A stretch of DNA of 64,000 nucleotides from Woeseiaceae bacterium (lineage in GTDB: Bacteria > Pseudomonadota > Gammaproteobacteria > Steroidobacterales > Woeseiaceae), in contig JABDQH010000075.1 in NCBI GenBank assembly GCA_013042375.1, positions 1 through 64,000 of the forward strand, read 5' to 3'. Below are positions 1 to 64,000 of the stretch, piece by piece. Position numbers and translations under genes: made by a program. Each line of letters starts with the position of its first letter. Within the stretch, counting starts at the first letter, position 1. The notes beneath the pieces are model-generated. The model saw only the letters and a list, made by a program, of their open reading frames with translations. It did no database searches and had not been told where the DNA came from.

Positions 1-728
1 CGCATGTGCACGAACTCGTCGCGGCCAACCTTGTCGCTGATGTGGATGTTGGCGGCGCGTTGCTCGGCGACGCTCGTGACCCACGCGAATTCGTCGCGCC
101 CGGGCGCCTTGTAGTCGTGACACATGAACAGGCGCGTCTCGTCCGGGAGCGCGAGGATCTTCTGGATCGAGTCGTAGAGGTCGGGCGCGCTGCCGCCCGG
201 GAAATCGGTGCGCGCGCTGCCGAAGTCCGGCATGAACATCGTGTCGCCGACGAAGCCGGCGTCGCCGATCACGTAGGTGATACAGGCCGGCGTATGGCCG
301 GGCGTGGCGATGACGCGGCCCTCGAGTTCGCCGATGCCGAAAGTCTCGCCGCCCTCGAACAGGTGGTCGAACTGGCTGCCGTCGATCGCGAGGTCCTTGA
401 GATTGAAGACACCCTTGAACGTCTCCTGCACCGTCGCGACGCTGGCGCCGATCGCCGTCTTGCCGCCGAGCCTGTCGCGCAGGTAAGGCGCGCCCGTCAG
501 GTGGTCGGCATGCACGTGGGTCTCGAGAATCCAGTCGACCTCGAGTTCCTGCTGCTCGACGAATGCGATTACGGCATCGGCCGATGCGGTCGACGTGCGA
601 CCCGAGGCCGGATCGAAATCGAGTACGGAATCGATGATCGCCGCATGTCTCGTTGCCGGGTCGCTGACGACGTATGTAATTGTGAACGTCGCCGGATCGT
701 GAAATCCGCTGATGTCTGGTTTGCTCAT
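1..728 (-). CDS. MBL-fold hydrolase, persulfide dioxygenase (Blh/ETHE1)-like, C-terminus cut by window edge
   Basis: The reverse strand reads from ATG at 728 (MSKPDISGFHDPATFTITYV...) and stays open to the window edge, so the 3' end is missing. The metallo-beta-lactamase signature THVHADHLTGA supplies the HxHxDH metal ligands. TPGHTPAC and FMCHDY supply the further His ligands, and GSARTDFPGGSA is a segment typical of the Blh/persulfide dioxygenase branch. Known members oxidise glutathione persulfide to sulfite and GSH in sulfide detoxification. The gene lies 55 bp downstream of the ScfR-like regulator on the same strand and has its own AT-rich promoter with a dyad. A glyoxalase II-type hydrolase is the alternative, but the N-terminal segment and the FPGG motif favour the dioxygenase group. 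Confidence 0.8.
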   Translation of the reverse strand, partial: MSKPDISGFHDPATFTITYVVSDPATRHAAIIDSVLDFDPASGRTSTASADAVIAFVEQQELEVDWILETHVHADHLTGAPYLRDRLGGKTAIGASVATVQETFKGVFNLKDLAIDGSQFDHLFEGGETFGIGELEGRVIATPGHTPACITYVIGDAGFVGDTMFMPDFGSARTDFPGGSAPDLYDSIQKILALPDETRLFMCHDYKAPGRDEFAWVTSVAEQRAANIHISDKVGRDEFVHM

Positions 729-753
729 GGCTTGGTCACGCGAGTAAATGTAT

Positions 754-787
754 TTATATTATAAGTTGCTAATATAATTCAGATCAA
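754..787 (-). promoter_or_regulatory. Promoter with AT-rich dyad (BigR/SqrR-like operator) for the MBL gene
   Basis: An 8-bp perfect inverted repeat, TTATATTA at 754-761 and TAATATAA at 770-777, is separated by 8 bp. On the minus strand it overlaps a TATAAT -10 box (763-758). A TTGATC -35 (787-782) lies 18 bp upstream, inside the end of the regulator gene. BigR-type ArsR repressors of persulfide dioxygenase operons bind TA-rich palindromes, so an operator role is plausible. No ArsR gene is visible in the window. Confidence 0.5.
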
Positions 788-2337
788 GCGTTGACGATGG
801 CCTCGCGAATTTCCTCGATCTGCGGTTTGCGTTTCGGCGGTGCCGCGCCGAGGCAGTGCTTGTCGCGCGGGCAGTTCGATGAGCGCTGGCAGATGATGGT
901 CGCGTCCTTGGTCGCCCCCTCGCCGATCCAGCCGATATTGAGGATCTTGCCGATGCTCTCAAGTCGCTTGCGTGCCTCGGTGGGAATCGGCGCCGAGCCA
1001 CCGCCGCTGTTGCAGCTCGTCTCGATCATGTCGATCGTCTCGCGCGGGTCGACCCCCTGCGACTGCAGCGCCGGCGCCAGGTCCACGCCCGCACACAAGA
1101 CGTGCGCGTTGCCGGCCGCGTCGCGGCTGCGAATCGACTCGCAGCAATAGAGCCGCTTGTCATCGCCCGAGCGCAATACCGAGATCTGCGCATTCGGCAG
1201 GGTCGAGCGCGTGTTGAGCATGCGGAAAACGGCCCAGTGCTGGCACGGGTCGGAGATCATCGTCATGTTGCCCCAGGGCAGCGGTATGCCGTTGCCGCGA
1301 TACACGGCGCGCAGGTTGCCGGGCGGATAGGCGTCGAAGTAGTGCCAGTGAGGGTATGGGGACACGCTCGACATGCGGCGCATCACGAGCGTGTTGGTCA
1401 GGTCGATGCGATCGCCCGAGTTGATCGAGTAGCGATTGCGTGCCAGGAACTGGCGAAATGCTGTCTTGGGCGCCAGCAGTGCCGCCGCGAAGTAGCTGCA
1501 TTCGAAATCCCGCCACGCGTAGAGAATGTCCTTGGCGTCGACATTGAGGGATTCGCCGTCATTGCGGCGCCCCCAGAGTCGCCCGCCCGAAATCTGCGGT
1601 GCGCGGGCACCGTCGCCGTCGTGCAGGACCTTGTGCCCGATCTGGTTGGCGAGGTCGTACTTGAGGCGCGCCGTGTTCTCCTTGAGCATCGAGTTGAGGT
1701 AGATCGTGTTCGGTGCGTCGAAGAACGAACGCATGAGCATGTTGAGCGGCCGCGACTCGTCGCCCATGTCCTTGACCGCCGAATTGTCGAACCAGCGAAT
1801 CTCCAGGCCGAGGTCGCGGGCGATGTCGAAGACGTCGTCGACGTGCATGGGAAAGTGTTTCTTGCCGACGCTCTCGGCGGCGCGCTCGATGTCGGGGAAA
1901 CGATTCTGGCAGCTCTCCTGGTGAGCTCGTATGAGCAGGTGCGCGAATTGCCGGCCCGTGGTGCCGGTCTGTGACAGCAGTTCGGGAATGGCGAGCTGCA
2001 GCAACGTGTCCGAGAACAGGAACCCGGGTTCGAGCGGCATGCCGCTGACGGGCGCCGCGGGCGCCGTGTCGATAGCATCTTCGTCGAGCGTCTCATCGAA
2101 GAACCAGCTCGTTTCCTTCTGGAAAATTTCGGCGATGATCTCGAGCAGGCGCTCCGACGGTACGCGTTTGCCGTTCTCGATCATCGACAGATACGACACG
2201 GACGGGGCCGCTTCGGGGTCGATCTGCACGCAGCGCACGGACAGGTCCTCGAGGGTGAGGTTATTGCGCTTGCGCAGGCTTTTGATCTTGGTGCCGAGAA
2301 AATGCGCCTTGCGCCGGATGCCCTGTTGTGATGCCAT
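784..2337 (-). CDS. XRE-family regulator with IrrE-like and ScfR domains (RamB/MccR type)
   Basis: A product of about 517 residues. An N-terminal helix-turn-helix of the XRE type covers roughly residues 10-70 (LTLEDLSVRC ... VSYLSMIENGKRVPSERLLEIIAEI). An IrrE/peptidase M78-like middle domain follows, whose zinc motif is degenerate (NQIGHKVLH). The C-terminal ScfR (former DUF2083) domain ends in a Cys-rich stretch (CQRSSNCPRDKHC). Family members sense short-chain acyl-CoA and control acetate/propionate and glyoxylate genes, for example RamB at aceA/aceB. The gene is divergent from malate synthase and close to isocitrate lyase, which fits. I chose ATG 2337 because a GAGG lies 7 bases before it; ATG 2343 is an alternative with poorer spacing. 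It is probably autoregulated through the repeats in its leader. Confidence 0.85.
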   Translation of the reverse strand: MASQQGIRRKAHFLGTKIKSLRKRNNLTLEDLSVRCVQIDPEAAPSVSYLSMIENGKRVPSERLLEIIAEIFQKETSWFFDETLDEDAIDTAPAAPVSGMPLEPGFLFSDTLLQLAIPELLSQTGTTGRQFAHLLIRAHQESCQNRFPDIERAAESVGKKHFPMHVDDVFDIARDLGLEIRWFDNSAVKDMGDESRPLNMLMRSFFDAPNTIYLNSMLKENTARLKYDLANQIGHKVLHDGDGARAPQISGGRLWGRRNDGESLNVDAKDILYAWRDFECSYFAAALLAPKTAFRQFLARNRYSINSGDRIDLTNTLVMRRMSSVSPYPHWHYFDAYPPGNLRAVYRGNGIPLPWGNMTMISDPCQHWAVFRMLNTRSTLPNAQISVLRSGDDKRLYCCESIRSRDAAGNAHVLCAGVDLAPALQSQGVDPRETIDMIETSCNSGGGSAPIPTEARKRLESIGKILNIGWIGEGATKDATIICQRSSNCPRDKHCLGAAPPKRKPQIEEIREAIVNA

Positions 2338-2350
2338 TCGCATGCCTCGT

Positions 2351-2392
2351 GTAAAATTTACTATGTCAAATTCAATGAGTAAAATTTCATAG
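2351..2392. promoter_or_regulatory. Three 14-bp-spaced GTNAAATT repeats, putative ScfR-type operator
   Basis: GTAAAATT at 2351, GTCAAATT at 2365 and GTAAAATT at 2379 are direct repeats with an exact 14-bp period in the divergent region between the regulator and malate synthase. The first repeat extends to the palindrome GTAAAATTTAC. The same three-repeat, 14-bp layout occurs at the isocitrate lyase promoter (7339-7380). Relative to the predicted regulator promoter the repeats lie just downstream of the transcription start. Confidence 0.7.
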
Positions 2393-2403
2393 CAGTTGCG
2401 GCT

Positions 2404-2432
2404 AGTATAGCCGCAAAAGTCCTGATTGACAG
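2404..2432 (-). promoter_or_regulatory. Predicted promoter of the ScfR-like regulator
   Basis: Reading the minus strand, a CTGTCA -35 (2432-2427) is followed after 17 bp by TATACT (2409-2404, five of six matches to TATAAT). The -10 is embedded in a perfect 21-bp palindrome at 2396-2416 (9-bp arms TTGCGGCTA, 3-base centre), which could itself be a protein site or a hairpin. Confidence 0.45.
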
Positions 2433-2453
2433 GCGGCCGCAGTAAGAGAGGTA

Positions 2454-4685
2454 ATGCGCGTGCACTCCGCGACGGTAGATACAATGAGCAGTGACAAGAC
2501 TGAGGCCCCTTGCGGGCTGACTATTTCGCCCGTGTTTCGACAGTTCGTCGAGGACGATCTCCTGCCGGCGATCGGTTTCGCACCCGAGGCCTTCTGGCCT
2601 GGACTCGAAGCGATCATCAACGACCTGTCGCCCGTAAACCGGGCGCTGCTCGAAAAGCGCGACGACCTGCAACGTCGTATCGACGAGTGGTACGTCGCAA
2701 GGCGCGGCGAGGCCATCGATCATGACGAGCATGTGTCTTTTTTGAGAGATATCGGCTACCTCGTGCCCGAGGGCGAGCCGTTCAAGATCGAGACCGAGAA
2801 CGTCGATCGCGAGATCGCCGATGTCGCGGGTCCGCAGCTCGTCGTACCCGTGTCCAATGCGCGCTTTGCTATCAACGCCGCCAATGCGCGCTGGGGCAGC
2901 CTGTACGATGCGCTGTACGGTACCGACGCTATCGGTGAGGAGAACGGGCAGGAGCGTACCGTCAGGTACAACCCGGGGCGCGGGGCAGCGGTCATTCGCT
3001 ATACGACCGAGTTCCTCGACAGGGTCCTGCCGCTCAAAGGCGTGAGCCACGCCGACGTCAATGAATACGGGCTCTGCCACGGCGACAATTGCAGCGAGGT
3101 GGACCTGTTCGTGGCGTCCACGGCGAACCACGACGCGGTCAATCTCGTCGATCCCTCGCAGTTTGTCGGCCATACGGGCGAGTCGGGCCGTTGCGTCTAC
3201 CTGTTCCGCAACCACGGCCTGCACATCGAACTCGTCATCGATCCCGATCACCCGATCGGCAGGGGGGCCACGGCGAACCTGGCCGACGTGATACTCGAAT
3301 CTGCGGTCACGACCATCCAGGACTGCGAAGACTCGGTCGCGGCGGTCGATGGCGAGGATAAGGTTGCGGTCTACCGCAACTGGCTCGGACTCATGCAGGC
3401 TGACCTCGAGGCGACCTTCGAGAAAGGCGGCAAGATGATGACCCGGACGCTCGAGCGCGATCGCACCTACCAGTCGCCGAAGGGCGAAGCGTTCACGTTA
3501 CCCGGGCGCAGCCTGATGCTCGTGCGCAACGTGGGTCACTTGATGACGAACGATGCCGTGCTTGACGCCGGCGGCAACGAGGTGTTCGAAGGCATTCTCG
3601 ATGCCGTCATCACCACGGCGTGCACCATGACCGATCGCCGCCGCGAGGGCCTGCAGGCCAACAGCCGTGAGGGCAGCATCTATATCGTCAAGCCCAAGAT
3701 GCACGGGCCGCACGAGGCAGCATTCACCGACACGCTGTTCGGGCGCGTCGAAGAGCTGTTCGGGCTGTCACCGAATACCCTCAAGGTCGGCGTCATGGAT
3801 GAGGAACGACGCACGACGGCGAACCTGGCGGAATGCATCCGTGCCGTGCGCCAGCGCGTCGTCTTCATCAATACGGGGTTCCTCGATCGCACGGGCGATG
3901 AAATTCACACCTGCATGCACGGCGGTACCGTGAAGCGCAAAGAGGCGATCAAGGAAGATCCGTGGATTCTTGCCTACGAGGACCGCAACGTCGATGTCGG
4001 CATCGCCTGCGGCCTGCCGGGCCGGGCCCAGATCGGCAAGGGCATGTGGCCGAAGCCCGATGAGATGCGCCAGATGCTCGATACCAAACAGGCCCATCCC
4101 GAAGCCGGCGCCAACTGCGCGTGGGTGCCGTCGCCGACCGCGGCGACGCTCCATGCGATGCACTATCACGATGTCGACGTGCGGGCGCGCCAGGAACGAC
4201 TCGCTGCGCGCAAGATGGCCAGTCTCGACGATATTCTGACGCCGCCGCTCGATGACGTCAGCGGCTTGTCGGATGCGGAAATCCGGGCCGAGCTCGACAA
4301 TAATGCCCAGGGAATCCTCGGCTACGTCGTGCGCTGGATCGACCACGGTGTCGGCTGCTCCAAGGTGCCGGATATCGATGACGTCGGACTCATGGAGGAT
4401 CGCGCGACCTTGCGTATCTCGAGCCAACACATGGCGAACTGGTTGCTGCACGGCGTCGTGACGCGCGAGCAGGTGCTCGAGACCTTCACGCGCATGGCCA
4501 AAGTCGTCGACAGGCAGAACGAGGGTGATGCATCATACCAACGCATGAGTGACGACTATGCCTCAAGCATCGCTTTCCAGGCTGCCTGCGCACTGGTGTT
4601 CGAGGGCTGCGATCAGCCCAGCGGCTATACCGAGCCGCTCCTGCATCAATTCCGCCGGCAGAAGAAAGCGGAGCTTGCGCGCTGA
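2454..4685 (+). CDS. glcB: Malate synthase G
   Basis: A 743-residue protein, close to the usual 720-725 residues of malate synthase G. It condenses glyoxylate with acetyl-CoA to malate in the glyoxylate shunt. Family segments are present in order: [28 protein letters not shown] (catalytic Arg loop), [24 protein letters not shown] and [20 protein letters not shown] 2454 has AGAGAGG only two bases upstream. An in-frame ATG at 2484 ([10 protein letters not shown]...) would give about 733 residues, nearer the family length, but lacks a clear ribosome site, so the start is uncertain. It is divergent from the ScfR-like regulator. The modA gene begins 12 bp downstream, so read-through is likely. Confidence 0.95.
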
Positions 4686-4697
4686 GGCCAACCCGCC

Positions 4698-5420
4698 TTG
4701 CGCGTCCGCGCACTCCTGCTGCTGTTCCTGGCCTGCGGTGACGCCGTCGCCGATGATTCGATTCTCGTCGCCGTGGCCAGCAATTTCTCGCGTACGGCAG
4801 CGGAACTCGCCGAGCGGTTCGAACGCGATACGGGCGTCGCGGTGCGCGTCAGCACTGGCTCGACCGGCAAGCTCTACGCGCAAATCCTGAACGGCGCACC
4901 CTACGACGTGCTGCTTGCGGCGGACGCCGAGCGGCCGGCACTGCTGGTGGCGGCGGGCCGGGCGGATGCGCGCTTCACCTACGCGGTCGGCGGCCTCGTC
5001 GTGTGGTCGGCATCGTCGAGCGATTGCCGTGGGGCGCTGCGTGAGGTGCGCCGGGTCTCCATCGCGAATCCCAACACGGCACCGTACGGCCGCGCCGCGA
5101 GGGAGTACTTGCAGGCGCGAGGACTTTGGGAGTCGGTGTCGAAGCGCGCCGTGTTTGGCGAGAACATCGCCCAGGCACTGCAATTCGTCGCGACGGGGAA
5201 TGCGACGGTCGGGATCATTGCACGCGCGCAGCTCGAGACTCCAAACCTGCCGCCGGCGACCTGCACCTGGCACGTTCCCGAGGAAACACATGCGCCGATC
5301 GAGCAGCAGGCGGTCCTGCTCAGCGACGGCAGTGCCGGCGCCCGCGAGTTCGTCGGTTTTCTGAGTTCGGGCGCGGCGCGGCAGATCATAGAGAGCCACG
5401 GCTACGGGACAGGTTCGTGA
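4698..5420 (+). CDS. modA: Molybdate ABC transporter substrate-binding protein ModA
   Basis: A 240-residue periplasmic protein. A short hydrophobic signal (residues 1-18, LLLLFLACGDAVA) precedes mature sequence DSILVAVASNFSRTAAELAERF, the typical ModA opening. Further ModA segments are STGSTGKLYAQILNGAPYDVLLAAD, VSIANPNTAPYGRAAREYL and FGENIAQALQFVATGNA. It binds molybdate or tungstate and delivers it to ModB. The start is a TTG (4698), because no ATG fits in frame and the signal peptide begins right there. Its stop overlaps the GTG of modB (GTGA), giving a coupled modABC operon behind malate synthase. No Moco riboswitch or ModE site was seen upstream. Confidence 0.9.
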   Translation: MRVRALLLLFLACGDAVADDSILVAVASNFSRTAAELAERFERDTGVAVRVSTGSTGKLYAQILNGAPYDVLLAADAERPALLVAAGRADARFTYAVGGLVVWSASSSDCRGALREVRRVSIANPNTAPYGRAAREYLQARGLWESVSKRAVFGENIAQALQFVATGNATVGIIARAQLETPNLPPATCTWHVPEETHAPIEQQAVLLSDGSAGAREFVGFLSSGAARQIIESHGYGTGS

Positions 5421-6082
5421 CCCTTTACGGGCCATTCTGGCTGTCGGCGCAGCTCGCGCTCGTCACGACCCTGATACTCCTGGTCGCGGGGGCACCGGTC
5501 GCGTGGTGGCTGTCGCAGACCGAATCGCGATTCAAGCCGCTGGTGCAGACGGTTGTCGCGATGCCAATCGTATTGCCGCCGACCGTGCTCGGGTTCTACC
5601 TGCTGATCCTGCTCGGGCCGCAAGGAGCGATCGGGGGCTGGTGGGTGCAATTGACCGGCAGCGCGTTGACGTTTTCGTTCACCGGTCTCGTCATCGCGTC
5701 GTGCATCTACAGCCTGCCGTTTGCCGTACAGCCGATGCAGACGGCATTCGAAGCATTGCCGCGACGCACGCTCGAACGCGCCTGGACGCTCGGCGCCTCG
5801 CGGTTGGACGCGTTCTTTTCGGTCGCGGTCCCGCTGTCACTGCGCGGCTTCGTGTCGGGTGCGGTGCTGGCATTCGCGCACACGCTCGGCGAGTTCGGTG
5901 TCGTCCTCATGGTCGGCGGCAATATCCCGGGTGAAACGCGCGTCGTGTCGATCGCGATTTACGATCATGTCGAGACGCTCGACTATTCCGCAGCGCACCA
6001 ACTGTCGTTGCTGTTGCTGGCGTTTGCATTCGTCGTGTTGCTCGCGACGTTTGCATGGAACCGCGCCAGGGTCGCGCGATGA
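5417..6082 (+). CDS. modB: Molybdate ABC transporter permease ModB
   Basis: A 221-residue inner-membrane permease with about five or six hydrophobic segments. The binding-protein-dependent permease (EAA) loop reads AFEALPRRTLERAWTLGASRLDAFFSVAVPLSLRGFVSGAVLAFAH in pieces along residues 110-160, followed by LGEFGVVLMVGGNIPGETRVVSIAIYD, very typical of ModB. The GTG start at 5417 overlaps the modA stop, and the stop overlaps the modC ATG (ATGA). A longer reading in this frame runs back into modA and is not the gene. It forms the channel of the molybdate importer. Confidence 0.93.
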   Translation: MTLYGPFWLSAQLALVTTLILLVAGAPVAWWLSQTESRFKPLVQTVVAMPIVLPPTVLGFYLLILLGPQGAIGGWWVQLTGSALTFSFTGLVIASCIYSLPFAVQPMQTAFEALPRRTLERAWTLGASRLDAFFSVAVPLSLRGFVSGAVLAFAHTLGEFGVVLMVGGNIPGETRVVSIAIYDHVETLDYSAAHQLSLLLLAFAFVVLLATFAWNRARVAR

Positions 6083-7083
6083 TCCGCCTGCAGCATACTG
6101 TCCGCAGGGGATCGTTCGTGCTCGACGTGGACGCCGAGATTCCGGATGCGGGCGTAACCGGCGTGTTTGGCGCATCCGGTTCGGGCAAGACGACGCTGCT
6201 GCGCTGCATCGCCGGCCTCGAAGGCGAGGGCGGACCTCCCGTGCACCAGCGCAATATCGGCTACGTCTTCCAGCAGCCGACGCTGTTCCCCCATCTCGAT
6301 GTGCGCCGCAACCTCGACTACGGGGCCAGGCGCTCCGGCAGCGGGCGCGTGGATGCGTCACAGGTCATCGACATGCTGGGCCTCGGCGATCTGCTGACGC
6401 GCAGGCCGGACACGCTGTCCGGCGGTGAGGCCCAGCGCGTGGCGATTGGGGCGGCGCTCATGCGTTCGCCCGACCTCGTACTCATGGACGAGCCGCTGGC
6501 GTCTCTGGATCGCCGGCGCAAGGACGAGTTGCTACCGTACTTCGATCGCCTGCACGACGAGCTTTCCATACCTGTTGTCTATGTCAGCCACGACATCGAC
6601 GAGGTAAGCCGCCTTTGCGATCACCTGTTCGTGCTCGAGGACGGTCGGGTCGTCGCCAACGGGGACCTGTTCGAGACGCTGGCGCGCGTCGATATCCCGC
6701 AACTCGGCGGGCGCAACGCCGGCGTCGTGCTGTGGGCGACCCCCGTCGATCACGCACATGGCCTGACGAGATTCGATTTCGGCGACGGCGACATCTGGGC
6801 GCCAGGGAAATTCGCGATCAGTCGCAATGCGATGCGCCTGCGTATCGCGGCGAGCGACGTGAGTATCGTGCGCGAACGGCCGGTGCAGACGACGATTCTC
6901 AACGTGCTGCCTGCGACGATCGAGAACGTGCATTCCGTCGACGAGGCCACCGCGCTCATCAGGCTGGGCGTCGGTAACCAGCGCCTGCTGGCCCAGGTCA
7001 CGAATCGCTCCATCGAGCGGCTCGGACTCCAGGACGGTGAGCGCGTGTTCGCGCAGCTAAAGTCGGTGACCGTGCGGAGATAG
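6079..7083 (+). CDS. modC: Molybdate ABC transporter ATP-binding protein ModC
   Basis: A 334-residue ATPase starting at the ATG that overlaps the modB stop. Walker A is GASGSGKTT, the signature is LSGGEAQR, Walker B is LVLMDEP, and the switch His is in YVSHDIDE. The C-terminal ~70 residues form a Mop/TOBE molybdate-binding domain (TTILNVLPATIENVHSVDEA ... LLAQVTNRS), which separates ModC from other importer ATPases. It powers the ModB channel. The operon lacks a modE regulator, so control must come from elsewhere or from read-through of the malate synthase transcript. Confidence 0.93.
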   Translation: MIRLQHTVRRGSFVLDVDAEIPDAGVTGVFGASGSGKTTLLRCIAGLEGEGGPPVHQRNIGYVFQQPTLFPHLDVRRNLDYGARRSGSGRVDASQVIDMLGLGDLLTRRPDTLSGGEAQRVAIGAALMRSPDLVLMDEPLASLDRRRKDELLPYFDRLHDELSIPVVYVSHDIDEVSRLCDHLFVLEDGRVVANGDLFETLARVDIPQLGGRNAGVVLWATPVDHAHGLTRFDFGDGDIWAPGKFAISRNAMRLRIAASDVSIVRERPVQTTILNVLPATIENVHSVDEATALIRLGVGNQRLLAQVTNRSIERLGLQDGERVFAQLKSVTVRR

Positions 7084-7099
7084 GTCAAGAAACGTTGCC

Positions 7100-7140
7100 C
7101 GGACCGCAAGGATTTGCCGCCTGCGGCGAGCGGTGGTCCG
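7100..7140 (+). terminator. Possible hairpin after modC
   Basis: CGGACC (7100-7105) pairs with GGTCCG (7135-7140), and an inner GCCGC/GCGGC pair (7116-7120 with 7123-7127) lies between them, 17 bp after the modC stop. There is no T-run, so intrinsic termination is uncertain. The remainder of the 346-bp gap (7141-7330) shows nothing recognisable apart from the isocitrate lyase control region that follows. Confidence 0.3.
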
Positions 7141-7338
7141 TGATTATGCGGATACCTTTTCGACAAATACGGCCGATAATAGATCGCATTATCGACAAGC
7201 GAGCCGACCGCCGCTCGAGTGTTGCCGGCCGACTCCGGGCATTGAACCTAATGTCGATATTGGTGCCGGAGTTATCCCTGATGAGTGCCGGAACCAGCTA
7301 AATTTGTATAAATATCAGACACTTCGGTGTTTACGTGT

Positions 7339-7380
7339 GTGAAATTGACAAAGTGAAATTTTCACTGTGAAATTCCTCAC
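7339..7380 (+). promoter_or_regulatory. Isocitrate lyase promoter with three 14-bp-spaced GTGAAATT repeats
   Basis: GTGAAATT occurs at 7339, 7353 and 7367, an exact 14-bp period. The middle copy sits in the perfect 15-bp palindrome AGTGAAATTTTCACT (7352-7366). A consensus -35 TTGACA (7345-7350) and a -10 TGAAAT (7368-7373, 17-bp spacer) are interleaved with the repeats, so a bound protein would cover the core promoter, consistent with repression. The layout matches 2351-2392. Confidence 0.65.
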
Positions 7381-7429
7381 AAGCTTGACGTAGACTGCCG
7401 ACATTCGCTTGACTCGAAGAGGCTTAGCC

Positions 7430-9025
7430 ATGTCCCGTTACTCCGACGAAATTACCTCCGCCGCCAACCTGATTGCAGACCAGGGCGACGCCTGGGCCGC
7501 GATCGATCCGGAAGCTGTCGCACGCATGAAGATCCAGAATCGCTTCAATACGGGCCTCGACATTGCCCGCTACACGGCAAAGATCATGCGTGAGGATATG
7601 GCGCGTTACGACGAAGACCCCTCGAAATACACCCAGTCTCTCGGCTGTTGGCACGGCTTCATCGGCCAGCAGAAAATGATCTCGATCAAGAAGCACTTCG
7701 GCAACACCAAGGGCCGCTATCTCTATCTGTCGGGCTGGATGGTTGCGGCGCTGCGCTCCGAATTCGGTCCCTTGCCCGACCAGTCGATGCACGAAAAAAC
7801 CTCGGTGCCAGCGTTGATCGAAGAGCTGTATACCTTCCTGCGGCAAGCGGATGCCCGCGAGCTCGGCGGCCTGTTCCGGGATCTCGACAAAGCGCGCGCA
7901 GAGGGTAATGCGGTCAGGGAACAGGAGATCAAGAACAGCATCGAGACCTTCCAGACGCACGTCGTGCCGATCATCGCCGACATCGATGCCGGCTTCGGTA
8001 ACGCCGAGGCGACCTACCTGCTCGCCAAGAAGATGATCGAGGCAGGCGCCTGCGCCCTGCAGATCGAGAACCAGGTATCGGACGAGAAGCAGTGCGGTCA
8101 CCAGGACGGCAAGGTCACTGTCCCGCATGAAGATTTCATCGCCAAGATTCGTGCGATCCGCTACGCGTTCCTCGAACTCGGCGTGGACGACGGCATCATC
8201 GTCGCACGCACAGACTCGCTTGGTGCGGGCCTGACGAAACAGATCGCGGTTACGCACGAGCCGGGCGACCTGGGTGACCAGTACAACTCGTTCCTCGACT
8301 GCGACGAAGTGACGCCCGAAGAGCTGCAGAACGGCGACGTCCTGATAAAGAGGGACGGCAAGTTCATGCATCCGAAGCGCTTGCCGAGCAACCTGTTCCA
8401 GTTTCGGCCCGGTACCGGTGAGGACCGCTGCGTACTCGACAGCATCACCTCGTTGCAGAACGGTGCCGACCTCTTGTGGATCGAGACCGAGAAGCCGCAC
8501 ATCGGGCAGATCGGCGGCATGGTGAACCGCATCCGTGAAGTCATCCCGAACGCCAAGCTCGTCTACAACAACAGCCCGTCGTTCAACTGGACGCTCAACT
8601 TCCGTCAGCAGGTCTTCGATGCCTGGAAGGAACTAGGCAAGAACGTATCGGCTTACGATCGCGACAATCTGATGAGTGTTGAATACGACGAAACCGAGCT
8701 GGGCCATGAGGCCGACAAGAAGATCCGTACCTTCCAGGCGGACGCCGCCCGCGAGGCCGGTATCTTCCACCACCTGATCACGTTGCCGACGTATCACACG
8801 GCGGCGCTGTCGACCGACACGCTGTCGAAAGAGTACTTCGGCGAACTCGGCATGCTGGGCTACGTACTGCACGTGCAGCGCGAGGAGATTCGCCAGGGCA
8901 TCGCCTGCGTCAAACACCAGAACATGTCCGGATCGGATATCGGCGACGATCACAAAGAGTACTTCTCGGGCGATGCTGCCCTGAAGGCAGGTGGCGAACA
9001 CAACACGATGAACCAGTTCTCCTGA
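7430..9025 (+). CDS. aceA: Isocitrate lyase
   Basis: A 531-residue enzyme of the larger Pseudomonas-type isocitrate lyase group. It cleaves isocitrate to succinate and glyoxylate, the first step of the glyoxylate bypass, and feeds malate synthase upstream. The active-site loop reads KQCGHQDGKVTVPHEDF with catalytic Cys222, instead of the KKCGHMGGK form of the shorter enzymes. VARTDSLGAG, WIETEKPHI and VYNNSPSFNW are further conserved segments. ATG 7430 has AAGAGG eight bases upstream. The rraA gene follows after 10 bp, probably in the same transcript. Control is likely through the triple repeat covering the promoter. Confidence 0.95.
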   Translation: MSRYSDEITSAANLIADQGDAWAAIDPEAVARMKIQNRFNTGLDIARYTAKIMREDMARYDEDPSKYTQSLGCWHGFIGQQKMISIKKHFGNTKGRYLYLSGWMVAALRSEFGPLPDQSMHEKTSVPALIEELYTFLRQADARELGGLFRDLDKARAEGNAVREQEIKNSIETFQTHVVPIIADIDAGFGNAEATYLLAKKMIEAGACALQIENQVSDEKQCGHQDGKVTVPHEDFIAKIRAIRYAFLELGVDDGIIVARTDSLGAGLTKQIAVTHEPGDLGDQYNSFLDCDEVTPEELQNGDVLIKRDGKFMHPKRLPSNLFQFRPGTGEDRCVLDSITSLQNGADLLWIETEKPHIGQIGGMVNRIREVIPNAKLVYNNSPSFNWTLNFRQQVFDAWKELGKNVSAYDRDNLMSVEYDETELGHEADKKIRTFQADAAREAGIFHHLITLPTYHTAALSTDTLSKEYFGELGMLGYVLHVQREEIRQGIACVKHQNMSGSDIGDDHKEYFSGDAALKAGGEHNTMNQFS

Positions 9026-9035
9026 GGGGGACTCG

Positions 9036-9512
9036 TTGCGCCCGACAACCGACCTCTACGACGATTACGAAGACGAGGTCGAGACCTGCTCGGTCCTGTT
9101 CCGTGATTTCGGCGGCCGCAGAGAATTCTGCGGCCCCGTTCGGACCGTCAAATGCCTGAACGACAACTCCGTCTTCCGTGAGCTCCTGAACGAACCGGGG
9201 AACGGTGGCGTCATCGTCGTCGACGGGCAGGGTTCGACCGAAAAAGCCCTCATGGGCGACATGCTTGCGGCGAAAGGTGCCGCGAATGGCTGGTCGGGCG
9301 TCATCATCCACGGCGTGATACGCGACTCGGCCGAGATCGCGGGCATCGAGATCGGCGTCAAGGCGCTCGGCACCAACCCGGCCAAGAGCATCAAGGAAGG
9401 CAAGGGGGAGGTCGACTGCCCGGTCGAGTTCGGCGGCGTGCGCTTCGAGCCCGGCGCCTGGGTCTACTGCGACGCCGACGGCGTGCTGGTGTCGCCGAAG
9501 GACATCGCCTAG
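9036..9512 (+). CDS. rraA: RraA family protein (RNase E activity regulator / aldolase fold)
   Basis: A 158-residue protein with the RraA core: GGRREFCGPVRTVKCLNDNS near the N-terminus, VVDGQGSTEKALMGDMLAAKGAANGWSG and IIHGVIRDSAEIAGIEIGVKALGT in pieces, and the C-terminal GAWVYCDADGVLV. RraA binds RNase E and dampens mRNA decay; relatives are HMG/oxaloacetate aldolases. The start is TTG 9036 with GAGGGGG five bases before it. It sits 10 bp after isocitrate lyase, an arrangement that suggests co-expression with growth on acetate. Confidence 0.9.
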   Translation: MRPTTDLYDDYEDEVETCSVLFRDFGGRREFCGPVRTVKCLNDNSVFRELLNEPGNGGVIVVDGQGSTEKALMGDMLAAKGAANGWSGVIIHGVIRDSAEIAGIEIGVKALGTNPAKSIKEGKGEVDCPVEFGGVRFEPGAWVYCDADGVLVSPKDIA

Positions 9513-9666
9513 CACGCGAGCCCTGTTCTGCCCTGACTTTCCTGGTCAAAAAGGCCCAGATATCGATTAAGGTTGTCTGCAGGCGCCAAATTGTGCGCAG
9601 GGTCAAGTCTGATTATTGAGTTCGCGGGCAGAATCAGGCCGACCCGTGGTGCTGGTAACGGACGGA

Positions 9667-10872
9667 ATGAGCTCACCGTTCTTCTACATAATCTTCTCGC
9701 TGATGCTGAGCAGCGTCGCGCTGTCCGTGGCCTTCTACATTGCATATGCGAATTTCGGCCGGCAGCGGCACGCCCTGACCTGGGCCGTGGCGTTTCTCTT
9801 CGGCACCCTGCAGTTCGGCACAACGCTCAACGCCCAGTCGTTTCCGTCCGAGTCTGCATACCTGTTGGCTGAAAACGCGTGCGCGATCATGCTCATCACC
9901 CTGAGCCTGCGCGGCCATTGCCAGCGCACGAACTGCGCCTTTCTGCCCCGGAACATATGGCCATACGCGGGCGTCGTCTTTCTCGTCGCGGGATTGTTCA
10001 CGGTGATTTTCCCGCATGCAGGACTTTTGCAGGCCGTGACGCCGGCATACGCATCGATAACGCTGGCCCTGTCCAGCTGGATAATTCTCGCAGCCCGTGA
10101 CCACACACGAGCGTCCGAGTGGGCGGCCGCGATATCGATTGCGCTGTTCGGAATCACCCAGGCCGTGGCGGCGTGGCTGTCCGTGATGCAGGGGGCCGTT
10201 CACGACGAGACGCAGCTCAATGCCTTCCTGCACTTCATGTTTTTGACGCTGCCCACCGGCTACATCACAACGTCGATGCTGATCATCCTGATGATGGCGT
10301 CCGACATCTCCGAGGAGATGAAGGAGATCGCGGTCCGGGACCAGCTGACGGGCCTGTTCAATCGTCGCGGCTTCATCGAGTTGAGCGAAAAGGCCTACGC
10401 GACGGCCCGGCGCACCAACACACCACTGTCTGTGATCATGACCGACATCGATCGCTTCAAGTTTATCAACGACAAATTCGGGCACGCGGCCGGTGACGTC
10501 GCGCTCCAGCACTTCGCGAGGCTGGTGTCCGAGGATCGCCGCCGCAACGACGTCGTCGCGCGCGTCGGGGGAGAGGAATTCGCCATACTCCTGCCAGGGG
10601 TCAAACCACGCGATGCGACGGCGCTTGCCGAAGAGCTTTGTCAGAAGATCGGCGCGAGCCCGATGGCACTGACGAGTGCCGGCGTGTCAATGACGTCGAG
10701 CTTTGGCGTCGCCACGATCTCGAAAAAGGACACGTCACTCGACGACATGATACGCCGGGCCGATCGTGCGCTGTATCGTTCCAAGCACGCGGGTCGGAAC
10801 CAGGTCGATCTCGAATCCTCTCAGATCGTAAGAGCCCCTGACGGTTCGCTCAGGCCGGCCCATTCAACCTAG
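9667..10872 (+). CDS. Membrane-bound diguanylate cyclase (GGDEF)
   Basis: A 401-residue protein. The first ~220 residues hold six or seven hydrophobic segments with few charged residues, forming a membrane sensor I cannot assign to a named family. The C-terminal GGDEF domain begins at DQLTGLFNRRGF. Its active site is GGEEF, and an RRND inhibitory site lies five residues before it, so product feedback is expected. It makes cyclic di-GMP. I start at ATG 9667 (MSSPFFYIIF), which places the first membrane segment at the N-terminus; a TTG at 9616 would add 17 residues. The final codons overlap the stop of the convergent permease gene. Confidence 0.88.
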   Translation: MSSPFFYIIFSLMLSSVALSVAFYIAYANFGRQRHALTWAVAFLFGTLQFGTTLNAQSFPSESAYLLAENACAIMLITLSLRGHCQRTNCAFLPRNIWPYAGVVFLVAGLFTVIFPHAGLLQAVTPAYASITLALSSWIILAARDHTRASEWAAAISIALFGITQAVAAWLSVMQGAVHDETQLNAFLHFMFLTLPTGYITTSMLIILMMASDISEEMKEIAVRDQLTGLFNRRGFIELSEKAYATARRTNTPLSVIMTDIDRFKFINDKFGHAAGDVALQHFARLVSEDRRRNDVVARVGGEEFAILLPGVKPRDATALAEELCQKIGASPMALTSAGVSMTSSFGVATISKKDTSLDDMIRRADRALYRSKHAGRNQVDLESSQIVRAPDGSLRPAHST

Positions 10873-11870
10873 AGCCGGTTGAACCACATTCCGAGCAGCA
10901 GGATCTGGGGCACGGTCACGACCGGCAGCCAGATCGCCGTGCGCCGCCCGATGTTCGTCCACAGCAGTCCGATCTCGGTGTAGTCGGTCGCGACGCCCGC
11001 CATCAGGAATACAAACGGATTGCCGAGGGCGGCGGTCTTGTTGAAGATCTCGAACGCGATCGGCGAGGTGCCCTCGCTGCACACCTCGAGCACGGTCGCG
11101 AACAGCAGGGTGACGAGCATGCCCGTCATGTCCGGACCGAGGTACGCCATGAAGAAGTGCTCGGGCACGTAGGCGCCGATCAATGCCGCCGCCAGGATGC
11201 CGAGCAGTATCCACCAGAGCACCATGTTCGCGAGTGAGACGAAACCGATCGCGACGCCTTTTGTCGCTTTCGCGAACTCGAAGTTCGTCACGCGGTCCCA
11301 GGACACGTCCCCGGCATCGATGTCTTGTGCCGGGCCTTCGATCATGTCGAGACGATCGAGCACCGTGAAGACCACGCCCGTTACGAGTGCGATCGCCATG
11401 GCGCCACCGACGAACAACAGGGCCTTGATGCCGAAGAAGCCGAACAGCAACACGGTCATCGGCAGGTTCGCCCAGGGCGAGGCGAGCAGGAACGTGATGA
11501 CGGCCGGAACGCTCGCGCCTTTCTTGTAGAGCTGGATCGCGATCGCGAGGATGCCGTGTGAGCATGCCGACATCAGGAAGCCGGCGAGCACCGCGTTTAC
11601 AAGCGTCAGCTTGCTGTCGCCGCCGAGCAGCCTGACGACGAAGCCGTCGGGCACGAAATAGTCGATGATGCCGCCGAGTACCAGCCCGAGCAGGACTGCC
11701 CACCAGACGATACGCAGGTAGGCGAGCATGCTCTCGTTGAGCGGTCCGAGAATCGGCAGAAACGAGAGCAGCAGAACACCCAGGAAGGCGCTGCCCATGA
11801 TCACGAGCCGCCGGTTGAGCGGCGGGATGACGTCCGTCTTCGGCTCGCTGTGACAGCAGTGACTGCTCAT
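10869..11870 (-). CDS. COG0701 (DUF318) family permease
   Basis: A 333-residue integral membrane protein starting at MSSHCCHSEP, with a Cys/His-rich N-terminus that could bind a metal. About eight hydrophobic segments follow. Two internally related motifs, SACSHGILAIAIQLYKKGAS and LEVCSEGTSPIAFEIFNK, each carry a Cys at the start of a re-entrant helix, as in the ArsP/SO_0444-like permeases of this family. Those export organoarsenicals or metals, but the canonical CSC motif is not matched here, so the substrate is unknown. A much longer open frame upstream runs antisense through the desulfhydrase gene and is not real. The gene is divergent from the cysteine-metabolism gene at 11970. Confidence 0.75.
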   Translation of the reverse strand: MSSHCCHSEPKTDVIPPLNRRLVIMGSAFLGVLLLSFLPILGPLNESMLAYLRIVWWAVLLGLVLGGIIDYFVPDGFVVRLLGGDSKLTLVNAVLAGFLMSACSHGILAIAIQLYKKGASVPAVITFLLASPWANLPMTVLLFGFFGIKALLFVGGAMAIALVTGVVFTVLDRLDMIEGPAQDIDAGDVSWDRVTNFEFAKATKGVAIGFVSLANMVLWWILLGILAAALIGAYVPEHFFMAYLGPDMTGMLVTLLFATVLEVCSEGTSPIAFEIFNKTAALGNPFVFLMAGVATDYTEIGLLWTNIGRRTAIWLPVVTVPQILLLGMWFNRL

Positions 11871-11969
11871 TGCGCAAGCATACGAGAGTACTTTAGGGAA
11901 TGCTAATGCGTACGGGGCGCTGCGTTCGGGTACGATGGGCGCCAGCCAGCTCAAAAAAAGGACAACACC

Positions 11970-12989
11970 ATGTTGGTTTCGGGCTTTCCGCGCGTGTCGC
12001 TTGCGCACCTGCCGACGCGTCTCGAACATCTGCCGCGACTGACCGAGCATCTCGGCGGCCCCGACATCTGGATCAAGCGCGACGACTGCACCGGGCTTGC
12101 GACCGGCGGCAACAAGGCGCGCAAGCTCGAATTCTCGATGGGCGAGGCACTGGAGCGAGGCGCCGACACAATCATCACGGTCGGCGCCGTGCAATCCAAT
12201 CACGTCCGGCAGGCCGCGGCGGCGGCCTGCAAGCTCGGTTTGAAGTGCGAGGTGTTGCTCGAACACCGCGTTGCTAACCCGAGCAAGCAGTACATGACTT
12301 CGGGCAACGTCCTGCTCGATCGTATCTTCGGGGCCAACCTGCGGTTCTACGACAATGACACCGACTTCGATGCCGAGATGCAGGAGATCGCGCGCGAAGT
12401 CGAGGCCGAGGGCGGCACGCCTTACATCATCCCGGGCGGCGCCTCGAGCCCGGTCGGCGATCTCGGCTACGTGGCCTGCGCCGAAGAGTTGCTGCGACAA
12501 TTCGACGAGCAGGACGTGGCGTTCGACCACATGGTTATCCCGTCGGGCAGCGCCGGCACGCATGCCGGCCTGATCGTCGGCCTGCGCGGCAACGGCAGCG
12601 ACCTGCCGATACTCGGCATCGGCGTCAACGTTCCGCGCACCGAACAGGAAGGCAAAGTGTTCGGACTCGCCTGCGACACCGCCGAGTTCGTAGGCCGGCC
12701 GGGTTGCGTGATCCGTGAAGACATCGTCGCCGACTGCAACTATGTCGGGCGCGGCTACGGCGAGCCGACCGACGCGATGAACGAGGCTGTGCTGATGCTC
12801 GCTCGTACCGAGGGACTGTTGTTCGATCCCGTGTACACGGGCAAGGCGCTGGCGGGGTTGATCGACTACGTCCGCGAGGGGCGCTTCGAGAAGGGCCAGA
12901 CGATCCTGTTCGTGCACACGGGCGGCGTTGCGGGACTGTTCGCCTACGCGGACAAGCTGAAGCTCGACCAGGGCAGCTGCCTAGGATAA
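11970..12989 (+). CDS. D-cysteine desulfhydrase / L-cysteate sulfo-lyase family (PLP-dependent)
   Basis: A 339-residue fold-type II PLP enzyme of the ACC deaminase/D-cysteine desulfhydrase family. WIKRDDCTGLATGGNKARKL contains the PLP-binding Lys in GGNKxRK; VGAVQSNHVRQAAAAA and PSGSAGTHAG (phosphate loop) follow. LLFDPVYTGKA and LFVHTGGVAG close the protein. Members release sulfide or sulfite plus pyruvate and ammonia from D-cysteine or L-cysteate. A choice between DcyD and CuyA cannot be made by eye. A ribosome site (AAGGAC) precedes ATG 11970, and a strong terminator follows directly. Confidence 0.85.
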   Translation: MLVSGFPRVSLAHLPTRLEHLPRLTEHLGGPDIWIKRDDCTGLATGGNKARKLEFSMGEALERGADTIITVGAVQSNHVRQAAAAACKLGLKCEVLLEHRVANPSKQYMTSGNVLLDRIFGANLRFYDNDTDFDAEMQEIAREVEAEGGTPYIIPGGASSPVGDLGYVACAEELLRQFDEQDVAFDHMVIPSGSAGTHAGLIVGLRGNGSDLPILGIGVNVPRTEQEGKVFGLACDTAEFVGRPGCVIREDIVADCNYVGRGYGEPTDAMNEAVLMLARTEGLLFDPVYTGKALAGLIDYVREGRFEKGQTILFVHTGGVAGLFAYADKLKLDQGSCLG

Positions 12990-12990
12990 A

Positions 12991-13019
12991 AAAAGGCCAC
13001 TTCGTCGAAGTGGCCTTTT
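12991..13019. terminator. Bidirectional intrinsic terminator
   Basis: A near-perfect hairpin (arms AAAAGGCCACTTCG and CGAAGTGGCCTTTT around one central base) lies directly after the desulfhydrase stop and 42 bp beyond the TonB-receptor stop. Read on the minus strand it ends in seven T (complement of 12988-12994); on the plus strand in four T. It separates the two convergent units. Confidence 0.9.
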
Positions 13020-13060
13020 CTGCATCATCGCGGCAGGGGGGCGTGCCGCGAAGCTCCCGT

Positions 13061-15367
13061 TCAGAAGAAGTTGACGGTGCCGCTCAGCGTCATGGTCCGG
13101 GGTGGACCGTAGAAGCCGATGACCGAGCTTGCGACGGTCGGGAAATCATAAGCCGCGGCGATGTACTCCTCGTCGAACAGGTTGCGGGCGTACAGGCCCA
13201 GCTCGTATTTCTCGTCGACCGACGTCCAGATGGCGCTGAAGTCGACCAGCGTGAAGTTACCCTGGTTGGTGAGCGGGTTCGGGATTTCGAACTGCGTCGT
13301 CGAGCTGCGATAGGCGATGCCCGTGAGCAGCGCGATATCGCCAAATTCGGACGGGTAGTCGAAGCGCAGGTTCAGGCTCGCCGTCGTCTCGGGCGTGTTC
13401 TGGAACTCGCGATCGCTCGAGATATCGACGAAGATGGGGTCGCCCGAGACCGGGTCCGTCGTCGCCTGCAGCCACTCCGTGTAGTCCGCATCGATCAGTC
13501 CGAGTGAAAACGTTGCCGAGAAGTTATCGGTGAAGCGGGCGATCGCCTCGAACTCGAAGCCGTCGACGTCGGCGCCGCCGGCGTTGGTGACACTGCCCGC
13601 GAAGTTGTCGTCCTGGCCGTCGCCGTCCGAGTCGAAGACGAACGAGCCCGGGATCTGCACGTCGGTGTAGTCCATCGTGAAGACGGCGATGTTGGTCGTC
13701 AGGCGACCGCCGGCCCAGACCGACTTGGCGCCGAATTCCAGCGACTCGACGGACTCGGGTGCGAAGCCCTGGCGCACCTCGGCGAAGTTGTAGGCGCCGC
13801 GTGGATCGAAGCCGCCGCCTTTGAAGCCTTCGCTGTATGAGAGGTACAGGTTGTGCTCGTCCGACGGTGCGTAGCCCAGGCTGACGCGCGGCGTGAATTC
13901 GCTGTCCGTGCGCTTGCCATTAAACTCGGGCACGCCCTCGCTCGGCACCGTGAGCGAAATCGCGGCATCGTTGCCGAAATAGGGCGAGCCGAGGCCGGCG
14001 AACGTCTCGCGCACGACGCGTGCCGTGCGTTCGTCCTCGGTGTAGCGCCCACCGATCGACAGGTTCCACTGGTCGTTCAATGCATAGCTGAAGTCGAAGA
14101 ACGCGGCCCATGCATCGGTGTCGTAGTCGCCCAGCGTGAACGGGGTCAGCGAACTGACGAATATGACATCGAAGGCGTCGAAGGCGTTGGCGTCGAGGTA
14201 GTAGAGGCCTGCCACGCCGGCAAGGCGATCGCCCGTGTACGTGAGTTGCAGCTCCTGGCTGAACTGCTCGTTGTCGTAAATGACCGGTGCATCGAAGGTA
14301 TCCGCGGGCAGGTTGTCGAAATCGATCCAGCTCTCGGTCTTGTCCGAACGGCTGGAGGTGATCGACTTGATCTGCAGCGTGTCGTTGACGTCCCACTCGA
14401 TCTGCAGGCCGACGCCGCCCTGCGTGGTTTCGGGGTCGAGGCCGCCGGTCGACGCCGGGAACGTGGAGATACCGGCGCGCGTGTCCCACACGTCATCGAG
14501 GACGGGCTCGCCGGCCGGGCCCTCGAGCAGGCGGTGGCCCTGGCGTGAGGTGGAGTCGTCGACGCTGTAATCGGCGAACAGGCGCAGGAACACGTTGTCG
14601 CTGGCTTCCCATTCCATGCTGAAGCGACCGGCGAGAATGTCCTTGTCGGCGTTTTCCTCGCCCGTCTCCAGGTAGCTGCCCCAGCCATCGCGCGTGAACT
14701 TCGCGAGCGTGCCGCCGATGCGGAACGTGTCCGACACGGGCATGCTGCCCTTGAGCACGAGGTCTGCCTGGCCGTACGTGCCGAGCGATGCCCTGGCGCT
14801 GAATTCCTGCTCGTCCGACAGCCGTTTCGTCACGTAGCGTACGGCGCCGCCGATCGTGTTGCGTCCGTACAGCGTGCCCTGCGGGCCGCGCAGCACTTCG
14901 ATGCGCTCGACGTCGTAGACGTCGAAGACCGTGCCCTGTGGCCTGGCGAGGTAGACGTCGTCGAGGTAGATGCCGACGCCGCCTTCCCAGCCCGCGACCG
15001 GGTCCTGCTGGCCGATGCCGCGAATGTAGGCGGTCAGCGTCGTGTTCGTGGCACGCGAGACTTCGAGGTGCACGTTCGGCGACTGGTGCGTGACAGCCGT
15101 GATATCGACCGCGCCCATGTCTTCGAGCTGATCGCCCGAGAAGGCCGACACGGCGATGGGCACGTCCTGGAGCGTCTCTTCACGACGGCGCGAGGTGACG
15201 ATGATTTCTTCCACGATCGAATCGCTGGCGTCCTCGGCATCCCGGGTATCCTGGGCAACCGCCGTCGCCGGTGTAACGGCGATGGCCAGTAATGCCGCAC
15301 CTGCAGCCGCCGAAAGGCACTGCCATGCGGGCTGACCGGCTCTTGTCCTGAGTGTCATTGTCTTCAT
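13061..15367 (-). CDS. TonB-dependent outer-membrane receptor
   Basis: A 768-residue protein. A signal peptide at residues 1-39 (…LLAIAVTPATAVAQ) is followed by an acidic linker and the TonB-box/plug start EEIIVTSRRREETLQDVPIAV. The plug continues with VEVLRGPQGTLYGRNTIGGAVRY-like sequence, and the rest is beta-barrel ending in Phe (GTVNFF), as expected for BamA recognition. It imports a large nutrient across the outer membrane with TonB energy; the ligand is unknown. Of several possible starts I took ATG 15367 because GGAGGAGCAA lies directly before it. It is divergent from tetR and the acyl-processing operon, so it probably supplies that operon's substrate under the same repressor. Confidence 0.93.
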   Translation of the reverse strand: MKTMTLRTRAGQPAWQCLSAAAGAALLAIAVTPATAVAQDTRDAEDASDSIVEEIIVTSRRREETLQDVPIAVSAFSGDQLEDMGAVDITAVTHQSPNVHLEVSRATNTTLTAYIRGIGQQDPVAGWEGGVGIYLDDVYLARPQGTVFDVYDVERIEVLRGPQGTLYGRNTIGGAVRYVTKRLSDEQEFSARASLGTYGQADLVLKGSMPVSDTFRIGGTLAKFTRDGWGSYLETGEENADKDILAGRFSMEWEASDNVFLRLFADYSVDDSTSRQGHRLLEGPAGEPVLDDVWDTRAGISTFPASTGGLDPETTQGGVGLQIEWDVNDTLQIKSITSSRSDKTESWIDFDNLPADTFDAPVIYDNEQFSQELQLTYTGDRLAGVAGLYYLDANAFDAFDVIFVSSLTPFTLGDYDTDAWAAFFDFSYALNDQWNLSIGGRYTEDERTARVVRETFAGLGSPYFGNDAAISLTVPSEGVPEFNGKRTDSEFTPRVSLGYAPSDEHNLYLSYSEGFKGGGFDPRGAYNFAEVRQGFAPESVESLEFGAKSVWAGGRLTTNIAVFTMDYTDVQIPGSFVFDSDGDGQDDNFAGSVTNAGGADVDGFEFEAIARFTDNFSATFSLGLIDADYTEWLQATTDPVSGDPIFVDISSDREFQNTPETTASLNLRFDYPSEFGDIALLTGIAYRSSTTQFEIPNPLTNQGNFTLVDFSAIWTSVDEKYELGLYARNLFDEEYIAAAYDFPTVASSVIGFYGPPRTMTLSGTVNFF

Positions 15368-15489
15368 TTGCTCCTCCGCCATCGTACGCCTGAGTGCCGG
15401 CTTGCCGCTGTCTTTTGCAGGCAGGAAAAGCAAGCCGGAGCCCCCGATTGAACTTGTTAATTATCCCAAAGTTTGCAACATTATGAAAC

Positions 15490-16104
15490 ATGGTTCAAGT
15501 TTCAGATTCAGCGCGGATTCCGAAGACTGAACGCGGCAGACGGACCCGAGACAAGCTCCTTGAGGCCGCCGAGATCGAATTCGGCGAGAAGGGCTACCAC
15601 GAGGCGGGCATCAGCGGCATCACCCAGCGCGCGGGCGTTGCGCTCGGCACGTTCTATACCTATTTCGCCAGCAAGGAAGAGATCTTTCGGGCATTGGTCC
15701 GCTACATGAGCCGGCACATCCGCGAGTGGGTGGCCGAGCGGGCGGCGGGGGCTCCGAACCGCCTCGAGGCCGAGCGCAGGGGTATCGAAGCCTTCATTGA
15801 GTTCGTCCGCCAGCACAAGAGCATCTACCGCATCATCTCGGAGGCGGAATTCGTCGCTCCCGGGGAGTATCGCGACCACTATGAAGGCTTCGCCGAGGGA
15901 TACCGGGTCAACATGAAACGGGCGGCGGCGAAGGGAGATATCCGCGAGGGGGACTTCGAAACGTGGGCGTGGGCGATCATGGGCCAGGTCGTGTTCATGG
16001 GCATGCGCTACGCCGAGTGGGACGACGGCCGCCCGGCCGCGGAACTCGCCGACGTCATCACGGACCTGATCGCTCGTGGAATCGGGCCGGAGGAAAGAAG
16101 ATGA
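15490..16104 (+). CDS. TetR-family transcriptional regulator
   Basis: A 204-residue protein. The N-terminal TetR helix-turn-helix is clear: RDKLLEAAEIEFGEKGYHEAGISGITQRAGVALGTFYTYF in pieces over residues 22-62. The variable C-terminal ligand domain follows. It starts the operon and its stop overlaps the ATG of the KAS III-like gene (ATGA). The 122-bp region between it and the divergent TonB receptor is the likely operator location; I saw only a weak TTGAAC/GTTCAA inverted pair there. The ligand is presumably an acyl compound handled by the operon, which is inference. Confidence 0.88.
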   Translation: MVQVSDSARIPKTERGRRTRDKLLEAAEIEFGEKGYHEAGISGITQRAGVALGTFYTYFASKEEIFRALVRYMSRHIREWVAERAAGAPNRLEAERRGIEAFIEFVRQHKSIYRIISEAEFVAPGEYRDHYEGFAEGYRVNMKRAAAKGDIREGDFETWAWAIMGQVVFMGMRYAEWDDGRPAAELADVITDLIARGIGPEERR

Positions 16105-17138
16105 GCGTAATGGGAATTGTCTCCACCGGCACCTGGTTTCCGGAGACTTTCGTTACCGCGGAAGAAATTGCGGAGCAGAGCGGCCTTCCCGAATGGGTGG
16201 TTCGCGAAAAGCTGGGTATCGAGCGCAAGTTCGTGGCGGACCCGAACGTGCATCCCAACGACATGGCGGTAAACGCGGCGCGCAAGGCTATCGACAATGC
16301 CGGCATCGATCCGATGGAGATCGACGTCGTCTTGTGCACCACGGAAGAATGGCGTGAGCACCTGTTGTGGACCACGGCCATCGATCTCGCCTACCGGGTC
16401 GGGGCCAAACGGGCCTGGGGAATTGACGTGCACGCGCGTTGCGTGACCACGATCGCCGCATTGAAGATGGCGCACGGCCTGTTGTCCGAGGATCCCTCGA
16501 TCAACACGGTGCTGATCGGCGGCGGTTACGCGATTTCCCATTTTATCGATTTCAGCGATCTGGACACCTCCTTCCTGTTCAATATCGGGGCCGGGGCCGG
16601 GGCGATGATCCTCAAACGCGACTGGCCCGAAAACCAGGTTCTGGGCAATCACCTCATCAGCGACGGTTCGATGAGCCGTCACGTGATCGTACCGAGCAGC
16701 GGCACCGTGCAGCATCCTACCGACCAGGCCGTGGCCGATGGCGGCTTCAAGTTTCGCCTGGTTGAGCCGGAGGCGATGAAGGCAAGGCTGGGTGAAGTCT
16801 CGATCCCGAACTGGCTGACCTGCGTGGATCGTGCGCTGGAAAAATCCGGGCACAAGAGCGACGGCACGCCCTATGCGCGCGCCGATATCGATTTTCTGAA
16901 CATGTCCCTGATCAAACCGTCCGGGCATCGTGAGATGCTGGACCAGCTGGGCCTCACCGAGGAGCACAGCGTCTACATCTCGGACATTGGCCATATCGGC
17001 GAGCAGGACGGGATCATCAACATCGAGGTCGGCCTCGAACAGGGCCGCCTGAAACCGGGCGACACCATGGTCATGCTCGGCGCCGGTATCGGCTATGTCT
17101 GGGGCGGCGCCGTCGTGCAGTGGGGACCGCCGAAATGA
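16101..17138 (+). CDS. KAS III-like thiolase-fold enzyme with altered catalytic triad
   Basis: A 345-residue protein of the 3-oxoacyl-ACP synthase III/OleA fold. The nucleophile Cys114 lies in GIDVHARCVTTIAALKMA, at the KAS III position. FNIGAGAGAMILKRD and the C-terminal MLGAGIGYVWGGAVVQW are family hallmarks. By hand alignment from the LGL element, the His of the HQAN motif is replaced by Ser269 (SLIK). The Asn of the GN(T) motif is replaced by His298 (DIGHIGEQDG), and His276 lies nearby. It is therefore not a housekeeping FabH and may use another acyl acceptor or do a different condensation or transfer. It overlaps tetR and the AMP-ligase gene by ATGA, with AGGAAAGAAG before ATG 16101. Confidence 0.8.
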   Translation: MSVMGIVSTGTWFPETFVTAEEIAEQSGLPEWVVREKLGIERKFVADPNVHPNDMAVNAARKAIDNAGIDPMEIDVVLCTTEEWREHLLWTTAIDLAYRVGAKRAWGIDVHARCVTTIAALKMAHGLLSEDPSINTVLIGGGYAISHFIDFSDLDTSFLFNIGAGAGAMILKRDWPENQVLGNHLISDGSMSRHVIVPSSGTVQHPTDQAVADGGFKFRLVEPEAMKARLGEVSIPNWLTCVDRALEKSGHKSDGTPYARADIDFLNMSLIKPSGHREMLDQLGLTEEHSVYISDIGHIGEQDGIINIEVGLEQGRLKPGDTMVMLGAGIGYVWGGAVVQWGPPK

Positions 17139-18664
17139 AACAGCTGTCACACTACGTTACCGACTGGCTCGACAAGCGCGCCAGGCTCACACCGGAGCGG
17201 GTCGCGCTTATCGACTACGCCAGCGGCGCGGAGACCACTTTCGCCGCGTGGAACGAGCGGGTCAACCGGACGGCGAACTACCTCAGGACCCTGGGTGTAG
17301 GGAAAGGGGACCTGGTCGCGGTTTACGCAATGAACCGTCTCGAGTACCTCGACCTGTTCTGGGCGGCGCCGAAGATCGGCGCGATCCTGCAGAACCTGAA
17401 CTGGCGCCTGACCGTGCACGAGCTGCAGGGCATCGTGGAAAGCGGCGCCCCGAAGGTGCTGATCTACAGCGAAGACTGGCGCGCCCAGGTAGAGGAACTG
17501 AAAGGCTCGTTCACCACGGTCGAGCATGTCGTGGCGATGACGAACCCCGGTCCCGGCGAACTCGATATCGCCGAACGTGAAGCCATGGCAACTGAGCTGA
17601 CGGATATTCCGCAACTGGAACTGGACCATCCGTGGGGCGTGTATTACACCGGGGGCACGACGGGACTGCCCAAGGGCGCGGTCGTGACGCACGGCAACGT
17701 GACTTGGAACAGCGTCAACACGATAACCTCCTGGGGCATCCACGGCCGGCACAAGGCTGCACTGCAGCTTCCCTTCTTCCACATCGGCGGGCCGATGATC
17801 TTCATGGTGCCCCTGGTCCATGCCGGCGGCACGACTATCCTGTGCTCCGGCTTCGATCCGGACGAGACCTTCGACCTGGTCGAAAACTCGGGTATCACGC
17901 ACTACGTCGCGGTACCGACGATGTTCCAGATGCTGCAGGAACACGCGCGCTGGGACGAGGCTGACTTTTCGAAGCTGGAACTGGTGATCAGCGGCGGGGC
18001 GCCCTGCCCACTTCCGGTCATGCAGAAGTTCTGGGACCGCGGTGTCGACTTCAAGATGGGCTACGGCCTGACCGAGGCATCCGGCAACAATTTCTGGTTG
18101 CCGCCAGAGCTGGTGAAGGAAAAGATCGGCTCCGTTGGTTACCCGATTTTCCACATCGACATGAAGACCATCCGCGAAGACGGCACGGCCTGCGCCGATG
18201 GCGAGGAGGGCGAGCTGTTAATACGCGGTCCGCACATCATGGCCGGCTACTGGAAGAATCCGGAGGCGACGGCCGATACCATCCGCGACGGCTGGTTGCA
18301 CACCGGTGACGTAGCCGTGCGCGACGCCGACGGATGCTACTCCATACTCGGCCGCTCCAAGGAAATGTTCATCAGCGGCGGCGAAAACGTCTATCCCGCC
18401 GAGATCGAATCCGTGCTGACGGCACACCCGAGTGTCCTGGAAGCCGCCGTGGTCGGCGTGCCCCACGAAACCTGGGGCGAGGTGGGACGCGCTTTCCTGG
18501 TGGTCGACAAAGCTTACGACGAAGCGGATCTGAAGGCCTTCCTCGACGAACGCCTGGCGCGTTACAAGCTGCCGCGCTCGATCGTGCTGCTCGATGAATT
18601 GCCGTTGACGGCGATCGGCAAGCTCGACAAGAAACTGCTCGAGCAATACGAGGACACGAAGTGA
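17135..18664 (+). CDS. AMP-dependent acyl-CoA synthetase/ligase
   Basis: A 509-residue ANL-superfamily enzyme. The P-loop is YYTGGTTGLPKG (residues 171-181), the adenine-binding motif GYGLTEASGNN, the hinge region WLHTGDVAVRDADGCYSILGRSKE in pieces, and the ISGGENVYPAEIE motif is intact. The catalytic Lys lies in LPLTAIGKLDKK near the C-terminus. It activates a carboxylate with ATP, normally to the CoA thioester; OleC-type relatives instead close beta-hydroxy acids to beta-lactones. Overlaps at both ends (ATGA with the thiolase-fold gene, GTGA with the hydrolase gene) indicate a coupled pathway. The substrate is unknown. Confidence 0.88.
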   Translation: MKQLSHYVTDWLDKRARLTPERVALIDYASGAETTFAAWNERVNRTANYLRTLGVGKGDLVAVYAMNRLEYLDLFWAAPKIGAILQNLNWRLTVHELQGIVESGAPKVLIYSEDWRAQVEELKGSFTTVEHVVAMTNPGPGELDIAEREAMATELTDIPQLELDHPWGVYYTGGTTGLPKGAVVTHGNVTWNSVNTITSWGIHGRHKAALQLPFFHIGGPMIFMVPLVHAGGTTILCSGFDPDETFDLVENSGITHYVAVPTMFQMLQEHARWDEADFSKLELVISGGAPCPLPVMQKFWDRGVDFKMGYGLTEASGNNFWLPPELVKEKIGSVGYPIFHIDMKTIREDGTACADGEEGELLIRGPHIMAGYWKNPEATADTIRDGWLHTGDVAVRDADGCYSILGRSKEMFISGGENVYPAEIESVLTAHPSVLEAAVVGVPHETWGEVGRAFLVVDKAYDEADLKAFLDERLARYKLPRSIVLLDELPLTAIGKLDKKLLEQYEDTK

Positions 18665-19728
18665 CCGTTCCGGTTCTCGAAGGAATCACCGCCCGTACCG
18701 TTGCGACGGAACGACTGACGACGAGAGTCCTGTTCGCCGGTCCTGAGGACGGCATCCCGGTGCTGCTGGTGCACGGCAATTTTTCCAGCGCCACCTGGTG
18801 GGAGGAGACGCTGGCGACCCTGCCGCCGCAATACATCGGCATTGCGGCCGACCAGCGCGGCTACGGTGGCGCGGATCGCGATGCGAAAATCGACGCCACG
18901 CGGGGGATGCAGGATTTCGTGGACGACGCGCTGGCGCTCATGGACCATCTCGGCCACGAACGGTTCCACCTGGTCGGCAATTCGCTGGGCGGACTGGTGG
19001 TCTGGTGGATGATGGCCGATGCCCCCGGGCGCCTGTTGTCGGCAACCCTCGCAGGGCCCGGAGCGCCTTTCGGTTTCGGCGGCACGAAGGATGCCGAAGG
19101 CACCCCGACCACGCCGGATTTCGCCGGTTCAGGCGGCGGCCTGATCAACCCGGACCTGATCCGGAGCCTGCTGGACGGCGACCGCGATAGCATCGGGGAT
19201 TTCAGCCCGCGCGGCATCATGCGCCGGCTCGTCTGGAGCGGCGGGCAGATACCGGAGCGCGAAGACGTATTGATCGATGCCATGTTCAGGGCGCACATCG
19301 GCGACCGCGAGCTTCCCGGCGACTTCGAACGCTCGCCGAACTGGCCCTACGTGCGGCCTGGCAAATGGGGCGCCACCAACGCGATGTCCCCCATGTACGT
19401 CGGCAACCTTGTGACACGGATTCTCGCGGGCGAACCGAAGGTCCACGCCTTGTGGGTCTACGGCGCCGATGACCTCGCCGTGTGCAACACCGCGGCATCG
19501 GATCCGGGTACCTGGGGCCCCACCGGTCGGCTGCCCGGTTTCCCGGGCTCCGAGGCCTATCCGCCACAGCCGATGATGGACCAGATCCGCAAGATGCTCA
19601 CCGACTATGCGGCGGCCGGCGGCTCCTATGAGGAGGTAGCCATACCCGACTGCGGCCACGTGCCGTTCATCACCCACATCGAGGCATTCGACGAGGCATT
19701 TCATGCCCACCTCGCGAGAACGAGCTGA
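18661..19728 (+). CDS. Alpha/beta hydrolase
   Basis: A 355-residue protein starting with GTG in the overlap GTGA. The oxyanion motif is LVHGNFSSATWW and the nucleophile elbow is GNSLGG. The acid is probably in the ADDLAV region, and the base His is in DCGHVPFITHIEAF. The length and extended cap (residues ~140-260) exceed a simple esterase. In the Ole pathway the hydrolase-fold partner OleB decarboxylates a beta-lactone with an Asp nucleophile. Here the nucleophile is Ser, so thioester or lactone hydrolysis is more likely. Confidence 0.85.
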   Translation: MTVPVLEGITARTVATERLTTRVLFAGPEDGIPVLLVHGNFSSATWWEETLATLPPQYIGIAADQRGYGGADRDAKIDATRGMQDFVDDALALMDHLGHERFHLVGNSLGGLVVWWMMADAPGRLLSATLAGPGAPFGFGGTKDAEGTPTTPDFAGSGGGLINPDLIRSLLDGDRDSIGDFSPRGIMRRLVWSGGQIPEREDVLIDAMFRAHIGDRELPGDFERSPNWPYVRPGKWGATNAMSPMYVGNLVTRILAGEPKVHALWVYGADDLAVCNTAASDPGTWGPTGRLPGFPGSEAYPPQPMMDQIRKMLTDYAAAGGSYEEVAIPDCGHVPFITHIEAFDEAFHAHLARTS

Positions 19729-19818
19729 GCGAAAAGCGGGTACGACCAGGGTGACCGTATCGCGCAAAGCAGGCCCCTACAGATGTGCGCGGAAAGCGCT
19801 ACAATAGCGACAGCGACC

Positions 19819-21417
19819 ATGGATCAGTTCGACTACATCATAGTCGGTGCAGGTTCGGCCGGTTGCGTATTGGCCAACCGGCTGAGCGAAGACCCGGCGG
19901 TCAGTGTCTGCCTCATCGAAGCAGGACCAGTGGATAGCCATCCGCTGATCCATGCACCGATCGGCTTCTCCTTACTGACCCAGCACAAGAAGATCAACTG
20001 GCGGTTCGAGACCGCCTTGCAGGAGCAACTGAACGGCCGACAAGGCTTCCAGCCCAGGGGCCGGGTTCTCGGCGGCTCCAGCTCGGTCAATGCCATGGTC
20101 TACATCAGGGGCGTGCCCGCGGACTACGACCGGTGGGAGGAGGCGGGCGCCACCGGCTGGTCGTATCGGGACGTCCTGCCGTACTTCAAGAAGTCGCAGG
20201 ACCAGGAGCGCGGCGCGGACGAGTTTCACGGCACGGGTGGCCCGCTTTCCGTCAGCGATTTGCGTTACAAAAATCCCCTGAGCCACATGTTCCTCGACGC
20301 GGCAGGGCAGCTCGGCTTGCCGGCAAATGACGATTTCAACGGCGCATCGCAGGAGGGCGTCGGTTTCTTCCAGGTGACACAGCGAGCTGGCCGGCGGTGT
20401 AGCGCTGCCGTTGCTTACCTGGCGCCCGCGCGCAAGCGAAGCAACCTGGCCGTGGTCACCGGGGCACACGTGGAAAAGATCGTCATCGACGCGAATCGCG
20501 CCGTCGGTGTGGAGTACCACGATGGCACTCGCAAGATCACGCTCGGGGCCAACCGGGAAGTGCTCTTGTCGGCCGGCGCGCTCCAGTCACCGCAACTCCT
20601 GATGCTCTCCGGCATCGGTCCCGCCGGGCATTTGAATGAACACGGCATCGAGGTTGTCCACGATGCGCCCGAGGTCGGGGACAACTTGCAGGACCACTTC
20701 GACTACACGGTGATTCGGCGAGTGAGATCATCGCACGCGATGGGATACACGTTGTCGAGGATGCTCCGTGTGATACCCGATTTCATTCGATACTTGCGGG
20801 GAGTCGGCCCGTTTACGTCAAACCTGGCCGAAGCCGGCGGGTTCCTGCGCACGTCGAGCGAGGAACCCGACCCGGACATCCAGTTGCATTTCGTCCCGGG
20901 CATCGTCGATGACCACGGCCGGAAGATGTACTTCACCGCAGGTATTTCCTGCCATGTATGCGTGCTGCGGCCCGAGAGCCGGGGAAGCCTGACGCTTGTC
21001 GATGCCAATCCCCGCTCGGCCCCGAATATCGATCCCCGCTTCCTGAGTGCGGCCGACGACCTGGAGCGCACCCTGCGGGGCGCAAGACTGGTCAACCGAA
21101 TCCTGGATGCGCCGGCATTCGAGCGGGTCATCGGGCGATCCCTGTACGTGAACGGCGATGCCGGGGACGAGGAACTGATCGAAGACATCCGTCGTCGAGG
21201 CGATACGATCTATCACCCTGTCGGGACCTGCCGCATGGGGTCGGATGCCACCGCCGTTGTCGACCCGTCCGCGCGGGTCTGCGGCGTTCAGGGCCTGCGC
21301 GTCGTCGATGCGTCCATCATGCCGACGCTGGTCTCCGGCAATACCAATGCTCCCACGATAGTGATCGCCGAGAAAATCGCGGATGCGATCAAGAGCGAGG
21401 CGCGCGCCTCAGGCTGA
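19819..21417 (+). CDS. GMC-family FAD-dependent oxidoreductase (choline/alcohol dehydrogenase-like)
   Basis: A 532-residue flavoprotein. The N-terminal FAD Rossmann motif is [23 protein letters not shown] signature 1 is [19 protein letters not shown], and signature 2 is [16 protein letters not shown]. The catalytic His lies in [10 protein letters not shown], and C-terminal [17 protein letters not shown] completes the family pattern. It oxidises an alcohol to an aldehyde or acid. I start at ATG 19819, the usual family N-terminus; ATG 19783 would add 12 residues, and neither has a clear ribosome site. It follows the hydrolase gene by 90 bp and is probably the last gene of the tetR operon. Its end overlaps the convergent DUF2505 gene by 9 bp. 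Confidence 0.9.
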
Positions 21418-21900
21418 ATCCAGGCGTTCGGTGAGGTACACGTACTCCTCGGCGATGAGGCGCTTGCAGTCTTTCCCGACGAACTCGGCCAGTGTCTTGC
21501 CGACGAGCGGAATACCGCAGTCAACCGTCATGCGCACGTGATTGACGCAGCCATTCTCGAGAGGCTCCAGCTCGAGCGTACCGCTTATCGTGACCGGGAC
21601 GTTGGCGATCTCGATTTCGAGCTCCGCGTCGTAACGGCCATCGTCCCCGCTCCGCCAGTCCTCCGACTGCGTCACGGTGTTCCAGGGCTGCAGGAACTTG
21701 CTGAGGATACCGGGCACGTCGGCCGGCAGTTCGCGCACGAACCTGACATCGGCCCCGTCATCGTAAATCTCGCATTCCTCTATGCGGATACTGCGGGCGC
21801 CGAGCGCTTCCTGTTTCGCCTCGATCTCGGCGGCATCCGTGAACAGCGCATACAAGGCCTCGAGGCTGTGCGCGTATTCGTGATCCCGGCGAATCTTCAT
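21409..21900 (-). CDS. DUF2505-type SRPBCC domain protein
   Basis: A 163-residue protein starting [22 protein letters not shown] and ending [16 protein letters not shown]. Alternating strands, a central [17 protein letters not shown]-like segment and the terminal long helix fit the START/SRPBCC-like DUF2505 family, whose members probably bind hydrophobic ligands. The ATG lies one base after the HMG-CoA reductase stop, so the two are translated from one message. The tail overlaps the GMC oxidoreductase stop on the other strand. A direct role beside the reductase, such as lipid binding, is inference. Confidence 0.7.
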
Positions 21901-21901
21901 G

Positions 21902-23074
21902 TCAGCGGTTGCGCCCCATCTGTTCGTGGCTGCTGACCCATTCGTGGGCGAGGATTGCGGATGACAGCGATACGTCGCCCGCCAGTACCACGGCGGCAAT
22001 AATCTCGGCGAACTTGTTCGCCTTGCCGGTGCCGTAGCAGTCCATCATCTCGAGGCATTCGCGCTGCGTCGGCAGACCCGTGCCTCCGCCGTAGGTCGCG
22101 CAGATCAACGCCGGCAGCGTGGTCGACCAGTACAGGTCGCCGTTGTCGAGCAGCTCGATGTAGTTCATGCCGGCATGGGACTCGGACACGTTGGCCGCAT
22201 CCTGGCCCGTGGCGATGAACATGGCGGCGATGCCGTTCGCGGAGTGGGCGCCGCCGTACGCGGCGCCGGACAGCTGCGTCCCGATGTCGGCGATCTGCCT
22301 GAAACGGTACAGCCATTCGGGTTCGATACGCAGCAGCTCTTTCGCCACGTCCCGCTTGAGGACGAACTCCGCGATCACGCGTTTGCCGCGCGTCTGGATC
22401 ATGTTCATCTGCGAGTGTTTCTTGTCCGTGTCGATGTTGCCGGACAGGATGTAGCGCGGTTTCGCCGGGTGGTTGGCGCGGATCCACTCGCAGGCGTACA
22501 GCGTCGCCTTGCCCGTCATGTTCTGGCCGGCAGCATCGCCGGTCGTGTAGCAAAAGCGCGTGTAGAGCATCTTGGCGGCCGCGTACTTCTCGATCTCGAT
22601 TAGCTCGGGCACGTCCACCGAGGCCCGGACGACGCCGCGCAGCGCGTCGATGTGCTCGTCGAGCCATTTGCCGAACTCGCGCGCCTCGAGCGCATTGTCG
22701 AACAGGAACACCGGCGCCCGCTGCATCGAGTGCTTGACGACCGTGCACCTTGCGCCGCCGCACTCGCTGATGACGCGCATGCCGCGGCTATAGCTTGCGA
22801 CCAGGGTTCCTTCGCTGGTCGCCAACGGGATATAGAAATCGCCCTTTGCGTGCTCACCAACCATCGTCAGCGGGCCGGCAAGTCCTATCGGCACCTGCGC
22901 CGTGCCCACAAAGTTCTCGATGTTCCCGTGGGTTGTCGCCGGATCGATCGTGTAGCTCGCGACCGAATCCAGCGAAGCGCCCGTCATCGTCTTGACGAAG
23001 TCGGCCCGTTGCGAGGCCATCTCGCGCGTGTGGTCGTTATCCCGGTCGCGGGGAATTCGGTCGGATTTTGCCAT
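21902..23074 (-). CDS. Hydroxymethylglutaryl-CoA reductase, class I-like
   Basis: A 390-residue soluble reductase without membrane segments. ENFVGTAQVPIGLAGPL and ATSEGTLVASYSRG (catalytic Glu88) are followed by TTGDAAGQNM, IDTDKKHSQMN (catalytic Lys of DKK, 218-219), GQDAANVSESHAG (Asp292) and a C-terminal SSHEQMGRNR (His383). All four catalytic residues are present, and the TDKK/GQD/SH pattern resembles class I (NADPH) more than the bacterial class II enzymes. It makes mevalonate from HMG-CoA. GGAGAA precedes ATG 23074. No other mevalonate-pathway gene is seen in the window. Confidence 0.88.
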   Translation of the reverse strand: MAKSDRIPRDRDNDHTREMASQRADFVKTMTGASLDSVASYTIDPATTHGNIENFVGTAQVPIGLAGPLTMVGEHAKGDFYIPLATSEGTLVASYSRGMRVISECGGARCTVVKHSMQRAPVFLFDNALEAREFGKWLDEHIDALRGVVRASVDVPELIEIEKYAAAKMLYTRFCYTTGDAAGQNMTGKATLYACEWIRANHPAKPRYILSGNIDTDKKHSQMNMIQTRGKRVIAEFVLKRDVAKELLRIEPEWLYRFRQIADIGTQLSGAAYGGAHSANGIAAMFIATGQDAANVSESHAGMNYIELLDNGDLYWSTTLPALICATYGGGTGLPTQRECLEMMDCYGTGKANKFAEIIAAVVLAGDVSLSSAILAHEWVSSHEQMGRNR

Positions 23075-23101
23075 GACGTTCTCCGATGGGTGATGTCCTG
23101 C

Positions 23102-24505
23102 CTATACTATATCCTCGAGTTCGGCCAGTGAGTCCTCGAGGTAGTCGACCAGGCGCTGGACGCGTGGGACCGTGTGCCGGCACGCGACGATGCCGAAGTC
23201 GAGATTGCCGTTGTAGCTGACAAACGTGATGTTCAGTGCGATGCCGTGGAAGACGGCGGACGCGGGATACGAACCGATCAACGGCGCGCCGTTCCAGTAG
23301 AGCTGCTCGCTGGGGCCCGGTACGTTCGAGATGACCATGCTGACCGGCGGGAACCAGTCCGCGACGCCTATCAAGCTGGCGACGAACAGCGGCGTCTGCA
23401 TCAGGGTCGCGTAGATGCCGGCCTCCCGTGACGTCAGCTCGCCGAGCATGTCTTTGCCGGCGCGCGTGGATTCCACGATGGTGTCGAGCCGATCGGCAGG
23501 ATCTTCGTGCCGAGTACCGAGGTCGGCGATGATATAGCTGATCGCCAGTGGCGAGTCGAAGTCGTGTTTCTCCCTGACCGATACGGGTACCAAAGCGCGC
23601 AAGGAATGCTCCGGAAGCTCGTCCAGTTCCTCGAGGTAACGTCGCAGCGCGCCGGAACACATTGCCAGGACGATATCGTTGATCGTCACGCCCGCCGCCG
23701 CGCTGACTTCGTGTATGCGATCGATGCTCCACGACTGGGCGACGAATCGCCGTGAGGCCGAGACTTCGGTATTCAGCATCGTGTGCGGAATATGCCGCCA
23801 GGGCACGGCCAGGCCGTTGCCGAGACCGAGCCACGTGGCCGCGTATTTCCTGAGCACCCCGAGGAAATGCGCGGAGGTGTCGAACTGGGCTCTGAAGAAA
23901 TTAGCCAATACCATGAGATCGGATTCACTGGGCTCGAAATCGGCCTCCCGGGCCTGTCCACGCCGTGCCTTGAATCTCTCGTGCACCTTGACCGACAGAG
24001 GCGACAGATCGGTGCTGGCATCGGGGTCTGTCGAACAGCTTGCTTCGGTCAGACGAACGCCGGCAACGCCGTCGATCGTCGCGTGATGCAGTTTCGTGTA
24101 GACGGCAAACTCGCGGTTCTGCAGACCCTCGATAAGATGGACTTCCCAGAGAGGGCGACTGCGATCAAGTAGCGTGGCATGCAGCCTTGATACGAGCGAA
24201 AACAGCTCGCGGTATCGTCCCGGTTTCGGCAGGGCCGAATGGCGAACGTGGTAGTCGAGATCGATGTCCGGGTCGGGTTCCCAGTAGAGCGGGCCGAAGC
24301 GACCCAGCATGCCGTGCTGCACGCGATGGCCAAAGGGCTTGCGAAGTTCCTCGCCTGTTCGATAGGTCTCATCGATCCGGGACATAAACTTGCGCTGGTG
24401 CACGCGCGCGGGAAACCGAAATAGATTCAGGCCGGCCACGTGCATCGGCGATTCGGGGCTTTCCAGGTACAGAAACCCCGAGTCCAAAAGACCAATTCTG
24501 TCCAC
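23102..24505 (-). CDS. Wax ester synthase / diacylglycerol acyltransferase (WS/DGAT)
   Basis: A 467-residue member of the bifunctional WS/DGAT family. The active-site motif HHATIDG (in TKLHHATIDGVAGVRL) is intact. The N-terminal MDRIGLLDSGFLYLESPESPMHVAG and the C-terminal MVISNVPGPSEQLYWNGA, with its NVPGP element, are family hallmarks. It esterifies fatty alcohol or diacylglycerol with acyl-CoA to form storage lipids. The start is GTG 24505, supported by the conserved N-terminus but without a clear ribosome site. It precedes the HMG-CoA reductase gene by 27 bp on the same strand, so the two may be co-transcribed. Confidence 0.9.
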   Translation of the reverse strand: MDRIGLLDSGFLYLESPESPMHVAGLNLFRFPARVHQRKFMSRIDETYRTGEELRKPFGHRVQHGMLGRFGPLYWEPDPDIDLDYHVRHSALPKPGRYRELFSLVSRLHATLLDRSRPLWEVHLIEGLQNREFAVYTKLHHATIDGVAGVRLTEASCSTDPDASTDLSPLSVKVHERFKARRGQAREADFEPSESDLMVLANFFRAQFDTSAHFLGVLRKYAATWLGLGNGLAVPWRHIPHTMLNTEVSASRRFVAQSWSIDRIHEVSAAAGVTINDIVLAMCSGALRRYLEELDELPEHSLRALVPVSVREKHDFDSPLAISYIIADLGTRHEDPADRLDTIVESTRAGKDMLGELTSREAGIYATLMQTPLFVASLIGVADWFPPVSMVISNVPGPSEQLYWNGAPLIGSYPASAVFHGIALNITFVSYNGNLDFGIVACRHTVPRVQRLVDYLEDSLAELEDIV

Positions 24506-24659
24506 ACTATGATAGTAGCGGATCGCGGCGACGAAAGAGCGGCTCGAGACATACGTAATTTCATCAGTACGGCCTCCGTATCAGTCCGGGGCGCTCAACG
24601 CGGCGCTGGTATATTCTCAGCAAGGGACGAAGTGGCATCGTCCGACAGGAGCCCGGGCC

Positions 24660-25760
24660 ATGAACAGCGTGAAGTCCATTCAGCATGTGTCCGATCTGGG
24701 CACGTACCGCTGCGTGTCGGGCAAGCGTCTTCAGAACGTAAGGATCGGTTTCGAGACGTACGGCACGCTGAATGCCGACAAGAGCAACGCCATCCTCGTG
24801 TGCCACTATTTCTCCGGCAACGCGCGCGCCGCCGGCCCGGCCGACGATGTCCACGAGCTCCCGGGCTGGTGGGACAAGCTCATTGGCCCCGGCAAGGCCC
24901 TGGACACGGACCGTTATTTCATCGTGAGCAGCAACACGTTGGCCAACCTCAACGCCTGCGACGGCTACTCGGTCACGACCGGCCCGGCCAGCGAGAACCC
25001 CGAGACCGGCGCAGCCTGGGGAATGGACTTCCCGCTCGTCACGGTCGAGGATTTCGTGCGCGTGCAGAAACGCCTGCTGGAGCATCTCGGAATCGAGCGC
25101 CTGGTTGCCGTGGCCGGCCCGTCCGGCGGCTCGGTACAGGCCATCCAGTGGTCGGTCGAGTACCCGGAAATGGTGCCACGCGTCATCGCGGTCATTTCGC
25201 CGGGACTGTACATTCATCCCTACGCAGCCGCCATGATGGAGCTGTGGACCCGGCCGATCATCGCCGACCCGGCCTGGAACAGGGGCGACTACTACACCGC
25301 CAACCCGCCCCGGGAGGGCCTCGCGCAGGCTCTGGCCCTGGTGAACCTCGCCTCGTTGTCTTACGAGGTGGTCGGCGAATTCGGCTACGGGCCCGCCGAA
25401 GAGGGAAAACATCCCGCCGAATCGCTACAGCACCAGTTCATCGCCGACGCCACGCTCGACGGAATCGCCCGCGCTCGCGCCGAGACCCTGGACGCCAACA
25501 GTTTTCTCTACATGGTCCACGCCTACAAGCTGTACGACGTGCGTCCCCGCCTGCACAAGTCACGCGCCAGGTACCTGTTCATCCCGTCCGCAACCGATAT
25601 GGTTTTTCCACCCCACCTTTCCGCCACGGCCGTCGATGACCTGCGGGCGGCCGGGCTCGACGCCGAACTGTCCATGCTGAACGTCAGCGGCGGCCACCTG
25701 GACGGACTGATGCAGATCGACCGGGCCGCAGCCGGGATCAGGCAGTTTCTCGACAGCTAG
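24660..25760 (+). CDS. Homoserine O-acetyltransferase (MetX)-family alpha/beta hydrolase
   Basis: A 366-residue alpha/beta-hydrolase-fold acyltransferase relative. RIGFETYGTLNADKSNAILVCHYFSG is the typical MetX opening. The nucleophile elbow is AGPSGGSVQAIQW (MetX normally has GGSMGGMQ), and the base is in VSGGHLDGLMQID. The altered elbow and the HYFSG in place of HALTG suggest an acyltransferase or hydrolase other than true MetX. A GGAG element precedes ATG 24660. It is divergent from WS/DGAT, and its stop abuts the convergent symporter stop with no spacer. Confidence 0.72.
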   Translation: MNSVKSIQHVSDLGTYRCVSGKRLQNVRIGFETYGTLNADKSNAILVCHYFSGNARAAGPADDVHELPGWWDKLIGPGKALDTDRYFIVSSNTLANLNACDGYSVTTGPASENPETGAAWGMDFPLVTVEDFVRVQKRLLEHLGIERLVAVAGPSGGSVQAIQWSVEYPEMVPRVIAVISPGLYIHPYAAAMMELWTRPIIADPAWNRGDYYTANPPREGLAQALALVNLASLSYEVVGEFGYGPAEEGKHPAESLQHQFIADATLDGIARARAETLDANSFLYMVHAYKLYDVRPRLHKSRARYLFIPSATDMVFPPHLSATAVDDLRAAGLDAELSMLNVSGGHLDGLMQIDRAAAGIRQFLDS

Positions 25761-27266
25761 TTAAAGTTCCATCGCCATTTCGACGCGACGGTCGAGGGTA
25801 TCCGCGGTGGTCAGCAGGGAGGCGGCAATTGTGACCACGACCGCGGCTGCCATGACGAAAACGTACCAGGGCACGCCCCCCGGCCAGGCGAAGTCGGCAA
25901 GCCCGAACCTGTTGAGCAGCTCGATCGTAACGCCGCCGACGGTGGCCAGTAGTGCGGCCAGCATGCCCGTCATCACGCCCCGGCCAGTAGCACCCTTCCA
26001 CAGTAGCCCGACGATGAAGATCGGGAACGTGGCCGCGGCCAGCGTGCCGAATCCATAGGTGCCGAGGATGGCCACCATGTCTCCGCTTACCGAGGCGAAA
26101 CCAATGGCTGCGACCCCCATAACCGACATCGCGATGCGCGAGACGGTCACCTGCCGGGCCGCGCTGAACGTGACGCCGAGCGATCCCGGCAGGTCACGGG
26201 ACACAATATTGCCGGCAAGCGACAGGAAGAGGCTCGAGGTGGACAACGCGGCGGCCAGCACGGCCGGGTATACGAACAGCTGGGCGACGAGGCCGAGATA
26301 GTCCGCAACCTTGAACACTGCCTTGTCGGGGTGATCGATCTCGACCAGGCCGTTGGCAACCAGGTAAATGGCGCAGTAGCCGATGGCCATCACCATCATG
26401 CCGGTGATCATGTTGGTGCTCACCGCGTAAATTGACAGCTTCGGCAGCTCGCGCGGATCCCGGAGCATCATTACTCGTGTCAGCACCTGGGGCTGGCACA
26501 TAATGCCGAGGGTGGGCAGCATGACCCAGGCGAAGGAGTAAGCGCCGGGCAGGCTGCCCCAGGCGGTCATTGCTGACGGATCCAGGCCCGCCGCCGCGCC
26601 CTGCGGACCCGAAATGGCTTCAAGCACGGGCCCGAAGCCTCCGGTCACGACGAAAAACGCGATCGCAAAGATCAGGCCGGCCAGGACGATGACGAATCCC
26701 TGGAAGGCCTGGGTCAGGATGCCCCCGATTTCGCCGCTGAGCACGGTGTAGGCGATGAGGATGGCAAAAATCACCACGCTGATGACGAGCTTGTTCCACT
26801 CGAACAGGTTTTCGAACAGCTTGGCGCATGCCTCAACCTGGGCTGAGAGGTACATCGCACAGCCGATGAACAACATCAGCGAAAGGATCAGCTTGATGCC
26901 TCGATGGCCGTTGAAGCGCAGGTCCGACAGGTCGCCCAGGCTGGCGACGGTGCCAATCTCGGCCATGGCCCGCACCTTCTTGCCGATCACCAGGTAGCCG
27001 AATACAAAGCCGGGCGCCGCGAACATGAACAGCAGGATCGTGTTGCCGGTGCTGTACACCAGCCCCGGCACACCCACTACCGCGAAGGCGCTGCCAACGG
27101 CGGCCATGGTGGCGAGGCCGACGGTGAGCGGGCCGAAGATCTTTGCGCCGCCGAAAAACGCCTCGGGTGAGGTGACCTTCTTTTTCGCCCACAGGCCGAT
27201 GCCGAAGGAAATGGCCAGGACCGAGAAGGACGAGGCCAGGATCAGGTATTTGGCCCATTCGCTCAT
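25761..27266 (-). CDS. Sodium:solute symporter (SSS family)
   Basis: A 501-residue, about 13-helix transporter. GGAKIFGPLTVGLATMAAVGSAFAVVGVPGLVY near the N-terminus, the SSS core (FKVADYLGLVAQLFVYPAVLAAALSTSSLFLSLAGN) and TYGFGTLAAATFPIFIVGLLWKGATGRG identify the family, with resemblance to the acetate/ActP and pantothenate branches. It probably imports an organic acid with sodium. Its ATG overlaps the stop of the upstream small membrane protein (ATGA), suggesting a two-part transporter. The substrate cannot be read from sequence. Confidence 0.88.
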   Translation of the reverse strand: MSEWAKYLILASSFSVLAISFGIGLWAKKKVTSPEAFFGGAKIFGPLTVGLATMAAVGSAFAVVGVPGLVYSTGNTILLFMFAAPGFVFGYLVIGKKVRAMAEIGTVASLGDLSDLRFNGHRGIKLILSLMLFIGCAMYLSAQVEACAKLFENLFEWNKLVISVVIFAILIAYTVLSGEIGGILTQAFQGFVIVLAGLIFAIAFFVVTGGFGPVLEAISGPQGAAAGLDPSAMTAWGSLPGAYSFAWVMLPTLGIMCQPQVLTRVMMLRDPRELPKLSIYAVSTNMITGMMVMAIGYCAIYLVANGLVEIDHPDKAVFKVADYLGLVAQLFVYPAVLAAALSTSSLFLSLAGNIVSRDLPGSLGVTFSAARQVTVSRIAMSVMGVAAIGFASVSGDMVAILGTYGFGTLAAATFPIFIVGLLWKGATGRGVMTGMLAALLATVGGVTIELLNRFGLADFAWPGGVPWYVFVMAAAVVVTIAASLLTTADTLDRRVEMAMEL

Positions 27267-27724
27267 TCCCGGCCCTCCCGGTCTTCACCTTCATCCGTGC
27301 CGTGCACGCGGCGCAGGAATTCGTCCCAACGCTCCTGCGACAGCCAGCGATCCTTGACCGCCTCGAAACCGAAACCCATCAGCAGTGTTGGCACGATCCA
27401 GAACAGGACGACGATGGCGGCGAAGGAGGGGTGAAAACCGAATATTGTGAATGCAGGTTCGCGCCCGGCATAGAGCTCCGCGAAGTGGTTGCCCAGCCAG
27501 AACGCGGCCGCCCACATCACGAGCCAGACGAGGGAAGGAAACGCGACCAGCCTGAGGTCGAACCGCCCCTTGTGCGAGGTACCCAGCACGCCGTAAACGA
27601 GTAACAGGCCAAGAAGCGCGTAGAGTCCTGCCAACCAGTGCCCGGCGCCGGCCAGCCCGACCATCGCAAGCCACAGCAAGCCGCTGATGCTCATGAGGAG
27701 CGTTTCTGTTTTTCCCTTGTTCAT
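27263..27724 (-). CDS. Small membrane protein paired with the symporter
   Basis: A 153-residue protein with four hydrophobic segments (MSISGLLWLAMVGLAGAGHWLAGLYALLGLLL, then LVAFPSLVWLVMWAAAFWLG, and AAIVVLFWIVPTLLMGFGFEA) and a charged, acidic C-terminal tail (HGTDEGEDREGRE). GAGGAACA precedes ATG 27724. Small partner proteins (DUF485, DUF4212) are known for SSS transporters. This one occupies the same place and overlaps the symporter gene, but I do not recognise its family. Confidence 0.7.
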   Translation of the reverse strand: MNKGKTETLLMSISGLLWLAMVGLAGAGHWLAGLYALLGLLLVYGVLGTSHKGRFDLRLVAFPSLVWLVMWAAAFWLGNHFAELYAGREPAFTIFGFHPSFAAIVVLFWIVPTLLMGFGFEAVKDRWLSQERWDEFLRRVHGTDEGEDREGRE

Positions 27725-27772
27725 TGTTCCTCTACTGACGTGCGGTGTTCCTGCAGCGAACGATTCCCTGCA

Positions 27773-28534
27773 CTAACTACGCAGCCTGTAACCCGTCTTG
27801 AAGATCCAGCGCACGACGAGCAGGCAGGCGATCAGAAACGCCAGCGTCATTGCCAGGCTCAGCGCGACGCTGACGTCGGCATTCTCGTAGAACGCCCAGC
27901 GCATCCCGCTGATCAGGTAGACGACAGGATTGAACAGGCTGATCGTCTGCCATGCTTCCGGCAGCATGCTGATTGAGTAGAACGTGCCGCCCAAAAACGT
28001 CAGCGGCATGATGACGAGTATCGGCACGATCGTGAGCTTCTCCCAACCGTCGGCCCAGATGCCGAGTATAAAACCGAACAGGCAGAACGACACCGACGTC
28101 AACACGAGGAACGTCGCTACTGCAAACGGGTGGGCGATATTGAGGTCGACGAAGAAACTCGCCGTGATGAGGATGATCGAACCGATGATGATCGACTTGG
28201 TAGCCGCGGCGCCGACGTACCCAAGTACGACTTCGGGGTATGAGACAGGCGCCGACAACACTTCGAAGATGGTGCCCGTGAACTTCGGGAAGTAGATCGC
28301 AAACGACGAGTTGGAGATGCTCTCGGTCATGATCGCCAGCATCATCAGCCCGGGGACGATGAATGCGCCGTAGCTGACACCGTCGATCTCGGTAATCCTC
28401 GAGCCGATGGCCGCGCCGAAGATTACGAAATACAGCGACGTCGACAACACCGGCGCGACGATACTCTGCACGGCTGTCCTGAACATGCGCGCCATTTCGA
28501 ACTTGTATATGGCCTGGACTGCATGGAAGTTCAT
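27773..28534 (-). CDS. ABC-2 type transporter permease
   Basis: A 253-residue protein with six hydrophobic segments. [55 protein letters not shown] and [40 protein letters not shown] are typical of NodJ/DrrB-like ABC-2 permeases. It forms an exporter with the ATPase encoded directly upstream, one base away. Function is probably export of a lipid, polysaccharide or small hydrophobic compound; the cargo is unknown. Confidence 0.88.
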
Positions 28535-28535
28535 A

Positions 28536-29456
28536 TCAGCGGTGCACCAGGTCGACGAATATTTCCTCGAGCGAACTCTGCGAGGTCTCGAGGTCATTGA
28601 AGTGCACGCCCGCATTGCGCAGGTCACTCAGCAATGCAGTGATACCGGTGTGCTCGCTCTTGGTGTCATACGAATACACGAGATCGTATCCGTCACCGCC
28701 GATCGCGAGGCCACGGCCGGACAGTGCGGAGGGGATCGCATCGAGCGGCTCGCTCAGGTGCAGCGTCAGGTGTTTCTTGCCCATCTCCCTCATGAGCCGG
28801 TCTTTTTCTTCCACGAGGATCAGCTCGCCGTGATTGATCACCCCGACCCTTTCGGCAAGCTGTTCGGCTTCCTCGATGTAGTGCGTCGTCAGGATCACGG
28901 TCACGCCCTCTTCGCGCAGCCCGCGGACGATGTTCCACATGTCCTGGCGCAGCTCGACGTCGACGCCCGCCGTCGGTTCGTCCAGGAACAGCACATCGGG
29001 CTCGTGCGAGAGGGCCTTGGCGATGAGCACGCGACGCTTCATACCGCCGGACAACGTCATGTTCATCGTGTCCTTCTTGTCCCAGAGCGACAACGAACGC
29101 AGCACTTTCTCGATGTGATCGGGATTGGGCGACTTGCCGAACAGGCCGCGGCTGAAGCTCACCGTGTTCCACACCGTCTCGAAGGACTCGTTCGGTGTCT
29201 CCTGCGGAACGAGCCCGATCTTCGCACGCGTTACGCGAAACTCGTCGATGATATCGTGGCCATCGACGAGCACTTTGCCACTCGTAGGATTGACGATGCC
29301 GCAAACGATACTGATGATCGTCGTCTTGCCTGCGCCATTCGGCCCGAGCAGGGCAAAGATCTCACCGCGCCTGATCTCGAGGTCGACGTTCTTGAGCGCC
29401 TCGAAACCGCCGGCATACGTTTTGTTGAGTCCTGTTATAGAGATTATTGCGGACAT
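28536..29456 (-). CDS. ABC-2 transporter ATP-binding protein
   Basis: A 306-residue ATPase. Walker A is [14 protein letters not shown], the signature is [21 protein letters not shown], Walker B is [12 protein letters not shown], and the H-loop is [16 protein letters not shown]. The C-terminal ~80 residues form the extra domain of the NodI/DrrA type. I chose ATG 29456 ([14 protein letters not shown]); a TTG three codons earlier is possible. Its stop is one base before the permease start, so both form one exporter. Confidence 0.9.
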
Positions 29457-29493
29457 GGGTCGCAATCATACGACAATCACGACCAGGCGAAGG

Positions 29494-30525
29494 TCACAAC
29501 TTACGGCCCGCCAGCGCGTCCATCGTTGCCTTGATCACTTCGACCTGGGGCCCGGCTTGCGTCGCGTAGCCGTCTTCCGTGTAGCCCCACCAGTCCCAGC
29601 AGCCCATCGGATTGAGCGGCGCAATCTTGCTGCTCGCAACCTGCGGATAGAGGATGAGTAACCGATTTGCTTCGGCCCACTCGTTGTACCCGGCGCCAGC
29701 CGCAAACGCGTCGCCGATGTATTCGGCCGATTGCAGGCAGCCGTGCAGAGCCACATGCAGACCACAAGCTTCGCCGGCTGCGCAGGACTCGGGCACGTAG
29801 AGAAGCGCGTGATCGAGCATGGTCGCATCGTCTGCGCCTGGCTGCGGAACATCCTTCAGCTCACCGGCCGCGGCGACCCCCGGCTCGAGTTCGCCATAGA
29901 TCGCCGCCAGCAGCTCACCGGCTGCGTCGTAGTCGCAGGCGTTCAGGTACGGCGATGCCATCTCGTTGCAGGTGACCCCGGTTTTCAGCGTCGGGAAGCC
30001 GTGCGTGGCCTCGACGTCGCCGACGTACTTGATGGATTCTTGCGGCATGAATTCTGCGTAGAAGGCAATAGCCGCCTGCGAGACCGGTTCTGCAACGGCT
30101 TCGTCCAGAGTCGCGTGGAATATCCATGCGCGGTCGTCCGCGAGATTGGCCAGCGAATCGACTGCGCCATCGGCTTCGGCCTGCTTCGCGGCCGCAATCA
30201 GTTGCGCGTTGCCAATATCGCCGCCTTTCATACAGGGACCGAGTCCGCGCTTCATGGAACCCTGGGCGCAGTACCAGGGGCCGCCCGACAGCAGGGCAAC
30301 GCCGTTGAACAACGACGAGTGCGCAACGTGCAGTTGCGTCGCCATCATCGCACCCGAGGAGAGGCCCGAAACGCTGATGCGACTGGCATCGACGTTGTAA
30401 GTGATGCTCTCTGTCGGCTCGGCCGGTTCCTCGGTGCCGCAGGCACTGATCAGGATTGCGGCGAGCGGCAAAAATCCGCGCGCGCGCATCAGGGCACCGT
30501 GGCTGGCGTCGTCGGCTTGTGTCAT
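29494..30525 (-). CDS. PHB depolymerase-like esterase lipoprotein
   Basis: A 343-residue lipoprotein. The lipobox ILISAC ends the signal and is followed by a TEEPAEPTES linker. The depolymerase domain has ISVSGLSSGAMMATQLHVAHS with the nucleophile Ser in GLSSG, LLSGGPWYCAQGS, a likely base His in VEATHGFPT, and the second half LHVALHGCLQSAEYIGDAF and CWDWWGYTEDGYATQ. Relatives cleave short-chain polyhydroxyalkanoate or other polyesters; the anchoring suggests periplasmic or surface action. ATG 30525 has GGAGGA seven bases upstream, although it places twelve polar residues before the signal core; ATG 30489 is an alternative. Confidence 0.82.
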   Translation of the reverse strand: MTQADDASHGALMRARGFLPLAAILISACGTEEPAEPTESITYNVDASRISVSGLSSGAMMATQLHVAHSSLFNGVALLSGGPWYCAQGSMKRGLGPCMKGGDIGNAQLIAAAKQAEADGAVDSLANLADDRAWIFHATLDEAVAEPVSQAAIAFYAEFMPQESIKYVGDVEATHGFPTLKTGVTCNEMASPYLNACDYDAAGELLAAIYGELEPGVAAAGELKDVPQPGADDATMLDHALLYVPESCAAGEACGLHVALHGCLQSAEYIGDAFAAGAGYNEWAEANRLLILYPQVASSKIAPLNPMGCWDWWGYTEDGYATQAGPQVEVIKATMDALAGRKL

Positions 30526-30546
30526 GTCTGCTTCCTCCTTCTGCAC

Positions 30547-30636
30547 CTATCCCAGAGCGTCTGTGTACTGCTTGCGAAGCTCCCGCTTGAGTATCTTGCC
30601 ATTCGGATTGCGAGGCAACTCGGCGATGAGCACGGT
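30547..30636 (-). pseudogene. Remnant of the C-terminus of an acyl-CoA synthetase
   Basis: The minus strand just upstream of the depolymerase-like gene encodes TVLIAELPRNPNGKILK followed by RELRKQYTDALG and a TAG stop at 30549-30547. This is the classical end of ANL acyl-CoA synthetases, with the catalytic Lys in PNGKILKREL. Upstream of about 30636 the frame stays open but no longer resembles the family, and it runs into the divergent lipoprotein gene. The rest of the synthetase is therefore gone and only about 29 codons remain. It probably marks a deletion or rearrangement junction. Confidence 0.75.
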
Positions 30637-30740
30637 GCCCGCGATGCAGATATTAATCAGCCAATCCACAGGTACTTCGCCGCGAGTTGGACTATTCTGG
30701 GATTGTGCTGCCCTGTGCACAGACCGGTGAGGGAAGAACG

Positions 30741-31472
30741 ATGAGCGCGAAACTACGATCGATCGGCGGCGCCCTGTTGATGCTCGTGATTATCCCGATA
30801 GTCGCAGGCCTGCTAGCCTGTATGCCGGTTCCGATCGGCAACCCCGAGCGTAGCCGCATTGACAGCGATCTGAGCGGTATCTGGATCGTGGAATCTGAGG
30901 GCGATGCCGGCAGCCTGTACCTGTTCCAGCCCTGGGACAAGCGCACATGGCTCGTTGTTGGCGCGAGGCTCGAGGAGGCCCGCGGGTACGACGGCGAGGA
31001 ACTGGATCCCGAGACTGCGGAAGATGCTGCCGATGTATTGCGGGAAACACGCGTCGGAGCCGGTGGAGTCACGTCGCCGAACACGGTGCTTTACAAGGCC
31101 TGGCTGACGAAACTCGGCGGCGTGCAGTTCATGACGTGGGAGCCCATGGGTGGCCTCAACGAGGACGGCTCGCACCAGCCGGAGTACTGGTTCGTCTGGC
31201 GCGTCGACAAGGTTGATGGCGATCGTTTCACGCTCCGGATGGTCTCGTCCGAGCATGAGATATTCGACGACATCGTGAAGCCGAAAGAAAACGAGGGGGA
31301 GGACTACGTCCGCGCCACGCGCCGCAAGTGGGAGCGGGCGCTCGCCAAAGTCGCCAGGGACGTCGACGACGAGGACCTGTACTCGGAGGCTGCGGACTTC
31401 GTGCGGCTGCCCCAAGACGTTCTCGAGGAGGCGTCTGAGCTGTTCCGGGAAGTCATTGCGTTCGACGAGTAG
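30741..31472 (+). CDS. Predicted lipoprotein of unknown function
   Basis: A 243-residue protein starting MSAKLRSIGGALLMLV with GAGGGAAGA before ATG 30741. The signal ends in a lipobox, VAGLLAC. The mature part begins with ERSRIDSDLSGIWIVESEGDAGSLYLFQPWD and contains WLTKLGGVQFMTWEP and EYWFVWRVDKVDGDRFTLRMV, suggesting a small beta-rich (lipocalin-like) domain with an acidic helical tail. I do not recognise a named family. It lies eight bases before the Lgt-like gene, so the two form a unit. Confidence 0.75.
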   Translation: MSAKLRSIGGALLMLVIIPIVAGLLACMPVPIGNPERSRIDSDLSGIWIVESEGDAGSLYLFQPWDKRTWLVVGARLEEARGYDGEELDPETAEDAADVLRETRVGAGGVTSPNTVLYKAWLTKLGGVQFMTWEPMGGLNEDGSHQPEYWFVWRVDKVDGDRFTLRMVSSEHEIFDDIVKPKENEGEDYVRATRRKWERALAKVARDVDDEDLYSEAADFVRLPQDVLEEASELFREVIAFDE

Positions 31473-31480
31473 GGAACGGC

Positions 31481-32326
31481 ATGTACTCGAATTTTTCGCA
31501 AACAGACTGGGTGACGCCGTTCGGCCTGATCTTCATCCTGGCGACCTTCGTGGCCTGGTACTGGGCGCGTCGCAATGCGTCGAGCGTCGATGTCGATCCA
31601 TCGCACGTCGACCTGATTGTGCCTCTCACGATCGTCGCCGGCATTTTCGGCGGAACGGTGCTCGCCTGGCTCATGCCGATGGACCACATGGTTGCGGGCG
31701 AGGCGATGAATCACGGACCGCGGGTTCGGCTATTCGGCATGCTCGGAACGGGCGCGATCGGCCTGTTCATCTACAGCCGTATCGCGGGCCTTGCGTTCTC
31801 ACGCATGCTCGATGTGTTTGCCCTGCCGACGCTGGCCGGTCTTGCTACACACCGCGTCGGCTGTTTCCTCGCGGGCTGCTGCTGGGGCGATATCGCGGGT
31901 GCAGCCGAGGTCGGTGACCTGGCCGCGCAGGTGCAAACGACGTCGATATTGCAGGGCGTCGGCGGCCTTGTGCAGTACCCGCCGGGCAGCCTGCCCTTCG
32001 ATCAACACGTGGCGCTGGGTCTGATCGGGCAGGGCGCGCCCGCGTCGCTGCCGGTCTATCCTGTGCAGCTTTATGAGGCCGCACTGCTCGTGGCGATGAT
32101 TCTTGTGCTGTCGCGCGTGCGCTGGCGACGCGCACCTCGCGGCACGCTTGCCGTACTCGCAATATTCTCGTACGCGCTGCTGCGGTTTGTCATCGAGTAC
32201 CTGCGCGCGGACGGGCACCTGGTCATGGGCAACCTGACCGTGACGCAGCTGCAGTGCATCGTTCTCGCGCTGATCATCCTGTCGCTGCCGCGACTGCGCG
32301 GGCGCCTCGCGATGCGCGGCGCGTAG
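31481..32326 (+). CDS. Lgt-like (prolipoprotein diacylglyceryl transferase family) membrane protein
   Basis: A 281-residue, about seven-helix protein. HRVGCFLAGCCWGD corresponds to the Lgt signature region (GRxGNFxNxE in true Lgt) but has a Cys pair. VYPVQLYEA and LLRFVIEYLRAD match the QLYE and RFxxExxR elements of the family. The changed signature argues that this is a paralogue, not the essential Lgt. The lipoprotein gene directly upstream may be its partner, by context only. GGGAACGGC precedes ATG 31481. Confidence 0.78.
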   Translation: MYSNFSQTDWVTPFGLIFILATFVAWYWARRNASSVDVDPSHVDLIVPLTIVAGIFGGTVLAWLMPMDHMVAGEAMNHGPRVRLFGMLGTGAIGLFIYSRIAGLAFSRMLDVFALPTLAGLATHRVGCFLAGCCWGDIAGAAEVGDLAAQVQTTSILQGVGGLVQYPPGSLPFDQHVALGLIGQGAPASLPVYPVQLYEAALLVAMILVLSRVRWRRAPRGTLAVLAIFSYALLRFVIEYLRADGHLVMGNLTVTQLQCIVLALIILSLPRLRGRLAMRGA

Positions 32327-32335
32327 CGCCGATAC

Positions 32336-32521
32336 TCACCTGCGCTGGGGCCTCATGATCTCCTCGAAGGTCTCTTTGCGCTCGCAGGAGCACGCCTCTT
32401 CCTTGCCGTACTTTTTCGTGCAGATGAGTGCACGCCCGGGCGGGCAGAGTCGTGTGTCCCCTTCGCCGTCGCCTTGCGGCATCGACTGGCAGCCGGCGGC
32501 TCCCAGGAACAGGATCGTCAT
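32336..32521 (-). CDS. Tiny Cys-rich lipoprotein coupled to the M64 peptidase
   Basis: A 61-residue protein: MTILFLGAAGC is a signal with a lipobox-like end, followed by CPPGRALICTKKYGK and EEACSCERKETFEE with four further Cys. Its ATG overlaps the stop of the M64 peptidase gene (ATGA), so translation is coupled. No family recognised. The cysteines could form disulfides in the periplasm. Confidence 0.65.
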   Translation of the reverse strand: MTILFLGAAGCQSMPQGDGEGDTRLCPPGRALICTKKYGKEEACSCERKETFEEIMRPQRR

Positions 32522-33915
32522 TGCGACAGGGAATACTCGTCGATCACTTTTTCTATTGCTTCTTTGCATACGACACAAAAGTCCGTGGTTCGCGTAAACA
32601 TGAGGCAGTTCTGCTCGGGCCGGAAATAGCCTTCGGCCTGGTAGTTGCCGCCCTCGAAGGCGCCGACTACACCTTTCTGACCGGAACGGTCGAACAAGGT
32701 TTCGACGAACACCTGATTATCCTCGAACAGCCTGTTCATATCGGCCTCGGGCACGTCGGCTTCACGCATCTCCCGGCGAATCTTCTGGTAGGCCAGCGAG
32801 TGTTTCTCGAACTCCGCTTTCGGCCATTGCGTCGGCAACGGCGTGTTCGGGAGGACATGGTGTTTCCACTTGAGATTATCAGGGTCGAGCAGGGCGCTCA
32901 CGTTCGGCTCGTAAGGTTCGATGATGACGTCCGGCGCCTCGTAGGCGACCGAGCTCGTGTAGTACTCGTCGGCGAGCCCCGCGAAATGATGGCCGAACTC
33001 GTGGACGAACAGATAAGGCGCCCACTCGCTGTTCGCCGCGGCCGTGCTGAACAGCCCGTAGATGCCGCCGCCGCCATAGACTTCCGTGTTCGTCAGAATC
33101 TCGATGAAGTCGTAGGGCGCCGACGAGGCAATACGCCGCATCGACTTGTTGTCGAAGGTCAGTATGTAGCGCTCGGAACGAAATGCGTCGTAGGTGGCGC
33201 CGATGGGCGAATCCCGGAACGTCCCCGTCGACGGCCGCGACACGCCGGACTGCCTGGCCGGCGGGGCGAGCGCCCAGACGTTGAAGTCGTTCTTGCGCTC
33301 TTTGAAAGGCGAGGTTGCGAACAGGACAGCGGCCAGTTCCCTTGCCTTCGCGACGAACGCCTCGTGCTCCTGGGCGGTGTAGCCGTCGCCCATGAGCAGG
33401 AGGTCGACGCTGGTTGCCGGATCGCCGCCTTTGTGAATCGCGACGACGTTGTCGGCGTACATGGCGGATTCGCGATGTACTAGTACGTCGGCGGGATCGA
33501 GTTTGATGCGCCACACTTCCTCGAAGTCGTTACGCGCATCGCGTTTCCGGATGACCAGTTCGAAGATCGCGTCCTGCGCCGGAAAGCGCACGGATTCGTG
33601 GAAGGAACGATTGATCTCGCGCGATTCGCCCGTCGTTTCCCATTCGCCATAAATGCTGCTGAAACTGCGTGACCAGGCGACGTCGCCGCTCGCCGGATCG
33701 ACGATCTCGAACAGGTACTTGCCGCGGTTGGTCTTGTCATGCGGCTGCGCCATGTTGCCGGTCCACGGCAAGGGTTCGACGACGACCTGGTCGAGCGAGA
33801 ACATCTCGGTGTCGTGATTGCCGCTGTGGAAATAGTCGACGCGCATCGTGGCAGGCGCGTCGGCACAGGCGGCGGAGAAAGCAAACAACGATAGGACGAG
33901 CAGCGCGGCTCTCAT
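32518..33915 (-). CDS. Secreted peptidase of the M64 (IgA peptidase-like) family
   Basis: A 465-residue protein with a signal peptide at residues 1-19 (LLVLSLFAFSAACADA; the Cys could also be a lipid anchor). An N-terminal beta domain (~25-145) precedes the catalytic domain. It starts VDLLLMGDGYTAQEHEAFVAKA and contains the zinc motif HEFGHHFAGLADEY (residues 305-318), of the HExxHxxGxxD type that defines M64. Four C-terminal Cys (NCLMFTRTTDFCVVCKE) are seen. It degrades proteins outside the cytoplasm. The start is ATG 33915, giving the signal peptide. A small Cys-rich lipoprotein is encoded in overlap downstream. Confidence 0.9.
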   Translation of the reverse strand: MRAALLVLSLFAFSAACADAPATMRVDYFHSGNHDTEMFSLDQVVVEPLPWTGNMAQPHDKTNRGKYLFEIVDPASGDVAWSRSFSSIYGEWETTGESREINRSFHESVRFPAQDAIFELVIRKRDARNDFEEVWRIKLDPADVLVHRESAMYADNVVAIHKGGDPATSVDLLLMGDGYTAQEHEAFVAKARELAAVLFATSPFKERKNDFNVWALAPPARQSGVSRPSTGTFRDSPIGATYDAFRSERYILTFDNKSMRRIASSAPYDFIEILTNTEVYGGGGIYGLFSTAAANSEWAPYLFVHEFGHHFAGLADEYYTSSVAYEAPDVIIEPYEPNVSALLDPDNLKWKHHVLPNTPLPTQWPKAEFEKHSLAYQKIRREMREADVPEADMNRLFEDNQVFVETLFDRSGQKGVVGAFEGGNYQAEGYFRPEQNCLMFTRTTDFCVVCKEAIEKVIDEYSLSQ

Positions 33916-34117
33916 GACGTGTCTCTCGGTACGGATGTCATCACGAAAGTATACTGCACGCACGTCCGTGCACTACCTGTATACCGAAATCGCGATCGGG
34001 CGACCTTGCAGCAGACATCGTGCCCCGCAGCGTCTGGCATCGACGAGGATATTTGAGAGCCAGGGCACGGTGCCGTCGATGAGATCGGCCTAGAATCCGG
34101 TTCTTCGTCGTCCATGA

Positions 34118-35248
34118 ATGCGAACCGCGATGAATTCCAGCGTGCACCCGGTCGTCGCCATCCTGGTCCTGTTCCTCACTGCGACCGCCATCGCCATCTG
34201 GGCCTGGGGAACCGGCGTAGCGGCGAGTTTCGGTGGCCCGGCAGAGCTCCGGACGGGGCCGAACGGCCACCACTTCGTGCAGATACAAAACCACCTCGTC
34301 GAGCACGACGCCGACGGTCGCTACCTGAAGACACACGACCTCGAAACGCTCGGTGTCGACGTTATGCTGGGCGGCTTCGATTTCTTCTCCGACGGCGACA
34401 TCCTGCTGCGCCGTGGACCGGATAAACGCTCGTTCCTGGATAACCTGCGTGCCTTTCAGCGGCAAGCGAACCGCAGTGCAACATCGCCCGAGTCGCCTGA
34501 TAGCGGCCTGTTTCGCTGCGACCTCGAGACGCTCGCGTGCACGCGTTTCGGGACACCGGGCGTGGACTTCAAGGCCACGTTCGGCATCTTCATCGATCGC
34601 GCCAAGGGCGAGGTCTACATTAGCGATACGACGCGCCACGTGCTGCGCAAGTACGCGGCCGACGGATACGAACTCGCAGGGCCTGCCGGCAACTTCCAGT
34701 TCCCGAACCAGCTGCTGTTGCACGAGGGCCAGCTGCTCGTTGCGGACACCAACCACCATGTCGTCAGGATAGTCGAGGCGCAAACGGCCGAGTTCGGGCA
34801 GGCGGTCGCGAGCAAGGACGTCGTGCCCCCCGCGGCCAGGCGGGCCGGGCAGACCTGGCCGAGCCATTTCGCGCGCATTGGCGATGAATGGTGGGTCAAC
34901 AACATGAGGACGGGCATGAACGAGGGTGGCCTGTACGCCTTCGATCTCGACTGGAAGTTCCAGCGCCGCATCGAACTCCCGGCGAGCGCCGATCCGATCG
35001 CGCTGCTTGCTGTTGGCGATGAGGTCTGGGTCAGCGACTGGAACGGCGACGTCGTGCGCCGGCTCAACATGGATGGCAAGGCCCTTCGTGACCTGGATTC
35101 GGCCGGCCTCGCAGCGATCCTCGCCACATCGGCGCTCGAGCGACGCAAATCCGAGCTGTACAGCTATGCGGGCATCGCACTCGTCGTACTCGTTTTGCTC
35201 GCCCTGCTGGTGCGGGGATTCGCCGTCGGTATGAATAGAGATTCCTAG
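34118..35248 (+). CDS. Membrane-anchored NHL/beta-propeller-like protein
   Basis: A 376-residue protein with one hydrophobic segment at the N-terminus (VAILVLFLTATAIAIWAWGTG) and one at the C-terminus (YAGIALVVLVLLALLVRGFAVG). Between them are repeated blades of NHL/YncE character: GIFIDRAKGEVYISDTTRHVLRKY, QLLVADTNHHVVRIV, EVWVSDWNGDVVRRLNMDG. The propeller would lie in the periplasm, held by both ends. ATG 34118 and ATG 34130 are both possible; neither has a strong ribosome site. No function can be assigned. Confidence 0.72.
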   Translation: MRTAMNSSVHPVVAILVLFLTATAIAIWAWGTGVAASFGGPAELRTGPNGHHFVQIQNHLVEHDADGRYLKTHDLETLGVDVMLGGFDFFSDGDILLRRGPDKRSFLDNLRAFQRQANRSATSPESPDSGLFRCDLETLACTRFGTPGVDFKATFGIFIDRAKGEVYISDTTRHVLRKYAADGYELAGPAGNFQFPNQLLLHEGQLLVADTNHHVVRIVEAQTAEFGQAVASKDVVPPAARRAGQTWPSHFARIGDEWWVNNMRTGMNEGGLYAFDLDWKFQRRIELPASADPIALLAVGDEVWVSDWNGDVVRRLNMDGKALRDLDSAGLAAILATSALERRKSELYSYAGIALVVLVLLALLVRGFAVGMNRDS

Positions 35249-35258
35249 GCTCATGAAG

Positions 35259-35289
35259 CCCGCGCCGGCGACATCGTCGCCGGCGCGGG
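35259..35289. terminator. Strong hairpin between convergent genes
   Basis: A perfect 14-bp stem (35259-35272 with 35276-35289, GC-only apart from the loop end) around a 3-base ATC loop lies 10 bp after the NHL-like gene and 17 bp from the convergent acidic protein stop. No T-run follows, so it may block transcription or protect 3' ends without being a classical terminator. Confidence 0.55.
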
Positions 35290-35305
35290 TGCATCATAGC
35301 CCGGC

Positions 35306-36022
35306 TCAGACTTCGACCCACTCCTCTTCGGTCGGGCCGTAGGGTTCCGGGTCGAGCTCGCCATCCTCGTCGGCGTCGAAATAGAATTCGCAGGAGCTGC
35401 AGGGCTCGCCTTCTTCCTCGTCGGCGAAGATGTCTTCCCATTCGAATTCGTCCTCCCACTCGGACTCTTCGTCGTTGTAGGCGTCCTCTTCGGCTTCGTC
35501 GAAGTCTTCTTCGTCGCTTTCGCTGGACGCGTGGTCGATGAGATTGCCGTGGTTGTCTCGGCAGCGCTTGTCTGACGCGACCGTCTCCGCGAGATCGTTC
35601 CAGGCGACGGCATTGCCGGATTTCAAGAAGCGCGATCGCGTGTCTCCGCCCAAGGCGGCGGTGATGGTGAAGCCGCCGTGCGCGAATGGCAGGGTGACTC
35701 CCCAAATCTTGAGCGGCTCGCTCCGGACCGTAATTGCCGCGCACTGTCCAATGTCGTTGCAGGCAGGAAAATGGACGGGTAGGCCTTCCAGTCGGAAGTA
35801 AGTGACAAGGTCGTCCTGCAGCGCATGGCCCTGGTCGCTAAAATAAAGCCAGTTGGATGCGGCGTCCAGGAAGCCCCATGCATCGCGCGCCAGGTTCGAT
35901 TCGACATCGATTTCGTAATCGTATCCGGGGGTTCGCTGTGTTCCGGAATAGTCATTCGCGCATGCCAGTGCGGCGGCCGGGCTGCTGAGCAGGGCGGCCG
36001 CGAGAAGTAAAGGGAATCGCAT
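35306..36022 (-). CDS. Secreted acidic protein with Asp/Glu-rich tail
   Basis: A 238-residue protein. A signal peptide (LLLAAALLSSPAAALA) is followed by a folded part of about 140 residues with several Cys (ACANDYSGT, FPACNDIGQCAAI). From residue ~165 the chain is extremely acidic (SSESDEEDFDEAEEDAYNDE and onward), and it ends with CSSCEFYFDADEDGELDPE, whose DADEDGELD looks like a calcium-binding loop. Its ATG overlaps the stop of the upstream gene by one base (TGATG). Unknown function; calcium or cation binding is a reasonable guess. Confidence 0.72.
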   Translation of the reverse strand: MRFPLLLAAALLSSPAAALACANDYSGTQRTPGYDYEIDVESNLARDAWGFLDAASNWLYFSDQGHALQDDLVTYFRLEGLPVHFPACNDIGQCAAITVRSEPLKIWGVTLPFAHGGFTITAALGGDTRSRFLKSGNAVAWNDLAETVASDKRCRDNHGNLIDHASSESDEEDFDEAEEDAYNDEESEWEDEFEWEDIFADEEEGEPCSSCEFYFDADEDGELDPEPYGPTEEEWVEV

Positions 36023-36807
36023 CAGAAACCCTCCCCGGTCAGTTCGAGGCGCTTCTGCATGAGATACTCAATGCTGGCGTTGACCTGCCGGTCCAGGCGC
36101 GCGCGGTCTGTGACGCCGTGCCGATCGAGGATTATCTCCTGCTCCGTGAGGTAGGCCCCGTCGTTGACGCCGAGCAGGTACGCGGTCTTCAGCCAGACAT
36201 AGGCTCTCTCAGCCGTTTTGCGATCGAGTTTGCCGTTCGCGTCGATACCCTCACCACGGGACACGCCAGAGAAGTTGGCGGCCATGTGATACGCGTATGG
36301 GTCCTTCGTCATAACGAAGGCCCGCAGGGCCCATTCCCTGGCCTCCTTGAAGTCCTTTCCGCCGATCTTGCTGGCAAGAACGATGGCGGCCTCGCCATCG
36401 AACTTCGCGATGGCTTTCAGTTCCTCGATCGAGTAATCCTCGTACTCGTGCAGAGCCACGGGCCCGGGTCTGCAATTGCCGTCGTCGTCGCAGCGCTCGC
36501 GGACGACGAATTTGACGATCTCACCGAAGCTGCGGTCTGAAACCGCCCGGTCGCCGAGGTACGGATCCGGCAGGTCGTCTTCGACATAGGCGTCGTCCGC
36601 CCATAGGGTCCATTCGTCTTCGGGTGCTGATGCGGCGGGCGGCTGCGCGACGGGTTTACGGGTCTCGGCTGCGATTGCCGGGTCAGCGTTCTCGGCCCGG
36701 GGCGGCGGTTCGCCGACCCCGGGTCCGGCGAAGCGGTAGAACAGGGCGATGCCGAGCGCCAGTGCCAGGGCGCCCGAGACGGGTGTCACGATCCTTCGTG
36801 GTTTCAT
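36022..36807 (-). CDS. Membrane-anchored protein with Sel1-like C-terminal region
   Basis: A 261-residue protein with GGAGGG before ATG 36807. An N-terminal signal anchor (SGALALALGIALFYRFAG) precedes a Pro/Ala-rich linker and a domain containing GKDFKEAREWALRAFVMTKDPYA and KTAERAYVWLKTAYLLGVNDGA, which resemble helical Sel1/TPR units. The pair CDDDGNC is notable. It is translationally coupled to the acidic secreted protein, so both probably act together in the periplasm. No family name can be given. Confidence 0.68.
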   Translation of the reverse strand: MKPRRIVTPVSGALALALGIALFYRFAGPGVGEPPPRAENADPAIAAETRKPVAQPPAASAPEDEWTLWADDAYVEDDLPDPYLGDRAVSDRSFGEIVKFVVRERCDDDGNCRPGPVALHEYEDYSIEELKAIAKFDGEAAIVLASKIGGKDFKEAREWALRAFVMTKDPYAYHMAANFSGVSRGEGIDANGKLDRKTAERAYVWLKTAYLLGVNDGAYLTEQEIILDRHGVTDRARLDRQVNASIEYLMQKRLELTGEGF

Positions 36808-36976
36808 TGTGGGTCCCTCCTTGTGTGGAGTGCCCATCGTCGTGCCTGCTACAAAAGGTCAGCAATACCCAAATACTGCCATAAGATGCCGAAACAGATA
36901 AATCTGTGGAAAACAACACCGAAAGACCGGGGCGTGCATCGCCCCCGGGCAGAACGCCAGGAACTGCGTGGCGCGC

Positions 36977-38857
36977 TCAGTTGGTGAGATCGAGCCCCAC
37001 GATGGCGGGGTCGTGGTCGGACGCGCGGTACGGCGTGCTGTCGTCGAACAGCCCCGCATCGCGCCCGAACTCGAGGTTGTAGTCGTAGATCGGCGGCTCG
37101 TCGGTGTTGATATGCCACTCGATCGCACCCGTGACCTGCGTGGCGAGTCCGGGAGTCGCGATCGCGTAGTCGTACGCGCCCGACATGCCCTCGAACACGA
37201 ACGAGTAGGGGTTCGGCGTGCCGTCCAGCAGGTTGGTCAGGCCGCCGCTCCGGAACACCTCGATCGGGTCTTCGCGGTTGTAGGCATTCATGTCGCCGAT
37301 GATCAGGTAGTCGTCGTCGCCGCTCCCGGTCGGGTCGGTCGCAACCCAGTCGACGAGCGCCGATGCTGCGTTGACGCGCGTCAGGTTGCAGTTGCCCTGG
37401 CCGTCGCCGATGTTAGGGTCGCCGTCGGCGTTACAGTCTGATCCCTTGGACTTGAGGTGATTGACGACGACGGACAAGCGCGCCCCGGTTGCATCAACCT
37501 CGAAGGCCTGCGCGAGTGCCGGCCGGTTGCGGTCGTCGTTGAAGCGCGAGTCGACGCTGCGGTCGAGCAGCGCGTAAGCGCCCACGGGGCTCACCCTGGT
37601 GACCCGGTAGATGATGCCCGCCTTGATGACGTCGTCGTGAATCGTGCCCGTGTCGATATAAGCGAAGTCAGCAGATCCGCTGCGCGCGTTCATGGCGTTG
37701 ACCAGCGCGCTCAGCGAATCGCTGGCGTTGTTTTCCAGCTCGGTCAGGCCAAGGATATCGGCGCCGGAGTCCACGAGCGCCGTCACGGTTTTCGCGAGCT
37801 GCCGGTCGTATTCCGTGCTGCTGTCCGCGCCACGACATCCGTCGTTGCCGTCGGGACCGCAGATGGAGGCACCGGTGTCGATCGTCGTGAAGAAATTAAG
37901 CACGTTGAACGCGCCGACCCGCAAGCTACCGCCGAGCGCCGGCGCGCCGGGGCGCGGGTTGACGGACACAAATGACGGGTCTGTCGTGGGCATGACGCGC
38001 CAGGCCTCGTCGCCGTCGCCGCCGGAGCCGCGCGAGAATCGCAGGTTGCCGGTCAGCCCGGCGAGCGTGTCGCCGAGACGAATCGAGTAGCCCGCCGCCG
38101 TGCCCGCGTTGAGGTAGTGAACGTCATCGGGATTCTGCTCGGTCAGGCCGTCGTCGAGCACGATCGAGCGCCGTGCCACGAGGTCCCGGTACGCGTCGTA
38201 AGCGTCAACGCCGGGGGCATTGTCGTTGGTGAACTGGTACAGGCGTCCGCCCTCGGAAAGCGTCACTTCGCCAAAGCGCTCGAGGTTGCGCAGGCGCGTC
38301 ACGCTGAGCGTGTCCGGGAACTCGACGAGCATGCCCTCGTAGCGTTCGAGATTGGCGAGCGGGTCGCCGTCGCTGTTCGTAATCGTGCCCGTCGCGGGCA
38401 GCTCAACGGGCGTTGCCGCGATCGATCCCGTTCCCGTGACGGTGACCGTGTTCGCGTTGATCTGCGTCTCGCCGAAATATTCGGCGACGGTCCCGCTGAC
38501 CTCGACCCTGTCGCCGACGTCGACGTCAACGGCCGGGCTGGTGCCGTCAAAGACAAAAACACCATCCGAGGTTGCGGCATTGCCGTCCGCGGAGTCCTGC
38601 ACGTAGAAGCCGCGCAGGTTCCTGCGGTCGTCGGCATCGTTGTTCTGGAAATCGCCCGTGACGACGCCCGCGATGCTCACGGATTGCCCGTCGAACGGGC
38701 TGGCATTGCCGGTGCCCTGCAGGGCACCGATCGACTGCGGACCCGAGGACGGCGGGGGCGGATTACTCGAGCCCCCGTTGCCGCCGCCACCGCCACCGCC
38801 ACTGCCTCCGCAGGCCGCCGCGGCGCTCGCCGCAATAATCAGGATCAGAATACGCAT
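36977..38857 (-). CDS. ExeM/NucH-type secreted endonuclease lipoprotein
   Basis: A 626-residue protein. A signal with lipobox-like ASAAAAC leads to a Gly/Pro-rich linker. An OB-fold/YhcR-like region follows (~45-310: IAGVVTGDFQNNDADDRRNLRGFYVQD in pieces). The endonuclease/exonuclease/phosphatase domain (~320-626) has RVGAFNVLNFFTT, ILGLTELENN, VVNHLKSKGSDC, IIGDMNAYNREDP and a terminal RASDHDPAIVGLDL carrying the catalytic Asp/His pair. It hydrolyses extracellular DNA, for nutrients or biofilm release. The 169-bp gap on its 3' side holds nothing recognised. Confidence 0.9.
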   Translation of the reverse strand: MRILILIIAASAAAACGGSGGGGGGGNGGSSNPPPPSSGPQSIGALQGTGNASPFDGQSVSIAGVVTGDFQNNDADDRRNLRGFYVQDSADGNAATSDGVFVFDGTSPAVDVDVGDRVEVSGTVAEYFGETQINANTVTVTGTGSIAATPVELPATGTITNSDGDPLANLERYEGMLVEFPDTLSVTRLRNLERFGEVTLSEGGRLYQFTNDNAPGVDAYDAYRDLVARRSIVLDDGLTEQNPDDVHYLNAGTAAGYSIRLGDTLAGLTGNLRFSRGSGGDGDEAWRVMPTTDPSFVSVNPRPGAPALGGSLRVGAFNVLNFFTTIDTGASICGPDGNDGCRGADSSTEYDRQLAKTVTALVDSGADILGLTELENNASDSLSALVNAMNARSGSADFAYIDTGTIHDDVIKAGIIYRVTRVSPVGAYALLDRSVDSRFNDDRNRPALAQAFEVDATGARLSVVVNHLKSKGSDCNADGDPNIGDGQGNCNLTRVNAASALVDWVATDPTGSGDDDYLIIGDMNAYNREDPIEVFRSGGLTNLLDGTPNPYSFVFEGMSGAYDYAIATPGLATQVTGAIEWHINTDEPPIYDYNLEFGRDAGLFDDSTPYRASDHDPAIVGLDLTN

Positions 38858-38877
38858 GCGCGCATTCTAAGGGTTCG

Positions 38878-39576
38878 CTACGCGAGATTGAACAGGAGAA
38901 ACTCGGCGTCCGCATGCGCTGTGATCGTTACTTGCTCGTTGCCGCGGATCTGTACGCCGTCGCCGGCGCCCAGCGCCTCACCGTTGACGTCGATGCTGCC
39001 CGCCACGACCTGCACGAAAATGCGCCGTGCGGCAACGTCGTCGATCGATACCTCGTGCCCCCGCTCGAGGATGCTGGCATACAGCTCGACATCCTGGTGA
39101 ATCGTCAGCGAACCGTCGCGGCCGTCGCGCGAGGCGATCAGGCGCAGCGTGTTGAGCTTGTCCTCGCGCGCGAACGGCGTCTGCTCGTAACCGGGTTCGA
39201 GGTTCTTCGCCTCGGGCAGGATCCAGATCTGCAGCAGGTGCAGCTCCTCGTCCTGCGACGGGTTGAATTCGCTGTGCAGCACGCCGGTGCCCGCCGTCAT
39301 GCGCTGTACCTCGCCGGCGCGAATCATGGTGCCGTTACCCATGCTGTCCTTGTGCTCGATCGCGCCGCTGATGATGTAGGTCAGGATCTCCATGTCCCGA
39401 TGCGGGTGCATCCCGAACCCCTGGCCCGGCGCGACGCGGTCCTCGTTGATGACGCGCAGGTCACCGAAGTGGATGCGCGCCGGGTCGTAGTAGTCGGCAA
39501 AGGAAAACGTGTGCCTGGCCTTGAGCCAGCCGTGATCGGCCTTGCCGCGACTGTCGGACTGAATGATCTCGAGCAT
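38878..39576 (-). CDS. Pirin family protein (YhaK/YhhW-like bicupin)
   Basis: A 232-residue bicupin. The N-terminal KARHTFSFADYYDPARIHFG and the metal ligands in GMHPHRDMEILTYII and GTGVLHSEFNPS (His, His, His, Glu) are complete. Members act as quercetinases or redox-sensing proteins. GAGGAG precedes ATG 39576. It follows the azoreductase gene by 17 bp; the pair is a common quinone/electrophile-stress unit and is probably controlled by the divergent LysR regulator. Confidence 0.92.
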   Translation of the reverse strand: MLEIIQSDSRGKADHGWLKARHTFSFADYYDPARIHFGDLRVINEDRVAPGQGFGMHPHRDMEILTYIISGAIEHKDSMGNGTMIRAGEVQRMTAGTGVLHSEFNPSQDEELHLLQIWILPEAKNLEPGYEQTPFAREDKLNTLRLIASRDGRDGSLTIHQDVELYASILERGHEVSIDDVAARRIFVQVVAGSIDVNGEALGAGDGVQIRGNEQVTITAHADAEFLLFNLA

Positions 39577-39593
39577 TGGAATCTCCTCGTTGT

Positions 39594-40217
39594 TCAGGCA
39601 GCGCGCGGCCCCAGGTGCACGAGTTCGGCGATGCGCGCGCGCGCTGCATCGAGCGCCTCGTGATTGCCGCGATCTGCGCCCCTGGCGCCGATGAACTCGA
39701 TATCGGTGATACCGACGAAGCCGAGTACGTGACGCAGGTAGGGAGTGGCAAAATCGACGGGGCTGCCGACCGGCACGCCGCCGGACGGCACTACGACGTA
39801 GGTCTTCCTGTCGGCCAGCAGTCCCTCGACACCGTCTTTGGTGTAGCGGAACGTCAGGCGTGCCCGCGCGATCATATCGACCCAGGCTTTTAGCGACGCC
39901 GGGATCGAGAAATTGTAGATCGGTGTGCCGATGACGAGGACGTCGGCAGCGGCCAGCTCGGCGACGAGTTGATCGGACAAGGCGAGCTTGTCGCGCTGCT
40001 CGTCGTCGCGCTCTTCCTCGGGCGTGTTATTGGCTGCTACCCATTCCTCGTCCACGAACGGCAGGCCCGTCGCCACGTTTCGCCGGGTGACGTGCACGTC
40101 GTTGTGACGTTCCTGCAGCGCTGCGATCAGGTCGCCCACCAGTTGCCGGCTCATCGACGAGGCGCCGCGCGCGCTGGCGTTGATATGCAGGATATTCAGA
40201 GGATCTTTCTCACTCAT
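39594..40217 (-). CDS. azoR: FMN-dependent NADH-azoreductase
   Basis: A 207-residue flavodoxin-fold enzyme. ILHINASARGASSMSRQLV binds FMN phosphate. IGTPIYNFSIPASLKAWVDMIARARLTFRYTKDG is the AzoR core, and VPSGGVPVG and LGFVGITDIEFIGARG are further conserved parts. It reduces quinones and azo compounds with NADH by two electrons. ATG 40217 (MSEKDPL) is chosen because the earlier in-frame ATG lies in the operator region. It is the first gene of the azoR-pirin unit. Confidence 0.9.
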   Translation of the reverse strand: MSEKDPLNILHINASARGASSMSRQLVGDLIAALQERHNDVHVTRRNVATGLPFVDEEWVAANNTPEEERDDEQRDKLALSDQLVAELAAADVLVIGTPIYNFSIPASLKAWVDMIARARLTFRYTKDGVEGLLADRKTYVVVPSGGVPVGSPVDFATPYLRHVLGFVGITDIEFIGARGADRGNHEALDAARARIAELVHLGPRAA

Positions 40218-40260
40218 GGTGCTGTGCTCCGGAGGCAGCTTTATTAACGATCGGGAGAGC

Positions 40261-40329
40261 ATATTGGTCGTATATTGGTAAATAAACATTGATTTAGGAA
40301 CAATATTGTTCGCAAAATAGCAACAATAT
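40261..40329. promoter_or_regulatory. LysR operator region with ATATTG repeats
   Basis: ATATTGGT occurs twice at an 11-bp period (40261-40268, 40272-40279). A perfect 14-bp palindrome GAACAATATTGTTC spans 40298-40311, and another CAATAT overlaps the lysR start codon (40324-40329). All share the ATATTG core. The cluster fills the 110-bp divergent region and is the probable binding site for the LysR regulator. Confidence 0.55.
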
Positions 40330-41248
40330 GGACCGATTCGAGGATTTACAGGCCTTTGTCGCCGTGGTCGAGGCGGGCAGCTTCACAGCCGCAGCACAGC
40401 GGCTCGATGCGGCCAAATCGGTTGTCAGCCGGCGGGTGTCGGCACTCGAGCGACGACTCGGCGTGCAGCTCCTGCATCGCACGACGCGGCGGCTGAGCCT
40501 CACGGATACCGGGCGCAGCTTCTACGAGGAAAGCGCCCGCATCCTTGCCGACCTCGAGGAAGCCGAGTCAGCGGCGCAGCAGGAGCATGGCGAGCTGCGG
40601 GGCGCGTTGCGCGTCGCATTGCCGCTGTCGTTCGGCGTCAGGCACATGTGCAAGCCGGTCGCCGCGTTTTCCAAGCTCCACCGGGATATCCGCTTCGACC
40701 TGAACCTCAACGATCGTTACGTCGACCTGGTCGAGGAGGGCATGGATCTCGGCATTCGCATCGGGCACCTGCGGGATTCGTCGCTGATCGCGCGCAAGCT
40801 GTTCGACATGCGCAGCATCGTGTGCGCGTCACCGGGCTACCTCAAGAGTCATGGCGAGCCGCGGACGCCTGTCGAACTGGGCGACCACGATTGTCTCGTG
40901 TATTCGAATCTCGCCGACGCCGACACGCTATCATGGAAGGCAGCCAACGGCCGCGAGCGGTCGGTTGCGCTGAACTCGATCATGCGCGCTAATAGTGGTG
41001 ACTTTCTCGCCAACGCGGCAGCGCATGGGATGGGCATCGTAATTCAGCCGACATTTTTGGCATCCGAATCGATTCGCAGGGGAAACCTCGTGCCTGTATT
41101 GACTGACATCGACTGGCCAGCGACACCGGCGCACGCCGTTTATCCGCCGACGCGGCACCTCTCTCACCGGGTACGCGCTTTCATCGACTTCCTGGTCGAG
41201 CGATTTGCGGGCACGCCCCCGTGGGACCGTGACTGCGAGGCCATTTGA
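40328..41248 (+). CDS. LysR-family transcriptional regulator
   Basis: A 306-residue regulator. The N-terminal winged helix (DLQAFVAVVEAGSFTAAAQRLDAAKSVVSRRVSALERRLG in pieces) is canonical, and residues ~90-300 form the co-inducer domain (GALRVALPLSFGVRHMCKPV). The branch looks like CrgA/AaeR-type regulators that commonly sit beside quinone reductases. It is divergent from azoR-pirin. Its stop precedes the SDR gene start by two bases. No Shine-Dalgarno is visible at ATG 40328, and the start lies inside an operator half-site, which suggests autorepression. Confidence 0.9.
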   Translation: MDRFEDLQAFVAVVEAGSFTAAAQRLDAAKSVVSRRVSALERRLGVQLLHRTTRRLSLTDTGRSFYEESARILADLEEAESAAQQEHGELRGALRVALPLSFGVRHMCKPVAAFSKLHRDIRFDLNLNDRYVDLVEEGMDLGIRIGHLRDSSLIARKLFDMRSIVCASPGYLKSHGEPRTPVELGDHDCLVYSNLADADTLSWKAANGRERSVALNSIMRANSGDFLANAAAHGMGIVIQPTFLASESIRRGNLVPVLTDIDWPATPAHAVYPPTRHLSHRVRAFIDFLVERFAGTPPWDRDCEAI

Positions 41249-41250
41249 CC

Positions 41251-42144
41251 ATGCGCGTAGCAATTATCGGCGGCACCGGGTTCGTGGGTTCCTATATCGT
41301 GGACGCGCTCCTCGCACAGGGGCACGAGGTCAGCGTGCTCGTGCGAGCGGGCAGCGAGGGCAAGGTCCGCGGCAGCGACCAGGTGCGCACAGTCACGGGC
41401 GACCTGGATTCCAAAGCCGCACTGAACGAACTCCTGGGCGGACAGGAGGCAGCCATCTACAACGTCGGCCTGTTGCGAGAGTTTCCGCGCAAGGGCATTA
41501 CCTTCGAGGCGACCCAGTACCAGGGTGTCGTCGACACGGTTGCAGCCGCAAAGGCGCAGAAGGTGCCGCGGCTGCTGCTAATGAGCGCCATTGGCGTCAA
41601 GGAGGACGGCACGAAATACCAGTCGACCAAGCGCCGCGCCGAGAAACACGCGCTCGCGTCCGGTCTCGACGTCACCGTCTTGCGGCCGTCCGTCATCTTC
41701 GGCGATCCGCGCGGCACCATGGAGTTTGCGACGCAGCTGCACCGGGACATGGTTGGTCCGCCGCTGCCGGCGGTCGAGTTCACGGGTGTGCGCATGTCGC
41801 CGGTCGCTGTCACCGACGTCGCCGGTGCGTTTGTCGCGGCGCTCGGCGATCCTGCAACGATCGGCGCGACGATCGAGCTCGCCGGACCGGAGGTGCTCGA
41901 ATGGGGCGAGATGGTGCGTCGCATCGCGGCCGCCGTGGGCAGGAAAAAGACCGTGTTGCCGATGCCGTTGGGGCTGATGCGCCTCGGCGCCACGTTGTTC
42001 GACTGGCTGCCGTTCTACCCGGTGACGCGTGACCAGCTGACGATGCTCGCGGAGGGCAACACGGGAACCCCCGATGCGCTGCAGGGTCTCATCGGAAGAG
42101 CGGCAAGACCATTTACCGCCGAATCCCTGAGCTACCTGAGCTGA
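41251..42144 (+). CDS. NAD(P)-binding atypical SDR (NDUFA9-like) protein
   Basis: A 297-residue Rossmann protein: MRVAIIGGTGFVGSYIVDALLAQGHEV binds the dinucleotide. KVPRLLLMSAIGV and TKYQSTKRRAEKHALASGLDVTVLRPSVIFG carry a YxxxK-like pair. The C-terminal part (PVAVTDVAGAFVAALGDP, IELAGPEVLEWGEMV) matches the complex I NDUFA9-like/NmrA branch. Starting at ATG 41251 leaves two bases after the lysR stop; a TTG at 41245 is less likely. It may maintain a quinone- or lipid-related metabolite; the substrate is unknown. Confidence 0.85.
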   Translation: MRVAIIGGTGFVGSYIVDALLAQGHEVSVLVRAGSEGKVRGSDQVRTVTGDLDSKAALNELLGGQEAAIYNVGLLREFPRKGITFEATQYQGVVDTVAAAKAQKVPRLLLMSAIGVKEDGTKYQSTKRRAEKHALASGLDVTVLRPSVIFGDPRGTMEFATQLHRDMVGPPLPAVEFTGVRMSPVAVTDVAGAFVAALGDPATIGATIELAGPEVLEWGEMVRRIAAAVGRKKTVLPMPLGLMRLGATLFDWLPFYPVTRDQLTMLAEGNTGTPDALQGLIGRAARPFTAESLSYLS

Positions 42145-42156
42145 TAAACTTCCGCC

Positions 42157-42537
42157 ATGCACAAGACCATCGCCATTCTTATCGCCACGGCGCTGCTGGC
42201 CGCGAGCACGCCGGCCGAGGCGAAGACCCGGGTCGCCGAGTTCAAGGGCTCGGGTAACACGACGACGGCCATCTTCCGCGTCGACTCACCATGGTTGCTC
42301 GACTGGCGACTTGACGGTGACTATGACCAGCTCGTCGGGCTCGAGATTACCCTGGTCGAGGCGCGCCAGAGCCGTCACATCGGCCGCGTCCTGTACACGA
42401 AGCGGCGCGGCAATGGCGTCAAGATGTTCCACACTGCGGGTTTGTACCAGCTTCGCATCAGTTCGACCCTGGCGCGCTGGACAGTCAGGATCGAACAGCT
42501 CACGCGCGAAGAAGCCGAACTCTACGCACCCAAGTAA
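42157..42537 (+). CDS. Small secreted protein of unknown function
   Basis: A 126-residue protein: signal peptide MHKTIAILIATALLAASTPAEA followed by about 100 residues of beta-rich sequence (FKGSGNTTTAIFRVDSPWLL, LYQLRISSTLARWTVRIEQL). The pattern resembles small domains that bind or sense at the envelope, but no family was recognised. It follows the SDR gene by 12 bp. Confidence 0.65.
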   Translation: MHKTIAILIATALLAASTPAEAKTRVAEFKGSGNTTTAIFRVDSPWLLDWRLDGDYDQLVGLEITLVEARQSRHIGRVLYTKRRGNGVKMFHTAGLYQLRISSTLARWTVRIEQLTREEAELYAPK

Positions 42538-42594
42538 CGTCCCCGGTAACCTCACGGAGTCGCCTGCGCCTGCCGTCTGTGCGATTATCGGCCC

Positions 42595-43692
42595 GTGGAA
42601 CAAGCGCCCAGGAAGAAAACCAGCGCGATCGTAATCACCGCGGCGCTGGTGGTCGTTATTTACGGCATGCAAATAATGTCGGTGCTACTCGTACCGTTCC
42701 TCATCGCCGCGTTCCTGGCACTCATCACGGTGCGCCCAATGCTCTGGCTGCAGGCACACCGCGTCCCGTCATTTCTCGCCGCGCTGCTCATCGTGACCAT
42801 GCTCATGCTGATGCTCGCGATCGTCGGCACGATCCTCGGCACCTCGATCGCGGAATTCACGGCCAAGGTGCCGAGCTACCAGCAGCGGCTCGACGTGATC
42901 ATCGCCGGCGTGTTCGATTTCATAGTCAAGAACTTCAAGCTGGACGAGTCGGTCGAGAGCCTCGGCGACATGATCGACCCGGGGTTCGCGATGGGCCTTG
43001 TCGCCGGGCTGCTCAATAGCCTTCGGGAAGTCCTGACGAATACCTTCCTGATCATCTTCACGATGATCTTCATCCTGCTCGAGGCGGGGACGGCCAAGAC
43101 GAAGTTCCGGGCGGCTTTCGGCTCGTCCGCCGACAACATCGAGAACGTGCGCGAGTTCATGCGCAATCTCGGCCGCTACCTCGGCATCAAGACGCTGGTC
43201 AGCATGGCCACGGGCGTGCTGGCGGGTCTGCTCACCTGGTCGATCGGCCTCGACTTCCCGCTGCTATGGGCGATGCTCGCTTTCCTTCTCAACTACGTGC
43301 CGACGATCGGCTCGATCATTGCCGCTGTACCCGCGATCCTGCTCGCGCTCATTCAGATCGGCTATGGTGCGGCCGGCGCGACGGCGCTCGGCTTCATCAG
43401 CATCAATATCGTGTTCGGCAACTTCCTCGAGCCCAGGCTCATGGGTTACGGAGTCGGCATTTCGCCGCTCGTCGTATTCGTCGGCCTGGTTGCGTGGGGG
43501 TGGATATTCGGGCCCGTCGGCATGCTGTTGTCCGTGCCGCTGACCATGACGCTGAAGATGGCGCTCGAGAAGGACGAGCGCACGCGCTGGGTAGCCATCC
43601 TGCTCGGTTCGGAGCGCGATGCCGAGTACGCGCTGCGCGTGCGCGAAATCGCAGAGGCGCGTGCCGCTCAGGCGACGTCGACGTCCTCGTAA
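42595..43692 (+). CDS. AI-2E family transporter (PerM/YdiK-like)
   Basis: A 365-residue protein starting with GTG 42595. Two N-terminal and several C-terminal membrane helices flank an amphipathic middle. FPLLWAMLAFLLNYVPTIGSIIAAVPAILLALIQ and GNFLEPRLMGYGVGISPLVVFVGLVAWGWIFGPVGMLLSVPLT are the family signatures. Members include TqsA and sodium/proton antiporters, so transport of AI-2 is not implied. The last 25 bp overlap the end of the convergent CBS gene. Confidence 0.88.
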   Translation: MEQAPRKKTSAIVITAALVVVIYGMQIMSVLLVPFLIAAFLALITVRPMLWLQAHRVPSFLAALLIVTMLMLMLAIVGTILGTSIAEFTAKVPSYQQRLDVIIAGVFDFIVKNFKLDESVESLGDMIDPGFAMGLVAGLLNSLREVLTNTFLIIFTMIFILLEAGTAKTKFRAAFGSSADNIENVREFMRNLGRYLGIKTLVSMATGVLAGLLTWSIGLDFPLLWAMLAFLLNYVPTIGSIIAAVPAILLALIQIGYGAAGATALGFISINIVFGNFLEPRLMGYGVGISPLVVFVGLVAWGWIFGPVGMLLSVPLTMTLKMALEKDERTRWVAILLGSERDAEYALRVREIAEARAAQATSTSS

Positions 43693-44123
43693 TCCTCCGT
43701 CACCGGCTCGGTTTCCTCGATCTGCTCGAGCAGGTTGATCGCCACGGCGACGAAGTCCGTATCGGTGATGATGCCGACGAGCTTGTCGCCGTCGAGGACC
43801 GGCAGGCAGCCGATCTTGTGTTTCTCGAGAAACAGGGCGGCATGGCGCAGGCTGGCATTGATGTCGACCGTGGCGACGTCGGTGACCATCGTATCCTTGA
43901 TGCCGATCTCGTCGGCATGAATGCGGCTCCGGTCGTCGCGCAGGAAGCTGTCCGTCGCGGCCAGCACGTTGGTCAGCGTCACGAGGCCGACGATCCTGTC
44001 CTCGTCCATCACGGGAATGTGGTGAATCCGGTGCTCATGCATCAATGAGCGGGCCTCGGCCAGGGTCGCCGATGGCGACACCGTGATCAGGTTGGTGCTC
44101 ATGATGGCTTCGATGCTGAACAT
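43668..44123 (-). CDS. Tandem CBS-domain protein
   Basis: A 151-residue protein consisting of two CBS domains: IMSTNLITVSPSATLAEARSLMHEHRIHHIPVMDEDRIVG and DTMVTDVATVDINASLRHAALFLEKHKIGCLPVLDGDKLVGIITDTDF, read in pieces. An acidic tail (TEPVTEDYEDVDVA) follows. Such stand-alone pairs bind adenine nucleotides and act as energy sensors for partners. AAGGAAGGACC precedes ATG 44123. It is convergent and overlapping with the transporter gene. Confidence 0.9.
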   Translation of the reverse strand: MFSIEAIMSTNLITVSPSATLAEARSLMHEHRIHHIPVMDEDRIVGLVTLTNVLAATDSFLRDDRSRIHADEIGIKDTMVTDVATVDINASLRHAALFLEKHKIGCLPVLDGDKLVGIITDTDFVAVAINLLEQIEETEPVTEDYEDVDVA

Positions 44124-44311
44124 GGTCCTTCCTTTATTCTCGTATCCCGTCCTCCCATAACCAGTCTATCCTCGATGGGCAGGGGGACCATAGCGACAAA
44201 CACCTATGGCTACTGCGTAAGCAGATGATTTCAATAGGGGTACTGCGGATGCCCCGGGGAACGCCGATGTGAAATATTGAGCATCCTCCCGGGGTGCTGG
44301 TCCAATAATCC

Positions 44312-45064
44312 ATGAACAGACGCTACCCGTATTTGCTGCTGCTGCTCGCGACGCCTGTCTTCGCGCTGGACACGGAGCGCTGCGCGACGCAGATTGTCAG
44401 CGACGCCGTCGATCACTGGCGCGGCCTGTCGTCGTACTCGGTCATGACCATGGTCATCCATCGCCCCGACTGGGAGCGCTCGATGACGATGCGAGCCTGG
44501 ACCAAGGGAGACGAGCGCACGCTCGTGCGTGTTATCGAGCCGAAGAAGGATCGCGGCAACGGCACCCTCACCGACGACGACACGATGTGGAGTTTCTCGC
44601 CCAAGGTGAACCGTGTGATCAAGGTGCCATCGTCGATGATGGGCCAGAGCTGGATGGGCTCGGATTTTTCCAATCGTGACGTCGCGCGCGCCGACGACAT
44701 CATCGATCAGTACGAGCACTCCATCCTGTCTACCGAGGAGGTGGACGGCAAGACGGTTTACACGATCGAATCGATACCGCACGAGGACGCCGCCGTTGTC
44801 TGGGGCAGCGAGGTTCTGCGCATCCGCGAAGATCACGTCGTGCTCGCGCACGCGTTCTACGATCAGGACGGGGAACTGGTCAAGTCGCTCGTCTCCCATG
44901 AGATCGCCGATATGGGCGGGCGCACGATTGCTTCGCGCCAGCGCATGACGAAGGCGGACAACCCGGACGAGTGGACCGAGATCGCCGTTATCGAGATCGA
45001 GTATGAGCTCGAGTTGAAGGACAGCCTGTTTACCTTGTCGAACCTGAGGAATCCACGCGAGTAA
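44312..45064 (+). CDS. LolA-like outer-membrane lipoprotein-sorting protein
   Basis: A 250-residue periplasmic protein: signal peptide MNRRYPYLLLLLATPVFA, then a LolA/LppX-like half-barrel. Segments such as MRAWTKGDERTLVRVIEPKK, MWSFSPKVNRVIKVPSSMMG and SWMGSDFSNRD are characteristic of the LolA-like family often encoded with RND or ABC envelope machines. It would carry a lipid or lipidated cargo between the membranes. It opens a five-gene operon with two FtsX-type permeases, an ATPase and a beta-barrel. The 188-bp gap before it shows no recognised element. Confidence 0.85.
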   Translation: MNRRYPYLLLLLATPVFALDTERCATQIVSDAVDHWRGLSSYSVMTMVIHRPDWERSMTMRAWTKGDERTLVRVIEPKKDRGNGTLTDDDTMWSFSPKVNRVIKVPSSMMGQSWMGSDFSNRDVARADDIIDQYEHSILSTEEVDGKTVYTIESIPHEDAAVVWGSEVLRIREDHVVLAHAFYDQDGELVKSLVSHEIADMGGRTIASRQRMTKADNPDEWTEIAVIEIEYELELKDSLFTLSNLRNPRE

Positions 45065-45088
45065 GTGCCCTGCCGCATGAGTTTGTAA

Positions 45089-46318
45089 ATGAACATCGTC
45101 CTGCGCCTTGCCTGGCGCAACATCTGGCGGCAACCGCGACGCACCTGGCTGACGACCGGGGCGATGGTGTTCTCGAACATTCTGCTCGTCTTCATGATTT
45201 CGCTCCAGTTCGGCATGTACGGGCTGATGATCAACAACACGCTGCAGGTCTTCAGCGGGCACATGCAGGTGCAGGCGCCGGGCTACGTCGACGATGCGAA
45301 GATGCGACAGGTCGTAGACGACGTGCAGCCGCTGGCGGCGCACCTGCGAGAAGCGCTGGGCAGCGACACGGTTGCGGCGCGCGCCCGCGCTTTCGCGCTC
45401 GCCTCCAGCGAGGACCGTACCTACGGCATCGCGATCTACGGCGTCGAACCCCGCCATGAGCCGCGCGTATCGAACCTGCCCGGTCTCGTCGAACACGGAC
45501 GCTACCTGCAGGACGACGACGCCTACGAGATCGTTATCGGCAGCGTGCTGGCCCGCAACCTGCAGGTCGCGACAGGGGACGAACTGACCCTGCTCGGCAG
45601 TGGCGTCGACGGTTCCTTCGCCGCGGCCGTGGTCGTCGTCGCCGGGATCTTCGAGAGTGGCGTCAAGGACATCGACCGCAATATCGCCCAGATGCCGCTC
45701 ACCGCGTTCCAGGATATGTTCTACATGAACGGCGCCGGGCACCAGGTCGTCATCCTGGCGCCGTCGCTGGCCGATGCGCCTGAGCTCCAGGCGCGGGTCG
45801 AGGCGCTGGTCGGCGCGGACGATGGCCTCGTCGTGCAGGACTGGGACGCCCTGCAGCCCGGGCTCCGGCAGGCGATCCAGGCCGACATGAGCAGCGCGTT
45901 TTTCATGTACGGCATTCTCGTCGTTCTCGTGGCGTTCAGCGTTCTCAATACGCAGTTGATGTCGGTGCTCGAGCGCACGCATGAGTTCGGTGTCGTCATG
46001 GCGCTCGGCATGAAGCCCGGCCTGCTCGGCCGCATCGTGCTGCTCGAGTCGGCACTCATGGGGCTGCTCGGCTTCGTGCTCGGCGTCATCGCGGGCACGG
46101 CACTGACCGCGTGGCTCAGCGTCAGGGGATTCACGATGCCGGGCATGGATGAGATGGCCGCGCAGTTCAACCTGCCCGCCCGCATTTATCCGCCTGTCAC
46201 CCTGCTGTCGGTGGCGATCGGCCCGTTCGTCGTATTCGTCTTCACGCTGCTCGCCTCGGTGTACCCGGCGTGGCGGCTGCGGCGGCTGCACCCGGTCGAA
46301 GCGATGAGGGTCAACTGA
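45089..46318 (+). CDS. FtsX/MacB-type ABC permease (first)
   Basis: A 409-residue type VII ABC permease. It has an N-terminal helix (AWRNIWRQPRRTWLTTGAMVFSNILLVFMI), a large periplasmic domain (~45-265), then three helices with the FtsX core (VLVAFSVLNTQLMSVLERTHEFGVVMALGMKPGLLGRIVLLESALMG in pieces). It works by mechanotransmission, not substrate translocation, as in LolCE. The stop shares one base with the ATG of the next permease (TGATG). Confidence 0.88.
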   Translation: MNIVLRLAWRNIWRQPRRTWLTTGAMVFSNILLVFMISLQFGMYGLMINNTLQVFSGHMQVQAPGYVDDAKMRQVVDDVQPLAAHLREALGSDTVAARARAFALASSEDRTYGIAIYGVEPRHEPRVSNLPGLVEHGRYLQDDDAYEIVIGSVLARNLQVATGDELTLLGSGVDGSFAAAVVVVAGIFESGVKDIDRNIAQMPLTAFQDMFYMNGAGHQVVILAPSLADAPELQARVEALVGADDGLVVQDWDALQPGLRQAIQADMSSAFFMYGILVVLVAFSVLNTQLMSVLERTHEFGVVMALGMKPGLLGRIVLLESALMGLLGFVLGVIAGTALTAWLSVRGFTMPGMDEMAAQFNLPARIYPPVTLLSVAIGPFVVFVFTLLASVYPAWRLRRLHPVEAMRVN

Positions 46319-47550
46319 TGCGCATCCTGATCGTTCTCGTGCGCCTCGCCTGGCGCTACCTGTGGCGCAACCACCGGCGCACGATCATCATGCTCGGCGC
46401 CATCGTGCTGGGCACCTGGGCCATGATCTTCATGACGGCGCTGACGCGCGGCATGGTGGACCAGATGATCGCCGACGGTATCAGCGCGATCCCGGGTCAC
46501 GTGCAGGTCCACGGACAGGGCTACCTCGATGACCCGAGCGTGACGCGTTCGATCCCGCTGAGCGATGAGGAATTTGCCGCACGCTTCGCGGATGCGGGAT
46601 TTAGCGCCTGGGCGACGCGGGTCCGCGTGCCAGCCGTGATCACGAGCGAACGGGAATCGCGCGGCGTGACGCTGCTCGGCATCGACCCCGCGGCCGAGCG
46701 CGACTTTTCGTTCGTGGACTACGGGGCGGTCGACGGGCGTTTTCTCGAAAGCCCGGAAGACAGCGGCATCGTCATCGGCGCTAAACTCGCGGACACGCTC
46801 GAGACGCGTGTGGGCAAGCGTGTCGTACTGATGAGCCAGGACCCCGACAACGATATTGCCGACCGCGGGTTTCGTGTCGTCGGCGTGTTCGAAGCGAACA
46901 TGCAGGCGTTCGAGGAGGGCTTCGTCTTCGTCGGCAAGGCCACGGCGCAGAAGATGCTGCGCATGGGCACGGCCACGACCGAGGCCGTATTCGTCGGTGA
47001 CGACTACCGCAACGTCGAGCCCGTGTATGACAAGGTCGCGGCCGGCGTCGGTGATGCCGTGACCGTGAGCCGCTGGACCGAGGTCGATACCTACCTCGGT
47101 ACGATGCTGAAAACGATGGACGGCTTCGTGCTCGTGTGGATGATCGTGATCTTCCTTGCCCTGTCGTTCGGCCTCGTCAATACGCTGGTCATGGCCGTGT
47201 TCGAGCGGGTGCGCGAGATCGGCCTCATGCTCGCGCTCGGCATGAAGCCCGCCATGATACTCGGGCAGATCATTATCGAGTCGATGATGTTGCTGGCCCT
47301 CGGCCTCCTCATCGGCACGGCGCTGGCCTGGGCGAGTATCGTGCCGCTCGAGGGCGGCATCGATCTCTCGGCTGTCGGCGAGGGCATGGAGATGTGGGGT
47401 GCTTCGAGCGTGCTGTACCCGAAGCTGTACCTGGAGGACGTCGTGCTCGCGAACGTCGTCGTGCTCGTCCTCGGTTTTTTCGCGAGCCTGTCACCGGCCT
47501 GGCGCGCGTCGCGCTACGAGCCCGTTGAGGCCATTACCAAGGTGGGATGA
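46318..47550 (+). CDS. FtsX/MacB-type ABC permease (second)
   Basis: A 410-residue paralogue of the preceding permease with the same topology: an N-terminal LVRLAWRYLWRNHRRTIIMLGAIVLGTWAMIF helix, a periplasmic domain, and the C-terminal FGLVNTLVMAVFERVREIGLMLALGMKPAMILGQIIIES core. Two different permeases suggest a LolC/LolE-like heterodimer. ATG 46318 overlaps the first permease stop. Its own stop overlaps the ATPase start. Confidence 0.88.
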   Translation: MRILIVLVRLAWRYLWRNHRRTIIMLGAIVLGTWAMIFMTALTRGMVDQMIADGISAIPGHVQVHGQGYLDDPSVTRSIPLSDEEFAARFADAGFSAWATRVRVPAVITSERESRGVTLLGIDPAAERDFSFVDYGAVDGRFLESPEDSGIVIGAKLADTLETRVGKRVVLMSQDPDNDIADRGFRVVGVFEANMQAFEEGFVFVGKATAQKMLRMGTATTEAVFVGDDYRNVEPVYDKVAAGVGDAVTVSRWTEVDTYLGTMLKTMDGFVLVWMIVIFLALSFGLVNTLVMAVFERVREIGLMLALGMKPAMILGQIIIESMMLLALGLLIGTALAWASIVPLEGGIDLSAVGEGMEMWGASSVLYPKLYLEDVVLANVVVLVLGFFASLSPAWRASRYEPVEAITKVG

Positions 47551-48242
47551 TGACTGCCGTACGTTGTATCGATATCTGCAAGACCTACACTCAGGGCGAC
47601 GTAGACATCAAGGCGCTCGACCACCTGAGCATCGAGATCGAGAAAGGGGAGTTCGTCTGCCTGATGTCCCCGTCGGGCGGCGGCAAGACGACCCTGCTGA
47701 ATGCAATCGGCGGCCTCGATATTCCGGACAGCGGTGAGGTCTGGGTCGGCGGGCAGCGCATCGACCAGATGAGCAAGGGCGAGCTCGCCGAGCTCAGGCT
47801 GGCCAACATCGGCTTCGTCTTCCAGGCGTACAACCTGATCCCGGTGCTGACAGCCCGGGAAAACGTCGAGTTCGTGATGCAGGTCCAGGGCGTGCGGCCG
47901 GCCGAACGTCACGTGAAATCGATGGTCCTGCTCGAGGAGGTCGGGCTCGAGGGCCTCGAGGACCGCCTGCCCGCCGAAATGTCGGGCGGGCAACAGCAGC
48001 GCGTGGCCGTGGCGCGCGCCATCGTCTCGCGTCCCGAACTCGTGCTCGCGGACGAACCGACGGCCAACCTCGATTCGCACACGGCGGCCGACCTCATGGA
48101 GTTGTTCGTGCAGCTCAACGAACATCACCAGACGACCTTCGTCATCGCGACGCACGACCAGGGGGTCATGCGCTATGCGAAACGACTCGTACGCATGCGC
48201 GACGGCCGCATCGTCGACGACGTGCAGCAGAATGCGGCCTGA
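47547..48242 (+). CDS. LolD/MacB-like ABC ATPase
   Basis: A 231-residue ATPase: Walker [15 protein letters not shown]-loop [20 protein letters not shown], signature [15 protein letters not shown], Walker [15 protein letters not shown]-loop [15 protein letters not shown]. The QAYNLIP and [11 protein letters not shown] forms are typical of the LolD/MacB/FtsE group. Walker A has SPSGGGK where most members have GPSGSGK, which still fits the GxxxxGK[ST] rule loosely. It energises the two FtsX permeases. ATG 47547 and the adjacent ATG 47550 are both possible. Confidence 0.9.
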
Positions 48243-49452
48243 GATTGTCCTGCTCGCGCTAGTACTCACCGCGCCGGCGGCCGGCGACGAAGTCAGTACG
48301 GAATTCGGCGGTCACATGAAGATCGGGGCCCTGGCCCAGGGCTACCCGTCGGACAGCGTGATTCGTGACGTCGCGGGGAGCGATTCGCTGGGTACGTCGC
48401 TCGAACTGCGCCTCAATCTCGCCGCGAACTCAGGTAGCTGGTCATTCGATGCCGCGTGGCAGCTCGTCGGCCTGCACGCCGAGACGCTGCCGCTGACGGG
48501 TTCGCCCTCGGACGAGCGCCGGCTGTTCGACCTGACGGACGTCATCGACGACGGCGACGAGCACGCCTACCTGCACCGCCTCGATCGCCTGTGGTTAGGC
48601 TACGCGAGCGAAAAAGCCGTCATCCGCGTCGGGCGCCAGGCGCTGTCGTGGGGTAACGGCCTTGCCTATACGCCGATGGACATCGTCAACCCGTTCGATC
48701 CGGCCGCGATCGACACCGAGTACAAGACCGGCGACGACATGCTCTACCTGCAGTATCTCCAGGACAACGGCAATGACGTGCAGGCGGCCTGGGTCGCGCG
48801 GCGCAATCCCGTGACAGGCAAGGCCGAGACCGACGTGGCGACTGTTGCGGTGAAGTATCACGGCTTCGCCGGGACCCGCGAGTATGACTTGCTGGTCGCG
48901 AAGAGTTATGGCGACCCCGTGCTCGGCCTCGGGTTTTCGCGCGGTGTCGGCGGTGCCGTCTGGGGCAGCGACGTCGTCGTCACCGACACCGCCACCGGCA
49001 CGGAGCTGCAGTTCGTCACGAACCTGCTGTACTCGTGGGTCTGGTTCGAGCGCAACATGAGCGGCGTGCTCGAGTACTACTACAACGGCTTCGGCCAGCC
49101 GGGCAAACGCTACGATCCCCTGAGCCTCGCCGGTAATCCCGCACTGGTGGCGCGCGTCGCGCGGGGTGAGTCGTTCACGCTCGGGCGCCACTACCTGGCC
49201 GCCAACGTGCTCGTCGAAATGACGCCGCTGTGGACCCTGACCCCGACGCTGCTTCTCAACATCGAAGACCCGAGCGCGATGTTGCAGCTCGTGACCGGCT
49301 ACAGCCTGTCCGACGAGATGACCTTGCTGGCCAGTATCAACGTGCCGATCGGTGCGCGCGGCACCGAGTTCGGCGGCATCGAGTCGGGCCTGCAGAATCG
49401 CTATATAGCGCAGGGCGCCGGGCTGTTCGCCCAGTTCGCCTGGTATTTTTGA
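48232..49452 (+). CDS. Predicted outer-membrane beta-barrel protein of the LolA-like/ABC operon
   Basis: A 406-residue protein: signal peptide [18 protein letters not shown], then alternating strands and a terminal aromatic residue (FAQFAWYF), as in outer-membrane barrels. The segment VIRVGRQALSWGNGLAYTPMDIVNPFDPAAID resembles DUF1302/porin-like proteins encoded with LolA-like carriers. ATG 48232 lies inside the end of the ATPase gene (11-bp overlap), so it is the final, coupled gene. It would complete an inner-membrane, periplasmic and outer-membrane route. Confidence 0.78.
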   Translation: MRPEIVLLALVLTAPAAGDEVSTEFGGHMKIGALAQGYPSDSVIRDVAGSDSLGTSLELRLNLAANSGSWSFDAAWQLVGLHAETLPLTGSPSDERRLFDLTDVIDDGDEHAYLHRLDRLWLGYASEKAVIRVGRQALSWGNGLAYTPMDIVNPFDPAAIDTEYKTGDDMLYLQYLQDNGNDVQAAWVARRNPVTGKAETDVATVAVKYHGFAGTREYDLLVAKSYGDPVLGLGFSRGVGGAVWGSDVVVTDTATGTELQFVTNLLYSWVWFERNMSGVLEYYYNGFGQPGKRYDPLSLAGNPALVARVARGESFTLGRHYLAANVLVEMTPLWTLTPTLLLNIEDPSAMLQLVTGYSLSDEMTLLASINVPIGARGTEFGGIESGLQNRYIAQGAGLFAQFAWYF

Positions 49453-49471
49453 GGAGGTGCTCAGACAGGGC

Positions 49472-49519
49472 TGTGGGAGGGCCTTCAGGTCCGAATTCGC
49501 GGCTGAAGCCGCTCCCACA
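49472..49519. repeat. REP-like inverted pair (BIME-like)
   Basis: TGTGGGAGGGCCTTCAGG on the plus strand faces GCGGCTGAAGCCGCTCCCACA read toward it. The second arm, reverse-complemented, begins TGTGGGAGCGGCTTCAG, matching the REP core familiar from Pseudomonas and Xanthomonadaceae; the first arm is a decayed copy. It lies between the convergent barrel and hemerythrin genes. Confidence 0.7.
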
Positions 49520-49527
49520 TTTCGGGC

Positions 49528-50088
49528 CTAAGCGGCCGGCGGCAGGCTCTCGAGCAGGCGGCGGAAGCCCGCCTCGATCTCGAGCTCGAAGACCGGGTCC
49601 TTGATGTGCTCGAGGGCCGACAGGTCTACTGCCTGCGGTTCGGCGTCGAGCATCGTGTCGATGCGCGGGAACAGGTCCTCCTCTTCCCAGTACATGTGCC
49701 TGCGCAGGTGTTCGATGTACGCGGACGTGTCCGCAATCATCTTCTCGCGGCGCACGACGGCGGCGCCGGCGTTGACCGCGTCGACCTCGTCGCGCAGCAG
49801 CGTGCCCAGGCGCGCGAGCTCGCGGTGCTCGTCGGGCACATGCTCGAGACCGTCGGCCAGGTCGGGCCGCTGGGTGCGCAGCTTGTCGTAGACGATGTCT
49901 TCCTTGGGATGATGAACCGCGTCCGGATACACGGTCATGTAGCGCATGATCTCGTCGAACAACTCGAAATCCGGGTCTTTGTTGTTCTCCATTTGTATGA
50001 CGAGGTCCTCGAGCAGGTCGAGCACGACAGCCATGTTGCGGTGGTCGAGGCGCAGCTCTGCGAGTAGTTCTCTGGCATCCGTATCCAT
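49528..50088 (-). CDS. Hemerythrin-like (HHE) domain protein
   Basis: A 186-residue, four-helix protein. The di-iron ligands are in ELRLDHRNMAVVL, DAVHHPKEDIVYDKL, VPDEHRELARL and IEHLRRHMYWEEEDLFP, all at expected spacing. Such proteins bind oxygen or nitric oxide or protect against nitrosative and oxidative damage; the YtfE/DUF438-type repair role is possible. The last ~30 residues form an extra tail. No strong ribosome site at ATG 50088. Confidence 0.88.
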   Translation of the reverse strand: MDTDARELLAELRLDHRNMAVVLDLLEDLVIQMENNKDPDFELFDEIMRYMTVYPDAVHHPKEDIVYDKLRTQRPDLADGLEHVPDEHRELARLGTLLRDEVDAVNAGAAVVRREKMIADTSAYIEHLRRHMYWEEEDLFPRIDTMLDAEPQAVDLSALEHIKDPVFELEIEAGFRRLLESLPPAA

Positions 50089-50138
50089 GAGTATTAGTCT
50101 CCGGCGGCGGGCGCGGCCATGCTATCGGGAGAATCCCC

Positions 50139-50163
50139 TACGGCCCCGCGGAGCGGGGCCGTA
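50139..50163 (-). terminator. Hairpin after the DUF937 gene
   Basis: A perfect 11-bp stem TACGGCCCCGC / GCGGGGCCGTA with a GGA loop lies 32 bp beyond the DUF937 stop. There is no clear T-run on the minus strand, so it is a probable but atypical terminator. Confidence 0.5.
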
Positions 50164-50194
50164 ATCTTCTTGCCTGTGTCGGGGCGGTTGGGCG

Positions 50195-50743
50195 TTAGAA
50201 GAACTTCCTCGCCATGCCGAGAATGTCGTCGAGCCCGGACTTGCTCGCGCCGCCGCCCAGGCTGCCGATGATATCGCCGAGCGGTCCGAGGCCGCCGCTC
50301 TTCGCGGAGCGCCCGAGATCGCGGCCGCCCGAGCTCTGCTTGCTCATGGCGCCCATGGCGAGCGTAGCGAGCAGGGGCAGGGCCTTCTTTATCAGCCCTG
50401 GGTCGATGCCCGTTTCCTGCGAGGTCGCGGCCGCGACGTTGCGGCTGACGTCCTTGGAGCCGAAGATATGGCCGAGGATCTTGTTGCCGTCCCGGCGCGT
50501 CTTCTTGGACCGCATCAGCGACGGATCGTCGAGGTAGCGGCTGTGGCCGCCCGACTCGAGTGCGCTTCGCAGGCCGGCGAGGCCGTCGTCGCTGGCCGTG
50601 TTCTTCTGCAGGCCACGCATGAGCGCCGGGGCCAGCGCCTCGACGAGCTTCGACGTATCCGAGGACCCCAGGCCGACGGATTTGGCGATCTGGCCGACGC
50701 TCTCGCCGCCACCTGTCGCCTTGAGTAGATCAAGTAAATTCAT
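50195..50743 (-). CDS. DUF937 domain protein
   Basis: A 182-residue Gly-rich protein: MNLLDLLKATGGGESVGQIAKSVGL, ALAPALMRGLQKN and a terminal LGPLGDIIGSLGGGASKSGLDDILGMARKFF, all typical of DUF937 (YidB-like). The repeated AIA-helix/Gly patterns occur in small homo-oligomeric cytoplasmic proteins without a known reaction. It lies 15 bp after the Kbp gene and is probably in the same stress-related transcript. Confidence 0.85.
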   Translation of the reverse strand: MNLLDLLKATGGGESVGQIAKSVGLGSSDTSKLVEALAPALMRGLQKNTASDDGLAGLRSALESGGHSRYLDDPSLMRSKKTRRDGNKILGHIFGSKDVSRNVAAATSQETGIDPGLIKKALPLLATLAMGAMSKQSSGGRDLGRSAKSGGLGPLGDIIGSLGGGASKSGLDDILGMARKFF

Positions 50744-50758
50744 CGTAGTGCCCTGTGA

Positions 50759-51226
50759 TCAGTCGTCGAGCGGGATGCGAATCTTCTGGCCCGGGTAGAT
50801 CTTGTTCGGGTCGTCGATAATGTCGCGGTTGGCCTCGAAGATCTTCATGTAGGCCGACCCCTTGCCGTAGTATTTCTTGGCGATGCCGCCCAGCGTGTCG
50901 CCGCTGACGATCTCGTAGATCTCGGCCTTCTCCTCGGGCTCGGCTGGCGCCTCGGGCGCTGCGGGCTTGGGCTCGGGGGCGGTCAGGTCGTCGGCGACGA
51001 TCTTCTCGACACCCGCCACGTTGCCGGCGATCAGGATCGCCTGCTCGCGCACGGCCTGGCTGCCGCAGTCGCCGCACAGAGTGACGGTGCCGTCGTCGAA
51101 CTGCACGTCGAGGTTCTTGATGCCGCTCGTCTTGATTTCGAGGTGCTGCTTGATGTTGTCGGCAGCTTCGTCATCGGTGTCGAATATCTGGCGACCGACG
51201 TCTTTCACAAAGTCAAAAAGTCCCAT
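50759..51226 (-). CDS. kbp: Potassium-binding protein Kbp (BON-LysM, YgaU)
   Basis: A 155-residue protein, near the 149 of E. coli Kbp. It begins MGLFDFVKDVGRQIFD, the family N-terminus. A BON domain (~20-80: VQFDDGTVTLCGDCGSQAVREQAILIAGNVAGVEKI) is linked by a Pro/Glu-rich hinge to a LysM domain (~103-155: YEIVSGDTLGGIAKKYYG ... IYPGQKIRIP). Kbp is a cytoplasmic potassium sensor induced in osmotic stress. AAAGGAGAG precedes ATG 51226. It is divergent from the M48 peptidase gene. Confidence 0.9.
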   Translation of the reverse strand: MGLFDFVKDVGRQIFDTDDEAADNIKQHLEIKTSGIKNLDVQFDDGTVTLCGDCGSQAVREQAILIAGNVAGVEKIVADDLTAPEPKPAAPEAPAEPEEKAEIYEIVSGDTLGGIAKKYYGKGSAYMKIFEANRDIIDDPNKIYPGQKIRIPLDD

Positions 51227-51322
51227 TTCGCTCTCCTTTGTTGGAATTGCTTTGAGGGTGGGATGACCATGGATTGTACATCAGGCGGTATACTGGCCGG
51301 ACACATTTCGAGGAGAGCGTCG

Positions 51323-52858
51323 ATGCGCAAGGCAATACTTGTCCTGTTGCTCAGTTTAGGCCTGACGGCCGGCTGCTCGGTCAATCCCGTTACGGGCGAA
51401 CGCCAGCTCGTACTCATGAGCACGGCCCAGGAGATCGAGCTGGGTCGCCAGAACTATGCGCCCATGCAGCAGTCACAGGGCGGCCAGTACGACGTCGACC
51501 CGCAGCTCACCGCCTACGTGCGCGGCGTCGGCAACAAGGTCGCCGCGCAGAGCGGCGTCGATCTTCCCTACGAGTTCGTCGTCCTCAACAACTCGGTCCC
51601 CAACGCCTGGGCGCTGCCGGGCGGCAAGATCGCGATCAACCGCGGCCTGTTGACCGAGCTCGAGTCCGAGTCCGAGCTCGCGGCCGTGCTCGGGCACGAG
51701 GCCGTGCACTCAGCGGCCCGGCATTCGGCGCAGCAGCAAACGCGCGCGATGATCCTGCAGGCCGGCATGATCGGCACGGCGATCGCGGTGCGCGACAACG
51801 AATACGGCAACCTGATCGTCGGCGGCGCCAACCTGCTGGCGCAGGCCGGACTCGCCCGCTACGGCCGCAAGGCCGAGCTCGAGTCCGATGCTTACGGCAT
51901 GAACTTCATGTCGAAGGCCGGCTACGACCCGCAGGGCGCGGTGGACCTGCAGCAGACCTTCGTCAGGCTCAGCGAAGGGCGCCAGACAGACTGGCTCAGC
52001 GGGCTGTTTGCGAGCCACCCGCCGTCGACGGAACGTGTCGCGGCCAACAGGGCCAGGGCGGCGAACCTGCCGGCGGGCGGCATGGAGGGAAAGCGCGAGT
52101 ATGCGGCGGCCATGGCGCGCACGATGCAGCTGAAGCCCGCCTACGACGAATACGATGAGGGCAGGAAGGCGCTCGCCGACAAGAACCTCGACCAGGCACT
52201 GGTGCACGCCAACAAGGCGCTGAGCCTGTTCTCCGGCGAGGCCCATTTCCACGCGCTGCGTGGCGATATCCGCTTCGCACAGGACAACCACGACTGGGCC
52301 GTGACCAATTACACCCGCGCCATCGAGCGTCGCGACGAGTTCTTCTACTACCACCTGCAGCGCGGGCTGGCACGCAAGGAAATCGGGCAGCAGTCGACGG
52401 CCGTGACCGATCTCGAACGCAGCCTGCAGCTGTTGCCGACCGCGCCGGCACACTATGCGCTCGGCGATATCGCCAAACAGCGCGGCGACAGGAACGCGGC
52501 AATCCAGCACTACAAGGTCGTCGCCCAGGGCGGCGGCGACTACGGCAAAGCGGCGATGGGCGAGCTCGCCAGGCTGGAGCTGCCCTCGAACCCGTCCGCG
52601 TACATCCCGACCGCGTGCTCGGCCGACGGCAGCGGCAACCTCGTGGTCGCGATTCGCAACGACACGAGCGTGCAGGTCACGGGGATCCAGGTTGGCGTCG
52701 TCTATGCGGACAGCTCCGGCCGTCAGCAGCAGCGCAACTTTGCCATCCGGGGCCAGGTGCCGCCGGGCCAGATCGCCAGCGTCAATACGGGCATGGGGCC
52801 GTATACGGCCGGCACGAGCTGCCCGGCACAGGTGGTCGCCGCCGAGGTCGCCGAGTAA
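51323..52858 (+). CDS. M48-family metallopeptidase lipoprotein with TPR region (BepA-like)
   Basis: A 511-residue lipoprotein: signal and lipobox LGLTAGC (Cys18). The peptidase domain carries VPNAWALPGGKIAINRGLL and the zinc motif GHEAVHSAARHS (HExxH at 125-129), with the third ligand in ELESDAYGMNFMSKAGYDP. From about residue 270 helical TPR units follow (LADKNLDQALVHANKALSLFSG, DHDWAVTNYTRAIERR), then a beta-rich end. BepA relatives check outer-membrane protein assembly. AGGAGAG precedes ATG 51323. A longer open frame upstream is discarded because the signal peptide starts here. Confidence 0.9.
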   Translation: MRKAILVLLLSLGLTAGCSVNPVTGERQLVLMSTAQEIELGRQNYAPMQQSQGGQYDVDPQLTAYVRGVGNKVAAQSGVDLPYEFVVLNNSVPNAWALPGGKIAINRGLLTELESESELAAVLGHEAVHSAARHSAQQQTRAMILQAGMIGTAIAVRDNEYGNLIVGGANLLAQAGLARYGRKAELESDAYGMNFMSKAGYDPQGAVDLQQTFVRLSEGRQTDWLSGLFASHPPSTERVAANRARAANLPAGGMEGKREYAAAMARTMQLKPAYDEYDEGRKALADKNLDQALVHANKALSLFSGEAHFHALRGDIRFAQDNHDWAVTNYTRAIERRDEFFYYHLQRGLARKEIGQQSTAVTDLERSLQLLPTAPAHYALGDIAKQRGDRNAAIQHYKVVAQGGGDYGKAAMGELARLELPSNPSAYIPTACSADGSGNLVVAIRNDTSVQVTGIQVGVVYADSSGRQQQRNFAIRGQVPPGQIASVNTGMGPYTAGTSCPAQVVAAEVAE

Positions 52859-52865
52859 TGCACCC

Positions 52866-53594
52866 TTGAACCGCCTGCGCTACACGATTCCGAACAGCTT
52901 CACGGCGCTGAGCCTGGTGCTCGGCGTGACCTCGATCGTGACCACGCAGGTCGGTGAACTCGAGCTTGCCGCCTGGATCATCGTCTGGTGCGCGCTTATC
53001 GATATGCTCGACGGCGTATCCGCACGCCTCCTGAAGGCAACGTCCGATTTCGGCGCTGAGTTCGATTCGATGGCGGACCTCGTCTCTTTCGGCGTGGCCC
53101 CGGCCATGCTCGTGCTCAATGCCGGGATCCAGATCGGCGGTGCCACGCCCGGTGTCGACCAGTTCTGGGTGCTCGTGGTCGCGGTTGCCGTGTTCGCGCT
53201 GGCCGGTGCGATGCGCCTGGCGCGATTCAACCTGTTGTCGGACCAGCCGAGCACGGGCTGGTTCGCGGGAATACCGATCACGGCCGCCGGCGGCGGCATG
53301 GTTCCCGCCGTCGTGCTCGTGCTGATTCACAACCCCGATCTTGCCGCCTCCTTGCCGCTGCGCCTGTACCTGCCCGTGCTGATGTTCGTGCTGGCGCTTC
53401 TCATGATCTCGCGCCTGCGCTTTCCGAAAGCCGCCGTGCGCGACAGGCTGTCCGTCAACCTGTTGCAGGGCGCGATCCTTGCCAGCCTCGCGTTTTGCGG
53501 GATCACGCGTTCCTATCCCGAGTTTCTGCTCGGGATGGGGATCTTTATCCTGATCGCCGGCGTCATCGCCGGCCGCGTCACGCGCCCGGCCTGA
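52866..53594 (+). CDS. pssA: CDP-diacylglycerol-serine O-phosphatidyltransferase
   Basis: A 242-residue membrane enzyme. The CDP-alcohol phosphotransferase motif is complete: DMLDGVSARLLKATSDFGAE followed by FDSMAD (DGxxARx8GxxxDxxxD). PNSFTALSLVLGV at the N-terminus and FGVAPAMLVL after the motif are typical of PssA. It makes phosphatidylserine, the precursor of phosphatidylethanolamine. The start is TTG 52866 (LNRLRYTIPN); an ATG at 52859 runs into a stop at once. It follows the peptidase stop by seven bases. Confidence 0.9.
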   Translation: MNRLRYTIPNSFTALSLVLGVTSIVTTQVGELELAAWIIVWCALIDMLDGVSARLLKATSDFGAEFDSMADLVSFGVAPAMLVLNAGIQIGGATPGVDQFWVLVVAVAVFALAGAMRLARFNLLSDQPSTGWFAGIPITAAGGGMVPAVVLVLIHNPDLAASLPLRLYLPVLMFVLALLMISRLRFPKAAVRDRLSVNLLQGAILASLAFCGITRSYPEFLLGMGIFILIAGVIAGRVTRPA

Positions 53595-53634
53595 ATGACG
53601 GCGGCTGACGACCCACCAGACCCCGGGGGAAGAT

Positions 53635-56055
53635 ATGCCTGAATTCAAGTGGCTGCTCGTCGCAGTTTGCCTCGCGCTCGTGGCGGGCGGCAGCCATGCC
53701 GCCGACGACAAGCTCGCCCTGGATCAGTACCAGTCGTTCGAAGGGTTCGTCGACATGTGGTGGGACGAGCGCGGCGGTCGCATGCTGCTGCGTATCGAGG
53801 AGTTCGATGTACCGCTGCTGTACCAGGTTTCGCTGCCACGCGGGGTCGGCTCGAACGACATCGGCCTGGACCGCGGCCAGCTCGGCGAAACCCGCATCGT
53901 TCGCTTCCTGCGGAGCGGCCCGAAGGTCCTGCTGGTCGAGGACAATCTTGCTTACCGGGCCTACAGCGAGGATGCGCGGGAGCGCCAGGCCGTGGCCGAG
54001 TCGTTCGCGCGCTCGGTCATCTGGGGTTTCACGGACATCGATCCCGACGACGACGCGACGATCGTCGATGCGACGCCGTTCTTCGTTCGCGACGCCCACG
54101 GGGTTGCCGCACGCCTGGCCGCCATGGGCGAGGGGAAGTTCCAGGTCGACGCGGCGCGTTCGGCGATTTACCTGCCACGCACGCGGGCGTTTCCCGACAA
54201 TTCCGAGGTCGAGGCCATGGTCACGCTCGCGGGCGACCCGACGGGCAAGCACCTGCCGACGGTCACGCCCGACCGCAATGCGCTGACCGTGCACGTGCAT
54301 CATTCGTTCGTGCGCCTGCCCGACGACGATTACGACCCCTTGCCCTACGATCCGCGCAGCGGCGTCATCGGTCTCGGCTATAGCGCGCGCGGTTATCTCG
54401 ACTACGCGACGCCGATCGGCGAGCCGCTCGCCCGCAACGTCGGCCGGCGCCACCGTCTCGAGAAGGTCGATCCGGCGGCGGCAGTCAGCGAAGCCGTCGA
54501 GCCGATCGTCTACTACCTGGACCCCGGCGCGCCCGAGCCCGTGCGCTCGGCGCTGCTCGAGGGCGCACGCTGGTGGGCCGAGGCCTTCGAGGCCGCCGGC
54601 TACAAAGACGCATATCGCGTGGAAATACTGCCTGACGGGGCCGACCCGATGGATGTCCGCTACAACGTCATCCAGTGGGTGCATCGCTCGACGCGCGGCT
54701 GGTCCTACGGCGCATCGGTCCTGGACCCGCGCACGGGCGAAATACTCAAGGGGCATGTCTCGCTCGGCTCGCTGCGCGTGCGCCAGGACTACCTGATCGC
54801 GGAAGGGCTGCTCGCGCCGTACGAGGACGAGAGCGTGCCACCCGAGATGCTCGAGATGTCGCTCGCACGCATCCGGCAGCTGTCGGCGCACGAGGTCGGG
54901 CACACGCTCGGTTTCGAGCACAATTTCGCCGCCAGCACGCAGGACCGGGCATCGGTCATGGACTACCCGTTTCCGCTGATTCGCATCGATAACGATGGCG
55001 AGCTCGACCTCTCGGATGCGTACGACGTCGGCATCGGGGAGTGGGACAAGCGCACGGTGTTGTATGCCTACCAGGACTTCCCCGACGTCGTCGACGCCGA
55101 TGCCGCGCGTCGCGAGATCATCGACGAGACGATTGCGCTAGGGTTTCGCTACGTCGTCGATCGCGATGCGCGATCGCCGGCAACGTCGCACCCTCACGGC
55201 AACCTGTGGGACAACGGCGACGACGCGATTGCCGAGTTCGAGCACCTGCTGCGCGTGCGCGAGATCGCGCTGCGACGCTTTTCCGAGCGCAACATCAGGA
55301 TCGGTCGGCCGCTCGCCGGTATCGAGGAGGCGCTCGTTCCCGTGTACCTGCTGCATCGCTTCCAGCTGCAGGCCGTCGGCAAGCTGATCGGCGGGGGCTA
55401 CTTCAACTACCGCCTGCGCGGCGACGGGCAGGCGGATGCGCGGCCGGTGCCCGTCGCACGACAACAGCGCGCCATCGACGCCCTGCTCGCGACGCTCGAT
55501 CCCGAGGTGTTGCGCCTGCCTGTCGCTCTCGACGATGCCATACCACCGCGCGTTCCCAACAACCCGAGGACGCGGGAGACCTTCGCCGGGGCGACCGGCA
55601 TGAATTTCGACGCACTGGCGCCCGCGAAGGCGTCGGTGGCGCTGACGCTGCAGGTCCTGCTCGACCCGAGCCGGGCCGCGCGCCTCGAGCGTGCGGGTGC
55701 GCCCGGATTCGCCGCGGTGACCCGCGGCCTGCTCGAGGCATCGTGGTACGCGAACAAGCACGATGGTCCCGACGGGGCGCTGCTGCGACAGACCAACACG
55801 CAGGTCCTCTACGGACTCCTGGGCCTGGCCTTCGACGGCGAAGCCGATGCCGACGTCCGCGCGCTGGCGCTGGCCGCGGTCAAGGACCTCGATCGGCGCC
55901 TGACGCGGCGGACCTCGCGCGATGCGACGACGCGGGCGCATTACGCGTTTGCGAAACACGAGATTGCACGGCTGCTCGCAGACCCGGCGGCACTCGCCAA
56001 GCTGGCCCCTGCAATGGTGCCGCCCGGCTCACCGATCGGCACGACGCCCGAGTAG
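53635..56055 (+). CDS. Zinc-dependent metalloprotease (DUF5117/DUF4953 type)
   Basis: An 806-residue secreted protein: signal peptide residues 1-22, then a DUF5117-like beta domain (YQSFEGFVDMWWDERGGRMLL, LLYQVSLPRGVGSNDIGLDRG). The metzincin-like catalytic domain carries HEVGHTLGFEHNF (His419, Glu420, His423, His429) and the downstream SVMDYP turn. The C-terminal ~300 residues are helical (DUF4953-like). It degrades proteins or peptides outside the cytoplasm. GGGGAAG precedes ATG 53635. The symporter gene follows after 10 bp, so peptide breakdown and uptake may be linked. Confidence 0.9.
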   Translation: MPEFKWLLVAVCLALVAGGSHAADDKLALDQYQSFEGFVDMWWDERGGRMLLRIEEFDVPLLYQVSLPRGVGSNDIGLDRGQLGETRIVRFLRSGPKVLLVEDNLAYRAYSEDARERQAVAESFARSVIWGFTDIDPDDDATIVDATPFFVRDAHGVAARLAAMGEGKFQVDAARSAIYLPRTRAFPDNSEVEAMVTLAGDPTGKHLPTVTPDRNALTVHVHHSFVRLPDDDYDPLPYDPRSGVIGLGYSARGYLDYATPIGEPLARNVGRRHRLEKVDPAAAVSEAVEPIVYYLDPGAPEPVRSALLEGARWWAEAFEAAGYKDAYRVEILPDGADPMDVRYNVIQWVHRSTRGWSYGASVLDPRTGEILKGHVSLGSLRVRQDYLIAEGLLAPYEDESVPPEMLEMSLARIRQLSAHEVGHTLGFEHNFAASTQDRASVMDYPFPLIRIDNDGELDLSDAYDVGIGEWDKRTVLYAYQDFPDVVDADAARREIIDETIALGFRYVVDRDARSPATSHPHGNLWDNGDDAIAEFEHLLRVREIALRRFSERNIRIGRPLAGIEEALVPVYLLHRFQLQAVGKLIGGGYFNYRLRGDGQADARPVPVARQQRAIDALLATLDPEVLRLPVALDDAIPPRVPNNPRTRETFAGATGMNFDALAPAKASVALTLQVLLDPSRAARLERAGAPGFAAVTRGLLEASWYANKHDGPDGALLRQTNTQVLYGLLGLAFDGEADADVRALALAAVKDLDRRLTRRTSRDATTRAHYAFAKHEIARLLADPAALAKLAPAMVPPGSPIGTTPE

Positions 56056-56065
56056 GCCGTACGCG

Positions 56066-57496
56066 ATGAACACGACCATAACCGTTCTCGTCGTCTACCT
56101 CGGCATCCTCGTCGCGCTCGCCGTATGGAGCCGGCGCGAGACCCACACGCTGTCGGGTTTCTACCTCGCCGGCAAGAAGCTGCCGTTCTGGGTCGTCGCC
56201 TTCAGCACCAACGCCACGGGCGAGTCGGGCTGGCTGCTGCTCGGCCTGTCGGGCATGGGTTATCTCGTCGGGATGCAGGCCTACTGGGTGGTCGTCGGCG
56301 AGATCCTCGGCATCGGCGCGTCGTGGTGGCTCATGTCGCGGCGTCTCAAGGCGCTCGGTGACGAGACCGACTCGATCACGGTACCCGACGTGCTCGCGGC
56401 CAAATTCCAGGACCGCTGGAACCTGATCCGCGCCGTCGCCGTGCTGATCATCGTCGTCATGGTGACGACTTACGTGACCGCCCAGATGGTCGCCACGGGC
56501 AAGGCCTTCTCCGAGTTCCTGGGCATGGAGTACCGCACGGGCGTCATCGTCGGCTCGGTCATCATCATTGCGTACACTTTTGTCGGTGGTTACAAGGCCG
56601 TGTCCTACACCGACGTCGTGCAGGGCGTGCTCATGCTGCTCGGCCTGATAGCCGTGCCGGCGGCGGCAATCATCGCCTCGGGCGGCTGGGAAGGCGTGCA
56701 GGAGTCGCTCATGCAGCAGGACCCGGCGCTCCTCGACATGTTCGGTTTCGCGGCGACCCCGGTGTGGATCGGGATCGCGAGCTTCGTCGCGATCGGCCTG
56801 CCGTTCCTCGGTGTGCCGCAGCTCCTGATTCGCTATATGTCGGCGCGCGACGACGGCGAGATTCGCAAGGCGCGCATCATGTCGCTGATCGTGCTGTTCG
56901 TGTTCACGTTCGGCGCAGTCACCGCCGGTGTCGCGGGCCGTGCGCTGTACCCGGGCCTCGAGGACCCGGAGAGCATCTTCCCGGTCATTTCCAACAACCT
57001 GTTCCCCCCGGTGATCGCGGGCATGCTGCTCGTCGTCGTTCTGTCGGCGATCATGTCGACGGTCGACTCGCTTCTCCTGCTGGCCTCGTCGTCGGTCGTG
57101 CGCGACACCTACCAGAAAATCATGAAGAGTGACGAGAGTGACGAGACGCTCTCGAACTACGGCAAGATCGTGACGATCGTCATCGGCGCGATCGCCGTGG
57201 TCCTCGGCGTGCAGGAACCGCGTGTCATCTTTCATTTCGTGCTCGCGTCGTGGTCGGGTCTCGGCTCGGCGTTCGGGCCGGCGATGCTTGGCGTGCTCTA
57301 CTACAAGCGCATCACCTGGGAAGGCGTTCTGTCGGGCATGCTCGGCGGCTTCATCGCGAGTGTCGTCTGGCTCAGCTTCTTCAAGGCCGACTACCACGGT
57401 CTCTACGAAGCGATCCCGGGCTTCATCGCAGGATTGCTGCTGACCTTCGGCGTCAGCCGCCTGACGAGCCACGAAAAAAATTCCGCGAATTTGTAA
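56066..57496 (+). CDS. Sodium:solute symporter (PutP-like)
   Basis: A 476-residue SSS transporter with about 12-13 helices. FYLAGKKLPFWVVAFSTNATGESGWLLLGL, VVMVTTYVTAQMVATGKAF, AYTFVGGYKAVSYTDVVQG and LSAIMSTVDSLLLLASSSVVRD are the PutP-branch signatures, so proline or another amino acid with sodium is likely. ATG 56066 is 10 bp after the metalloprotease stop, suggesting one transcript with the protease. Confidence 0.9.
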   Translation: MNTTITVLVVYLGILVALAVWSRRETHTLSGFYLAGKKLPFWVVAFSTNATGESGWLLLGLSGMGYLVGMQAYWVVVGEILGIGASWWLMSRRLKALGDETDSITVPDVLAAKFQDRWNLIRAVAVLIIVVMVTTYVTAQMVATGKAFSEFLGMEYRTGVIVGSVIIIAYTFVGGYKAVSYTDVVQGVLMLLGLIAVPAAAIIASGGWEGVQESLMQQDPALLDMFGFAATPVWIGIASFVAIGLPFLGVPQLLIRYMSARDDGEIRKARIMSLIVLFVFTFGAVTAGVAGRALYPGLEDPESIFPVISNNLFPPVIAGMLLVVVLSAIMSTVDSLLLLASSSVVRDTYQKIMKSDESDETLSNYGKIVTIVIGAIAVVLGVQEPRVIFHFVLASWSGLGSAFGPAMLGVLYYKRITWEGVLSGMLGGFIASVVWLSFFKADYHGLYEAIPGFIAGLLLTFGVSRLTSHEKNSANL

Positions 57497-57554
57497 CCGA
57501 ATCGGCGGCAGGGCCCTACAAGCGGGTATTACTTCAGTGAAGAGGGTTTGTCCC

Positions 57555-58472
57555 ATGCGTTCATTCAAGATGCTTGCCGCCGTGCTACTGCTTGCCGTGC
57601 CGGCCCTGTCACAGGCCGAGATCGGCTCCGTCCCGGGCGATTCGGCCTGGTATTTCCATGCCGACTTTGACGCCATGCGCAAAGGCAAGGCCAGCCGCGG
57701 CCTGTACGAGTGGCTCGATGCCGAGGTGTTCGCCGAAATTCGCAAGGAAATCGGTATCGACTTCAACAAGGAAGCCCGCTACGTCACGGCATTCTCGGCC
57801 CGCAACGACGGTCCGATCATCGTCTTCGACGGCAACATCGAACAGGAAACCAAGGACAAGCTCATGGCGATGGGCGCCGCGGCCTCCGGCGGTAACCTCG
57901 AGCCGCTCAAGGCCCATGGCAAGGAGTTCTTTCATTTCGAAGGTGACGGCGACGCCGGCGGGGATGTCGACATCGATATCGAGTCGCTCGAGGAAGAGGC
58001 GTACATAAGTTTCGCGCTCAAAGACAAGATCGTCATTACGCACCGCAAGGAGCAGATGGAGGCCCTGCTTGCGAACAACGGCCGCATCCCGACGGCGCGC
58101 AAGGATCGCAATACGCTGTTCGTGCTGCAGGCCGATCGCGCGCTGATGCAGGCTGGCGTTAACACGAACGCGTTCGAAGGCGACGAGTGGGATTCGAACA
58201 TCGTGCGCAACACCAAGCAGGTTGCCGTACTGCTGGCCGATCTTGGCGACAAGCTCGGCCTCGAGGCGCGCCTGATCACGACCGAACCCGAGATGGCCAA
58301 CTCGCTCGCGAGCATCGTGCGCGGCCTGGTCAGCCTGTCGATGTTCAGCGACGACATGGACCCCGACATGGCCGAGGTACTGCAGGGCACGACCGTGGAC
58401 GTCGACGATGCGACGCTCAGGGTCGGGCTCGAGCTCGATCCCGAATCGGTCGTCTCGGCACTTGAAGACTGA
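57555..58472 (+). CDS. Secreted protein of unknown function upstream of an ECF sigma factor
   Basis: A 305-residue protein: signal peptide MRSFKMLAAVLLLAVPALSQA, mature part rich in acidic residues with no Cys. It contains SVPGDSAWYFHADFDAMRKGKASRGLYEWLD, AYISFALKDKIVITHRKEQMEALLA and two similar alpha/beta halves. GAGGG lies eight bases before ATG 57555; a GTG at 57537 is less likely. Its end overlaps the TTG of the ECF sigma gene, so the three genes form one operon. Unknown function. Confidence 0.75.
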   Translation: MRSFKMLAAVLLLAVPALSQAEIGSVPGDSAWYFHADFDAMRKGKASRGLYEWLDAEVFAEIRKEIGIDFNKEARYVTAFSARNDGPIIVFDGNIEQETKDKLMAMGAAASGGNLEPLKAHGKEFFHFEGDGDAGGDVDIDIESLEEEAYISFALKDKIVITHRKEQMEALLANNGRIPTARKDRNTLFVLQADRALMQAGVNTNAFEGDEWDSNIVRNTKQVAVLLADLGDKLGLEARLITTEPEMANSLASIVRGLVSLSMFSDDMDPDMAEVLQGTTVDVDDATLRVGLELDPESVVSALED

Positions 58473-59004
58473 GGCGCAACTCGTTGCCGCTGCCAGGGAT
58501 GGGTCCGTGGACGCGTTCACGGACCTCGCCCGGCATCACCGGGAACGCCTGCTGCGTTTCCTTTTGACGCGTTGCGCGAGCTTTGCCGACGCAGAGGACG
58601 TTCTGCAGGACACGCTTATTGCCGCCTACCGCTACATCCATTCCTACGACCCGCGCTGGCGCTTCAGCACGTGGCTGTACCGCATCGCGATTCGCAACGC
58701 GGCGAAACTGCGCGGGCCCGATCACGTCCAGATCGGCGACCTGCGTGACGAGGACAACGACCCGTTGCAGAAGTGCATCGCCTGGTCCGAATCCGAGAAT
58801 CTCTGGGTCAACGCGCGGCGCCTGCTCAACGACGAGGTGTTTGCGGCAATGTGGCTGCGCTATGCCGAGGACATGTCGGTGAAGGATATTTCGCAGGCGC
58901 TGGATCGCAGCGTTTCCTGGACCAAAGTCAACCTGATGAGAGGGCGGCGCGTACTCGATGCCGAGCTGAACGATGCCGCCACGAAAAGTGAAGCCTATGG
59001 ATAA
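58462..59004 (+). CDS. ECF-type sigma-70 factor
   Basis: A 180-residue sigma factor. Region 2 reads DLARHHRERLLRFLLTRCASFADAEDVLQDTLIAAYRYIHSYDPRWRFSTWLYRIAIRNA in pieces, and region 4 reads VFAAMWLRYAEDMSVKDISQALDRSVSWTKVNLMRGRRVL. The start is probably TTG 58462 (LKTEAQLVAAARDG), overlapping the previous gene; the longer reading is antisense-like in composition. The downstream overlapping gene is a plausible anti-sigma factor. Confidence 0.85.
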   Translation: MKTEAQLVAAARDGSVDAFTDLARHHRERLLRFLLTRCASFADAEDVLQDTLIAAYRYIHSYDPRWRFSTWLYRIAIRNAAKLRGPDHVQIGDLRDEDNDPLQKCIAWSESENLWVNARRLLNDEVFAAMWLRYAEDMSVKDISQALDRSVSWTKVNLMRGRRVLDAELNDAATKSEAYG

Positions 59005-59389
59005 ACTCAGCAAAAGGCTGCGCGATGACGCAGCGTGTATCGACGTCGCCATATCGGAGGAACTCGATCATCGCATCGAGGCGTCGCTGCGTGCGGCGAC
59101 GCCGGAGACCGACCCGGGGCGCGCGCGCGCCGCGAGGCCGGCGTTGTTCTGGTGGGCCAGCACGATTACCGGGGTTGCGGCGGCCGCGGCCGTTATCGCC
59201 CTGCTCAACTGGCAGGTGCCCGACGAGCCCGTGAGGCCGCCGCCGGTGCCGATCGCCGAGCTGGCGCCGTTGCCGGACCTCAATGTCGAGGCGGCCATGC
59301 TGACGGCGCCGCTGCAGCAGGAGCTCGAGGACCTGCAGTCCGACTTCAAGAAAGCCGAGGAGAAGGTCAGGCGGGATATCGGGCTGTAG
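58997..59389 (+). CDS. Putative anti-sigma factor, single-pass membrane protein
   Basis: A 130-residue protein starting MDKLSKRLRDDAACIDVAISEELDHRIEASLRAA, a cytoplasmic part, then one membrane helix (FWWASTITGVAAAAAVIALLNW) and a periplasmic tail with a coiled-coil-like end (LQQELEDLQSDFKKAEEKVRRD). It overlaps the ECF gene by 8 bp. Position and topology fit an anti-sigma factor, but no zinc-binding anti-sigma motif is present. Confidence 0.65.
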   Translation: MDKLSKRLRDDAACIDVAISEELDHRIEASLRAATPETDPGRARAARPALFWWASTITGVAAAAAVIALLNWQVPDEPVRPPPVPIAELAPLPDLNVEAAMLTAPLQQELEDLQSDFKKAEEKVRRDIGL

Positions 59390-59479
59390 GCCGGGGTAAG
59401 TCGCGGACATCGTCGAAAAATCCTATGATCGAGTCGATTGTCGCGAGGACTGTTCCTTGCGCCTGATGCGGAGACCGAC

Positions 59480-60094
59480 ATGCGTGCCGTCCTGTTCGAC
59501 ATCGACGGAACCCTGCTGCACTCGGCGGCCATCGACGATGCACTGTACCGCGAGGCCGTGCGGGTCGTGCTTGGCGACGTGCAGCTGCGCCCGAGCCTGC
59601 ACGAGTACGAATTCGTTACCGACACGGGCGTCTTGCGGCAGATCCTGCGCGACAACGATATAGACGAGAACGAGCGCACCCTGGAGGGGATTCGCACGGT
59701 TTTCGTCGACCTGCTCGAGGCACACGTTCACGAACACGGCCCGTTCCGCGAGATTCCGGGCGCCCGCCAGATGCTGCGCGCGTTGCAGGCATCGCCCGCG
59801 TGCGCCGTCGCGATGGCGACGGGCGGGTGGCGCCAGAGCGCCGTGTTGAAGCTCGCCTCCGCCCGCATGCACTACGAGGACATACCGCTGGCGACCTCGA
59901 ATGATCATCACGAGCGCACGACGATCATGGAGATCGCGCTCGAGCGTCTCGGCGGCAGCTTCGAGTCGGTCACGTATTTCGGCGACGGGCCGTGGGACCG
60001 CGAGGCCTGCGCGCGGCTCGGCTGGGAGTTCGTCGCCGTCGGCCCCGAGCTGGGCGGTCTCGAGCACTTCCACGGAGTCGATCCTTGCAGTTGA
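59480..60094 (+). CDS. HAD-superfamily hydrolase (phosphoglycolate phosphatase-like)
   Basis: A 204-residue protein: motif [13 protein letters not shown], motif [13 protein letters not shown], Lys in the ~130 region and motif [13 protein letters not shown]. The cap is of the C1 helical type. It dephosphorylates a small phosphate ester, the substrate unknown. Its context before a nucleoside transporter and DeoB would suit a sugar- or nucleotide-phosphate. The stop lies inside the start of the transporter gene. Confidence 0.88.
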
Positions 60095-61308
60095 TCATGA
60101 GTCTCGTGGGGATCGCGACGATATTCGCGATCGCGTTTCTCATGTCGACGAATCGTGCCGCGATCAGGCAGCGGACAATTCTCATCGCTTTCGGCATCCA
60201 GGCGGCGGTCGGGGCCCTGGTGCTGTACGTGCCGGCCGGCGGCCGGGTTCTCGACAGGGTCGTGCGCGGCGTGCAGTTCGTTATCGACCAGGGCAAGCAC
60301 GGCATCGAGTTCGTGTTCGGCACGCAGATCGAGTCGTCACTCGGGTTCACGGTCGCATTCGGCGTGCTGCCCGTCATCGTGTTCTTCGCGGCGCTGATGT
60401 CGGTCCTCTACTACCTCAACATCATGCAGCGCGTCGTCGGCACGTTCGGCGGCTGGCTGCACAGGCTGCTGGGCACGAGTCACGCGGAGTCGGTATCGGC
60501 CGTCTCGAACATCTTCGTCGGGCACACGGACGCGCCGCTCGTGGTGCGTCCTTACCTCAAGGGCATGACCGAGTCGGAGCTGTTCGCCGTGATGACGGGC
60601 GGCTGCGCGACGATCGCGGGCGCAGTCATGATGGGTTATGCGCAGATGGGGGTGGAGCTCAAGTACCTGATCACGGCGAGCTTCATGGCGGCGCCGGGCG
60701 GACTGATGATGGCCAAGATTCTCGTGCCCGAGACCGTGTCGCACGATGCGAGGCCAGAGCCCGACGAGGTCGCCGACGAGGAGCAGCCCGTCAACATCTT
60801 CGAGGCCATCGGTAACGGCGCCATGACGGGTATGCAGGTCGCGCTGGCCGTCGGCGCGATGCTGGTCGCCTTCGTCGGCCTCATCTACCTGCTCAATGGC
60901 CTGCTCGAGTTGCTCGGCGGCTACATCGGTATCGAGGAACTGACGATCCAGTGGCTGCTCGGCAAGCTGTTTGCGCCGATCGCGTTCCTGCTCGGCGTGC
61001 CCTGGGGCGAGGCGGCGCAGGCGGGCAGCCTGATCGGGCAGAAACTCGTCATCAACGAGTTCTATGCCTACGTCAGTTTCGTGGGCGTGCGCGAGTCGCT
61101 GTCCCCGTACACGCAGCTCGTCGTCACGTTCGCGCTGTGCGGCTTCGCCAACCTGTCCTCGATCGCCATCCTGCTCGGCGGGCTGGGCGCGATCGCGCCG
61201 ACACGCCGGCACGACATCGCGAGGCTTGGCCTGCGGGCCGTCATCGGGGGTACACTGGTTAACCTTTTGAACGCATCGCTGGCGGGCTTCTTCTTCGCCC
61301 TGCAGTGA
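60085..61308 (+). CDS. Concentrative nucleoside transporter (NupC/CNT family)
   Basis: A 407-residue transporter. [27 protein letters not shown] and [20 protein letters not shown] with [21 protein letters not shown] are the CNT core motifs. [13 protein letters not shown] and [21 protein letters not shown] follow. It imports nucleosides with protons or sodium. I chose TTG 60085, as GGAG lies eight bases upstream and it restores the family N-terminus ([14 protein letters not shown]); ATG 60097 is the conservative alternative. It feeds the phosphopentomutase pathway encoded next. Confidence 0.9.
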
Positions 61309-61317
61309 CGGAGAACC

Positions 61318-62514
61318 ATGGCAAGGGCAATCATTCTCGTACTGGATTCCTTCGGTATCGGCGCGACCGCCGACGCGGAGTCTTTCGGCGATGTGGGCTC
61401 GGACACGTTCGGCCACATCGCGCACGAGCGGGCCGCCGCGGGCAAGCCGCTGACGCTGCCCAACCTGGCGCGGCTCGGCCTGTACGAGGCGGGCAGGGAA
61501 AGCACGGGCGAGTACGCGGCGGGCGCGATCACGAATGCCGACTTCATCGGCGCCTGGGGCCATGCGGCCGAGATGTCGAGCGGCAAGGACACGCCCAGCG
61601 GCCACTGGGAAATCGCCGGCGTGCCCGTATTGTTCGACTGGGGCTATTTCACGGGCAAGACCGACACGTTCCCGGCCGAACTCATCGACGCACTCGTCGA
61701 ACGAGCAGGCCTGCCCGGCGTGCTCGGCAACTGCCATGCGTCGGGCACGACGATCATCGCCGAACTCGGCGACGAGCACGTGCGCAGCGGCAAGCCGATC
61801 GTCTATACGTCGGCTGACAGCGTGTTCCAGGTCGCGTGCCACGAGGAGGCGTTCGGCCTCGAGCGCCTGTACTCGCTCTGCGACATCGCGCGCGAGCTCG
61901 TCGATGAGTACAACATCGGCCGCGTCATCGCCCGGCCGTTCGTCGGCGACGGGCCCGAGACGTACGCGCGCACGGGCAACCGGCGCGACCTGACGACGCC
62001 GCCGCACGCGCCGACCGTGCTCGACAAGCTCGCGGAGAAGGGCGGTGACGTCATCAGCATCGGCAAGATCGCCGACATCTATGCGCACCAGGGTATAACT
62101 AAGAAGATCAAGGCGAGCGGCAACGCGGCCTTGTTCGACGCGACGCTGGAGGCGTTAAGCGAGGCGGGCGACGACACGCTCGTGTTCACAAATTTCGTCG
62201 ACTTCGACATGCTCTACGGGCACCGGCGCGACGTCGACGGCTACGCCGAGGCGCTCGAGTACTTCGATGCGCGCCTGCCGGAGCTACTGGACATCCTGCG
62301 CGACGACGACGTGCTCGTGCTGTGCGCGGATCACGGTTGCGACCCGACCTGGGAGGGCTCGGACCACACGCGCGAGCACATCCCCGTGCTCGTCTACGGC
62401 AAATCGATACAACCGGGCTCGCTCGGTCGCCGCGAGACCTTCGCCGACATCGGCCAGAGCCTCGCCACACACTTCGGCCTCGAGCCGATGGACTACGGCA
62501 CCTCGTTCCTCTGA
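61318..62514 (+). CDS. deoB: Phosphopentomutase
   Basis: A 398-residue alkaline-phosphatase-fold enzyme. [31 protein letters not shown] (phosphorylated Thr region), [15 protein letters not shown] and [26 protein letters not shown] give the metal-binding and catalytic elements. It converts deoxyribose-1-phosphate or ribose-1-phosphate to the 5-phosphate in nucleoside salvage. It follows the CNT transporter by nine bases. The stop codon lies at the edge of the inverted-repeat element. Confidence 0.95.
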
Positions 62515-62600
62515 AATAGGGTGACAGTCACCTTATCTCCGTCATCTTTGAGCAGCACGACAGTCGCCCTATCGAGATAAGGTGACTGTCACCCTATTTC
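62513..62600. repeat. 88-bp element with perfect 27-bp inverted repeats
   Basis: 62513-62539 is the exact reverse complement of 62574-62600, with a 34-bp centre. Each arm contains a nested palindrome GGTGACAGTCACC or its complement, and the centre holds an imperfect third copy (GACAGTCGCCCTAT). It touches the deoB stop codon on one side and contains the thioesterase stop on the other. Such GTGACNGTCAC hairpins resemble REP/MITE units and may also end both transcripts. Confidence 0.85.
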
Positions 62601-63049
62601 CAGTCGGGCGGCACGCGTACGGCAACCACTTTACCCGCGGCGGTCTGCACTTCGCCGGAGAACACCCGGCAGTCCAGGATCGTTTTCTTCTCTGTGGTCT
62701 CCGCGATCGTCGCGCGCAGGGTCACGTCCCTGTCGATGGGGGTCGGCGCGAGGTAGTTCACGGTGAGCTGGCCCGTGACGCACCAGATCTCCTCGCCTTC
62801 GCCGACCTCGCGTCCCTCGAGGCGGTAGTAGTTCGAGATAGCCGTACAGACGCTGTGGCAGTCGATCAGGCTCGCGATCGTGCCGCCGTACAGGTACTGC
62901 GTCGGGCCCGCGCACTGCTCGGGCCGCGGCGTGTAGGTGCAGACACATTCGTCGCCCTGCCAGTGACTCTTGATCCGGAGTCCGTCCGGGTTGTCGGGGC
63001 CGCAACCGTAGCAGTGGTTGTGGGGCATCCGGTCCTGGATGGCCGTCAT
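62594..63049 (-). CDS. PaaI-like hotdog thioesterase
   Basis: A 151-residue hotdog-fold protein: HNHCYGCGPDNPDGLRIKSH at the N-terminus, QYLYGGTIASLIDCHSVCTAI with the central-helix motif GGTIASLxD, and GQLTVNYLAPTPIDRDVTLRA. It hydrolyses an acyl-CoA thioester; the GCGPxNPxGL start is typical of a group with an added Cys-rich N-terminus. ATG 63049 overlaps the stop of the upstream gene (ATGA). The last codons lie inside the inverted-repeat element. Confidence 0.88.
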   Translation of the reverse strand: MTAIQDRMPHNHCYGCGPDNPDGLRIKSHWQGDECVCTYTPRPEQCAGPTQYLYGGTIASLIDCHSVCTAISNYYRLEGREVGEGEEIWCVTGQLTVNYLAPTPIDRDVTLRATIAETTEKKTILDCRVFSGEVQTAAGKVVAVRVPPDWK

Positions 63050-63453
63050 TCGGTGGCGCCCTTGCCCCCCAGGGTCATGCCGAGCCAGGCGCCGACGCCG
63101 ATACCGACGATGCCGAGCACCGAGAACCATACGGGGTGCGGGATCATCGCGAGATTGACGATGGTCGCGACGAGCATCAGGCCGCCGACGACGCACGCGA
63201 AGATCAACGGCTTCGCCGTGCCGATCTTGCAGGCGGTGAACGAACCGCCGAGCGTGCCGATGAACCACGCGGCCGCGACGAACAGCAACGCGCCCTTTGG
63301 CAACGTGTCGATGTAGGCGCGCATGGCATCCACATTCGCGAAGTCGAGATCGGGCGGCGGCGGATAGACACTGTGGCCGACCATCTCGACGAGCCAGACC
63401 AGAAGGCCGGCGACAACGACGCCGGCCACGCCGGCAGCAATATTCTTACCCAT
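63046..63453 (-). CDS. Four-helix small membrane protein of unknown function
   Basis: A 135-residue protein with four hydrophobic segments: VAGVVVAGLLVWLVEMVGHSVYP, LLFVAAAWFIGTLGGSFTA, LIFACVVGGLMLVATIVNLAMI and FSVLGIVGIGVGAWLGMTLGG. The short PPPPDLDF loop after the first helix is distinctive. It overlaps the thioesterase start and follows the GlsB-like gene by 14 bp. No family was recognised with certainty. Confidence 0.7.
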   Translation of the reverse strand: MGKNIAAGVAGVVVAGLLVWLVEMVGHSVYPPPPDLDFANVDAMRAYIDTLPKGALLFVAAAWFIGTLGGSFTACKIGTAKPLIFACVVGGLMLVATIVNLAMIPHPVWFSVLGIVGIGVGAWLGMTLGGKGATE

Positions 63454-63467
63454 GGTGGGTTCCCCGG

Positions 63468-63716
63468 CTACTTTTTCACGAGGCCGACGACGAACAGCAG
63501 TATCGCGGCGCCGACCGTGGCCATGATGATCGTTCCGACAATGGTGCTGGCCGTCACACCGAGCAGGCCGAACACAAACTTGCCGATGACCGCGCCGATG
63601 ATGCCGACGACGATGCTGACCCACAGGCCGAGGCCGCCGCCTTTCATGAGTTTGTCGGCCAGCCAGCCGGCGATCGCGCCGACAACCAGCAGCGTCAGGA
63701 TGCTCTCGATAGTCAT
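63468..63716 (-). CDS. GlsB/YeaQ/YmgE family stress-response membrane protein
   Basis: An 82-residue protein with three hydrophobic segments and the family pattern GAIAGWLADKLMKGGGLGLWVSIVVGIIGAVIG in pieces. These small proteins are induced in stationary phase or by acid stress; the name transglycosylase-associated is historical. GGGAGAAC precedes ATG 63716. It starts a run of three small coupled genes. Confidence 0.9.
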   Translation of the reverse strand: MTIESILTLLVVGAIAGWLADKLMKGGGLGLWVSIVVGIIGAVIGKFVFGLLGVTASTIVGTIIMATVGAAILLFVVGLVKK

Positions 63717-63734
63717 GCTTGTTCTCCCGTCTTG

Positions 63735-64000
63735 TTATTCGTTGCGTTCTGCGAGCGCAGCCTGGATGCGGGCCGCGAGCGCCGTGGCCTCGGCCGCGAC
63801 GCGCTGCGTATCGATCGTCAGCATTTCGCGCTCTTTCATGAGCACCCGGCCGTCGACGACGACCGAGGCGACGTCCTGCTCGTCGCTGACGTAGACGAGA
63901 TGCGAGATCACGTCGTAGGTCGGAATATGGTGCACGTCCTTGAAGCCGACCTGGATCAGGTCGGCCCGTTTGCCGGGCTCGAGCGAGCCGATGCTGTCGC
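63735..64000 (-). CDS. Amidohydrolase (TRZ/ATZ, MTA/SAH deaminase-like), C-terminal part only
   Basis: The window edge removes the N-terminal and catalytic part. The visible 88 codons read DSIGSLEPGKRADLIQVGFK, VISHLVYVSDEQDVASVVVDGRVLM and a helical tail ending AALAERNE. This is the composite beta-domain end of metal-dependent amidohydrolases such as 5-methylthioadenosine/S-adenosylhomocysteine or guanine deaminase. The catalytic residues cannot be checked, so the substrate stays open. Confidence 0.8.
   Translation of the reverse strand, partial: DSIGSLEPGKRADLIQVGFKDVHHIPTYDVISHLVYVSDEQDVASVVVDGRVLMKEREMLTIDTQRVAAEATALAARIQAALAERNE

Follow-up and report, generated by a model that had tools for sequence, protein, structure and literature searches.

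Organization of the Locus

The window, meaning the whole 64,000-nucleotide stretch analyzed here (contig JABDQH010000075.1 of assembly GCA_013042375.1), is from a Woeseiaceae bacterium, a seafloor-type organism. The locus is a divergent arrangement of genes, as judged from the window's open reading frames and domain searches. Leftwards is the gene of a TonB-dependent receptor (13,061–15,433, minus strand; Pfam PF00593/PF07715), a likely outer-membrane uptake protein. The true start of the receptor probably lies downstream of the called TTG codon; in-frame Met codons occur at residues 18 and 23. Rightwards, on the plus strand, are genes for a TetR-family regulator (15,490–16,104; PF00440), a KASIII-like enzyme (16,101–17,138), an AMP-forming acyl-CoA ligase of the MenE/FadD type (17,135–18,664; PF00501/PF13193), an alpha/beta hydrolase with Ser108–Asp271–His333 (18,661–19,728; identified by alignment, PDB profile search and model fold match), and a GMC oxidoreductase (19,783–21,417; PF00732/PF05199). 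A first-pass annotation of the letters alone had placed these six genes here in this order with the receptor opposite, and all are present. The three stop–start overlaps it claimed are real, being 4 bp at each junction from tetR through the hydrolase gene (ATGA, ATGA and GTGA), and its reading of a single TetR-regulated operon divergent from the receptor is supported. The GMC gene starts 54 bp past the hydrolase gene without overlap. As had also been remarked, no OleD-type reductase gene is found between 13,061 and 21,417 by ORF and domain search.

Further downstream are an HMG-CoA reductase gene (21,902–23,074), a MetX-like putative esterase gene (24,660–25,760, plus strand; NF005262 at 416.6 bits, cut-off 450), a sodium:solute symporter gene (25,761–27,266, minus strand; PF00474), and, paired with the symporter, a gene for a small protein of 153 aa (27,263–27,724, minus strand) with no match in Pfam or NCBIfam and thus no known family. 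A secreted-type short-chain-length PHA depolymerase with a type 2 catalytic domain is encoded at 29,494–30,546 on the minus strand (NF050059 at 344 bits, cut-off 280), about 10 kb from the KAS operon.

The KASIII-like Enzyme

What had been called a thiolase-fold enzyme is a KASIII-like protein of 345 aa and a full member of NF005308/PRK06840, "3-oxoacyl-ACP synthase" (398.1 bits, cut-off 315). That family name supposes a reaction, and the catalytic residues differ from those of FabH. An AlphaFold2 model (pLDDT 92), the structure prediction earlier proposed as a check, has the KASIII fold and matches FabH with Z about 37 and rmsd 2.3–2.5. The nucleophilic Cys114 is retained throughout the 41 family members aligned, and it is all that remains of the Cys-His-Asn triad of FabH. 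The position of FabH His244 is S269 in the window enzyme and S, L, V or I across the family, and the position of Asn274 is His298, an invariant His (41/41). Glu83 and Lys272 are new relative to FabH and are likewise invariant in all 41 members. Three haloarchaea also have Cys114 and His298, and Glu83, Lys272 and the His in place of Asn274 are found in haloarchaea as well. Six FabHs from the relatives' own genomes keep the C/H/N triad. The window enzyme reaches only 109 bits with the FabH model TIGR00747 (cut-off 292).

Glu82/83 lie near what we take to be the spot of the HMG-CoA synthase Glu, and with an HMG-CoA reductase encoded at 21,902–23,074, one could imagine that the enzyme resembles HMG-CoA synthase or transfers acyl groups, with the two Glu residues serving as base, and that it is linked to that reductase. 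This is very improbable. HMG-CoA synthase models score 48.3, 33.1 and 24.7 bits against cut-offs of 244, 353 and 360, and the enzyme has no His at the place of FabH His244, where HMG-CoA synthase retains one; we rejected that identity on score and residues. The reductase gene is itself missing from the loci of the two closest relatives (G006 and L032) and is near KAS in none of the relatives compared.

His298 sits in a thiolase-like GH motif (GHIG). The catalytic residues of thiolase include the His of a GHP motif (PMC3406046), and His298 falls at that place by an equivalence drawn through the FabH alignment rather than by direct superposition. The enzyme thus resembles thiolases in superfamily, Cys and GH-motif His. 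It differs in that it has no second Cys, no Asn of the NEAF type where FabH has its His, and no long loop domain. In place of the CxG motif of the second Cys is A328-G329-I330-G331, the first three residues being the same in 41/41. From these residues, we infer that the KASIII-like enzyme would carry out the thiolase step, although since the second Cys is missing, thiolysis is not assured. A literature search returned no published description of the NF005308/PRK06840 family and nothing relevant on KASIII in PHB or retro-Claisen metabolism.

The Ligase and Hydrolase

The best NCBIfam matches of the ligase, PRK06839 and PRK06187, are both under cut-off, and FadD and MenE types also match. By sequence, it appears to be a generic ligase grouping with the MenE/FadD type. 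The hydrolase has the nucleophile motif GNSLGG, with Ser108 in 19/19 homologues, which agrees with the Ser nucleophile first proposed. In a PDB profile search, its best matches are 8ynv/8ynw, PhaZ of Bacillus thuringiensis, at 102 bits with the next at 78. The model also matches 8ynv best, both by Foldseek (ranks 1–6) and by VIA (Z 30.0, rmsd 2.8, 275 residues aligned; next entry 27.2). By sequence profile and by model fold alike, the intracellular PHB depolymerase PhaZ is the nearest solved relative. The two proteins differ in being only 23% identical and in length (355 versus about 300 aa), and the hydrolase scores 64.5 bits with the intracellular scl-PHA depolymerase family NF050089, far under its curated cut-off of 300.

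The first-pass annotation had likened the trio to OleA, OleC and OleB. A biosynthetic operon of that kind, with the KASIII-like enzyme condensing acyl groups to a lipid, ketone or beta-lactone-type product, would suit the KASIII fold, the presence of OleA structures among the Foldseek matches and the overlap of enzyme classes, which holds at the level of superfamilies alone. We consider it improbable, and the OleABC analogy itself was rejected on family score, residues, the Ser hydrolase and gene context. With PRK09258 (NF006720), presumably the OleA model, the KASIII-like enzyme reaches 39.6 bits, far from the 285 required, and it does not have the FabH His and Asn; the hydrolase has Ser where OleB has an Asp nucleophile; the ligase appears to group with MenE/FadD types; OleD is missing; and importers are conserved neighbors of the KAS operon. 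There is no positive evidence for a beta-lactone-type product, since what is conserved next to KAS is a set of importers and hydrolases with an SDR, to which Gammaproteobacteria add a PHB depolymerase.

Conservation of the Module and Linkage to Importers

The neighborhood comparison that had been called for covers the 49 relatives' loci with adequate flank. The counts rest on tblastn; the crude gene caller picked some antisense ORFs in GC-rich loci. Rows from a second-KAS query were self-matches to KAS and were left out. KASIII and ligase form a conserved module, with a ligase homologue near KAS in 48/49 loci from several phyla and a looser form of the pair in haloarchaea. Among cultured organisms, Plesiocystis pacifica SIR-1 and Halobaculum limi carry the pair. 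The hydrolase has a homologue at 26 of the 49 loci, including all 12 in Gammaproteobacteria and Acidimicrobiia, and an SDR homologue is at 25. Six gammaproteobacterial loci have enough flank for gene order to be compared. Five of them show tetR, KAS, ligase and hydrolase in succession with a TonB receptor on the other side, and the remaining one differs in carrying another tetR; such an order is far from chance. The receptor homologue (32–52% identity) is transcribed away from the operon at each of the six.

Importers recur beside KAS elsewhere: a binding protein at 6/6 Acidimicrobiia loci, a branched-chain-type ABC transporter in many Chloroflexi and haloarchaeal plasmids, and a TonB receptor with an SSF symporter in Acidobacteriota and KSB1. 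The window symporter has homologues of 83–89% identity in L032, L034, L035, L038 and L091, and in Lysobacterales relatives, its gene adjoins that of the TonB receptor. The 153-aa protein (homologues at 66–76%) is paired with the symporter in relatives too. Because the module travels with importers, the role of the operon is likely catabolic and not that of an OleABC pathway; this favors the breakdown of an imported compound, one of two readings offered at the outset. It had also been asked whether the cluster falls inside a characterized operon family. The family is indeed widespread, spanning several bacterial phyla and, in looser form, haloarchaea, but no characterized member was found.

The GMC oxidoreductase, at first counted in the operon, is a local addition. 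It has no homologue at any of the 49 loci, and in G006 and L032, the hydrolase gene is followed directly by a MetX-like gene, so the GMC protein was rejected as a pathway member. No GMC homologue is found in G006 at E <= 1e-120, and an 82% relative is in G023, a genome without a close KAS. The MetX-like protein has homologues of 86% in L026 (at 12,689) and 82% in L032 (at 13,713). An operon for PEG degradation, which reportedly combines TonB, GMC and ligase genes, was considered and dropped since the GMC gene is not conserved.

The Regulator and Its Candidate Operator

Homologues of the tetR product occur in the same position at 64–73% identity in gammaproteobacterial relatives and 38–46% in Acidimicrobiia. 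In the divergent promoter, overlapping the tetR start codon, is a candidate operator (15,484–15,504), the palindrome TGAAACATG-GTT-CAAGTTTCA. It is a 9+9 bp inverted repeat with 8/9 positions complementary, is kept in 7/7 aligned tetR-bearing loci, and is the only such site in the genome at up to 2 mismatches. We presume that TetR contacts it. The palindrome is also overlapped by a weak sigma-70-like promoter match that would serve the TonB gene; such matches occur at chance frequency.

Depolymerase, SDR and the Question of Substrate

An NF050059-type depolymerase gene directly follows the hydrolase gene in four relatives (L034, where it spans 8,235–9,332, and L037, L038 and L091) and is slightly further away in L036. 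The window depolymerase, whose best PDB match is the Penicillium funiculosum PHB depolymerase 2d80, was rejected as the counterpart of this gene. It is 58–84% identical to four genus members and 43–47% to the operonic depolymerases, and belongs to the genus-typical clade, not the operonic one. Many genus genomes carry such a depolymerase without KAS. A FabG-like SDR of the FabG/acetoacetyl-CoA-reductase/3-hydroxybutyrate-dehydrogenase type joins the operon in gammaproteobacterial relatives; none is beside it in the window. SDRs in all genomes match TIGR01963 (3-hydroxybutyrate dehydrogenase) and none exceeds its cut-off, so that model is uninformative here.

In Gammaproteobacteria, the operonic depolymerase, the PhaZ-like hydrolase fold and the FabG/PhaB-type SDR agree on PHB, and a PHB-derived substrate is plausible. 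No NF050059-type depolymerase was found near KAS outside Gammaproteobacteria among the loci compared, and for the module as a whole the substrate may therefore be a different ester or acid. A serious competitor, to which we give clearly less than even odds, is this: the same import-and-activate operon serves a different small ester, hydroxy-acid or keto-acid, and the gammaproteobacterial depolymerase is a local add-on. Most relatives indeed have no depolymerase and have several generic esterases, some nearest to the metagenomic Est1; the type of ABC transporter is broad; and some clusters add MaoC, an SCP2-like thiolase with DUF35, and a second odd KASIII. A butyryl-CoA:acetate CoA-transferase-like gene adjoins KAS in L030 and is nearby in L109, which points to short acids.

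A Proposed Catabolic Pathway

We infer a substrate-inducible operon for the import and CoA-dependent breakdown of an ester or hydroxy-acid, 3-hydroxybutyrate oligomers being the best guess, with thiolysis by the KASIII-like enzyme, and we put the probability of this reading at roughly 45%. The substrate, order of steps and direction of the KASIII-like reaction would be as follows. The TonB receptor at the outer membrane and the sodium symporter would import the compound, with the branched-chain-type ABC transporter as importer in other phyla. The Ser hydrolase would cut the ester intracellularly, and the ligase would make the CoA thioester, a step that in a few relatives would fall to a protein resembling CoA-transferases. 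An SDR, encoded beside KAS in half of the relatives and not in the window, would oxidize the 3-hydroxyacyl-CoA. The KASIII-like enzyme, with its thiolase-like His replacing the FabH Asn, would then cleave the 3-ketoacyl-CoA with CoA. In Gammaproteobacteria, the most likely substrate would be a 3-hydroxybutyrate oligomer from PHB, ending as acetyl-CoA. TetR would repress in both directions from the palindrome.

Utilization of short-chain PHA proceeds by a depolymerase, oligomer hydrolase, 3-hydroxybutyrate dehydrogenase, CoA activation and thiolase, and the gene set here could perform the same order of chemical steps. It differs in having a KASIII-like protein for the thiolase, an AMP ligase for the acetoacetate CoA-transferase, and uptake by a TonB receptor. 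A bolder proposal, which we hold only tentatively, is that NF005308 is a new catalytic class in the thiolase superfamily: an enzyme of KASIII fold with a Cys-Glu-Lys-His set that runs the Claisen reaction in reverse, replacing thiolase in an importer-linked module for ester or hydroxy-acid catabolism in several bacterial phyla and haloarchaea.

The label "3-oxoacyl-ACP synthase" assigns genes of the NF005308 type to fatty-acid synthesis, whereas their neighborhood points the opposite way, to the import and degradation of a compound. Should the KASIII-like enzyme indeed cleave 3-ketoacyl-CoA, the name of an entire annotated family would give the wrong metabolic direction, and metagenome-based estimates of PHB turnover in sediments would overlook one route. 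The invariant residues and the short list of substrates mean that a handful of purified proteins would suffice for a direct test.

Gene Layout and the KASIII-like Enzyme

The six genes described in the first-pass annotation are all located where it placed them. A TonB receptor (13061–15433, minus strand) diverges, as claimed, from an operon of tetR (15490–16104), the KASIII-like enzyme (KAS; 16101–17138, plus strand; family NF005308/PRK06840), an AMP-forming ligase (17135–18664) and an alpha/beta hydrolase (18661–19728). The reported tetR/KAS, KAS/ligase and ligase/hydrolase overlaps are real, at 4 bp each, and the sixth gene, a GMC oxidoreductase (19783–21417), lies 54 bp beyond the hydrolase gene. 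The window sits within an 84-kb contig of a 2.76-Mb genome that is 84% complete.

The predicted structure of KAS (pLDDT 92) has the KASIII fold, with BioZ and FabH structures tied as its matches (Z 37–38). Residues were compared by aligning 41 family members to E. coli FabH. The nucleophile, FabH Cys112, is kept as Cys114; the FabH His244 position is Ser, Leu, Val or Ile, and the FabH Asn274 position is His in all 41. Glu82, Glu83, Glu86 and Lys272 are invariant in the same 41 members, and the haloarchaeal KAS (n = 3) keep all of Cys114, Glu83, Lys272, His298 and Asp303. By the general pattern of the superfamily, the FabH Asn274 position would be that of thiolase His348. The catalytic residues of thiolase are a Cys, an Asn or His, and the His of a GHP motif (PMC3406046). 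KAS resembles thiolase in having its His in a GHIG motif at the FabH Asn274 position, but the second thiolase Cys is missing. From the gene context and the His switch, we infer a thiolase role for the KASIII-like protein.

A second KASIII type, F2, often shares the KAS clusters (e.g., L045 5404–6651 and L055 4330–5328, loci of relatives). It has Thr at FabH His244, Tyr at FabH Asn274 and a GSAC motif at the FabH Ser, and by these residues it is likewise non-canonical.

Conserved Neighborhood

Among 49 KAS loci with flanks of 3.5 kb or more on both sides, a ligase homolog lies within 4.6 kb of KAS in 48, the hydrolase in 26 (12/12 in Gammaproteobacteria and Acidimicrobiia), a FabG-like short-chain dehydrogenase (SDR) in 25 and a GMC oxidoreductase in none. 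In the window, the GMC oxidoreductase, a DUF2505 protein, a class I HMG-CoA reductase and a WS/DGAT (19783–24505) separate the hydrolase from a MetX-like putative esterase (24660–25760). In the same-genus genome G006 and in locus L032, the MetX-like gene comes directly after the hydrolase, and therefore the stretch with these four genes (19729–24659) is missing from the locus there. Across the genus, the HMG-CoA reductase occurs sporadically, in 5 of 25 genomes with the own one counted.

In Lysobacterales-type loci, a symporter, a small protein and a TonB receptor face tetR-KAS-ligase-hydrolase-depolymerase, and several have an SDR further on. Acidimicrobiia and Chloroflexi have a branched-chain-type ABC transporter instead of the TonB receptor; Acidobacteriota and KSB1 loci have TonB receptors and symporters. 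A CoA-transferase-like gene is near KAS in L030, L108 and L109. Of three haloarchaeal plasmids examined, two (L129, L130) share this module as a cassette conserved across domains: MaoC, hydrolase, ligase and regulator lie in a row with five ABC genes and KAS. The third carries just the ABC genes and KAS.

Hydrolase and Proposed Pathway

The Ser-Asp-His set of the hydrolase is invariant in the homolog alignment. Its profile matches PhaZ of Bacillus thuringiensis best in the PDB (102 bits; next 78), and PhaZ is also the best match to its model (pLDDT 92) by both Foldseek and VIA (Z 30.0 versus 27.2 for the next). The hydrolase scores below the curated PHA-depolymerase cut-off. A separate scl-PHA depolymerase (29494–30546), nearest in the PDB to Penicillium PHB depolymerase, was considered as the operonic type and instead falls in the clade usual for the genus.

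The gene set fits a pathway in which the substrate would be taken up and its ester hydrolyzed, the product would be activated with CoA, and oxidation would then lead to Claisen cleavage. For Gammaproteobacteria, our best guess at the substrate is PHB or 3-hydroxybutyrate oligomers; for the whole family, an imported ester or hydroxy-acid is the safe assignment, and nothing narrower.

Regulation

A 21-bp palindrome (15484–15504) overlapping the tetR start occurs once in the genome and is kept in all seven tetR-bearing loci aligned. Because part of it is tetR coding sequence, this conservation alone is no proof of a binding site. The regulator is swapped in G006 and L032, where a different gene on the opposite strand (8210–8937 in L026, the G006 locus) replaces tetR and the remaining operon is about 90% identical. 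In G006 the replacement belongs to the TetR family, carries a TetR_C_30 domain and is adjoined by two TTCAACG-NN-CGTTGAA sites.

Distribution and Descent

A KAS ortholog (91%) was found in 1 of 36 other same-genus genomes searched, namely G006. With the own genome counted, members of NF005308 turned up in 3 of the 369 genomes searched from the class; among 398 from the phylum, the own genome was the only carrier. A scan of named genomes yielded 80 KAS loci, in Woeseiaceae, Lysobacterales, Xanthomonadales and Chromatiales and also in Acidimicrobiia, Acidobacteriota, Chloroflexota, KSB1, Bipolaricaulota, Ignavibacteriota, Myxococcota and Lachnospiraceae. Near neighbors of KAS are from Woeseiaceae MAGs, and homologs at 33–36% are on haloarchaeal plasmids. 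The gammaproteobacterial clade is nested beside Acidimicrobiia and Acidobacteriota, and, taken together, this placement and the patchy occurrence suggest horizontal transfer.

Other Genes in the Window

A 153-aa protein of no known family (27263–27724) is paired in relatives with the sodium:solute symporter (25761–27266, minus strand in the window) and is possibly a small symporter subunit. A prolipoprotein diacylglyceryl transferase-like protein (31481–32326) passes the Pfam cut-off and scores far under that of NCBIfam for Lgt; it is possibly a second, divergent Lgt copy. The gene at 32518–33963 encodes a protein of peptidase M64, the IgA-peptidase family, including the N-terminal domain.
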